DNA from: a virus
Reading direction: 5' to 3' (one strand)
IMG/VR virus record: IMGVR_UViG_3300014720_000108
Span: 1-32,772 of that record
Length of the DNA: 32,772 bases
Shown here: positions 1-32,772 of the stretch, in pieces
Position numbering within the stretch: the stretch's first letter is position 1
Layout: every line of letters starts with the position of its first letter
Made by a program: the position numbers and the translations under genes
Notes under the pieces: model-generated
What the model was told of the DNA's origin: nothing
Databases searched by the model: none
Seen by the model: the letters and a program-made list of their open reading frames with translations, nothing else

Positions 1-3000
1 TGCTGATAGTTCAATCCATTGCAGAGAATCACCATCGTTCACATAGATAAATTCTTGTCCTAAATCAGCATCGATCCAACGGTCACCTTCATTGGCACTA
101 CCTGGTGGGAATGAACTGAAGTAAAAGGTACTTTTTCCATTCGCCAATTCATAAGCTGCATTGGCTCTATTGAAGGCTGCCTGAGCGGTTATGTTGCCTG
201 TATTAGCTTTATTAAAGGCAGCTTGTGCTATTGTTGTACCAGAATTTGCTTGATCGTAAGCAGAATTTGCATGATCTGCCGCAATATTACCTTTTAAGAA
301 AGCAGAGTTTGCATATGATTCGGCCGACTGAGAAGCTACATTAAGATAGTTTGTTCCATCATTAGTAAACTGCCAATGATCTATGGATTCATTCCAAATG
401 AAAGCAACATTATCTGAAGTACCACGATCAACTTCAATACCAGCATTAAACGCTGGTGCAGAAGCCTGATCAATTGCAGCGTTAAGAGTTATAATATTGT
501 CTGCAAGAATTACAGTACTTGAATTTGCATACAATAAACCACCAACAATAGTAACACCACCTTGTACTGTCAATGGGCCTGTAAGAGTACCACCACTCAA
601 ATCAAGTTTAGAATTGGCTGCATTGTAAGCAGAATTTGCCCAATTAAATGCAGCATTAGCATGTAAATAACCAGAAGCGGCTTTTTCATTGGCCACATTT
701 GCAATTGTAAATGCGCCATTTGCATAAACACCAGCAGTTACGGCTCGTTGGTCTGCGGTAGTTGCAGCACCGAGTGCGGAGTTTGCAAATGATCCAGCAG
801 AATTTGCAGCACCAAAAGCTCCATTTGCATATGAACCAGCAGAGTTAGCAGTATTAAAAGCTGCTTGTAAGATTGTACTACTACCAGCATTGTTGGCAGT
901 ATCATATGCGGCTTGAGCGATTGCGTTTACTGTATTTGCTAAACTAAATGCGGAGATCGAATGTGCATTTGCGGTATTTGCAACACCAAATGCAGAATTA
1001 GCATACGATTCTGCCGCAGCAGATCCTATAAAACTATAATTTGTACCATCGTTTGTGTACTGCCATTTATCAGATGCTTCATTCCACCTTAATATAACTG
1101 GAGATTCATCACCACGAATAACACGAATGCCAGCATTAAGTGAAGGCGTACCTGTTTGATCAGTAGCAATATCAACTAAATTATCTTCAATAGAAATAGA
1201 AGAAACAAAGAATTGTGCTCTATCACCATCAACACGCAAATTACCTGAAACAACAACATCACCAACAATTGTACCACCAGATGCATTAAACTTTGTATTT
1301 GCTAAAGAGAAAGCTGCGTTAGCATAAACACCTGCACTTAATGATTGTTGATTTGCGGTGTTTGCAACAATAAATCCTGCATTAGCATGATTATAAGCAG
1401 CATTACCGGCATTCCAAGCATAATTTGCAATCTCAGAACCTTGAGAAAATTGAATACTATTTGCAAGAGCGAAAGCAGCGAGACCAATTAGTGTGGCATT
1501 ATTAGCTTCACCAAATGCACCGTTAGCATGCAATCGTGTTTCATTAATTAAATTGTTGGCAGAATTAGCACGGTTGAAAGCTGCATTAGCTTGAATGTAT
1601 GCCGAGTTAGCATACGACCCTGCAATTTGACCGCCTGCAATAAAAGCATTATTTGCAGCATCAAAAGCTACATTGGCAGTATTAAATGCGGCTTGAACAA
1701 ATTGAGGAGTTGCAGCATTAGCGGCATTAAATGCAGCATTAGCATGTGAGTAAGCTGAATTAGAATGTGTTCCTGTTGTACCACTAAATGCAGCATTAGC
1801 TCTTAAAAATGCAGCATTAGCATAAGAACCAGCAGCATTTGCGGCCAAAGCAGCACCTGAAACTGCAATTGTTGCTTGACCTGCAAAAGCATATGCAGCA
1901 TTAGCAGCTTCATAAGCCGCATTAGCATAGACTTCAGCCGCAGCCGAACCTATGTTACTTGTTGAAACATTATCAGTAAACTGCCACCTGTCTAAAGTTT
2001 CGTTCCAAAGTATCGAAGCATTTTGATACCTTCCACGTTCTATTTCTATACCAGCTTCTTCAGTAGGTAATGCAGATTGTCCTAAATCCGCATTTAAAGT
2101 TATGACAGCATCACCTAAATTTAATTGATTCGTTGCTACATATGTTACATTACCTGTAACTGTAAGATTACCAGTAACATTAACATCACCTGAAATCGTA
2201 CCACCAGAAGTATCAAACTTAGTATTTGCTGTATTGAATGAAGCATTTGCGTGCCGATATGCAGAATTAGCATAACTACCTGCTGTTGCAATAGATCCTT
2301 CAGTTGCAACAACATTAGCAAATATATTTGTTAACAGTATAGAAGTATTAACAGAATTGTTTAACGCTGTATTAGCTGCATTGAAAGCTGCATTAGCTTG
2401 ATTGAACGATAATAAACCTGTATTAGCAGCTGCGTATGCACTATTAGCATAAGAAGAAGCAGAATTTGCTGTTTGATATGCAGAATTAGCATAAGAAGAT
2501 GCGGCATTCGCAGTAGTATTTGCAACATTAGCTACTGCAAATCCTGCATTAGCATAAGAACTTGCAGAATTTGCAGTTGTTAAAGCTAAATTTGCTACAT
2601 TAAATGATGCATTAGCATGTGCATTGGAATAAATTGCCGTGTTGGCGGTTTGATAAGCCGCATTGGCATGATTGTATGATGCATTTGCTTTATTATAAGA
2701 ATCTTGAGAAAAGTCTGCTGCGTCTGGAAAATCTATTGCAACATTTGTTACGCCTGTAATTCGACCATCGGCACCAACAGTAAATGTAGGAATAAATCTT
2801 GTATTGCCATATGAACCACTTGTAACTGAAGTATTTACAAGTGTAACATTTAAAGTTACATTTGAAGAACCATTAAGACTTACATTACCATTTGCGTTAC
2901 CAGATAATGTGATCGTAAAATTATTTGCTAATCGTGAAGATGTTGCAGCATTACCATCTAAATCTCCAACAAGATCACCAACAAAAGAATTGGCTGTAAT

Positions 3001-3240
3001 TACATTTCCAAAAAAAGAACCTTGCGAATCTCGGATTACAATTGAACTTGGTGAAGCAAAAGAAGTATTAGATTCAAGGAGATCAATATATTTTTGGCCA
3101 CCAATAACATTGGCTGTACCAAAATCATTACCAATAAATAATTTTTTAGATACTTCAGAATAAGCTAATTCTCCAGCAGATAGTTGTCCATTAGCTGGTT
3201 CAGTATTCGCTGTCGAATACTTTATCTGAATTATTGTCAT
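1..3240 (-). CDS. Large tail fibre protein, 3' end outside window
   Basis: The frame starting at ATG 3240 stays open for 1,080 codons to the left edge, so the C-terminus is missing. The N-terminus (IQIKYSTANTEPANGQLSAGELAY, here quoted in part: STANTEPANGQLSAGELAY) is a common phage fibre opening that presumably attaches to the virion. It is followed by GDLDGNAATSSRLAN-type beta-rich sequence, then long runs of ANAAF/ANSAY repeats. These runs are interrupted by three copies of a module of about 90 residues containing SGGTI, a WNE..D.W motif and TNDGTNY. The visible end contains GDRWIDADLGQEFIYVNDGD, a motif frequent in receptor-binding fibres. The start overlaps the stop of the preceding 66-residue gene as TAATG. 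Family knowledge gives the role: an elongated, probably trimeric fibre contacting the host surface. Receptor specificity cannot be read from this part. Confidence 0.88.
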   Translation of the reverse strand, partial: MTIIQIKYSTANTEPANGQLSAGELAYSEVSKKLFIGNDFGTANVIGGQKYIDLLESNTSFASPSSIVIRDSQGSFFGNVITANSFVGDLVGDLDGNAATSSRLANNFTITLSGNANGNVSLNGSSNVTLNVTLVNTSVTSGSYGNTRFIPTFTVGADGRITGVTNVAIDFPDAADFSQDSYNKANASYNHANAAYQTANTAIYSNAHANASFNVANLALTTANSASSYANAGFAVANVANTTANAASSYANSAYQTANSASSYANSAYAAANTGLLSFNQANAAFNAANTALNNSVNTSILLTNIFANVVATEGSIATAGSYANSAYRHANASFNTANTKFDTSGGTISGDVNVTGNLTVTGNVTYVATNQLNLGDAVITLNADLGQSALPTEEAGIEIERGRYQNASILWNETLDRWQFTDNVSTSNIGSAAAEVYANAAYEAANAAYAFAGQATIAVSGAALAANAAGSYANAAFLRANAAFSGTTGTHSNSAYSHANAAFNAANAATPQFVQAAFNTANVAFDAANNAFIAGGQIAGSYANSAYIQANAAFNRANSANNLINETRLHANGAFGEANNATLIGLAAFALANSIQFSQGSEIANYAWNAGNAAYNHANAGFIVANTANQQSLSAGVYANAAFSLANTKFNASGGTIVGDVVVSGNLRVDGDRAQFFVSSISIEDNLVDIATDQTGTPSLNAGIRVIRGDESPVILRWNEASDKWQYTNDGTNYSFIGSAAAESYANSAFGVANTANAHSISAFSLANTVNAIAQAAYDTANNAGSSTILQAAFNTANSAGSYANGAFGAANSAGSFANSALGAATTADQRAVTAGVYANGAFTIANVANEKAASGYLHANAAFNWANSAYNAANSKLDLSGGTLTGPLTVQGGVTIVGGLLYANSSTVILADNIITLNAAIDQASAPAFNAGIEVDRGTSDNVAFIWNESIDHWQFTNDGTNYLNVASQSAESYANSAFLKGNIAADHANSAYDQANSGTTIAQAAFNKANTGNITAQAAFNRANAAYELANGKSTFYFSSFPPGSANEGDRWIDADLGQEFIYVNDGDSLQWIELSA
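319..597 (-). repeat. Fibre module copy C
   Basis: Third copy of the fibre module in the left fibre. It begins SGGTLTGPLTV, passes through LNAAIDQASAPAFNAGIEVDRG, then WNESIDHWQFTNDGTNY, and ends SAES. It is flanked on both sides by ANSAY-type repeats. Confidence 0.75.
1009..1281 (-). repeat. Fibre module copy B
   Basis: Second copy of the module. It begins SGGTIVGDVVVSGNLRVDG, passes through LNAGIRVIRGDESP, then WNEASDKWQYTNDGTNY, and ends GSAAAES. It keeps the order of motifs in copies A and C but differs in most residues between them. Confidence 0.75.
1933..2208 (-). repeat. Fibre module copy A
   Basis: First copy of the module, nearest the N-terminus. It begins SGGTISGDVNVTGNLTVTGN, passes through LNADLGQSALPTEEAGIEIERG, then WNETLDRWQFTDN, and ends GSAAAEV. 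A related module lies in the other fibre at 16068-16328. Confidence 0.75.
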
Positions 3241-3440
3241 TAGAAAGTACCGCCACTAATTGTTGGAATGTCTTTATTTACCCAACGTTCAGTACCAGTC
3301 TCATATATTAAAACTTGATTATTAGCAGGTGTAATAATATCAACATTATTAATTTGTGCAAGATTAAGATTAGCGGTTCTTGCAACAGTTACAGATGATA
3401 TTGTAGTTTTTCTAGGTTTTACTTGTACTGTGATAGCCAT
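3240..3440 (-). CDS. Small fibre-associated virion protein (66 aa)
   Basis: A 66-residue protein whose second half (INNVDIITPANNQVLIYETG followed by TERWVNKDIP) matches the widespread phage-fibre motif 'L.DVD...DGQVLvYn..T..W'. It probably serves as a small adaptor or fibre-base component. It lies two bases after the 110-residue gene, and its TAA overlaps the ATG of the large fibre (TAATG), so the three are probably translated together. The role is inferred from motif and position. Confidence 0.75.
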   Translation of the reverse strand: MAITVQVKPRKTTISSVTVARTANLNLAQINNVDIITPANNQVLIYETGTERWVNKDIPTISGGTF

Positions 3441-3442
3441 TT

Positions 3443-3775
3443 TTATCTCGTTACGTTAGGCAAAACGGTAATAATACCTTCAAAAATTCTTGTAACTTCA
3501 CCTGCGCCGTCATCTATTTCCACATCATAAACATATCTTCCTGGAGTTAGATTTGCGGTATTGGCCGCAGACATAGACATGGTTATTTCACCTAAGGCTG
3601 GTGTTGAAACAGAAACTTGAAATTCTTTAGATGAAGAAGTATAGTAAGACCGGCGCATCATTGAGCGGGCCGAGTATCCAACTAGATTTTGAGGAGAGCC
3701 TGTACCATCATTTACATTAATTACTGTGTTGAAAGTTGCACCCTGTTCAAGGGTTAATTCGACAAATTCGGCCAA
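3443..3775 (-). CDS. Fibre-associated beta-sandwich virion protein (110 aa), TTG start
   Basis: A 110-residue protein (MAEFVELTLEQGATFNTVIN...), beta-rich, with LTPGRYVYDVEIDDGAGEVT, the pattern of small Ig-like phage baseplate/fibre proteins that begin 'i.qGatf...i...d.dG'. No catalytic motif is seen. The start is TTG at 3775: no ATG is suitably placed, and an AGGAG ribosome binding site lies six bases upstream. It follows a 48-base gap, the largest in the left half, and begins the fibre gene trio. The virion role is inferred from fold-like pattern and context. Confidence 0.72.
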   Translation of the reverse strand: MAEFVELTLEQGATFNTVINVNDGTGSPQNLVGYSARSMMRRSYYTSSSKEFQVSVSTPALGEITMSMSAANTANLTPGRYVYDVEIDDGAGEVTRIFEGIITVLPNVTR

Positions 3776-3823
3776 TTGACACTCCTAAAAGACATTTATC
3801 GTCTATTTAGTCAAATCAGAAAA
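3776..3823 (-). promoter_or_regulatory. Intergenic gap with possible weak late promoter and RBS
   Basis: This 48-base gap separates the enzyme block from the left fibre genes. On the minus strand it holds CTAAATAG and GATAAATG, each sharing six bases with the T4 late-promoter octamer TATAAATA. A short AGAC/GTCT inverted repeat followed by TTTT comes next, then AGGAG. A weak late promoter for the fibre trio is possible; none of the elements is strong alone. Confidence 0.3.
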
Positions 3824-4387
3824 TCATAGGTATAGATCAACAGGTATGGCCAGACGAATATTTCCATTGAATGGTGTGACTTGGTGATAAAGGAAACTAG
3901 GAAAAACTACAAAAGAGTATGATTTTGGCTCGAAAATAAAAGATTGAAAAAGTTTATCCCACGGTTCTTCTTTATACCCTCTATTTGCATTTGTCCGAGG
4001 GTCAAAGAAAAAAACATCACCATTTTTATTACCTTCAATTATTAAATAAAAAACAGCAGATAAACTTGCATTTGCGTGATTGTGGTTAACCATATTATAC
4101 CCAATTTGTGAACCAGAAAACCAAGCTTTTAAATGAAAATTTTTAAAGTCATAAAGTGATGATTTTAAAATTTGTTTAATCCAGTCATCAAAACATGGTT
4201 CAACTACATTTTTTTTAAAATCATCAAAATAACTATCTTCTTTAAAAATATTTCTGTCACTAAGGTCACTAATTCCCATATTCTCTAAATTATAATTCTG
4301 TAAAATGTGTTGAGAAATGGAGTCTACTAAGTCAACATTTTTTATACTACCTATTAATATATTTGTTGGCCATAAATTGTGCATCAT
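3824..4387 (-). CDS. Putative 2OG-Fe(II) oxygenase, 2OG-FeII_Oxy_5 type (187 aa)
   Basis: The sequence has the order of motifs seen in the 2OG-FeII_Oxy_5 family, which is frequent in T4-like marine phages. These are an N-terminal MHNLWPTNIL stretch, a NHNHANASLSAVFYL segment with H102 and H104, GDVFFFDPR around D129-R131, and a final VFPSFLYHQVTPFNGNIRLA with H168 and R178. These fit iron and 2-oxoglutarate binding, although which His of the NHNH pair is a ligand cannot be decided here. The substrate is unknown; protein hydroxylation fits the context. It is the last gene of the enzyme block and starts by ATGA overlap with the 131-residue gene. Confidence 0.8.
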   Translation of the reverse strand: MMHNLWPTNILIGSIKNVDLVDSISQHILQNYNLENMGISDLSDRNIFKEDSYFDDFKKNVVEPCFDDWIKQILKSSLYDFKNFHLKAWFSGSQIGYNMVNHNHANASLSAVFYLIIEGNKNGDVFFFDPRTNANRGYKEEPWDKLFQSFIFEPKSYSFVVFPSFLYHQVTPFNGNIRLAIPVDLYL

Positions 4388-4779
4388 AACATAAATTCCT
4401 TGACAAAATATTCTTTAACATCAGGCACCATACCTTTTTTTTCATCAAAATTCCAACCTATATGGTTTAAAATTTCATTGTAAGTTTTAATATCTTTTTC
4501 ATAAGGTAAAAAATAAGGGTCGTTATTATAAAGTAGTTCAGAATCATTTAAATATTCTATTGGATTTCCTCCAAAGTTTTCAGATAACCATCGAGCATAA
4601 CATATTCCAACCATGTAACTTTTAGATGGGTAAATCCAACCAATATTTGTTTCTTTAAAATAACGAATAGCATTTTCAACAACATTTTTTGTAATTTCAA
4701 TATTTTTTGTTTTTAGATCATCATCATAATCTTTATTTAGCCTATGATAAATTTCTTGTCGAATTTTCCAATCTTTCAT
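4384..4779 (-). CDS. Unrecognised protein of the modification block (131 aa)
   Basis: I do not recognise this family. It is a soluble-looking, aromatic-rich protein (NIGWIYPSKSYMVGICYARW, NNDPYFLPYEKDI, MVPDVKEYFVKEFML) with no signal peptide, membrane segment or metal-binding cluster. Its start overlaps the end of the upstream radical-SAM gene by 38 bases, and it hands over to the next oxygenase by ATGA. It is therefore embedded in the operon and probably works with it, perhaps as a binding or adaptor subunit, which is a guess from position. No strong ribosome binding site is seen before its ATG. Confidence 0.7.
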   Translation of the reverse strand: MKDWKIRQEIYHRLNKDYDDDLKTKNIEITKNVVENAIRYFKETNIGWIYPSKSYMVGICYARWLSENFGGNPIEYLNDSELLYNNDPYFLPYEKDIKTYNEILNHIGWNFDEKKGMVPDVKEYFVKEFML

Positions 4780-5683
4780 ATTTGTACCAATCTATTAGGT
4801 GTTTAAAACCATTACAACCATTATCTAAATTTTTAACTTCTCGCAAATGCTCAGAAAGACAATTTCCAAAATATTCACATTTAGAACAAAATGTATTTTT
4901 TGAAACTCTTATCTTTTCTTTTTTACACCAATTTAAATAATCATTATATGTTTCACAATCTAAAAAATATTCTCTATCATTTAAATCAAATTCCAATACT
5001 GCAAACTTACCTTCTGGAGTTATATAAAGATGATCATCGGAAAAACTATTTCTTTTTTTTTCTAAAACATCTTTCAAAAGATATTCATTTATAAATTCAA
5101 AGTTTTTTGGTATCGCACTAGTGATCCACTTTTTAACAAATTCACCATAATCTTTAAAAGAAACAGGTAAACAATTTGCTTGATTCTCACTATACGGTTT
5201 AATCTCAACACTCTGTAAATTGGATAAAAGATTTAATTGAAAAATCATATCATCCACGTTATGATTAATTATTTTATCACTAGCCAATATAAGAATACTA
5301 AATGGTCTGTTTAATTTAATCATATTATTCCAAACTCTTTCATGTTGTTCTCGAACATTAAAATCGTAACTTACAGAAATATAAAAATCTGGATCAGAAA
5401 TAATACTATTAACCATTGAAAGGTTTGTATTTACATTAATTGATTTTATATTGTATTTGTGTAATAATTTTTTTAAATTTAAAATATAATCTTCAGATAA
5501 AAGGCCAATTTCACCGCCATAAAGATCAACATGATCTATAATATCATTATTTAACACTTCAATTATTCTATTTTCTAATAACTCAAGATCTAGTAATTTT
5601 CTATCATTTAACTGTTCAGAAGTTAAATAACAAAAATGACATTTAAAATTGCAATAATAAGTAGGATTAATAGATAGTATCAT
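4742..5683 (-). CDS. Radical SAM protein with reduced SPASM-like C-terminus (313 aa)
   Basis: Starting at ATG 5683, the protein begins MILSINPTYYCNFKCHFCYL. The CX3CX2C motif (C11, C15, C18) binds the [4Fe-4S] cluster that cleaves S-adenosylmethionine, and the later YGGE matches the SAM-binding GGE motif. The C-terminus has CSKCEYFGNC (C266, C269, C275) and C290, a SPASM-like auxiliary cluster region with fewer cysteines than the siblings. An in-frame ATG at 5695 would add four residues; 5683 is preferred because the N-terminus then aligns with the 357-residue neighbour. It overlaps that gene by 17 bases. SPASM enzymes usually modify peptides or proteins; the substrate here is unknown. Confidence 0.88.
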   Translation of the reverse strand: MILSINPTYYCNFKCHFCYLTSEQLNDRKLLDLELLENRIIEVLNNDIIDHVDLYGGEIGLLSEDYILNLKKLLHKYNIKSINVNTNLSMVNSIISDPDFYISVSYDFNVREQHERVWNNMIKLNRPFSILILASDKIINHNVDDMIFQLNLLSNLQSVEIKPYSENQANCLPVSFKDYGEFVKKWITSAIPKNFEFINEYLLKDVLEKKRNSFSDDHLYITPEGKFAVLEFDLNDREYFLDCETYNDYLNWCKKEKIRVSKNTFCSKCEYFGNCLSEHLREVKNLDNGCNGFKHLIDWYKYERLENSTRNLS

Positions 5684-6740
5684 ATTCTTTAACATAAGGT
5701 GTTGGTTCTAAATTAACACCATTTATATCAATTATATCTTGTGCTAAAGATTTCATTTTAATGCAATGTAATTCTACCATATCATGGTCTTTTAAGTCTT
5801 TAATAGTTTTTTTACAACCATTACAAATTTTAAACATTGGACAAGTAAAACAACTCTCTTTTAAACTTAAAAGGTTAACATCTTGTTGAAGAACAAAAAT
5901 TTTTTTACCTTTCATTTCTTCTTCAAAATTTATTGAATGGGATCTATCATCACCAAAAGCACCACAACTATAATAATCACCGCTAGGTTGTAAAGTTCTT
6001 ATTGATTCATCACAACTTCTATTTTGAGGGCATGTGGTATGATTTCCTTTTAATCTTTGCATCATTTGTTTTGTATTATATTCCCATTTCCACAAATCCA
6101 TTTTATAAATTTTAACATATATTTCGTAAATATCTGCTAAAAGATATGGTTTTCCTTGTTGGCCCATAGTAATATTTTTAAATTTTACTGGTGGACCAGA
6201 ACTTAGAGCATAGTTTAATTTACACTCAACATTCATTTTTTTAGCCAATTCTACATTCTTTATTGCATCTTTTTCATTTTCTTTAGTAATAACAGAAATG
6301 AAATCTGGTCTATAACCTATATGTTCTAACATCGTATCACTTACTTTCCAAAAATCTTCTTCAGAAAATTCAGTAAGATCACCTTTTAATCTTCCACCTC
6401 CATATTGAAAACTTGTGGTTACTCCAATTCTCCAATTTAAAAACAAATCTTTCCACTTGTTTACATTTTTATAAAATGGCCACAAATTTGTAGTTAATGA
6501 TATGGTAGTTTTATAATTATTTTCATCTAACCAATTTATTATTTTCCAATAATAATTGGATGGTACCATTAAAGGATCGCCGCCATTAACAATAATTGTA
6601 TTTGTTTCTGGATAACGTTCTAAAAATCTAAAGATATAATCGTGATTTAACTCTGCTGTTTTATCTTCAGTAATATAAGTGCTTGAACAAAAAGTGCATT
6701 TAAAATTACATTTTTCTGTAGGTTTGATTATCAGTTCCAT
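5667..6740 (-). CDS. Radical SAM/SPASM-like protein (357 aa)
   Basis: The N-terminus MELIIKPTEKCNFKCTFC carries the CX3CX2C motif (C11, C15, C18), and NTIIVNGGDPLM supplies a GGD form of the SAM-binding GGE motif. The C-terminal third has many cysteines, including CPQNRSCDES, YYSCGAFGDD and CFTCPMFKICNGC (C297, C300, C306, C309), then C326. This fits an auxiliary-cluster (SPASM or twitch) domain as in peptide-modifying radical-SAM enzymes. The gene starts by TAATG overlap with the upstream oxygenase and overlaps the next radical-SAM gene by 17 bases. A role in modifying a protein or peptide is expected from the family; the target is not evident from this gene itself. Confidence 0.9.
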   Translation of the reverse strand: MELIIKPTEKCNFKCTFCSSTYITEDKTAELNHDYIFRFLERYPETNTIIVNGGDPLMVPSNYYWKIINWLDENNYKTTISLTTNLWPFYKNVNKWKDLFLNWRIGVTTSFQYGGGRLKGDLTEFSEEDFWKVSDTMLEHIGYRPDFISVITKENEKDAIKNVELAKKMNVECKLNYALSSGPPVKFKNITMGQQGKPYLLADIYEIYVKIYKMDLWKWEYNTKQMMQRLKGNHTTCPQNRSCDESIRTLQPSGDYYSCGAFGDDRSHSINFEEEMKGKKIFVLQQDVNLLSLKESCFTCPMFKICNGCKKTIKDLKDHDMVELHCIKMKSLAQDIIDINGVNLEPTPYVKEYDTIY

Positions 6741-7264
6741 TATAAATCAAAATAAAAAGATGACACAATTCTTTTACAATTAGATTTTTCAGCTTTATGT
6801 TGAAAATTATTTAAACAATTTACTGCAACTAACAACCCTTTTTGAGGGTATATTTTCCATTCTCGTACTTTATTTCGAAAATAAACTGCGCCACCTTTTG
6901 ATTCATTCATATCTGAAAAATATAAAAGAAAAAAACAATTCGGTCCTTCTCTGTAATCATTATGCCAATTTAATGCATCTTGATTAACACCTTCCCAAAT
7001 TCTCCTTTTTCTCATAATTGACTGTGGTACTATATCATTTTGAATTTCATAGTGAATTGTAAGTAAACATTTATCTATAAATTCTTTATTATTTTTAGGA
7101 TGATAATCATTATTTAAACCTCCTTCATATTCCCATTCTATCTCTGATACATTTATGTATGAAATGTATTTTTTTCTATCAAATACTTCAAAACCATTTT
7201 CATAAAATTGTTTAGTTAGCATTTGGTTTATCAAATCCATATTTGTTATCACAATCTTTTGCAT
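6740..7264 (-). CDS. 2OG-Fe(II) oxygenase, prolyl-4-hydroxylase-like, paralogue 3 (about 174 aa)
   Basis: Iron and 2-oxoglutarate ligands are visible as WHND (H101, D103 from ATG 7264), H156 in FQHKA, and R165 in CKRIVSSFYF. The motif order xWxGV...WHxD...FLLYF.D....GGA...P..G.L...N....HKA...R..SF.F is shared with the genes at 7501-8022 and 10749-11264. The start is uncertain. ATG 7264 has an AGGTGA ribosome binding site eight bases upstream; GTG 7276 and ATGs at 7240 and 7222 are alternatives, and 7222 would match the paralogues' N-termini best. It overlaps the 98-residue gene and ends in TAATG with the next. Likely a protein side-chain hydroxylase; substrate unknown. Confidence 0.88.
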   Translation of the reverse strand: MQKIVITNMDLINQMLTKQFYENGFEVFDRKKYISYINVSEIEWEYEGGLNNDYHPKNNKEFIDKCLLTIHYEIQNDIVPQSIMRKRRIWEGVNQDALNWHNDYREGPNCFFLLYFSDMNESKGGAVYFRNKVREWKIYPQKGLLVAVNCLNNFQHKAEKSNCKRIVSSFYFDL

Positions 7265-7508
7265 AAAGTGTGTCACCTATACTTTTGACACCTTCAATTT
7301 CACAAATTTTTTTGTTTATTTCTCTGATTTGTTCTTTTATCATACTACCATAAGGTTCCATATTGTTAATCATTTTCATATAAAGTTCATATTTCTCTTT
7401 ATTTTTTTGATAATCATGCAATTTAGTGATCCATATATTATAAATTTCAGCACATAAATCTCTTTCTTTCATCAATTCTTCTTTTCTTTTTAAAAGATCT
7501 TCAATCAT
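7212..7508 (-). CDS. Small coiled-coil-like protein of unknown function (98 aa)
   Basis: A 98-residue, highly charged protein with an almost continuous helical pattern (MIEDLLKRKEELMKERDL..., KEQIREINKKICEIEG) and two late cysteines. I do not recognise it. It starts eight bases inside the end of the upstream oxygenase and overlaps the start of the next oxygenase, so it lies between two paralogous hydroxylase genes. It could be an assembly or substrate-binding partner, but nothing in the sequence shows this. It does not look like a PqqD/RRE winged-helix domain. Confidence 0.65.
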   Translation of the reverse strand: MIEDLLKRKEELMKERDLCAEIYNIWITKLHDYQKNKEKYELYMKMINNMEPYGSMIKEQIREINKKICEIEGVKSIGDTLYAKDCDNKYGFDKPNAN

Positions 7509-8022
7509 CTTTTAATCCCACTCTAAAATCAAAACTTGCAACTCTCCTAGTTACAGATGTACTATCTGCTCTATGCCAAAATCCTCTAAGATTATTTACC
7601 ATAAAAAGGTCTCCAGCTTTTGGCTGAAAACTAGCTATTTCTTCTTTATCTTCTAATGTTCCCCATTTAAAATTAATGGATCCACCAGTCTCCTTAAAAG
7701 TATCATCGAAATAATATAGTAAGAAAATGTCATATTCTTCAAACATGTCAGTATGCCAACCTTGGTTATCTCGGTCTACACCATTCCATACTATAAATTT
7801 ATTGTATTTTGCATCAGGCCATTCGGGCTCAATATATTTTTCTTTTAAGTAAAAAGCAAAAGTTTCTAATCTTTTTGTGAGCTCTGGCGAAACATCATTA
7901 ATGCCATTATCTCTAGTGCGTTCTTCAACATTTATCAATTTAAATTCATTAATTTTTATTAAATCTAACGCACCAGGTTCAAAAAATTTTACAAAACCTT
8001 TTGTGTAAATATCTTTTATCAT
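7501..8022 (-). CDS. 2OG-Fe(II) oxygenase, prolyl-4-hydroxylase-like, paralogue 2 (173 aa)
   Basis: A compact double-stranded beta-helix oxygenase with H90 and D92 in GWHTD, H150 in GFWHRAD, and R159/R160 in TRRVASFDF. These are the expected 2-His-1-carboxylate iron site and the arginine that binds 2-oxoglutarate. FLLYYFDD and ETGGSINFKW separate the two halves, as in P4H-like phage oxygenases. It starts by ATGA overlap with the radical-SAM gene upstream. The whole protein is catalytic domain with no targeting domain, so substrate recognition must lie in the fold or a partner. The reaction expected from the family is hydroxylation of a protein or small-molecule carbon. Confidence 0.9.
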   Translation of the reverse strand: MIKDIYTKGFVKFFEPGALDLIKINEFKLINVEERTRDNGINDVSPELTKRLETFAFYLKEKYIEPEWPDAKYNKFIVWNGVDRDNQGWHTDMFEEYDIFLLYYFDDTFKETGGSINFKWGTLEDKEEIASFQPKAGDLFMVNNLRGFWHRADSTSVTRRVASFDFRVGLKDD

Positions 8023-9740
8023 AAAAATTTAAACATTTCGCTTATTATAATAGGTTTATTATTTTCAATTAATTCATCAACAACTAAATTTCTCAATCTA
8101 CCATTTAATCTTTTAATGTTTTGTGCTTCTGTTTTTGGATCCAGAAGATTTTTAACTTGCTCAAATATTATAGGAAATTCTTCCATTGATGAAATAATAT
8201 CAAAACAATATTTGCCAAAAACATTTGGTTTCATAAACTGTTCAAACATAGGATATATTTGTTCCAATAATTTATTTTCTGCAAGATTCATTATCCACAT
8301 TTCACACATTTCTTCATTGGTAAATGAATAACAAGAAGATATTGTTTTGAAATATGTTCTTTTATTTTTATATAAGCTATTTTGATTATCAACACCAAAC
8401 TCATCTATAAGATCACTATAAACTTCAACCAATTTTATATCATATTTTTCTAAGTAATCTTTTTGCGTCAAATCACTATCAGGCAAAAACATGTAATCAT
8501 GACGATAACTTGTCCATGCTTTGAAGTTCCACATTATTTCCCACTCAGCATAAAAATCATCAAGCGTACTACCTGGCATACCCATAATAAGTTCGATAGC
8601 TGGCACAGGATAACCTTCCTCATGGCAACGCTTATGTATATGCTCACTAAGTTTTATTTTATCTTCAAAAGATAAATCGGCTCTTTTAGCAATCTTCATT
8701 GCTTCATCAGATATACTTTGAATAGATACTGTTGGTACAATGCTAATATATTCTTCATCAAATTGTAATTTACTAACATCATCCATACCAGCTACTAATG
8801 CTTGTCCACCTTCTTTACTTAATACAGGACTATGTTTCTCAGGTCCAGGCCCTACAACATCAAACCATGCATCAACCAAATTAATTCTTCTTTTTAAATC
8901 TTTACTTTTCATTGTACTAATATCAGTACAATTAACACCATTTTCCCAAGCAAATTTAAATATTTCAATATCTCTATCTTTAAATGCACCAAAGTTAGCA
9001 TCGGTTAAATATACATCTCTAAATCCAGCCTTTTTTAAAGCAAGTAAATCTTTTTTAACTATCTCAATAGGTTTTTTATAAATTTTAGAATCAATACCTC
9101 CACCCCATTCACAATAAACACAAGCATAAGGACAACCTCTAGTTGTTTCAATAATGCAAAATGGTTCTAATTCATTTTTACAGGCATAATTTCGAATTTC
9201 TTTCAGATAATCAATATGTTCCTCATATACGCTATAACTAGGCATAAATTGATCACATTGTTTTGAACTTCTTAATTCCCATGAAAGAGATTCTATATCT
9301 GGATTACCTGAAAATTCAAAATACGAATCGATCAATTCTTGTACAAACACTTCACCTGGCTTAGTAGGTTTTAAAATAAAATCATACATTGATCTATTAA
9401 TTAGAAATAAAGGATCATTTGTACCAATTTGTGGCCCACCTAAAACACAAATGCTTGTTGGATATTTTTCTTTTATCAATAAAGCTAATTGATCACAGAC
9501 TTCATAATTCCATATGTAACTAGAAAACAAATAGATTTCATTTTGGCCTATTTCATCAAGTATTTCTTGAACATTAGTATACTTGTTAAATTTATAAGGA
9601 GCAGGATTAAAAATTACCTTATCATTATTTTTTCCAAATCTTTTGTAATGAGATTGGAACATAAGATATGCCGCATTATTTGCTAAGCACCAATCTGCAT
9701 GTGGAGGATTGATGAAGCATACTCTACTTCGATTCAACAT
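8019..9740 (-). CDS. Cobalamin-binding-like radical SAM protein (573 aa)
   Basis: The central motif IETTRGCPYACVYCEWGGG gives CX3CX2C at C203, C207 and C210, with the 'ETTRGCP..C.YC' context typical of B12-dependent radical-SAM proteins. The first 150 residues (RVCFINPPHADW..., IYLFSSYIWN, CVLGGPQIGTNDP, FILKPTKPGEVFVQELID) follow the Rossmann-like cobalamin-binding domain pattern, without the DxHxxG motif that supplies a lower axial His. The remaining 350 residues resemble the TIM-barrel continuation (TVSIQSISDEAM, IELIMGMPGSTLDDF). ATG 9740 is chosen over 9770 because AAGGAAG lies nine bases before it; it then overlaps the upstream gene by 17 bases. Family members often methylate unactivated carbons; the substrate is unknown. 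Confidence 0.88.
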   Translation of the reverse strand: MLNRSRVCFINPPHADWCLANNAAYLMFQSHYKRFGKNNDKVIFNPAPYKFNKYTNVQEILDEIGQNEIYLFSSYIWNYEVCDQLALLIKEKYPTSICVLGGPQIGTNDPLFLINRSMYDFILKPTKPGEVFVQELIDSYFEFSGNPDIESLSWELRSSKQCDQFMPSYSVYEEHIDYLKEIRNYACKNELEPFCIIETTRGCPYACVYCEWGGGIDSKIYKKPIEIVKKDLLALKKAGFRDVYLTDANFGAFKDRDIEIFKFAWENGVNCTDISTMKSKDLKRRINLVDAWFDVVGPGPEKHSPVLSKEGGQALVAGMDDVSKLQFDEEYISIVPTVSIQSISDEAMKIAKRADLSFEDKIKLSEHIHKRCHEEGYPVPAIELIMGMPGSTLDDFYAEWEIMWNFKAWTSYRHDYMFLPDSDLTQKDYLEKYDIKLVEVYSDLIDEFGVDNQNSLYKNKRTYFKTISSCYSFTNEEMCEMWIMNLAENKLLEQIYPMFEQFMKPNVFGKYCFDIISSMEEFPIIFEQVKNLLDPKTEAQNIKRLNGRLRNLVVDELIENNKPIIISEMFKFL

Positions 9741-10743
9741 ATTTAAATACTTCCTTAAACACACATTCATCCATATCTTTAACTAAGTTTTTATAATCAT
9801 TTCTTATGAAACAAGTAAAACCACATCTATTATAATATTCACATGAAAAACAATCATATTCTTTTAAAAATAATTGTATGATTTTTGTTCCACCCAACTC
9901 TTGTGTTTTTGGATCTTTTAATAATACACTTCCAGAACATCCTTTTGGTGTACTATTGTCATTCATTATGGTAAAACTACTACCTCTTGTACAAGACATT
10001 TTATAGTTTTTATCTTTGTTTAGAAAATATTTTACATTGTTGCATTTTGGATAATGATCAACAAGATGTTTATAGAAGGTAAATAATTCGGATTGTTTTG
10101 GCATTAATGCATCGTTAAAATTTTTTCCTGGTAGTAATTTATCCCAATCACAAATAAAATTTGAATAAAGATAGTCAAAATAAGGATCACCTTTTAATAA
10201 CTTATCGATGTTTTGTTTTGTGATGACCAAACTTATAATATTAATATATTCTTTAAATTTTTCAATGTTTCTTTTATAAATTTCAAATTGTTCATTGTTA
10301 AATCTACCTGCTAAATCATAAGAAACATTCATCTTCAAATTGTTTTTCTTACAAAAATTCACAACTTCATCGATACAGTCATATACTAAATTAGTAACAA
10401 AAAGAAATGTTATCTCTTTATCTTGTGACACATTTGATCTTATTGTATCTATAAATTCTTGATAGTAATTTAAAAATCCATCTTTGACGAATTTATCTTG
10501 AAATAATTCACCACCCATGATATGCATCAAAAATTGTTTTTTAGGATTATTATTAATGAATTCTATAATTTTTGGGCACTTGCTAAGTATTTCTTCTTTG
10601 CTAGCACCCAATAAATCATTGTGATTTTGAGGGCAAAAAACACATGACATATTACAATGTTCAAAAAATAAAATGACCACTTCTACATAATCTATAATTT
10701 TATCTTTTATTACATCATAAAAAAAATCTTCATTGTTTAACAT
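9724..10743 (-). CDS. Radical SAM/SPASM protein (339 aa)
   Basis: CX3CX2C occurs in EHCNMSCVFCPQNH (C30, C34, C37), preceded by a longer N-terminal lead (about 29 residues) than in its siblings. HIMGGELFQD supplies the SAM-binding GGE. The C-terminus has CTRGSSF, a PKGCSGS loop and CFSCEYYNRCGFTC (C298, C301, C307, C311), then C327. The CX2CX5CX3C...C spacing is the SPASM signature, so two extra [4Fe-4S] clusters are likely. It begins five bases after the upstream oxygenase. SPASM enzymes typically form thioether, C-C or C-O links, or oxidise side chains, in ribosomal peptides; which of these applies cannot be told from sequence. Confidence 0.9.
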   Translation of the reverse strand: MLNNEDFFYDVIKDKIIDYVEVVILFFEHCNMSCVFCPQNHNDLLGASKEEILSKCPKIIEFINNNPKKQFLMHIMGGELFQDKFVKDGFLNYYQEFIDTIRSNVSQDKEITFLFVTNLVYDCIDEVVNFCKKNNLKMNVSYDLAGRFNNEQFEIYKRNIEKFKEYINIISLVITKQNIDKLLKGDPYFDYLYSNFICDWDKLLPGKNFNDALMPKQSELFTFYKHLVDHYPKCNNVKYFLNKDKNYKMSCTRGSSFTIMNDNSTPKGCSGSVLLKDPKTQELGGTKIIQLFLKEYDCFSCEYYNRCGFTCFIRNDYKNLVKDMDECVFKEVFKYVESK

Positions 10744-10748
10744 TTTTG

Positions 10749-11264
10749 TTAAGTTTTAGGCAAAATAAATTCGAAAGAAGCTAATCTTCTTTTCGTATTT
10801 GCTGTATCAGCTTTGTGTAAAAATTTTTCAGATTGATTTAACCATACTAACATATCCCTTTTTGGATAAATTTTTTGTTCTCCAAAAGGTCCTTTAACAT
10901 ATAAAGCTCCACCAGTTTTTTCAGACATGTCATCAAAATAAAGTAAAAAATTACAATCTACTCCTTTTCCTTCATTACTATCATTGTGCCATTGTTGTGA
11001 TCCAAAATCAACTCCATCCCATATGCCTACATTTCCTAAAGTAAAAGAATTGTAAATTTTTTTTAAATGTTTTTCAGCTATTTTTATTTGAACTTTTTTT
11101 AAAATTGAAAGAACATTTTTAGGTATATAAGATTCGTATTCTTTTTCTTCAAAAATTTCACAATTTTCTATTTTGTAATCTTCAATATTTTTGAAATGTT
11201 TTATAAGATTTGATTGGTGTATAATGCAACATCCTTCTGTTAAAAAATTTTCATATGTTGTCAT
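10749..11264 (-). CDS. 2OG-Fe(II) oxygenase, prolyl-4-hydroxylase-like, paralogue 1 (171 aa)
   Basis: Iron-site residues H93 and D95 lie in QQWHNDSNEG and H150 in KFLHKAD; the 2-oxoglutarate arginine is R159 or R160 in TKRRLASFEF. The IWDGVDFGSQQWHND and FLLYFDDMSEKTGGALYVKG segments align without large gaps with the oxygenases at 7501-8022 and 6740-7264. ATG 11264 overlaps the TGA of the upstream gene as ATGA; this fits better than the TTG two codons earlier. It is the first recognisable enzyme downstream of the cysteine-histidine-tailed 193-residue protein and two unknown proteins. A protein hydroxylase role is inferred. Confidence 0.9.
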   Translation of the reverse strand: MTTYENFLTEGCCIIHQSNLIKHFKNIEDYKIENCEIFEEKEYESYIPKNVLSILKKVQIKIAEKHLKKIYNSFTLGNVGIWDGVDFGSQQWHNDSNEGKGVDCNFLLYFDDMSEKTGGALYVKGPFGEQKIYPKRDMLVWLNQSEKFLHKADTANTKRRLASFEFILPKT

Positions 11265-12397
11265 ACGCAATAATATTGAAATTTTTCTTTTGTGTTTTCT
11301 TTAACACAATTTAAAACAAAATCAATAAAATAATGATTAACTGTTTCTAAATCTATTGAATAAAAAGTACCAGCAGCATGATTACCTTTTAATTCAAAAT
11401 CAATAATTTCTTTCAATTCTTCATCTGTCATTACATCTTTGGTTATATGTTTCAAAAATGTTAATTTGTATTTGTCTGATTTATTGAATCTATAAAAATT
11501 TTCTTCTTCCCATTCTTCGCCAGAAATTTCAGTAAACTTTATAAAATTATCAATATCTTCATCTGTTATATTTTCAAATTTAATATTTCCAGATGTAGAA
11601 GGTTTAAATAGTCCTTCATTATTCCATATTTCTTTTTTAAAGAACACTTTTACTAAAGGAGATTCATCATTTACAATATCATAGAAATTAGAAAAATCAT
11701 AAACTTTTGTTGTTTGTAATTTTTGTTGGAAAGCTTTTCGCAATAAATGTACTAATAATATTTCTTTTATTTCGTAAAAATATTTTTCTAAATCTTTTTT
11801 AATTAAAACTTTTAATATTTTTTTAACTTCTTCTGAAGAAGATCCATCAAATAAATAAGATGCAAGTAAAAATTCAATACTAAAAAATTTTTTATTTTCT
11901 TTGACGAAATTTTCTTTTTCAGTTTTATTAATATTAATAATTTCAAATAAACTATCAAATAAATTTTTTTCAAAATTTAAATAGTATTGTGTATGACTAA
12001 TTCTCATTCGACCATTTGAAAATAAATTTTCTTTAAATGAATAAGATTTTAATAGACTATAACATTCATCGCATTTTGGTTCTTTCAAAACCAATTTATA
12101 CCAATTAATTAAAATTTTTAAAAAATTCTCAGAATCAGAATAAATTACAATTGGTTTATTTCTTTCTTCTAGCTTTAATGAAATTTGATTCATCATGTCA
12201 ACAAAAGATGAAAATGTTTTATTTTCACCAATTAATTCTTCTAAAGAAAGAGAAAAATAAAATAATTTTCCATCAAAACTATTTTCTAAATCAGAAGATA
12301 CTCTATAACCGTGATTTTTGGATATTACAATACGGTCTCTAAAAGTATTTAAATTTTCATCTATATCTAAGTAAATTTTTTTAAACAGGTGTAACAT
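11261..12397 (-). CDS. Unrecognised protein of the modification block (378 aa)
   Basis: I do not recognise this protein. It opens MLHLFKKIYLDIDENLNTFR and has a strand-like VIYSDSENFLKILINWYK stretch near residues 100-120. A long charged helical middle follows, then a C-terminal part with GEEWEEENFYRFN and HAAGTFYSIDL, ending in QYYCV. No signal peptide, membrane segment or known catalytic motif is seen. It overlaps the 229-residue gene upstream by 17 bases and the oxygenase downstream by ATGA. Its coding DNA is extremely rich in A and T and the protein in Lys, Glu, Asn and Phe. Position immediately after the putative substrate and before the enzymes suggests a partner or scaffold role, which is inference only. 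Confidence 0.72.
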   Translation of the reverse strand: MLHLFKKIYLDIDENLNTFRDRIVISKNHGYRVSSDLENSFDGKLFYFSLSLEELIGENKTFSSFVDMMNQISLKLEERNKPIVIYSDSENFLKILINWYKLVLKEPKCDECYSLLKSYSFKENLFSNGRMRISHTQYYLNFEKNLFDSLFEIININKTEKENFVKENKKFFSIEFLLASYLFDGSSSEEVKKILKVLIKKDLEKYFYEIKEILLVHLLRKAFQQKLQTTKVYDFSNFYDIVNDESPLVKVFFKKEIWNNEGLFKPSTSGNIKFENITDEDIDNFIKFTEISGEEWEEENFYRFNKSDKYKLTFLKHITKDVMTDEELKEIIDFELKGNHAAGTFYSIDLETVNHYFIDFVLNCVKENTKEKFQYYCV

Positions 12398-13070
12398 TTA
12401 ATTCAGTTCCTTGTTTGAAATATTTTTCTGCCAAACCATTAGCTATACCCCATGTCATCAAGAAAAGTGGATTATTATTATTTGCCCAATAATAATACAA
12501 ATTTTTTCCTTTAAACATGTATTCTTTGAAAAAATCTTCATAAAAAAATAATTCATTACTTTTCATATTTTCAAATAATAAATTAAAATCTTCGTATTTG
12601 AAAAGATTTACAAAATTATATCCTAAGTCATCACAACTTTTGTGTTCTTTAGATTCAATATCTTTTTTGAAAGTTTCAGAATTAACACAATAAAAATTAT
12701 ACAAAGACATACTTTCTAATAATTTTAAAATTTTGTTGAGTTCTTCTTTATTTTTTTCAATGAAGTCTTTGTAACCAAAATTACTAATGCCTTTTATTTC
12801 TAAAAAAATATTTAAAAATTCTTTTTCTAAAGAAGGTATAGATATAATATTTTTAGTTTTTAAATAATTCATCAATAAATTTTGGTGATCCTCTTTGTTT
12901 TTGTCAAAAATTAAATCACACGGCAAATCTAAATTAGAAAGATAAATTAAAAATTTTTCATTTTTTAAATTGCTATTATCATAATCAATTAAAAAAATTT
13001 TTTGTTTATCATTAAAATATTCTTTCAATTTTTCAATCGCAATTGGCGCAACTGTTTCAATTATATTCAT
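12381..13070 (-). CDS. Unrecognised protein translationally coupled to the CH-tailed protein (229 aa)
   Basis: I do not recognise this protein. It begins MNIIETVAPIAIEKLKEYFN, followed by KIFLIDYDNSNLKN and CDLIFDKNKEDH, an alternating strand/helix pattern. It ends with a more conserved-looking YYYWANNNNPLFLMTWGIAN and the tail GTELNVTPV. ATG 13070 is preferred to ATG 13097 because it overlaps the preceding TAA (TAATG) and has AGAGGAAGAAG just upstream. Those bases also encode the last residues of the 193-residue protein. Such tight coupling suggests near-equimolar synthesis with that protein, for example as chaperone or recognition factor; this is inference from arrangement. Confidence 0.72.
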   Translation of the reverse strand: MNIIETVAPIAIEKLKEYFNDKQKIFLIDYDNSNLKNEKFLIYLSNLDLPCDLIFDKNKEDHQNLLMNYLKTKNIISIPSLEKEFLNIFLEIKGISNFGYKDFIEKNKEELNKILKLLESMSLYNFYCVNSETFKKDIESKEHKSCDDLGYNFVNLFKYEDFNLLFENMKSNELFFYEDFFKEYMFKGKNLYYYWANNNNPLFLMTWGIANGLAEKYFKQGTELNVTPV

Positions 13071-13651
13071 TATCTTCTTCCTCTTGAACCATGGCAATTA
13101 CTATGACATGAATTATGGCAAACACTATATGATGCTAAAAATACATTCTGACGCTGGTTATTATTGTATTGAGAATGACAATCGTCAATAAATTGTACCA
13201 ACCGATATGCATTAATTGTTGCTCCTTCAATTATGTTACCAGTTGATCCAGGATTTGAAAATCCTGGTGCCGCATAAGCTGGTGTCATATGACTTATACC
13301 TGTGCGTGTTTCACTTGTTTGTGCCGGACCACCACTTGCTGTAACAACTCTTGTAACAGATACAGATCTTATTCTACAGTATTCTACAGATCGACCAATT
13401 ATATAATCTTTTATGCCTTGATCATCAATTATATTTCCTGGATTTATACTATTGGTACTTGTAGGAGCTAATGGCAAACCACTCGTTGATCCTCCATAAG
13501 CCGATGTAAATGCGGGATTTGGAATATCAGGAAAATGATAATTATTTGTGCCATATGTTATCCATGAGTTTGCATACGTAACAAATCTACTAAAAAAAGT
13601 ATCATAAAAATCTTGAGCTTGTACTGTTTGTCCAGCTGTTATTTGTGGCAT
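13070..13651 (-). CDS. Virion-like protein with CHxxCHxxCH-GSRGRR tail, candidate modification substrate (193 aa)
   Basis: The first 150 residues are rich in Gly, Ser, Thr and Asn with phage-structural character (MPQITAGQTVQAQDFYDTFF, PGNIIDDQGIKDYIIGRS, GFSNPGSTGNIIEGATINAY) and contain only one cysteine, C92. The C-terminus then has C158-H159 and three regularly spaced pairs, C178-H179, C182-H183 and C186-H187, followed by GSRGRR. No enzyme motif or signal peptide is seen. It has its own late-type promoter and an AAGGAG ribosome binding site before ATG 13651, so it is probably made in quantity late, like virion proteins. It is surrounded by radical-SAM and oxygenase genes. Substrate or metal-binding tail protein are the two readings I favour; neither is proven. 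Confidence 0.8.
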   Translation of the reverse strand: MPQITAGQTVQAQDFYDTFFSRFVTYANSWITYGTNNYHFPDIPNPAFTSAYGGSTSGLPLAPTSTNSINPGNIIDDQGIKDYIIGRSVEYCRIRSVSVTRVVTASGGPAQTSETRTGISHMTPAYAAPGFSNPGSTGNIIEGATINAYRLVQFIDDCHSQYNNNQRQNVFLASYSVCHNSCHSNCHGSRGRR

Positions 13652-13670
13652 TTAAAAACTCCTTTTTGCT

Positions 13671-13678
13671 TATTTATA
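13671..13678 (-). promoter_or_regulatory. T4-type late promoter (TATAAATA) before the CH-tailed protein
   Basis: The minus-strand octamer TATAAATA matches the T4 late-promoter consensus perfectly. It sits 19 bases upstream of ATG 13651, in the 27-base gap after the radical-SAM gene, and is followed by AAGGAG seven bases before the ATG. In T4 this element is used by RNA polymerase with the phage sigma-like and clamp-dependent late factors. It implies a separate strong late transcript for the 193-residue protein and the genes after it. Confidence 0.72.
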
Positions 13679-14719
13679 TCAAGCCACCAACTTTAAATTC
13701 CATACCCTTTTACTATTACCTTTGAGTTCTTTCATTAAACTTTTAGGTGCACCGCAAATATCATCTTGCCACTTCAATTGATGGCAGTCTCCACCACAAT
13801 ATTCAAAAACTTCGCAAGAAAAACACCTAGAGTCTATATTTCTTTCGCAAGCAATATTTTCTATTCTTTTCGGACTATCTAAAAGCTCTTTAATATTCTG
13901 ATCGATATGTCCAAACTGGAACTCTGGTGCTGCATTTGGGCAACCAGATATTGTACCGTCAGCATTTAAAGTGAATAATTTTTCTTCGCAATCACGGCAA
14001 AAAGTTCCACCTCTATTAAAATTTTTCTCAAACTTATCATATACAGTTTCTAAAAATTCATTTTCGAACCAGTATCTAGCTTCATACTGTTCTGATTGTT
14101 TATGCATTTTCAAAAACCATTGATCTTGGTCAATATTAGAAGGAAATATTTCTGGATGTTTGTTTGCACTTCCGTCTTCAGTAAGTCTTTCAAATGCTAC
14201 TTCTTGAACACCTAAAGTTTTTATCCAAGATAATAGATGTATTGGTTCTATGTCTATCGTATCTTGGGTAACGCTTACAAATAATTTTATAGTTACACCT
14301 TCATTTAACAAAGTCTGTACATTTTTATACCAAAGATTTGATTGCTTTTCATTGTCAAATCTTATTTTAGGATCCCAAGAAGTTCCTATTCTACTACCAA
14401 GGGGACCTTTGATAAAGTCAATATGTTCTTGCGTTAATTTAAATACTAAATTTGTTGTAACGCCCCAAGAAATTTGTGGCCACAAATCTTTACACTCATT
14501 CCAAACATACTGCATTTGTTCAACTGGTGCCAGAAAAGGTTCACCCCCATGGAATTCACAATGAAGTGTGCCAGAATTTATAGAAGTAAAGCGTTTGATC
14601 CAATCTGTAACTTTTTTGTAATCCCAATAAATTTTAGGGCCATTAATACCATTTGTGAAACAATGTTTGCAGTTAAGATTACATGTTTCAGTTGTTTTTA
14701 AATAAAACATATAATTCAT
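13679..14719 (-). CDS. Radical SAM/SPASM protein, sulfatase-maturase-like architecture (346 aa)
   Basis: The N-terminus has KTTETCNLNCKHCFTNG with CX3CX2C (C13, C17, C20) and HCEFHGGEPF with the GGE motif at 58-60. The C-terminus holds TFCRDCEEKL, TISGCPNA and CFSCEVFEYCGGDC (C299, C302, C308, C312), then C322. This is the complete SPASM pattern CX2CX5CX3C...C preceded by a GCPN loop. The architecture is that of anaerobic sulfatase maturases and RiPP thioether or crosslinking enzymes, about 370 residues long, so this is near full length. It starts by ATGA overlap with the cupin-like gene and stops one base beyond the late promoter of the 193-residue protein, whose modification is its most economical job. 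Confidence 0.92.
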   Translation of the reverse strand: MNYMFYLKTTETCNLNCKHCFTNGINGPKIYWDYKKVTDWIKRFTSINSGTLHCEFHGGEPFLAPVEQMQYVWNECKDLWPQISWGVTTNLVFKLTQEHIDFIKGPLGSRIGTSWDPKIRFDNEKQSNLWYKNVQTLLNEGVTIKLFVSVTQDTIDIEPIHLLSWIKTLGVQEVAFERLTEDGSANKHPEIFPSNIDQDQWFLKMHKQSEQYEARYWFENEFLETVYDKFEKNFNRGGTFCRDCEEKLFTLNADGTISGCPNAAPEFQFGHIDQNIKELLDSPKRIENIACERNIDSRCFSCEVFEYCGGDCHQLKWQDDICGAPKSLMKELKGNSKRVWNLKLVA

Positions 14720-15189
14720 AATTTATCAACTAAAAATTTTTCAATACCAAAACTTAAAAATAAACAAGAATCGTTGTGTGTTGCCCAATGAGGTCTATTT
14801 GCTTTAATGTAATGTCTATCTTCTTGTTTTAAATGTATCGATACATCATCAAAATTAAGTGTGAATTCACCAAGTAAAATTTGTAGATAAACATCATCGG
14901 GATCGCTATGTCTAGGAAAACTTTTGGAATTAGGAAATGATCTGAAAGCATGACAAGTCACCGGACCATCATGATTAAATATTTTTGATAATTCAAGGGA
15001 GCGTCTATAGATGGAAAGATTATATTTTTCCATACCTTCAACTTTAATTGTTTTTCCATAATTTGAATGAAGTTGACCAAGATTATCTAGATATATTTGC
15101 CTACCTAAATCATCTAAAATTGAAACCAACTTCTGTTCATATGCTAAATCATTTTCAATAAAACGGTGAAACTCATCAAGTGTTATCAT
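14716..15189 (-). CDS. Small JmjC/cupin-like putative oxygenase (157 aa)
   Basis: The C-terminal half reads FPRHSDPDDVYLQILLGEF...LKQEDRHYIKANRPHWATHND...LFLSFGIE. It resembles a cut-down Cupin_4/JmjC ribosomal-oxygenase core: H94 and D96 form the HxD pair, 'DDVYLQILLGE' matches 'hDvfvlQleG', and H134 or H138 would be the distal iron ligand. At 157 residues it lacks the extra domains of bacterial RoxA-type protein hydroxylases. A plain metal-binding cupin without oxygenase activity is possible. It is coupled on both sides, with TAATG to the 1,054-residue fibre and ATGA to the SPASM protein, so it is made with a fibre and a modifying enzyme. Confidence 0.68.
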   Translation of the reverse strand: MITLDEFHRFIENDLAYEQKLVSILDDLGRQIYLDNLGQLHSNYGKTIKVEGMEKYNLSIYRRSLELSKIFNHDGPVTCHAFRSFPNSKSFPRHSDPDDVYLQILLGEFTLNFDDVSIHLKQEDRHYIKANRPHWATHNDSCLFLSFGIEKFLVDKL

Positions 15190-18100
15190 TATAAAATAGC
15201 TGTTTCTACTAATCCTTCTTCTTCTGTATTTTTTGTTTCGATAGCTATACCAAAATAATTTTGCTGATTATATTGTGCCACACCAGCAGTAGAACTTATA
15301 CCTAAAGGTTGTCCTTTTTTAATTTTACCTAAAACTCTAACTGAAACTCGACCTTTAATACCTACTGTTGTGCCGCCTTCAAGTTCACTATTCATTGTAT
15401 ATGCAGGTCTATATGATACTACACCTAAGACTTTAAAGTCAACAATAGTTGAGGCTGTTACTTCTTTATCGCCGCCAATTGATAAAACGGTACCAATTGG
15501 ATATTCTCTGTCGGCCAAATATTTTTCTGCCAAGTCAGCATATCGAGCTGAAGTAGCTGTACCTGAGAAAAGAGAAGCAGTTACGGTGTATCCGGTGGCA
15601 TTTATATCACCAACTGATCTTAATCCAGAATTGAATTGTGCATACGGACTTACAGTAAAGGAACTGCCGCCCATTGAAAATGATCCGCCAGTTTGATTAA
15701 ATCCAGTACAGTTTTGAATCGATCCGCCATTTAAGTTTGTAGCTGTGCCAGCTGTAGTTGCTGAACCTGCTGTAGTTGCTGATGTTGCTGATGTTGCAGA
15801 AGCCGCAGTACCAGAAATGCTAATTGGGTATGTTCCACTAAATGCAGCCCATGATGCGGTAGTACCATCAGTACTTAAATACCTTCCAGAATTTCCTCCT
15901 TGCGGCGGTAATGCAGACAAGCCACCTGTAACTGAATCAACATAAGCTTTTGTGGCGGCGTGTAATGGTATTGATGGATAACTCGTTCCAGGTAGTGTTA
16001 TACCTCCAGTCATTGTTCCGCCAGTTAATGGTAAGTAACCAGCTAAAGTAGAATTAATTGATGTGTTTCCTACAACATCTTGATATGTTGAACCATCATT
16101 TGTAAATCTCCATTTATCAGCAGTTTCATCCCATAAAAAATAAGTATTTGGAGAAGCTCCTCGATCAACTTCCAATCCAGCATTTTCAATTGGAGAAGCA
16201 GACTGTAATATATCTGAATTTAATGTTATAATTGCATCAGCAATTTTTAAATCATTAGCAAAAATTGATGCACCAGTAGCATTTAAAACACCATTGATTG
16301 TTAAATCACCTGTTATAGTACCACCAGAAGATGTAATTCCTGTATTTGCACGAGCAAACGCTGCATTAGCATGAGTATATGCATTGAAAGCATAATTGTT
16401 TATTGTATTTGCAAATGTAAATGCTGCATTAGCATGAACATTTGCCAAAGAAGCTCTAACGTTGGCATCAACTGCTTTTTGATCAGCAATTGCGGCGTTT
16501 GTCAAAGCGGTGTTTGCAGTAAAGTATGCTGAGTTTGTATGAGTGCCTGTTGTTCCCGCAAAAGCTGCGTTAGCAACATTGTGTGCCGAATTTGCATGAG
16601 CATAAGCTAATTGTCCACCAGCATTAAATGCTACATTGGCCGCATCAAAAGCTTGTTGTGCCAAATTATTTGCGGTGTTTGCATGTGCATAAGATGAATT
16701 AGCATGTCTAAAAGCAACGTTAACGTGCGTATCTGTTGTACCATTAAATGCAGAATTTGCTACATTATGTGCCGAGTTTGCATGAATGTATCCAGTATTT
16801 GCATAAACTCCAGTTGTGTTTTGACTTAAAAATGCACTATTAGCATGTCTGTACGCCGCATTAGCATAACCGCCAGCAACAACACCACCTGCTTCATATG
16901 CAAATTTAACAGCACTTGCAGATGCAACAAGAGTATCACTTGAAGAATCAACTCCAGTATAAATGTCTGCGCCATCTAAAATTTTGTATGTTGTTGTCCA
17001 AGTATTACCTGTTGAAACTTCCCAACGATCATTAATTTCATTCCAAAGAATTTGTGCATTATTTCCTGAAATGCGTCTATTAATTATAAATGCATCTTTA
17101 TTTGTACCAGTATTTGCATTAAATATAAATCTATCTGTCTCAAAATTAATATTACCTGTTTGCGTGAATATTCCAGCTACGGTAAGATTACCTTCAATAA
17201 CAGTAGTTTGTAATCTGGTTAGTCCAGAAATTACGGCTATAGCATCATTTGCTGATCCAGAATTAAATCTTAATGTTGATCCATTTGTAAAATTTAAATT
17301 ACTAGAAACATTTGCATTTGTAATATTTGCTGAAACAATATTTGAACTTAATAAAGTAGATGTATTTAAAGTAGCATTATTCGATGTAAGTGTTACTACA
17401 TTACCATTGATAATCGTACCATTTGTAATTGTACCATTTGTAATTTGACCAGTTGTAATTGCAGCCGAAGAAATAACAGCATTTGCAATTGCAGCGTTAG
17501 TTACTGTTGTATTGACTAAAGTAGATGTATTTAAAGTAGCATTGTTTGATATAAGTGTTACTACATTGCCATTGATAATTGTACCATTTGTTGCATTTAA
17601 ATTTCCAATAGTTGCAGTATTAATTGTTGCAACATTAGATGTAAGTGTTACTACATTACCTGTACCATTTGCAACAAAATCTCTGATCGTTCCAGTATTA
17701 GCATATAATGTATTTGATGTTAAATAATAAACATTACCTGTTGTTACACGCAAAATACCAATTACAGCAGAAGCAATATCAGAAAGGTTATCAATAAAAG
17801 CTTCAAGCGCATAAATTGTTCCAACATTAGCCTGATCCAATGTTGCAGTAGTTAGATATGCATTATTCACATATACAGTTCCAGTATTTGCTTCTAATAC
17901 TTTACCTGTTCCTGATAATGTAACAATACCAGCAACATTTGCAGTACCGCCAACATATACGGAATTATTTACAAGTGCATTGTTCGCATATACATTGCCT
18001 CTGACATTACTATTACCACCAACATACACGCTATTTGAAACATTAACTGCTTCACCTGGCCCAGCAATCAGAACCGAGTTACCTATAGAAACATTACCAA

Positions 18101-18353
18101 CACCAGATCCTACCGCACCAACAGAAACGTTGTTTGTTACTGCTAAGTTTTTACCAATAAAAGCACTATTTGAAATTTGAAGTGCGGTACCATTTGCACT
18201 TATTAGAAGTACAGAATCATTAGCTAATTCTAAAGTACCATTTGATTTTGTATAATTATTGGCTTTTAAATTATTTAATTCAATAGCCGACAAATTCGTT
18301 TGAATTCGCCATTCATCAATGGTATTCGTTCTTGTTATAATAGGAATAGTCAT
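15189..18353 (-). CDS. Tail fibre protein with ANxAF repeats (1,054 aa)
   Basis: The order along the protein is as follows. An N-terminal head (MTIPIITRTNTIDEWRIQTN) comes first, then glycine/asparagine-rich beta repeats (NSVYVGGxxNVxGNV). TLxSNNATLNTSTL-type repeats lie near residues 220-345, and a first WNE..DRW segment near 430. ANSAF/AHANAA repeats run from about 480 to 670. A module with WDETADKWRFTNDG follows, then a TAASATSATSATTAGSATTA low-complexity linker. The C-terminal domain begins ARYADLAEKYLADREYPIGT, a common end of marine phage fibres. There is no S74 chaperone motif. It is probably a host-contacting or fibre-shaft protein. The stop overlaps the start of the cupin-like gene. 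Confidence 0.88.
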   Translation of the reverse strand: MTIPIITRTNTIDEWRIQTNLSAIELNNLKANNYTKSNGTLELANDSVLLISANGTALQISNSAFIGKNLAVTNNVSVGAVGSGVGNVSIGNSVLIAGPGEAVNVSNSVYVGGNSNVRGNVYANNALVNNSVYVGGTANVAGIVTLSGTGKVLEANTGTVYVNNAYLTTATLDQANVGTIYALEAFIDNLSDIASAVIGILRVTTGNVYYLTSNTLYANTGTIRDFVANGTGNVVTLTSNVATINTATIGNLNATNGTIINGNVVTLISNNATLNTSTLVNTTVTNAAIANAVISSAAITTGQITNGTITNGTIINGNVVTLTSNNATLNTSTLLSSNIVSANITNANVSSNLNFTNGSTLRFNSGSANDAIAVISGLTRLQTTVIEGNLTVAGIFTQTGNINFETDRFIFNANTGTNKDAFIINRRISGNNAQILWNEINDRWEVSTGNTWTTTYKILDGADIYTGVDSSSDTLVASASAVKFAYEAGGVVAGGYANAAYRHANSAFLSQNTTGVYANTGYIHANSAHNVANSAFNGTTDTHVNVAFRHANSSYAHANTANNLAQQAFDAANVAFNAGGQLAYAHANSAHNVANAAFAGTTGTHTNSAYFTANTALTNAAIADQKAVDANVRASLANVHANAAFTFANTINNYAFNAYTHANAAFARANTGITSSGGTITGDLTINGVLNATGASIFANDLKIADAIITLNSDILQSASPIENAGLEVDRGASPNTYFLWDETADKWRFTNDGSTYQDVVGNTSINSTLAGYLPLTGGTMTGGITLPGTSYPSIPLHAATKAYVDSVTGGLSALPPQGGNSGRYLSTDGTTASWAAFSGTYPISISGTAASATSATSATTAGSATTAGTATNLNGGSIQNCTGFNQTGGSFSMGGSSFTVSPYAQFNSGLRSVGDINATGYTVTASLFSGTATSARYADLAEKYLADREYPIGTVLSIGGDKEVTASTIVDFKVLGVVSYRPAYTMNSELEGGTTVGIKGRVSVRVLGKIKKGQPLGISSTAGVAQYNQQNYFGIAIETKNTEEEGLVETAIL
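16068..16328 (-). repeat. Fibre module related to the three copies in the left fibre
   Basis: It encodes SGGTITGDLTINGVLNATG, then LNSDILQSASPIENAGLEVD, then WDETADKWRFTNDGSTYQDV. The motif order is the same as in 319-597, 1009-1281 and 1933-2208, so the two fibres share an exchangeable building block. Confidence 0.72.
16345..16910 (-). repeat. ANxAF/HANSAH repeat tract in the 1,054-aa fibre
   Basis: This stretch encodes many short repeats of the type AHANSAHNVANSAF and AYFTANTAL, about 11-13 residues each. Underlying DNA words such as gcattagcat recur. The left fibre has much longer tracts of the same kind between its modules. Heptad-like Ala spacing suggests a helical, possibly trimeric coiled-coil shaft. 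Confidence 0.72.
17353..17589 (-). repeat. 72-nt near-identical direct repeat inside the fibre gene
   Basis: Positions 17353-17424 and 17518-17589 are direct repeats of 72 bases differing at five positions, 165 bases apart and in the same reading frame (55 codons). They encode TIxNGNVVTLxSNNATLNTSTL. A partial third copy lies near 17636-17672. Confidence 0.8.
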
Positions 18354-18361
18354 TTGGTACT

Positions 18362-18589
18362 TTAATCTCTCTTAATTAACTGTTGTAACATACTTTTTAT
18401 TTCACTAATATCTTTATTTAAAGAATCTACTTGAGTTTTTAAATTATTTATTTCATCATTTTTTGAGTTTAATTTTGATTTCAATCGTAACCGAGCTTCG
18501 TTTTCCATCAAAACTCCAGGATTTACCGTTAAAAGAGCACCACTTGTGGTATCTTTAACAAAATTTGTCCCTTTTACTGGTATTTTCAT
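18362..18589 (-). CDS. Small virion-associated protein with C-terminal coiled coil (75 aa)
   Basis: Starting at ATG 18589 the protein begins MKIPVKGTNFVKDTTSGALL and ends in a coiled coil of about 35 residues with IxxLxxxVxxLxxxIxxI spacing (EINNLKTQVDSLNKDISEIK). ATG 18589 is preferred to ATG 18616 because it avoids overlap with the stop at 18591 and has GGCAGG upstream. It lies between the DUF4815 protein and a fibre, so a linker or fibre-attachment role is plausible. The family has no function known to me. Confidence 0.75.
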   Translation of the reverse strand: MKIPVKGTNFVKDTTSGALLTVNPGVLMENEARLRLKSKLNSKNDEINNLKTQVDSLNKDISEIKSMLQQLIKRD

Positions 18590-18590
18590 A

Positions 18591-21500
18591 CTAACCTGCC
18601 GGCAAAGCAATCGCACGAAAATCTTTTACTTTTGGAACAATTGATGGATCACTCGATGTTAAAACAATTTTAATAGCAAATGTTTTAAATGAATCAAATG
18701 TACCACCATTTGTTGAAGTATAAGTTACTGCGTCAGAGGTTAAAGATGGGCGATATTCAAATTCTCTGAAATCATTATCAGTTAAAGATGCGGTTGTGGA
18801 CGGATTAAAACATTCCATCTTTTGATACGGCCGGTCTTTAAATTGTGTAGAATCAGATCCAGAAAGTATTTTATAATAAACATGAATATCAGAAACACCT
18901 TTTCGATTTGCTGATAAAAATACTCGCAAATCACCAGCATCAAATCCATCAGCCAAAGTAATTGGTTTAGTAATATACCTTGCTAAGCATGGGCCACCAC
19001 TACTGTCATATTCAGAATTAAGAACAATTTCAGCATTAGAAGTAATTGCTCCTGATCCTGTTCCTGGTATTGATATGGAGAAATCATCGTAATAACCTGT
19101 ACCAGATGAAGCAACATTTAATCCAATAACATTGCCTTGAGCACCGTTTGTTACCAAGTAAACAAGAGCTCCTGTTCCTGTGTTTGAAGTAATTGTTACA
19201 ACATTACTATTTGAATATCCTCCACCTGTAGCGATGATATTAAAATCATCAACGGTAATTTCAGCATTATCAACAAAGTTTTCCCAAGCGTTTAGAAAAA
19301 TACTTTCAAGTGAAACAAGTGGAGAAACGGCATTATCTGTTGTTGCAATAGTTAAAGATACCGAAAAATCTCCTTGATTTTCTATATCTTTTCTTCTACT
19401 ACCTACAGCATATAAATCATCATCAGCCATAGAATATGTAATAAAAGGAATTAAATCTCTATAAGTATTTTCTTTTGCACCGTCAGCAATTTTTGATTTA
19501 AATTTATAATCAATTGTAAATGGTGTATCGGATTGTGTTTCCAATTGTTTTGTTATTACTCTAAATTTATCGATTTTATATTTTGCACCCTGTCTTTCAT
19601 TTTCCAAAATGAATGTTGCTGGTGAAGTTGAAAATGTGCAACGATCCATATCAAACATTAAATCTTCATTTAAGTAAGGTACATATTCCATTGCATTTTG
19701 AGATTTATACAATGTACCAACATATGGATTTACAGAAACATATTGATTACCTGTTGTTGTTGCTCCCTTTTCTGCGACCCAAAGTGAATAAGATGGACTA
19801 TCTGTCATCACTATAAGAGCATATAAACCTGGCTTTAAGAAAACTGGAGAACCAAAAGTAAATTTAGTATAACTTGAAGATGAATTAAAAGTTGGACTTG
19901 TGGTCGTATTTACTTCAAACGGGTATTTTGTCACAATAGATTCTGGGTAAATAAAATCAGAAGATGGTAAACCATTAACTGTAGGTCTTATTTGTACACT
20001 TACAGGAATATTAACTTCATCTTTATTTGCAAAAAATAATTTAACATTTTCAATAAACAATCCATTTGGATAAACTTCTGGATCAATAAAGAAAGTTTGA
20101 GCCATTGGATCAACACGCCAAGTCGAAGTAATTTCTTCTCTGACGGACGTGGACTGTAACAATGGTGAAGATGCATTTCCAACAAATTTAACTCCTACAT
20201 CAACATTGTAAACAGTATTCAATAGATTTGTTTTGTTTACTTTTATACCAGACGAAACGTAAGATTTTTCAGCAAAAGAAATTGCATCTTCATCATAAGT
20301 GTTATTAAACGATTCTGTCAATCGCAAAACTCTTTCACCGTTTCTAAAAGTGGCTGCAGGTGGATAAAATACTCCTGAAACTTCACCTAACTTGTTTGAT
20401 CTATTAGCACCAATGCTATAAACCCAATTAGATGCCTGTTCTGTTGATGATGTTGTTTCTTGAATTGTTGCCACTTTTGTAGATGTATTATATGCAATAA
20501 CATTATACACAGCTCCATAACCATCAGAACTTCCAGATCTATGAACAAATGTTATTGTATTTCCAGCAATATTTACAGAAGGTGCATCTGAAGCTAATGT
20601 TATTGTGGTTGATGTTACTGCTCTGGTTAATCCAGATTTATGATCTAACACAGCATCAATGGCATATATTGATTTACTATCAACACCCCAAATAACTTTA
20701 CTGCCAGTCAATGCTAAACCTGTTTCATTCACAACACTTACATTTGAAGATCCTCTTTCACTATTTGTAACAATAACCATTCTATACGATGTTCCACCGT
20801 TTTGATACGATGATACAAAATTATTTAATTCTGTACCATTATTAGCAATAATAGCTAACTCACCTGAAATGAATATGGAATTAGAATTGACTCCTGAAGT
20901 AACTCGAATTTTTGTTGGATTAACAACATATTGATCTACAGCAACACCATCAAAAAATGCATAATATCTTGCACCAGGTTTTAAAGAAGTTGCAGAAAAA
21001 GTAATGTCTCTTGGTTTAAGGTATGGTTGAATTGACAAATCAGTAACAAAAGTACCTACATCAACTTCAGAACTAGATGAACTGAATTGTTTCATATTCA
21101 ATTCAGCACCTTTTGAAATGTAAACTCTATCAGTAGTTGTTTGTAAGTTTCCTCTTAAATTACCACCTAAATTTACACTTGTATCATTAACGGTTGTAGT
21201 TGTTTCAAACCATTTGCTGTCAACAACTTTAGCAAAAGGATTATCTTTATCATTTACCCATGTTGGATTTTGGTCTGAAATGAATTTAAATGCTTCATTA
21301 ATAAAGTTAAACGCATTGTCTAAACCTTGTGTTGAATTTAATGTTACTCTAGCTGTTCTTCCTGTATCTACATCACCGGTATATTCTGGAAATATTTTCA
21401 TCGTACCTTTAAAGTTGGCAAACAAAGCATTTGCAACAGGTACAAATTTGGTGGCATATGGTTGTGAAGCAAAAGAACTTGATGTATAACTTAGCATTAA

Positions 21501-24500
21501 AGATTTTTGATCATTCACACCAACAGCCGCATAAGAACCTGATGAATTGGCTGATGACCATTTCATTTTAAATGTTCTCATTAATGAAGCTGGTTTTAAC
21601 TCACCATTTTCAATAAGGTTTCGATTATCAAATCCAACATCACCATATGTTGATTGAACATCACGGTTAGTAAAGTTATCAACTAAAATACCGTACTTAG
21701 ATCTTTCTAATCCATCAGCATCTAATATTTTTGAATCAGCAGCATTTTTTTCTAAAGAAGTTAGTGCAACATAATATTCTAGACCTTTGATTCTTTTCTC
21801 GAAAGAACCAATATCATTCATTGTAAATCTTTTATTATTTTTAAATTCTGCTTTTATTTCTTTAACTGTTTCCGTATATGGTGGAATACTTAAAGTATAA
21901 ATCAGCATATCGTTAGGATCTACTGGCGGTGGAATTGGAGATACCGCAGATTTGCCTGATAAAACAGAAAATTCTTTTGAAGGCTTAACAACAAGTCTAT
22001 CAATTCTACTAAGGTAATATTCAAAAGAAAGTTCTGCTGTTCTATCTGGATCAGGATTAACTGCACCAAAATAAGTATTTGAGGCGATTGATCGTGTAGG
22101 TCTAAAATCTAAACACGATCTTAAAGAAATTAATTTGCCATCTTCATTACTTAAAAACTTAGACATTTCATTATATGTGAAATTAGATCCGGTTTTTAAA
22201 TAAGAATCAACAGTAAATAAACCTTCATTTTGAGGAGAAGGTGCTGCTTGATGTTTTAAATATTTGTATTGTATTAACAGAGAAGATCCAGTTGGTGAAC
22301 TATATCCTCTTTTTAATTTAATTGTTGCGTGATCATAATGTGTTTTTCTTTGACCATTATCAAACTCATAATTACTTGTAACATCATGATCATCATTTGT
22401 CAACATTGCAGTTGTTACATTTGATGTTGTAGATTTTGAATCAGTAATTCTAACAATTTCGTAAATGTCGGGTACTTGTAAACTTACAGCAACACCAGGA
22501 GTTTTAAGTTGAGCAATTGTATTTGCACCATTAATAAATGTTGCACCCACATCTTCAAATACCAAACCATCTGTAATATTTGTTACTGTTCCTGTATTTG
22601 CAAAAGTTAATGAATCACCAGCTGTATCTAAATTGTAAGGTACTTTTGCGTGTGAAGTATTTGAAAGTGGTAACAGTTGTTTTCCACGAATTGCACCTGT
22701 AGTACCATCTTCCGCATTGTTTACTTTAGTAGTTATGATAAAGTCGGCTCGAACACCAGCAGTATCAAAATCAACTGTAATAGAGGTGTTACTTACAGCC
22801 GTTACTGTAAATAAATTATTAGCTAGACTTACAACAGTATTTGGTGAAATTCCTGAAGTAGAATTTGATGTTGAATTATATCTAATAAAACAAATAATGT
22901 TATTTAATATTTGATTGTCTGACAATGTACCAGGCGAACCAGCAAAATCAAATGTATCTGTACCTGTTGTTGAAATTGTCATTTGTCCTGTACCATCTGA
23001 TAAATTATCAGCATACAGTTTACGAGCATAAAAGTCAAAGTTAGAAATACTACTTGCTTTTATAGATTCAAAAGGAGTATCAAATATTAAACTTGTTCGA
23101 GTTGGTTCATTGATAAATGAAAATCCTGTTGTTGGATCTTTTGAATCATTTCCAACATTTGCAGCAAAAACTTTTGATGAACCAGATTTTTGTGAAATTG
23201 ATTTTGCAACTTTAAAGTCTGATTCAATAGAATATGTGTTTGATGCAGGAATAAAAGGTAAAGCTTGCGACAAAGTAATTGTTTGTGCTACACTATTTGA
23301 TTCAGCAATTAAAATTGGTGCTAAAAATTGTCCAGCACCATCAGTAATTCTAAAATACATATTTGCATAACAATTTGCTTGTGATCCAGTTGAAGTAGAT
23401 GAATCTAATTCAATAATAGTATTAGTAGAGCCCGCAGGAAGACCTGTTCCAGTAATTGGTTTTGAAGATACATCAAAAATATTTACTGTAAATGTATGAG
23501 TGCCACCAAGAACGGATGAAGAAGCATCATTGTACTTCATCATATTTGCTCTTAAAGTTCCAATTTTTGTAGAATTATAAGCAGCAGTAGAACTAAAATC
23601 AATGGTTGTATGTGATGTACAATGAATATCTAACTCTGGAAAAGAAGAAATGTCTAGTGTTCCTGTTGTATTAGCAACAACAACATAACTAGAATAATTT
23701 GTAGGTAAATCATAATCTGAAACATTGGATGTTTGGCGTGCTCTTGATATTTGCAATTTTGTTGGTGCAATTGTTTGAACCTCATAACCACCAACATATG
23801 CTTTACCTGGATCTAATACTGCGGTAAATGAATTAGAATCTAAAGTATTGTTTGCATCATACGCTTCTTCTTCTAAAGAAAGAACAAAAGGATCTACAGT
23901 ATAATTACCAGATTCTTCAAATGTCCTTCTCGCAAGAGTCTTTTCAATTTCACTATAAACTGGATAATCAATCTCTTTTGTTTTTACACCATTAACAAGA
24001 CGAATAACTTCAAAAAATGAAGATTCATCTGCTGAATCTAAAGTTCTTTTTGAAAGGCGAGTAGCAATTTCATAACGTGTTGCACCAGGGGCTTGATAAT
24101 TTGAAGCACCTTGAGCTGGATCTAATAGTGAAGTGTCATCAATTTCGTCTACAATATTTTCTTCAAATTCTATACCAACTTTATAAGTTGGTTTTTTATT
24201 AATAGTTGTTGCATTATATCCTATCTTATAGAATATTTCTAATACTAAAAATTGAGGTACAATTTTAACAAAATTGCCTTTGAAATAATATACACCATCT
24301 TGTATGCTTGCAACGTAAGAACGACCTACAGCACTTGTATCTTTTGCTTGAGCGAAAATATTTTGACCAAATATCTTAATTTCATCTTCTTCATTGAAAA
24401 AATCGGCACTTAAATATTTTAAAATAAGAATAGGATTTGTTGTGGTGTCATCAACTGCAATAACTTTAGCTCTTACTGATTTAGAAGAATTGTAACTTAT

Positions 24501-24788
24501 GACAGTTTTGTTTAAAAATAAAGATACATCAATATCTTCATTATCATATTGACTGTCAAGAATTAAATAAAATGCTCGATCATCTAAAGAAACTTTACCG
24601 CCAGTAATTGGACTTCCATTTTTAAAAATATGATTACCAAATTTTTCAATTTGATTTTGAAGTATTGTTTGTAATTGAGTTAGTTCTCTTGCCTGAACAG
24701 AATATCCTGGCCTAAAAAGAACACGCATGTAGTTCTTATCTTCATCAAAATCGTCAAAATATGGGTCGTAATTAAAAAAAGTTGTCAT
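18591..24788 (-). CDS. Giant DUF4815-type virion structural protein (2,065 aa)
   Basis: The N-terminus (YDPYFDDFDEDKNYMRVLFR, PGYSVQARELTQLQTILQNQ, IEKFGNHIFKNGSPITGG) is the DUF4815 signature found in large structural proteins next to the baseplate genes of marine T4-like phages. The remainder is beta-rich with many Ser, Thr and Asn, and includes a late GGGYSNSN...SGTGYYDDF module also seen in the three preceding baseplate proteins. AGAGGA lies just before ATG 24788. It occupies the position where T4 carries gp9-gp12, so a baseplate-periphery or fibre-attachment role is likely. That is inference from place and family; no enzymatic domain is seen. Confidence 0.85.
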   Translation of the reverse strand: MTTFFNYDPYFDDFDEDKNYMRVLFRPGYSVQARELTQLQTILQNQIEKFGNHIFKNGSPITGGKVSLDDRAFYLILDSQYDNEDIDVSLFLNKTVISYNSSKSVRAKVIAVDDTTTNPILILKYLSADFFNEEDEIKIFGQNIFAQAKDTSAVGRSYVASIQDGVYYFKGNFVKIVPQFLVLEIFYKIGYNATTINKKPTYKVGIEFEENIVDEIDDTSLLDPAQGASNYQAPGATRYEIATRLSKRTLDSADESSFFEVIRLVNGVKTKEIDYPVYSEIEKTLARRTFEESGNYTVDPFVLSLEEEAYDANNTLDSNSFTAVLDPGKAYVGGYEVQTIAPTKLQISRARQTSNVSDYDLPTNYSSYVVVANTTGTLDISSFPELDIHCTSHTTIDFSSTAAYNSTKIGTLRANMMKYNDASSSVLGGTHTFTVNIFDVSSKPITGTGLPAGSTNTIIELDSSTSTGSQANCYANMYFRITDGAGQFLAPILIAESNSVAQTITLSQALPFIPASNTYSIESDFKVAKSISQKSGSSKVFAANVGNDSKDPTTGFSFINEPTRTSLIFDTPFESIKASSISNFDFYARKLYADNLSDGTGQMTISTTGTDTFDFAGSPGTLSDNQILNNIICFIRYNSTSNSTSGISPNTVVSLANNLFTVTAVSNTSITVDFDTAGVRADFIITTKVNNAEDGTTGAIRGKQLLPLSNTSHAKVPYNLDTAGDSLTFANTGTVTNITDGLVFEDVGATFINGANTIAQLKTPGVAVSLQVPDIYEIVRITDSKSTTSNVTTAMLTNDDHDVTSNYEFDNGQRKTHYDHATIKLKRGYSSPTGSSLLIQYKYLKHQAAPSPQNEGLFTVDSYLKTGSNFTYNEMSKFLSNEDGKLISLRSCLDFRPTRSIASNTYFGAVNPDPDRTAELSFEYYLSRIDRLVVKPSKEFSVLSGKSAVSPIPPPVDPNDMLIYTLSIPPYTETVKEIKAEFKNNKRFTMNDIGSFEKRIKGLEYYVALTSLEKNAADSKILDADGLERSKYGILVDNFTNRDVQSTYGDVGFDNRNLIENGELKPASLMRTFKMKWSSANSSGSYAAVGVNDQKSLMLSYTSSSFASQPYATKFVPVANALFANFKGTMKIFPEYTGDVDTGRTARVTLNSTQGLDNAFNFINEAFKFISDQNPTWVNDKDNPFAKVVDSKWFETTTTVNDTSVNLGGNLRGNLQTTTDRVYISKGAELNMKQFSSSSSEVDVGTFVTDLSIQPYLKPRDITFSATSLKPGARYYAFFDGVAVDQYVVNPTKIRVTSGVNSNSIFISGELAIIANNGTELNNFVSSYQNGGTSYRMVIVTNSERGSSNVSVVNETGLALTGSKVIWGVDSKSIYAIDAVLDHKSGLTRAVTSTTITLASDAPSVNIAGNTITFVHRSGSSDGYGAVYNVIAYNTSTKVATIQETTSSTEQASNWVYSIGANRSNKLGEVSGVFYPPAATFRNGERVLRLTESFNNTYDEDAISFAEKSYVSSGIKVNKTNLLNTVYNVDVGVKFVGNASSPLLQSTSVREEITSTWRVDPMAQTFFIDPEVYPNGLFIENVKLFFANKDEVNIPVSVQIRPTVNGLPSSDFIYPESIVTKYPFEVNTTTSPTFNSSSSYTKFTFGSPVFLKPGLYALIVMTDSPSYSLWVAEKGATTTGNQYVSVNPYVGTLYKSQNAMEYVPYLNEDLMFDMDRCTFSTSPATFILENERQGAKYKIDKFRVITKQLETQSDTPFTIDYKFKSKIADGAKENTYRDLIPFITYSMADDDLYAVGSRRKDIENQGDFSVSLTIATTDNAVSPLVSLESIFLNAWENFVDNAEITVDDFNIIATGGGYSNSNVVTITSNTGTGALVYLVTNGAQGNVIGLNVASSGTGYYDDFSISIPGTGSGAITSNAEIVLNSEYDSSGGPCLARYITKPITLADGFDAGDLRVFLSANRKGVSDIHVYYKILSGSDSTQFKDRPYQKMECFNPSTTASLTDNDFREFEYRPSLTSDAVTYTSTNGGTFDSFKTFAIKIVLTSSDPSIVPKVKDFRAIALPAG

Positions 24789-24796
24789 TTATTCCT

Positions 24797-26137
24797 CTAA
24801 AACTTTAATATAAATCTTATTCTGTCTAATTGATCGGCATCTCTTGTAACAGGTGTTTGATTTGAAACATACAAAATTTTACCTGTATATAATTCTAATG
24901 TTGGATCTGTTTTATTTATAGCTACTCGGATAGCACCACTTGTCTGACCTTTAATTGGTTGATTTGTAGATAGTGATCCTCTTATGTTGTTTACATATAA
25001 CAAATTTTGTGCTTCATCAAAAGAAATAACATCAGCACTAAACGTTGAAGTGGCTAAAGTAACTCCTTGAAAAACTATTTCATCATTATTATAATCACCT
25101 ACACCTGGCGAAACTTTAATTTTTGTGTACATTGAATATAAAGAATCACCTGCTAATTCTGTAGTTCCAAATTCATAAGGATTTTTTAACAGAGTAACTT
25201 CTCTATACTCATTATCTGTTGGAAAAACACCATTTTCAGAACCATCAAAATCAACATTGAACATTATTGTGTTTGCATATAATTCATCAATTGGATCAAA
25301 CCCGTGACCATTTTGTGGTGACAATACTATTTCAGCAGCTGCGGCTGTACCAATACCACCAGCAACATCAGAAAAACTTAGATTAGCTTTTGTATAATCA
25401 GAACCTCTATTTTGAACAACCACATCAATTATTTTTCCGTTTGCTACATTAGCTTTTAAGATAGCATCTGTTCCATCACCACTTATTGTAATAATATCTT
25501 GTACTGTACCATCCACATAATTATTACCTTGATTGGTAATTTTTACTATGTCAATACTTCTATTTACAGCCGCAGCTCTCACAAACCTATTGAAAGTTAC
25601 AGGCATAAAATCTTGAGTTAAAAATTTTTGTTTCTGTTGCGAAGTCAAGGTAAAAAGATATTTCCATTTGTAACCATCAGGTGTTTTAAAAAATGGTTCT
25701 TCTAAAGATGTTGATGACAATGAAAGTTGTGGTTCAGTATTGGAGTTTGTACCACCATTGTTCCAAAGGCATTTAAAAACTTGATCTTTTGAGTTTAAAG
25801 TATAAAATGGAGTTCCAGCTGGACATACTCCGCAAGAAGCAAATGTGTATAAGGTATTTGCGGTCCAATTTACTCTAGGTACCACAAATGATGCATTTTC
25901 TTGGCTGACTCTTTTTGCAACCATAGCTCTATCATAATAAGAATTCAGATCCCGAATCGATTGAGCTGGTGTTGGAGCGACCTCCGTACCAGCGTTCCAA
26001 GGTGTTTCTTTACCTAAAGTAACAAAAAGATATGATCTTCTGCTTAAAGGTAGATATGAATTAGCACTTACATCAAGTAAATTGTATATACTTTCTGCTA
26101 AAAGTGTTGAAAATTGATAGGTAAGTAAAGAAGCCAT
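24797..26137 (-). CDS. gp8: Baseplate wedge subunit gp8 (446 aa)
   Basis: The N-terminus describes a short exposed arm (MASLLTYQFSTLLAESIYNL), followed by LFVTLGKETPWNAG. Near residues 120-160 the gp8 hallmark appears: KDQVFKCLWNNGG..., then TPDGYKWKYLFTL. T4 gp8 is 334 residues; the extra length here is a glycine-rich insertion around residues 195-280 (KITNQGNNYVDG, VQNRGSDYTKAN). gp8 bridges gp6, gp7 and gp10 in the wedge of the contractile baseplate. It follows the gp7-position gene after eight bases and precedes the DUF4815 gene. Confidence 0.85.
   Translation of the reverse strand: MASLLTYQFSTLLAESIYNLLDVSANSYLPLSRRSYLFVTLGKETPWNAGTEVAPTPAQSIRDLNSYYDRAMVAKRVSQENASFVVPRVNWTANTLYTFASCGVCPAGTPFYTLNSKDQVFKCLWNNGGTNSNTEPQLSLSSTSLEEPFFKTPDGYKWKYLFTLTSQQKQKFLTQDFMPVTFNRFVRAAAVNRSIDIVKITNQGNNYVDGTVQDIITISGDGTDAILKANVANGKIIDVVVQNRGSDYTKANLSFSDVAGGIGTAAAAEIVLSPQNGHGFDPIDELYANTIMFNVDFDGSENGVFPTDNEYREVTLLKNPYEFGTTELAGDSLYSMYTKIKVSPGVGDYNNDEIVFQGVTLATSTFSADVISFDEAQNLLYVNNIRGSLSTNQPIKGQTSGAIRVAINKTDPTLELYTGKILYVSNQTPVTRDADQLDRIRFILKF
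24913..24920 (-). promoter_or_regulatory. Possible late promoter inside gp8
   Basis: A perfect TATAAATA octamer on the minus strand, 125 bases upstream of the DUF4815 start. T4-type late promoters often lie within the preceding gene, but in AT-rich coding DNA a chance match is also likely. Confidence 0.35.
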
Positions 26138-26145
26138 GAGTCTAT

Positions 26146-28953
26146 TTATTCGATTTTTTGAAGAATTGTGGTAACTAAATTGGAAGTAACTTCGAATGTA
26201 CCAGAAACAAGTATAGTATTTGCGTTGACAAAGGTGACAGTTTTGACCGAATCAAAAATTAGATTGATTGTTTGACTAGTTGCAGTAACATTTATAGTGT
26301 TGCCAAAAACTAAAGATGTTGTATTGGAGATCGATGATACTAATCCAGTATTACCTGTACTAATATAAATTGTATCACCATCTTGTAGGTCATTAATGAA
26401 TGTTGTGTTATTACCAGTAATGACATTTGAAGAAGATGTTACATTGACTGTACCATTTGTAGACTTATAAAGGTTCGTCAAAATTACCATATCACCAACA
26501 TTTACAACATTTGCTAGATCTGGTGTAGAACCTGTTGCAACCATATTATTTGATCCAGAAACTACATTAAATGTGTTGGCCATCGTTTTTCTGGTTAAAT
26601 GAATTGTGGTAATCTCAGCGTCTGTAACATCTTCTGTGTTTGAATTTATCCGAGCAACTAAAGTTTTTGTACCTAAAGGATGAGCGATTTCATTAAGAGA
26701 TTTTTTGAACTTACTGTAGTCGTTCTCTGTTTTTATTAAGTATGAATAATTATGGTATTTTTCATCATCTTGAAGTTTTTTATCAGAACTTGGTTGCCCA
26801 TCTGTATTTAAATAAATTCCTGGATAACGAATAAGTCCATTTTCAAATTTTGCAGTTGCTCGAGCTTTTCCATCACCATAATAAACAACCGATGAAACAT
26901 TAGCAGTTACAGCTGGAGTAGTATTTGATGTGATTGGTAAAGCAATATTTAAAGAACCACGGTAATTAAAGATTCTTAATAATCCACTTGAGGGTTCATA
27001 ATTCTCAACTCGAGCATTAAAAGTAGTATTACTACTCGACACACCTTGGTAAATAACTGTATTTGAAACAAACAACTGACCTTCTGTTACATTTGATACA
27101 ACGAGATCAGCATTTCTTAAAGAAATTGTTGGTGCCTGCACATAGTCATATCCATAACTTATAATTCGTAGTTTTGTTATTGAACCAATTCGTGTTGTAA
27201 ATAAGTTAACATCAACACCATCACCTAATATTTCTGTTACAACTAATTCAGAATTTGCACCTGTTGTACTGTTTACGGTAATTACAGGTAAAGAATCTTG
27301 CGTGTATCCTTCACCACCTTTTATAAGTGTGCCATTGTCATTGAACACAACAGTTTTTACACCATTATTTGCCAAATGTACCTCAGAAATTTGAGCATTA
27401 GCTCCATATCCTGAACCACCAGTAAAAATTAAATAATCACCAACATTATAATTTTCTCCGCCATTTCGAACTTCAATTCTACCTAAAGCACCAACATCAT
27501 CGATTGGGCGCCTTAAAAGTTTATAAACACTTAGTCCAACAATATCATTTTCAAAATTTGAGCCTTCAAGTGTAATAGAATTTGTTGAAACGCTTTCAAT
27601 TGTTCTTATTTCTTCAAATTTTCCATTTAAAAATAATCTAATCAAATCACCATTTTCAAATGATAGAGTTAAATCTTGGTCGAAATCACTTAAAACTCTT
27701 GTATCTTTGATAGCCACGGTTGAATCGATGACTAAAAGATCATCAGTATCTTCTAAGTAAAAACTATAGAAAAAAGAATCAGGTAATGATTTATAACCAC
27801 CTCCAGAACCATCTGTAGAAACGAATGAAATTGGAAAAACATTTAATGTTTGTGTAGTAGTAACAAAATTAATTTGGCAATTTTCAATATTACTTGTATT
27901 TGCAGCACCATCTAATGTCAAAGAGTATATTGTTTCGATAGCAACATTACTTAAATTTACCAATCGATGTGTACCTTCATCAAGAAGTTGTATTGTTGCT
28001 CGTGATTCTTGACCTAAAATTGTATCTTCAAATCCTCCAACAAAATCAATTAGTGATGAATTTTCTATTGAAGGATCTCTAAAACCAAACCCGCCATTAA
28101 TTACTTGAACTTGGATGATAGAACCTTTAGTAACTTCACCAACAGTCGCTATAGCTCCAATGGGTGTCAAACCAGAAGGTGGTGTTGGATTTAATCCACC
28201 AACTATACTAACAGGGTCACCTTGATAACCAGTATTGGTATCAAATGCATTATAAAACAATCCTCTAAATTCTGGATTAATTTTTATTTCTGAAAGAGAA
28301 CCAATTAAACGGCCTGTAACATCAATTTTATTATCATCGTCATCATAATAACTTGCTTCAATTGTTTCACCCGTTTGAAATAATTTATTAATATTTGAAA
28401 TAAACAATTCAATATATTCAATACCTAATTGCCGATCAATTGATCGTGTTACACTTTCAACAATCGCAGTAGATTTTGATAAAGATCCAGTAATTTTTGT
28501 GCCAACAATATTAAAAATATTATTGTCATCTGTATCAATTCGCAAAGCTAAAGGAAGAATCCATTTACCATCAGAAGTTTTTAAAATTTCTTCTTTTGGA
28601 TAATAAATTTCTATATCTTCATTATAAAGAACTTTAAATAAAAATTTGACAGAACTTGGTGTACCTTTTGAACGGTAATATTGATTGACAAACTTTAATA
28701 ACTTTGTTTTGTCTAAAAGTATTTCTTCTGGAAAATACGGTGTTAATTCTGATTTTATAATGTTTAAATAAAAATTAGATGCAAGATCTAAATCTTTTGA
28801 GTTAGAAAAAGATTGAATGGCCGATAAAACTTGATCATTGGTTTGCAACCATTGATAATACTTCTCCAAAAATATAACAAATTTTGGATAATCTTCTCTT
28901 ACAAATTCAGGAAGTTGTTGTTCAACCAACGTAGAAGTAAGTAATTGTTCCAT
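26146..28953 (-). CDS. Baseplate wedge protein in gp7 position (935 aa)
   Basis: The N-terminal LPEFVREDYPKFVIFLEKYYQWL and the YYRSKGTPSSVKFLFKVLYN segment are characteristic of a large structural protein that follows gp6 in marine T4-like phages. The middle and C-terminus are beta-rich with GGENYNVGDYLIFTGGSGYG and GYDYVQAPTISL repeats, then a low-complexity Asn/Thr/Ser tail. Length and order (gp6, this, gp8) correspond to T4 gp7 (1,032 residues), which joins the wedge. Sequence similarity to T4 gp7 is not obvious by eye, so no symbol is given. Start and gp6 stop share TAATG. Confidence 0.78.
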   Translation of the reverse strand: MEQLLTSTLVEQQLPEFVREDYPKFVIFLEKYYQWLQTNDQVLSAIQSFSNSKDLDLASNFYLNIIKSELTPYFPEEILLDKTKLLKFVNQYYRSKGTPSSVKFLFKVLYNEDIEIYYPKEEILKTSDGKWILPLALRIDTDDNNIFNIVGTKITGSLSKSTAIVESVTRSIDRQLGIEYIELFISNINKLFQTGETIEASYYDDDDNKIDVTGRLIGSLSEIKINPEFRGLFYNAFDTNTGYQGDPVSIVGGLNPTPPSGLTPIGAIATVGEVTKGSIIQVQVINGGFGFRDPSIENSSLIDFVGGFEDTILGQESRATIQLLDEGTHRLVNLSNVAIETIYSLTLDGAANTSNIENCQINFVTTTQTLNVFPISFVSTDGSGGGYKSLPDSFFYSFYLEDTDDLLVIDSTVAIKDTRVLSDFDQDLTLSFENGDLIRLFLNGKFEEIRTIESVSTNSITLEGSNFENDIVGLSVYKLLRRPIDDVGALGRIEVRNGGENYNVGDYLIFTGGSGYGANAQISEVHLANNGVKTVVFNDNGTLIKGGEGYTQDSLPVITVNSTTGANSELVVTEILGDGVDVNLFTTRIGSITKLRIISYGYDYVQAPTISLRNADLVVSNVTEGQLFVSNTVIYQGVSSSNTTFNARVENYEPSSGLLRIFNYRGSLNIALPITSNTTPAVTANVSSVVYYGDGKARATAKFENGLIRYPGIYLNTDGQPSSDKKLQDDEKYHNYSYLIKTENDYSKFKKSLNEIAHPLGTKTLVARINSNTEDVTDAEITTIHLTRKTMANTFNVVSGSNNMVATGSTPDLANVVNVGDMVILTNLYKSTNGTVNVTSSSNVITGNNTTFINDLQDGDTIYISTGNTGLVSSISNTTSLVFGNTINVTATSQTINLIFDSVKTVTFVNANTILVSGTFEVTSNLVTTILQKIE

Positions 28954-31025
28954 TATATTTTATAAACTTCTACAACAACACTTGTGGGATCTTCTACATC
29001 AAATGCTAACATTTTATTTTGAATAGATGAAATGACTGTTATTTTTGGTCGAATATTAACTGATATTTCACCAAAAGCATTTGCAACAGCTAAAGGATTA
29101 AATTCATTAATATAAATTTTACCTAAAACATAATCAATCGACCCCATTACACCATTATTTTTTCCAGAATTTAAAATTACTTTTGTATTTTCATTTGTAA
29201 CTTCATCTGGTTTATAATAAATTATTCTTAGTTGACCAAATCTACCTTCTAAAACAGCCGAAGCAGCAGCTAATGTTCCACCACCGCCTGTAATTCTAAC
29301 AGTAGCTGTGGTATAACCAACTCCAGGGTTTGTTACAATTATTTTTGACAGTTTACCATTTACAATTGTTGCAGAAGCTGTTGCACCTTGGCCATCACCA
29401 ACTATTTCTATTGTTGGTGTAGTAGAAAAATTAATACCTGGATTTGTTACAGTTATAGATTCAACACCAGTAAAAGATGAAGGAACTTCTTCAAAAAAAC
29501 ATTGCCGACTAATACCATCTTCATCTAACATTGTAAATTCTGGATTTGAATATAAGTTATCAACAGTTGTACCTTTGTCAAGTGCAACACCAAAATCTAA
29601 AATATAACTATTTGTGTTTGTTAAATCAGGTCTAAATTTTTTAGTTAAAAACAAATCAATTTCGTTTGATATAATAGATTTATCTAAATTATCAATTTCT
29701 GTTTTTAATAAAGAAGATTTAAAAATAGAATTAAAAGTATTTAAATTATCTTCACAAAAATTTGTAATTTGTGTCTCAACACTTGTTTTTAAATTATTTA
29801 AATTACTAATTGTTTTTGTAGGGTCATAATAAACTTTTGATATAATCTTTAAATAATTATAATCTACATCAATTATTTCAGGTGTAACCGTTAAAATACT
29901 AATTGGTTTTATAATTTCTTCTTTTACAAATTCTTTTTGTGCTTCCGTTATTTCAAAACCTAATCGAGGTTTTGCGGCAATAAAAACTTTACCATAAACT
30001 GGTGGATCATTTTCTTCGCCACCCCAAACAGTAACAGCTTCAAATTGTGGATATTTTTGTTGAATTAATTTGATATAATCATTTTTTGTTACTGCACGAT
30101 TCTGTGAAGTAAATTGTAGAGGTGCTGCAAATTTAATTTCATCAACACTTTCTTTTTCAGATCCACCAGCTGCAGCCAAAACAGAAGAAACAGTAAAGTT
30201 ATTAAACCCACCAATTGTATTTGTTGCTATAAAATTATTTGCTTTGTTTGATGCACTACCATTAGTTGTCAAATAGTTTAATGTAACAACTCCACCATCT
30301 GGTATTTTTTTACCTAAAATATTATCACCAAAATAAATTTCATATTTACCATTTTGGCCTTCTTGCAAGTAATAAACTGTTGATGTAGGATCTATCGTCA
30401 GAGCATCTGTATTTAAATTGTAAACTACTGAATTTAAATTAGCCAAAGATTGGCGTACAGTAACTTTTAATGTTGTGGTGTCAATATTTTCATCTGGAAT
30501 TAAAAAAATCTGTTTTGGGTTTGTTGCTTGACTATGAGTGTAACTATAATTAACAAGTGTGCCTTCATAAATTGAGACGCTATTGAAAACAAAGTTATTA
30601 CCTGTTTTAGAAACAGTTGTATCTTCTAATGTAATATAGTTATAAGATTTACTGTCAATTAAATTTGATAGAAAAATATAACCTTTTGGTAGAGTTAAAG
30701 ATCCTGGTGTAGACGATAAAGAATTGACCGTAAAATTAATTTTTGCTAATGGAGCTTTTGTAGATCGAGGTGTATACCCATATTTTTTAGCATGTGAAAC
30801 TACAGAATTTCGAAGCAAAGCGGAATCTAAAAAAGATTCATTTGCTAACATGTTCATATAGTAAGCATTATAATGAGTATTGTAAGCTAAAATATCTAAT
30901 AGTACCGAAAGTCCGGCACCTTCAAAATCGTAGTCTGAAAATTCCGATTGTTGTTTTAAAAATGTTTTTAAATTAGTTTTGATCGTATCAAAATCTAAAT
31001 CAGTTACGTTTAAGCGGTCAGCCAT
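28953..31025 (-). CDS. gp6: Baseplate wedge subunit gp6 (690 aa)
   Basis: The N-terminus (NLKTFLKQQSEFSDYDFEGA, then GLSVLLDILAYNTHYNAYYM and NESFLDSALLRNSVV) is the conserved gp6 opening. The middle contains the J-like region, with QNRAVTKNDYIKLIQQKYPQ and PVYGKVFIAAKP. T4 gp6 is 660 residues, so this is full length. gp6 forms the inner ring of the baseplate that controls the change at sheath contraction. A GxGY repeat near residues 525-600 (TNPGINFSTTPTIEI, NPGVGYTTATVRITGGGG) appears to be an insertion relative to T4. It is coupled to gp25 by TAATG. Confidence 0.9.
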   Translation of the reverse strand: MADRLNVTDLDFDTIKTNLKTFLKQQSEFSDYDFEGAGLSVLLDILAYNTHYNAYYMNMLANESFLDSALLRNSVVSHAKKYGYTPRSTKAPLAKINFTVNSLSSTPGSLTLPKGYIFLSNLIDSKSYNYITLEDTTVSKTGNNFVFNSVSIYEGTLVNYSYTHSQATNPKQIFLIPDENIDTTTLKVTVRQSLANLNSVVYNLNTDALTIDPTSTVYYLQEGQNGKYEIYFGDNILGKKIPDGGVVTLNYLTTNGSASNKANNFIATNTIGGFNNFTVSSVLAAAGGSEKESVDEIKFAAPLQFTSQNRAVTKNDYIKLIQQKYPQFEAVTVWGGEENDPPVYGKVFIAAKPRLGFEITEAQKEFVKEEIIKPISILTVTPEIIDVDYNYLKIISKVYYDPTKTISNLNNLKTSVETQITNFCEDNLNTFNSIFKSSLLKTEIDNLDKSIISNEIDLFLTKKFRPDLTNTNSYILDFGVALDKGTTVDNLYSNPEFTMLDEDGISRQCFFEEVPSSFTGVESITVTNPGINFSTTPTIEIVGDGQGATASATIVNGKLSKIIVTNPGVGYTTATVRITGGGGTLAAASAVLEGRFGQLRIIYYKPDEVTNENTKVILNSGKNNGVMGSIDYVLGKIYINEFNPLAVANAFGEISVNIRPKITVISSIQNKMLAFDVEDPTSVVVEVYKI

Positions 31026-31429
31026 TATCTTACTCTTTGTAGGAAGAATTGAATTGTTACGGGATTAGTTAAATTTATAATAAAGAATTTCAATTGTATT
31101 GAATAACCATTGTTTTCATAATCTGGTATAGCAGAAACTTTTGAAACACTTACTCTAGGCTCAAAATTTTCAATAGTTTGTAGTATCTCTCGTTCTAAAG
31201 TTATTGCTGTTATTGAATCCAAATTTTCAAAAAGCATAGAACGAATATTTGAACCAAAATCAGGATCAAAAGGTCGTTCATAATGATTGGTCAAAATTAT
31301 ATTTTTTAACGAATTTATAACTGCCTGTTCGTCTATATGTTTGTTTATATCTTTACGAACAGGGTGTATGTTAAAAGACAAGTCTAAGTCTTTATATTGT
31401 CGAGTTGTCTTTGTGGTTACTGTAGCCAT
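31025..31429 (-). CDS. gp25: Baseplate wedge subunit gp25 (134 aa)
   Basis: The central NHYERPFDPDFGSNIRSMLF and the following TLEREILQTIENFEPRV are the signature of the gp25/IraD-like family, which links the tail tube/sheath start to the wedge. At 134 residues it equals T4 gp25 (132). Despite the 'lysozyme' family label in databases no lytic role is expected. It precedes gp6 with a TAATG overlap. Confidence 0.92.
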   Translation of the reverse strand: MATVTTKTTRQYKDLDLSFNIHPVRKDINKHIDEQAVINSLKNIILTNHYERPFDPDFGSNIRSMLFENLDSITAITLEREILQTIENFEPRVSVSKVSAIPDYENNGYSIQLKFFIINLTNPVTIQFFLQRVR

Positions 31430-31448
31430 TTATTATTTATCTGATATT
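31430..31448 (-). promoter_or_regulatory. Possible late promoter before gp25
   Basis: The 19-base gap before gp25 reads, on the minus strand, GATAAATA (31434-31441), seven of eight bases of the T4 late octamer, followed by ATAA. No clear ribosome binding site is present and the distance to the ATG is very short, so the call is weak. Confidence 0.25.
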
Positions 31449-32276
31449 TTATAAGTTATTTTTCAAGAAATCAGTACCAATATAGTTTTTTATCAAGTAA
31501 CTTTCTGTGTTTCCAACAGAATTAAATCGTGAAACAAAGTAATAATCATCTAAAATCTGTTTCTGTTTTTTAAAAAAATCCCAATCAACAGTTCTTTGAG
31601 TATACATTAGAGTATTTACTGTCTCCAAATGATTGCGGATTGTGATCATTGCAGAGTTAGATATATTACTTGTTGAGCCGTTGTATGAATTTGTTAAAAG
31701 AATATAGTCATTACTTACAATACTATTATTTGAAGTGAGTTCAGTATTGATAAAAAGACTTGTAAAACAACCTAATATTGGACTTGTATTTTGTACAGAT
31801 TCTGTTTGATAAAGTAGTCTAACTAGTTCTTGACCTTGAGACATTGCAATATCATAATTTGGTATATTTGCGGTATCAACAACAGCTTCGGTATTACTAG
31901 TTGAAGTTCCCAACCTAGACATATTATCAGTATGTAATTTGAAATCTAATATTTGTATCAATAAATTATTTGCAGTATTTGCTAAGTTTCTAGCTTCTGC
32001 AAAATTCGATGGAAAAGTAATTAATGTATTATTCAAACAAAAATTTTTAATTAAAGTCGTATTCGCAGATATACCGTTTGAGATGGTCGCTACTGGATTT
32101 TTAAAGTAATTTGAAATCGATATAGTACCATTAGCAATTTCTTGTTTTTGCCAATTTTGAACATCTGACGGGAAAGTGTTTAAAGTATTTGATGCATTTT
32201 GACTGACATAAAATCCGCTACCAAACTTCGAGGTATCGTAACTAAAATTTAAACGACCAAAAATAGTATTTGCCAT
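31449..32276 (-). CDS. Unassigned virion protein between gp5 and gp25 (275 aa)
   Basis: I do not recognise a family. The protein is rich in Asn, Ser and Thr in the first two thirds (NTIFGRLNFSYDTSKFGSGF, ANTTLIKNFCLNNTLITFP). It becomes helical with a charged C-terminus (VDWDFFKKQKQILDDYYFVS). It lies three bases after the spike gene and 19 bases before gp25, inside the baseplate series, which argues for a hub- or wedge-associated role. It does not look like T4 gp53. Confidence 0.65.
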   Translation of the reverse strand: MANTIFGRLNFSYDTSKFGSGFYVSQNASNTLNTFPSDVQNWQKQEIANGTISISNYFKNPVATISNGISANTTLIKNFCLNNTLITFPSNFAEARNLANTANNLLIQILDFKLHTDNMSRLGTSTSNTEAVVDTANIPNYDIAMSQGQELVRLLYQTESVQNTSPILGCFTSLFINTELTSNNSIVSNDYILLTNSYNGSTSNISNSAMITIRNHLETVNTLMYTQRTVDWDFFKKQKQILDDYYFVSRFNSVGNTESYLIKNYIGTDFLKNNL

Positions 32277-32279
32277 ATT

Positions 32280-32772
32280 TTATTGTTTTTGAAACGGTGT
32301 GCCAGTAGGACCTTTAGGTGCTGGGTGGTTATGAATGTTGTAAATGTTTCGAATAATTTGCATCGATCCAATAGAATCTCTTACATAAGCTGCACCAACA
32401 ATTCCTGGTGCTTCAACTTTAACAGTAGCAGTTATAAGACCAGATGGTACTGTAGATTCTGATGTAAAACCAGAATTAATTCCACCAAGTGTTTGTATTC
32501 CAAGATACGAAAATAATTGTTTTCCAGCAAGTATGTTGTCACCAGCGTATATACTATTTACTGCATTTAATAAACCATTTACAGTAACATCTCCGTTTAA
32601 ATTAATTCCATCTGGCGCATTGATTGTTACAGTACCTAATTCTCCGCCAGCCGATAAATCTAAATCTCCTCCAGCAAAGATAGAAGCATCACCTTTTACT
32701 TTTGTTGTTGAATCACCTTCTACTAAAGAATAAACATCACCATCAACTTTCATGTCTGCATCGCCCATTACA
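32280..32772 (-). CDS. gp5: gp5-like baseplate spike, C-terminal part only
   Basis: The frame is open to the right edge, so the gene starts outside the window; the internal Met at 32768 is probably not the start. The visible 162 residues begin with spike-type short repeats (DADMKVDGDVYSLVEGDSTT, KVKGDASIFAGGDLDLSAGG) of a triple-stranded beta-helix as in T4 gp5C. They end with a tip-like segment RNIYNIHNHPAPKGPTGTPF. The gp5 lysozyme and OB domains would lie outside the window. The spike punctures the outer membrane during contraction. Confidence 0.72.
   Translation of the reverse strand, partial: VMGDADMKVDGDVYSLVEGDSTTKVKGDASIFAGGDLDLSAGGELGTVTINAPDGINLNGDVTVNGLLNAVNSIYAGDNILAGKQLFSYLGIQTLGGINSGFTSESTVPSGLITATVKVEAPGIVGAAYVRDSIGSMQIIRNIYNIHNHPAPKGPTGTPFQKQ

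Follow-up and report, generated by a model that had tools for sequence, protein, structure and literature searches.

A cassette of radical-SAM enzymes and oxygenases beside phage tail-fibre genes probably acts on the C-terminal tail of a fibre-associated protein

On which substrate might a single phage use five radical-SAM proteins, four 2OG oxygenases and a JmjC-like cupin? Such a set is encoded by the block 3824-15189 of the window (the whole stretch of 32,772 nucleotides of viral DNA analysed here), in a T4-like phage, where it is flanked by fibre genes. The original prediction interpreted the block as a multi-step maturation pathway, comparable in complexity to RiPP pathways, directed at a tail protein or host target. 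All the ORFs that it named were found on the - strand at the coordinates it gave, and nearly all of them abut or overlap, in agreement with the close packing described. The idea of a multi-step pathway is well supported, and the gene set stays together in related phages; as scattering of these genes among relatives had been proposed as the genomic ground for rejecting it, this test was passed. As for the target, no substrate had been named; the likely one is now the operon's own 13070-13651 protein, for which we infer a location in the virion. This gene had been overlooked, and so had two partner genes of wide conservation, those at 12381 and 11261.

Five proteins combine the CX3CX2C motif with a match to profiles of the radical-SAM fold, as had been claimed. 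The first, rSAM1 (13679..14719, - strand), is a radical SAM/SPASM enzyme; its match to PF04055 (E 1e-5) lies below the Pfam cut-off, it matches PHROG_1802 ("radical SAM") with 3e-68, and it exceeds the cut-off of the SPASM-domain model TIGR04085 (36.9 vs 27 bits). The CX3CX2C motif and seven further Cys are invariant across 22 relatives, and the best profile matches of rSAM1 are peptide or protein maturases, i.e., PapB, DarE, DynA and sulfatase maturase. The others, all on the - strand, are rSAM2 (9724..10743), with SPASM-like Cys (PF04055 E 2e-4, below cut-off; PHROG_1802 1e-23); rSAM3 (5667..6740), with a SPASM-like C terminus that is borderline for TIGR04085 (26.3 bits, just under the cut-off of 27; PF04055 3e-10, over cut-off; PHROG_1802 1e-56); rSAM4 (4742..5695; PF04055 2e-8, over cut-off; PHROG_1802 4e-41); and a KedN5-like enzyme resembling the cobalamin type (8019..9770), over the PF04055 cut-off and matching the KedN5 family with 6e-22.

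The four 2OG oxygenases were likewise recovered by family profile and by the HxD...H...R motif, two of the profile scores being slightly below cut-off. One is of the Oxy_5 type (3824..4387; PF13759 1.6e-12, over cut-off); the other three are 2OG-Fe(II) oxygenase-like proteins with the motif recognised by eye, at 10749..11270 (PF13640 1.5e-5, just under cut-off), 7501..8022 (3e-4, just under cut-off) and 6740..7276 (9e-6, at cut-off). The predicted cupin (14716..15189) matches PF07883 with 2e-5, below cut-off, and PHROG_8014 with 1e-14, and shows HxD...H by eye; these four genes and that of the cupin are all on the - strand. The profile searches suggested in the original prediction thus returned radical-SAM, SPASM and 2OG families, some below cut-off, whereas the B12-binding domain of the 8019 protein was not secured (PF02310, E 0.14). 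Two small genes lie between the enzymes on the same strand: x7212 (7212..7508), which in some of the other loci (L063 and L101) again accompanies the cobalamin-type enzyme, and x4384 (4384..4779), a conserved small protein that recurs behind rSAM4.

Directly after rSAM1, the gene at 13070..13651 (- strand) encodes a tail-bearing protein (CHT) of 193 aa, the proposed substrate, which ends in CHNSCHSNCHGSRGRR and whose C-terminal part matches PHROG_35144. The DNA of its 16-residue C-terminal tail, the region proposed to be modified on the basis of tail pattern and conservation, occupies 13073..13120 (- strand), and the tail pattern matches at 13091-13120, with 0 matches in 100 shuffles. The common tail, (C-H-x-[SN])3-R-G-R-R, or (C-H-x-[SN])n ... 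H-x-S-R-G-R-R in its generalised form, is near-invariant and is carried by divergent, lineage-variable bodies (125-364 aa) for which a fold is predicted. Repeats of this kind are typical of radical-SAM peptide substrates. Freyrasin is one example (PMC8326336). A structure search of the PDB with the tail protein found nothing usable, and no fibre-tail fusion was found among the tail proteins, the longest of which has 364 aa.

A search for related loci with the tail protein alone retrieved no relatives, because the bodies are too divergent; relatives were recovered instead with the DNA pattern of the tail and with rSAM1 as the query. Matches to the loose pattern were kept only if the motif stood at the C terminus of an ORF of reasonable size, which removed simple CH-rich repeats (L003, L018, L047, L115 and others). 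In the pattern-based alignments (A2 and A3), Cys and His are conserved in part because the search pattern demanded them; the case for conservation is built on the loci retrieved by the enzyme alone, that is, the 80 closest of 380 rSAM1 relatives. In this set, the tail protein stands beside rSAM1 in all the viral loci with enough sequence (75/75), and in most of them the distance from the rSAM1 stop to the start of the tail gene lies between -22 and +42 nt. Among its 64 distinct tail ends, Arg at -4, -2 and -1 and Ser at -13 are invariant, while the bodies vary; these positions were no part of the search requirement, a C/H filter being used when the tails were extracted. The RGRR end is linked to the cupin (89/119 vs 0/13), which is only a hint, since it may mostly reflect one clade and since RGRR is kept in bacterial cassettes in which no cupin was detected.

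The tail gene is followed by x12381 (12381..13097, - strand; likely start ATG 13070), a putative helper of unknown fold, in 133/133 loci tested (124/124 and 9/9). Its structural model (pLDDT 90) gave no usable match to the PDB, which speaks neither for nor against an RRE (peptide-recognition) fold. A second, frequent partner, x11261 (11261..12397, - strand), is present in 91/119 and 7/8 loci. The conserved gene order is fibre, cupin, rSAM1, tail, x12381, x11261 and further enzymes. In principle, the enzymes might act on several other virion or host proteins, the tail gene being their neighbour by synteny only. The enzyme complement does differ among loci, with 2OG oxygenases in 21/38 and the cobalamin-type enzyme in 8/38 (counts for rSAM3 and rSAM4 are unreliable, since these enzymes are related and the iterated profile of one also picks up the other), so that not all of them need share one common substrate; moreover, in an alternative arrangement the enzymes lie elsewhere and the tail gene or genes remain with the fibre and x12381. 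However, the invariable linkage of the tail to rSAM1 (within the closest 80 of 380 relatives) and to x12381 is hard to explain in this way, and the set recurs across several lineages of phages and on chromosomes of bacteria; we consider this possibility very improbable.

The position beside fibre genes points to the structure in which the tail might work. The two tail fibres of the original prediction are plausible: the upstream protein (15189..18353, - strand) resembles a fibre, and its C-terminal domain, which belongs to PHROG_22593 (4e-14), recurs just before the cassette in 73/104 and 11/11 loci, and 1-3240 has a weak tail-fibre match (4e-5). Furthermore, 3443-3775 matches "L-shaped tail fiber assembly" (1e-19). 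The cassette occurs in many tailed phages of large size and in some predatory bacteria, with up to ten radical-chemistry enzymes beside attachment-fibre genes, and the tail protein is present in 6/6 isolated phages having rSAM1, which belong to several lineages. In Atu_ph07, a structural cluster published as "CDS 170-215" starts exactly at the tail protein gp170 (PMC6102473). All three published clusters are equally wide (46 CDS) and may represent a fixed window; gp170 was thus not accepted as a proven virion protein. Virion proteomes have been determined for Atu_ph07 and for RP31.

The same cassette occurs in chromosomes of Bacteriovoracaceae-type bacteria, with an S74 tail-fibre gene nearby in 11/13 genomes vs 0.7 expected. 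In this respect it is similar to the MAT fibres of Bdellovibrio, S74-type trimeric fibres of predatory bacteria (PMC10769870), a paper in which we found no mention of radical SAM; unlike those, the S74 proteins flanking the cassettes are short, and most of them have a pilin methylation motif at the start, as in a pilin-type N terminus. No signal peptide was obvious by eye on the bacterial tail proteins, so that an extracellular site would need an unexplained export route. In one bacterial locus (L329), rSAM1 and x12381 are present with no visible tail gene between them. The bacterial tails vary, ending in CHSSHSSHSSHSSRGRR or CHGNFPPPCHGSRGRR; some have lost the inner Cys, and that of L318 consists of pure HSS repeats. 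These losses bear on the idea that the tail, dense in Cys and His, represents a metal-binding or redox-cofactor site, enzyme-matured or unmodified, with no receptor contact. Without modification, a metal site would have no need of so strict a linkage to a radical-SAM enzyme, and the loss of inner Cys also argues against such a site, which appears quite unlikely.

The cassette resembles two known peptide-modifying systems, His-Xaa-Ser and the ranthipeptides, but fails their curated cut-offs. With the His-Xaa-Ser system (HxsA-HxsD) it shares C-terminal H-x-S repeats, mostly C-H-x-[SN] in the phage tails and pure HSS in L318, and radical-SAM partners, HxsB being the best NCBIfam match of rSAM2. 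However, no model of that system reaches its cut-off (28.7 vs 370 bits for rSAM2 against HxsB), the HxsA precursor and HxsD partner models match none of 30 tail proteins, x12381 or x11261, and the phage system differs in its C-H-x-S repeats with an RGRR end, its many more enzymes and its fibre context. As in the ranthipeptides (PapB/freyrasin, SCIFF/CteB), a radical SAM/SPASM enzyme adjoins a protein with regularly spaced Cys, and PapB is the best NCBIfam match of rSAM1 (2e-14); the score is nevertheless 53 vs 340 bits, the tails lack a CX3D pattern, and where those systems have a short leader, the candidate substrate has a large folded body. The CXXX-repeat maturases (TIGR04115) correspond to phage tails with Cys at every fourth residue, but the score is 24.7 vs 350 bits and the inner Cys are dispensable in some bacterial cassettes. 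Lastly, in the maturation of sulfatases and of quinohemoprotein amine dehydrogenase, the modified chain is a protein rather than a peptide that is set free; the rSAM1 matches include sulfatase maturases, and the cassette differs from such protein-level maturation in target motif, number of enzymes and viral carrier.

These similarities raise the question of whether the product is a phage-borne RiPP, the body serving as a large leader from which the modified tail would be cleaved, to be set free on lysis as a small bioactive peptide against competitors or the host. The enzyme set and the repeat-type C-terminal core do resemble RiPP clusters. Nevertheless, the scanned genes of the window cassette include no match to a peptidase or exporter family, i.e., none of the leader peptidase and exporter genes of a classical exported RiPP cluster, the body is sizeable and has a predicted fold, and the position beside fibre genes is constant in phages and bacteria. 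We thus regard a released peptide as unlikely.

The reading that we consider probable is that the block forms one RiPP-like, multi-step maturation cassette, which chemically alters an attachment protein associated with the fibre at its C-terminal tail, and that this protein retains its tail and works with the fibre. The sequence evidence argues strongly that the tail of the 13070-13651 protein is the enzymes' substrate. In the order and chemistry that we infer, the adjacent rSAM1, proposed as the first tail-modifying enzyme, would very probably act on this tail, and the other radical-SAM, cobalamin-type, 2OG and cupin enzymes would tailor it further, possibly by cross-linking, C-methylation or hydroxylation of Cys, His, Ser or Arg, with x12381 and usually also x11261 as substrate-specific helpers. 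The finished protein would belong to an attachment organelle together with the neighbouring fibre, at the virion's tail fibre or baseplate tip in phages, and with the S74 fibre bearing a pilin-type N terminus in Bacteriovoracaceae-type bacteria. A broader view, to which we give slightly less than even weight, is that of a transferable system, common to unrelated phages and predatory bacteria, placing dense radical- and oxygenase-made modifications on a C-terminal tail at the attachment tip; this would create a contact surface beyond the 20 standard amino acids and a new way of engaging host or prey through post-translational modification.

If this is true, tailed phages and predatory bacteria would make part of their attachment machinery by RiPP-like radical chemistry. 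This would cast new light on the ways in which host range and prey entry can be determined, and would make viruses a source of enzymes that act on a defined tag of 16 residues. It would also explain the "radical SAM" and "Fe-S oxidoreductase" genes listed without an assigned role in jumbo-phage papers (PMC8066314, PMC11898562, PMC5468394). In the open-access papers searched, which covered the tail itself, radical-SAM enzymes of phages in connection with RiPPs, and radical SAM in virions, no description of the cassette or the tail in viruses was found, and the families whose members or relatives are found here are annotated only as unknown function (PHROG_35144) and "radical SAM domain-containing protein" (PHROG_1802). 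Several cassette-carrying phages are in culture and, given the short tail and the adjacent enzymes, the claim is directly testable.

The window is a 32.8-kb IMG/VR virus record, in which the region from 24.8 to 32.8 kb carries mainly T4-like baseplate genes (PHROG_219, 1e-162; PHROG_438; PHROG_261). After them, and on the same strand, come genes for two very long tail-type proteins, then the enzyme block (3824-15189, minus strand), and another fibre. All the ORFs named in the original prediction are present, and its five radical-SAM proteins, four 2OG oxygenases, and one cupin were backed by profile searches; several of these enzymes fall slightly under the Pfam cut-offs, their support being PHROG matches or catalytic motifs read by eye. 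Such a set far exceeds one oxygenase acquired by chance, and the general idea of a multi-step, RiPP-like maturation proved to be right in kind; the system is real, widespread, and coherent. The G+C content of the block is 0.23-0.29 versus 0.32-0.40 in most flanking bins. Between 4001 and 14000, the GC skew is more strongly negative and the G+C clearly lower than in the flanking structural genes, a base composition that may reflect a separate acquisition.

Between the first radical-SAM gene, rSAM1 (13679-14719, radical SAM/SPASM type), and the remaining enzymes lies a gene (13070-13651, minus strand) coding for a protein of 193 residues, the tail protein, whose C-terminal end (the tail) is CHNSCHSNCHGSRGRR. 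The search on Pfam and NCBIfam did not retrieve any match for this protein; PHROG_35144 covers just the final 50 residues, and the C-terminal part has matches in Burkholderia and Pseudomonas jumbo phages. The CH pattern has one match in the window and none in 100 shuffles. Probing viral contigs with the tail DNA pattern retrieved at least 119 stretches, and in at least 92 loci, the window and phage FLC8 included, the motif is at the end of a sizeable protein. Since a tail-pattern search would be circular, viral contigs were also probed with rSAM1 only; among the best 80 of 380 relatives, five were cut off too early, and all 75 usable loci harbor the tail protein. The 64 distinct ends of this set share the consensus C-H-x-S-C-H-x-[SN]-C-H-x-[SN]-R-[GS]-R-R, with a few Ala; Ser -13 and Arg -4, -2, and -1 are invariant though not required, and the columns upstream of the tail are variable.

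The model of the tail protein has fair confidence (pLDDT 82) and no match in a PDB structure search; its best viral structure matches include a 296-aa protein of phage Atu_ph07, the same length as the Atu_ph07 tail protein. The model of x12381 (12381-13097), the proposed helper, has high confidence (pLDDT 90), and the structure search with it gave no clear match. The closest solved relatives of rSAM1 by sequence include ChlB, anaerobic sulfatase maturase, and MoaA chains.

Gene linkage was counted after the removal of near-duplicates, splitting the loci by the presence or absence of the Arg end. In 124/124 loci that have the Arg end and in 9/9 that lack it, x12381 comes after the tail gene; rSAM1 lies upstream at a distance of at most 2.2 kb in 111/137 and 14/14, respectively, and the cupin (14716-15189 in the window) is present in 89/119 and 0/13. 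Most of the 26 loci without rSAM1 within 2.2 kb are organized as a fibre, one or two tail genes, and x12381, with the enzymes elsewhere; searching the whole records of such loci revealed rSAM1 in nine of 11 virus records, the other two being fragments of 36-37 kb. This organization, with the tail gene beside the fibre and the enzymes distant, implies that the tail protein remains linked to the fibre and, wherever there is enough sequence, to x12381. Short tail proteins (124-140 aa) occur as tandem pairs beside a fibre domain in L038, L039, L052, L067, L104, L113, L259, L264, L283, and others, with the enzyme genes several kb or more distant.

The Arg end is missing in one phage clade and in one 504-kb phage. 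In the clade (L017, L021, L022, L053, L009, and relatives), the tails end with CHGS[IL] and no RGRR, and besides the cupin (0/13), rSAM2 (9724-10743) and rSAM4 (4742-5695) are also missing in loci long enough to show them. In the 504-kb phage (L042:560-1138), the tail is longer and lacks the Arg end, ...CHTNCHSSCHSSCHSSCHGSSGGW, and rSAM1 is very divergent.

Among 50,697 phage records, rSAM1 and rSAM3 (5667-6740) each match the same six phages (seven records). FLC8 and pPa_SNUABM_DT01 share the gene neighbourhood of the window, in which the cupin, radical SAM, tail protein, partners, and further radical-SAM and oxygenase genes stand together. The six phages come from different lineages. Atu_ph07 has been described as Rak2-like, with T4 core proteins (PMC6102473). 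The assignment of FLC8 is to Chiangmaivirus, which is phiKZ-related, and pPa_SNUABM_DT01 is unclassified. The tail gene adjoins rSAM1 in all four isolated-phage regions opened, and in the remaining two phages the tail is a tblastn or profile-level match near rSAM1. Papers on such phages name these enzymes without assigning a role (PMC8066314, PMC11898562, PMC5468394). The cassette of Burkholderia phage FLC8 also embeds two dihydrofolate reductase-like genes (L001:13893-15108), so named for a relative in PMC11898562. The published Atu_ph07 structural cluster CDS 170-215 starts exactly at the tail protein, and its numbering agrees with the record, in which the major capsid protein is gp215; reading it as detection of the tail protein in the virion was rejected, because all three published clusters have equal width.

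Among 84,980 species genomes, the tail pattern was found in seven contigs, several of which carry the label Bacteriovoracaceae or Halobacteriovoraceae. By eye, bacterial cassette contigs also bear ordinary chromosomal genes (for example, cbb3 oxidase, acyl-CoA dehydrogenase, and transporters), and one is 4.15 Mb long. Probing with x12381 retrieved matches in 12/129 genomes of the order and 17/369 of the phylum. Besides the phage form, the bacterial tails include CHSSHSSHSSHSSRGRR, CHSNHCSHSNHGSRGRR, CHGNFPPPCHGSRGRR, and CHTNVPTPPPCHASRGRR; most keep the initial C-H and the final H-x-[SA]-R-G-R-R, and the inner Cys residues are dispensable. No signal peptide was obvious by eye in the bacterial tail proteins, and in locus L329 no tail gene was visible between rSAM1 and x12381.

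The protein encoded by the gene adjoining the bacterial cassette bears a Peptidase_S74 domain (phage-fibre chaperone) at its C terminus and mostly a pilin-type N-terminal methylation motif; in some proteins this motif scores under the Pfam cut-off or is missing. Of 13 genomes, 11 have an S74 gene close to the cassette, with 0.7 expected from the S74 genes per genome; under a simple Poisson model, the chance of this proximity is about 1e-14, or 7e-12 with some close relatives collapsed. Hence, phage and bacterial tail genes both adjoin a trimeric, phage-like fibre gene. In Bdellovibrio, S74 and related fibres function in prey recognition (PMC10769870). In the rSAM1 tree, phage and bacterial sequences are interleaved, and supported branches force at least three changes, with the bootstrap not fully settled.

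The simplest reading is that rSAM1 would modify the C-terminal tail, that x12381 would assist by presenting or guarding the tail protein, and that the remaining enzymes would contribute further C-H chemistry; according to family knowledge, the cobalamin-type enzyme (8019-9770) would methylate, the oxygenases hydroxylate, and the radical-SAM/SPASM enzymes cross-link or rearrange. With just one Cys in some bacterial tails, a Cys thioether at every repeat is ruled out. His-x-Ser may be the unit of modification. This unit recalls the His-Xaa-Ser system, but the cassette proteins fall outside its curated models, and thus we do not claim membership. The window cassette gave no match to a leader peptidase or exporter family, a result in favour of the tail remaining on its protein. 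The positive RGRR end and the adjoining fibre might, as a guess, point to contact with the cell surface. A search of the open-access literature found no description of the system; new here are the proposed substrate and its helper, the distribution across several lineages of phages, and the S74-fibre neighbourhood in bacterial chromosomes.

In L312, L313, L316, L317, and L319-L324 (e.g., L324:17376-19096), the S74 fibre genes by the cassette are short, mostly with a pilin-type N terminus. Next to come is a companion of about 190 aa with no Pfam match, ending GRHWVKIK in several loci; a small protein whose start is twin-arginine-like accompanies them. Bacterial cassettes also encode other radical-SAM-like proteins, rich in Cys (NGC..C type) and barely picked up by Pfam, at L314:4998-5996, L319:9301-12572, and L321:6368-9639; one of them, in L314, immediately precedes the tail gene.

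Follow-up and report, generated by a model that had tools for sequence, protein, structure and literature searches.

The radical-SAM cassette in the window (the whole stretch of DNA analysed, a 32.8-kb virus record) probably matures a fixed core peptide, which is carried by a variable protein and displayed on a fibre used to attack the host. The candidate core is a 16-residue C-terminal tail of the CHxSCHxSCHxSRGRR type, and tails of this type were found in at least 119 IMG/VR stretches, seven records of cultured jumbo phages and nine genomes of Bdellovibrionota.

The tail gene and its C-terminal tip

The tail protein of the window, a variable carrier body with a conserved C-terminal tip, is encoded on the minus strand (13070..13651) by a genuine open reading frame, which starts with ATG and specifies 193 amino acids. 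The translation bears out an earlier note on this DNA, which described a protein with one cysteine (C92) in residues 1-157 and an end, VCHNSCHSNCHGSRGRR, where three CH pairs at four-residue spacing are followed by GSRGRR (V-C178H179NS-C182H183SN-C186H187GS-R190GRR193-stop). In an alignment with relatives, none of the three tail CH pairs and three terminal arginines varies (71/71), and the last 16 codons (13073..13120, minus strand; CHNSCHSNCHGSRGRR) are proposed to encode the core peptide. The column of C92 is occupied by cysteine in about three of the 71 relatives. A further CH pair upstream, C158/H159, is indeed present, as the note had it, and was dropped as a part of the motif, its column being cysteine in merely 5 of 71 relatives. 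Heme attachment was also considered and set aside on account of the spacing, which is CX3CH instead of CXXCH.

An AF2 model of the tail protein, calculated with 71 sequences, had a pLDDT of 85, with an ordered body and values of about 60 in the last two blocks. The tail, modelled with low confidence, is thus probably flexible, as a presented substrate would be. No convincing match to the body of the window protein was found in PDB fold searches.

Spread and conservation of the tail

The IMG/VR count was obtained with a degenerate DNA pattern that covered the tail and the stop codon. About 0.01 or fewer matches would be expected by chance, by a rough estimate that uses base composition and assumes a size for the collection, and the recurrence of the tail is far above chance. 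Each of the at least 119 matches is the C-terminus of a reading frame, normally of 120-364 amino acids, with shorter frames only where the IMG/VR stretch is cut. Columns that the pattern left free are also kept in the 132 proteins scored: Ser at -13 in 121, Ser or Asn at -9 in 129, and Ser at -5 and Gly at -3 in 119 each. The Ser position of the CHxS units is also occupied by Asn, Ala, Gln, Lys or Arg, and the Ser hydroxyl is therefore non-essential.

The check suggested in the earlier note, whether the tail is kept while the body varies, was passed when homologues were aligned. The tips of 171 unique proteins are on average 80% identical in pairwise comparison (minimum 56%), while the bodies are 32% identical by forced global alignment. 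The tip DNA is present in 163 different sequences among these proteins, with Cys, His and Arg codons drifting freely. No cysteine at all is found in 125 of the 171 bodies, and the number of CHxx units per tail is exactly three in 170 proteins and four in one. The lone four-unit tail is at locus L036 (8108-8878, minus strand).

Conservation that is near-absolute, terminal RGRR included, would also suit a docking signal. The tail could thus be a C-terminal recognition tag or leader for enzymes whose target is the body of that protein or a neighbouring fibre, an explanation that fits with there being more enzymes than obvious target sites. We consider it unlikely. All invariant columns of the tail protein lie within the tail, the nearly Cys-free body contains no invariant modifiable residue, and the C-H-x-S units, equal and three in number (one tail has four), resemble repeated units of a substrate. 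The reading of the tail itself as the substrate is preferred.

Single-linkage clustering of the body sequences at E 1e-4 gives ten groups. A Foldseek search revealed that the body of the Atu_ph07 protein, 16% identical, shares the fold of the window body, as does a 178-aa viral body that is probably the one of DT01; given the common fold, the view of the bodies as unrelated was dropped for these two. Judged from the models, the bodies are strongly divergent and not all separate in origin. The fold of the window body is also matched by BFVD entries A0A8S5USJ7, A0A8S5USV2 and A0A8S5USJ8 (Myoviridae sp. ctijX18; 504-660 aa).

An IMG/VR search with the tail-protein body returned no relative because the bodies diverge; the tail pattern overcame that. 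When phage records were searched by tblastn, only the C-terminal part of the FLC6/FLC8/SURPRISE13, DT01 and Atu_ph07 proteins was matched. The tails of Burkholderia phages FLC6/FLC8/SURPRISE13, Pseudomonas phage DT01 and Agrobacterium phage Atu_ph07 end VCHSSCHTSCHGSRGRR, ICHTSCHTSCHSARGRR and FCHSSCHASCHNSRSRR, and the tail protein of Sinorhizobium phage Phosso ends YCHTSCHASCHSSRSRR. Tails on divergent bodies, for example that of Phosso, are missed by tblastn, and the absence of a tblastn match carries little weight. Three of the 19 pattern matches on genome contigs (Frankia L128, Pseudoalteromonas L129 and Bordetella L135) were rejected as chance-like, with no proper protein end. Matches in MAGs of Rhodobacteraceae, Rickettsiales, Bacteroidetes and Euryarchaeota are probably phage contigs in bins.

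Layout of the cassette

The cassette runs on one strand, the minus strand, from 15189 down to 3824. Profile annotation gave a recurring order of fibre, cupin, rSAM1, tail gene, unkA, unkB, (2OG) and rSAM2, continued by (B12 radical SAM), (2OG), rSAM3, rSAM4, a 131-aa protein and 2OG. Upstream lies a gene for a long, fibre-like structural protein (15189..18353, minus strand) of repetitive sequence and with no Pfam match, and many loci have related proteins encoded ahead of the tail gene. The rest of the window looks like a T4-type baseplate/tail-fibre region, including a baseplate-like run at 24797-32768 and long fibre-like repeats.

The tail gene is preceded by genes for a cupin-like protein (14716..15189), which recurs in the cassette and matches Cupin_2 just under the cut-off, and for the radical SAM/SPASM enzyme rSAM1 (13679..14719), the proposed main maturase. 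The CxxxCxxC and SPASM CX2CX5CX3C...C cysteines of rSAM1 are invariant in an alignment of five phages, and the protein scores 36.9 bits against the SPASM model TIGR04085 (cut-off 27). The tail gene is followed by unkA (12384..13070; phrog_20767), a partner protein of 229 amino acids counted from ATG. Its AF2 model has a pLDDT of 93, and a PDB fold search with it gave no convincing match. The second partner, unkB (11261..12397), was assigned by profile annotation and is fast evolving by identity comparison.

Further downstream are a 2OG-Fe(II) oxygenase-like protein (10749..11270; 2OG-FeII_Oxy_3 just under the cut-off), the weakly HxsB-like radical SAM enzyme rSAM2 (9724..10743; phrog_1802) and a KedN5-like, B12-type radical SAM enzyme (8019..9770) that is present in only some cassettes. 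Two paralogues of the oxygenase-like protein (7501..8022 and 6740..7276; both phrog_19592) flank a small conserved protein with a RDLCAEIYNIWITKLHD motif (7212..7508). The cassette is completed by rSAM3 (5667..6740) and rSAM4 (4742..5695), both matching PF04055 above the cut-off, the recurrent 131-aa protein (4384..4779) and a 2OG-Fe(II) oxygenase (3824..4387; 2OG-FeII_Oxy_5). rSAM3 is highly conserved (78% identity between the window and locus L080, 57-61% to jumbo phages) and is present in the same seven phage records as rSAM1.

The small RDLCAEIYN(I/V)WITKLHD protein is common to the window (7212-7508) and bacterial cassettes (L226, 1770-2069; L229, 13743-14072). In a second layout, seen in L006, L029, L038, L070, L087 and others, two tandem tail proteins of about 126-140 amino acids with the identical tip type precede radical-SAM-like genes that have no Pfam match. 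The cassette of the Burkholderia phage contains two dihydrofolate reductase-like genes between radical-SAM genes (L003, 16834-18047). Near the cassette, a GIY-YIG-type endonuclease is annotated in FLC6 and a similar-looking ORF, judged by eye, is present in Atu_ph07 (L002, 5486-6199; L003, 9070-9978). The endonuclease is a possible mobility element.

Linkage of the tail and the enzymes

The earlier note had suggested testing whether homologues of the tail protein occur only next to radical-SAM genes, and linkage was observed in both directions. A radical-SAM-type gene is present on the contig of every tail stretch listed (119/119). In 113 of the 119, a radical-SAM-family HMM match is near the tail, and in the other six a Pfam Radical_SAM match lies elsewhere on the contig; the 18-kb fragment L106/G032 has radical-SAM-like HMM matches only, with no Pfam match. 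In the reverse direction, a search with rSAM1 yielded 80 loci, with the tail gene found in 75 of the 75 that have enough downstream DNA, and a search with unkA likewise yielded 80, with the tail gene adjacent in all (80/80), though the two sets overlap in contigs and are not fully independent. In most unkA loci, the tail stop codon is no more than 20 nt from the start of the unkA match. All seven phage records that have rSAM1 also have the tail, the pairing in FLC8 and in a second Atu_ph07 record being seen by tblastn only. No tail in a phage devoid of radical-SAM genes was found among the 119 stretches listed, the seven phage records and the nine bacterial genomes covered.

The gene order recurs in phages whose rSAM1 is 44-48% identical to that of the window. 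At an rSAM1 identity of about 71%, median identities are 88% for the tip, 32% for the body, 45% for unkA and 34% for rSAM2. By these figures, conservation of rSAM1 goes hand in hand with that of the tip, and the body drifts. We conclude that the tail protein is well supported as an enzyme substrate by conservation and two-way linkage, with the upstream CH pair left outside the motif.

Two other explanations have to be weighed against the linkage. In one, the tip is covalently unchanged and binds metal: the three CH pairs of each chain, which might trimerise, would hold Fe or Zn at the fibre end, and the enzymes would act elsewhere. Invariant Cys and His at regular spacing and a body low in Cys speak for metal binding. 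The tip of the T4 fibre protein gp37 contains HxH iron sites, which resemble the present tail in that His residues recur regularly where a phage fibre protein ends. The present tail differs in its Cys-His pairs, its terminal RGRR and the obligatory radical-SAM genes. Metal binding leaves unexplained why the tail gene and a SPASM radical-SAM gene are strictly linked in both directions, as well as the invariant Arg and the conserved Ser/Asn after each CHx, and we regard it as quite unlikely.

In the other, the radical-SAM and 2OG genes serve auxiliary metabolism and are cargo unconnected with the tail protein. Phage radical-SAM genes have previously been discussed as metabolic or Fe-S-related cargo: the 11-12 radical-SAM genes of Campylobacter phages CP220/CPt10 were interpreted as metabolic (PMC2853527), and 12 such genes in a T4-like marine genome were discussed under Fe-S metabolism (PMC5332604). 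Strict two-way linkage over diverged phages and bacteria makes this explanation hardly credible for the cassette described here. No relative of rSAM1 was found in Campylobacter phage records; therefore, the substrate in CP220/CPt10, if any, would differ.

The cassette in predatory bacteria

The nine Bdellovibrionota genomes, which contain rSAM1 as well as the tail, were the only ones with the tail in a pattern survey of 368 genomes of this phylum. Seven of them are labelled as relatives of Bdellovibrionota, and the survey assigns all nine to the phylum. They are mostly MAGs, and a binning error is possible for short contigs. The location of the cassette is apparently chromosomal: its neighbours on larger contigs, judged from sequence, are acyl-CoA dehydrogenase-like, ribosomal S20-like and ABC-F-like genes, and no phage structural genes were seen near the cassette on these contigs.

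Seven of the nine genomes encode a Peptidase_S74 domain no more than about 10 kb away from the cassette, although the nine genomes contain just 1-5 S74 domains each in 2.5-4.2 Mb; the other two have the cassette on a short contig. Two of three S74 proteins examined next to the cassette have a pilin N_methyl motif at their start. Each S74 pilin-like gene is accompanied by genes for a protein ending VDGRHWVxVK (L225, 7698-8324; L227, 17154-17705; L229, 8930-9526), with no Pfam match, and for a small protein with a signal-like start, both of which may belong to the same cell-surface fibre.

The MAT fibres of Bdellovibrio are a published example of S74 fibres that such predators use on their prey (PMC10769870). 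The likeness to the present loci lies in the predatory bacteria, the S74 chaperone domain and the use of fibres for prey. That report makes no mention of radical SAM, and two of three S74 neighbours here have the pilin motif. The position of the cassette beside S74 fibre genes in predatory bacteria provides independent support for a link between the tail protein and fibres.

In pelagimyophages, a hypervariable host-recognition cluster contains tail fibres and radical-SAM cassettes (PMC7029224). These variable cassettes of T4-like marine phages are likened to the present one by their location, and the passages on them give no substrate or role. Modules in this variable region are known to move as cassettes (PMC7029224), which would fit with a tail that signals assembly or attachment by docking its protein to a fibre or baseplate and is linked to the enzymes only through co-inheritance in one mobile host-recognition module. 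The pairing recurs in phages with a strongly diverged rSAM1, and also in bacteria with no phage structural genes nearby, and we consider such a signal very improbable as the explanation. Maturation of the tail by the cassette enzymes is retained as the preferred reading.

Comparison with known radical-SAM peptide systems

As in radical-SAM/SPASM RiPP-like systems, a dedicated precursor with a conserved C-terminal core adjoins the maturase gene. No RRE-type or PqqD-like recognition domain was seen in rSAM1 or the cassette in Pfam and NCBIfam scans, and unkA could serve as the substrate-recognition protein. The nearest NCBIfam models to rSAM1 are PapB, TIGR04083, DarE and DynA maturases, each with a cut-off far above the score of rSAM1, and its solved relatives include anaerobic sulfatase-maturating enzymes. 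On the basis of these models and relatives, a thioether or a His/Ser-type cross-link in each C-H-x-S unit is a reasonable guess, no more.

The best NCBIfam match of rSAM1 is PapB (NF047865), at 53.4 bits against a cut-off of 340. Ranthipeptide/PapB-type systems likewise have a precursor beside a SPASM radical-SAM gene and a C-terminal core with regularly repeated Cys. However, the carrier here is a folded protein of 120-364 amino acids with no visible cleavage site, each cassette encodes several radical-SAM and 2OG enzymes, and the setting is that of phage fibres. His-Xaa-Ser (Hxs) systems likewise have at least two radical-SAM enzymes and a core in which H-x-S is repeated, while the unit here is C-H-x-S with a period of four; rSAM2 scores 28.7 bits against HxsB (cut-off 370), and none of 71 tail proteins matched the HxsA precursor model. 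By analogy, the cassette would work like a radical-SAM RiPP pair, yet its proteins score below the cut-offs of the named RiPP families tested (PapB, Hxs).

Proposed mechanism and implications

From the conservation of the tail, its linkage, the variability of the body and the gene neighbourhood, we infer a modification of the tip, with its chemistry, location and function, as follows. rSAM1, foremost among the radical-SAM enzymes of the cassette, would recognise the tail, and the same modification, most likely a cross-link via the Cys thiol or the His ring, would be installed on each C-H-x-S unit. Further decoration of the tip may come from the remaining radical-SAM enzymes and the 2OG oxygenases, and also from the B12 enzyme in cassettes that have one. 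The neighbouring genes suggest that the modified tip remains part of the carrier and is presented by an attack fibre, at its end or elsewhere on it. In phages this would be a tail fibre, and in predatory Bdellovibrionota a cell-surface fibre chaperoned by S74. The tip may then help to contact or breach the envelope of the target cell, and the variable body may provide docking or receptor specificity. More tentatively, we propose that tailed phages and predators may have in common a CHxSCHxSCHxSRGRR peptide, cross-linked by radical-SAM chemistry and mounted on exchangeable fibres, that serves as a hard or reactive tip engaging or opening the Gram-negative outer membrane.

A literature search of open-licence papers turned up no account of radical-SAM enzymes maturing a phage tail peptide, and the phage and predator-fibre setting of a RiPP-like pair is new to the literature searched. 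Cultured phages of Burkholderia (FLC6, FLC8 and SURPRISE13), Agrobacterium (Atu_ph07), Sinorhizobium (Phosso) and Pseudomonas (DT01) are open to a direct test. If the proposal is true, a dedicated substrate would explain the many radical-SAM and 2OG genes of some marine and jumbo phages, and radical-SAM peptide chemistry would reach viral particles. One common maturation cassette would link phages with predatory bacteria, and a post-translationally modified peptide would be a part of the virion machine that has been moved between viruses and predators as a single cassette.
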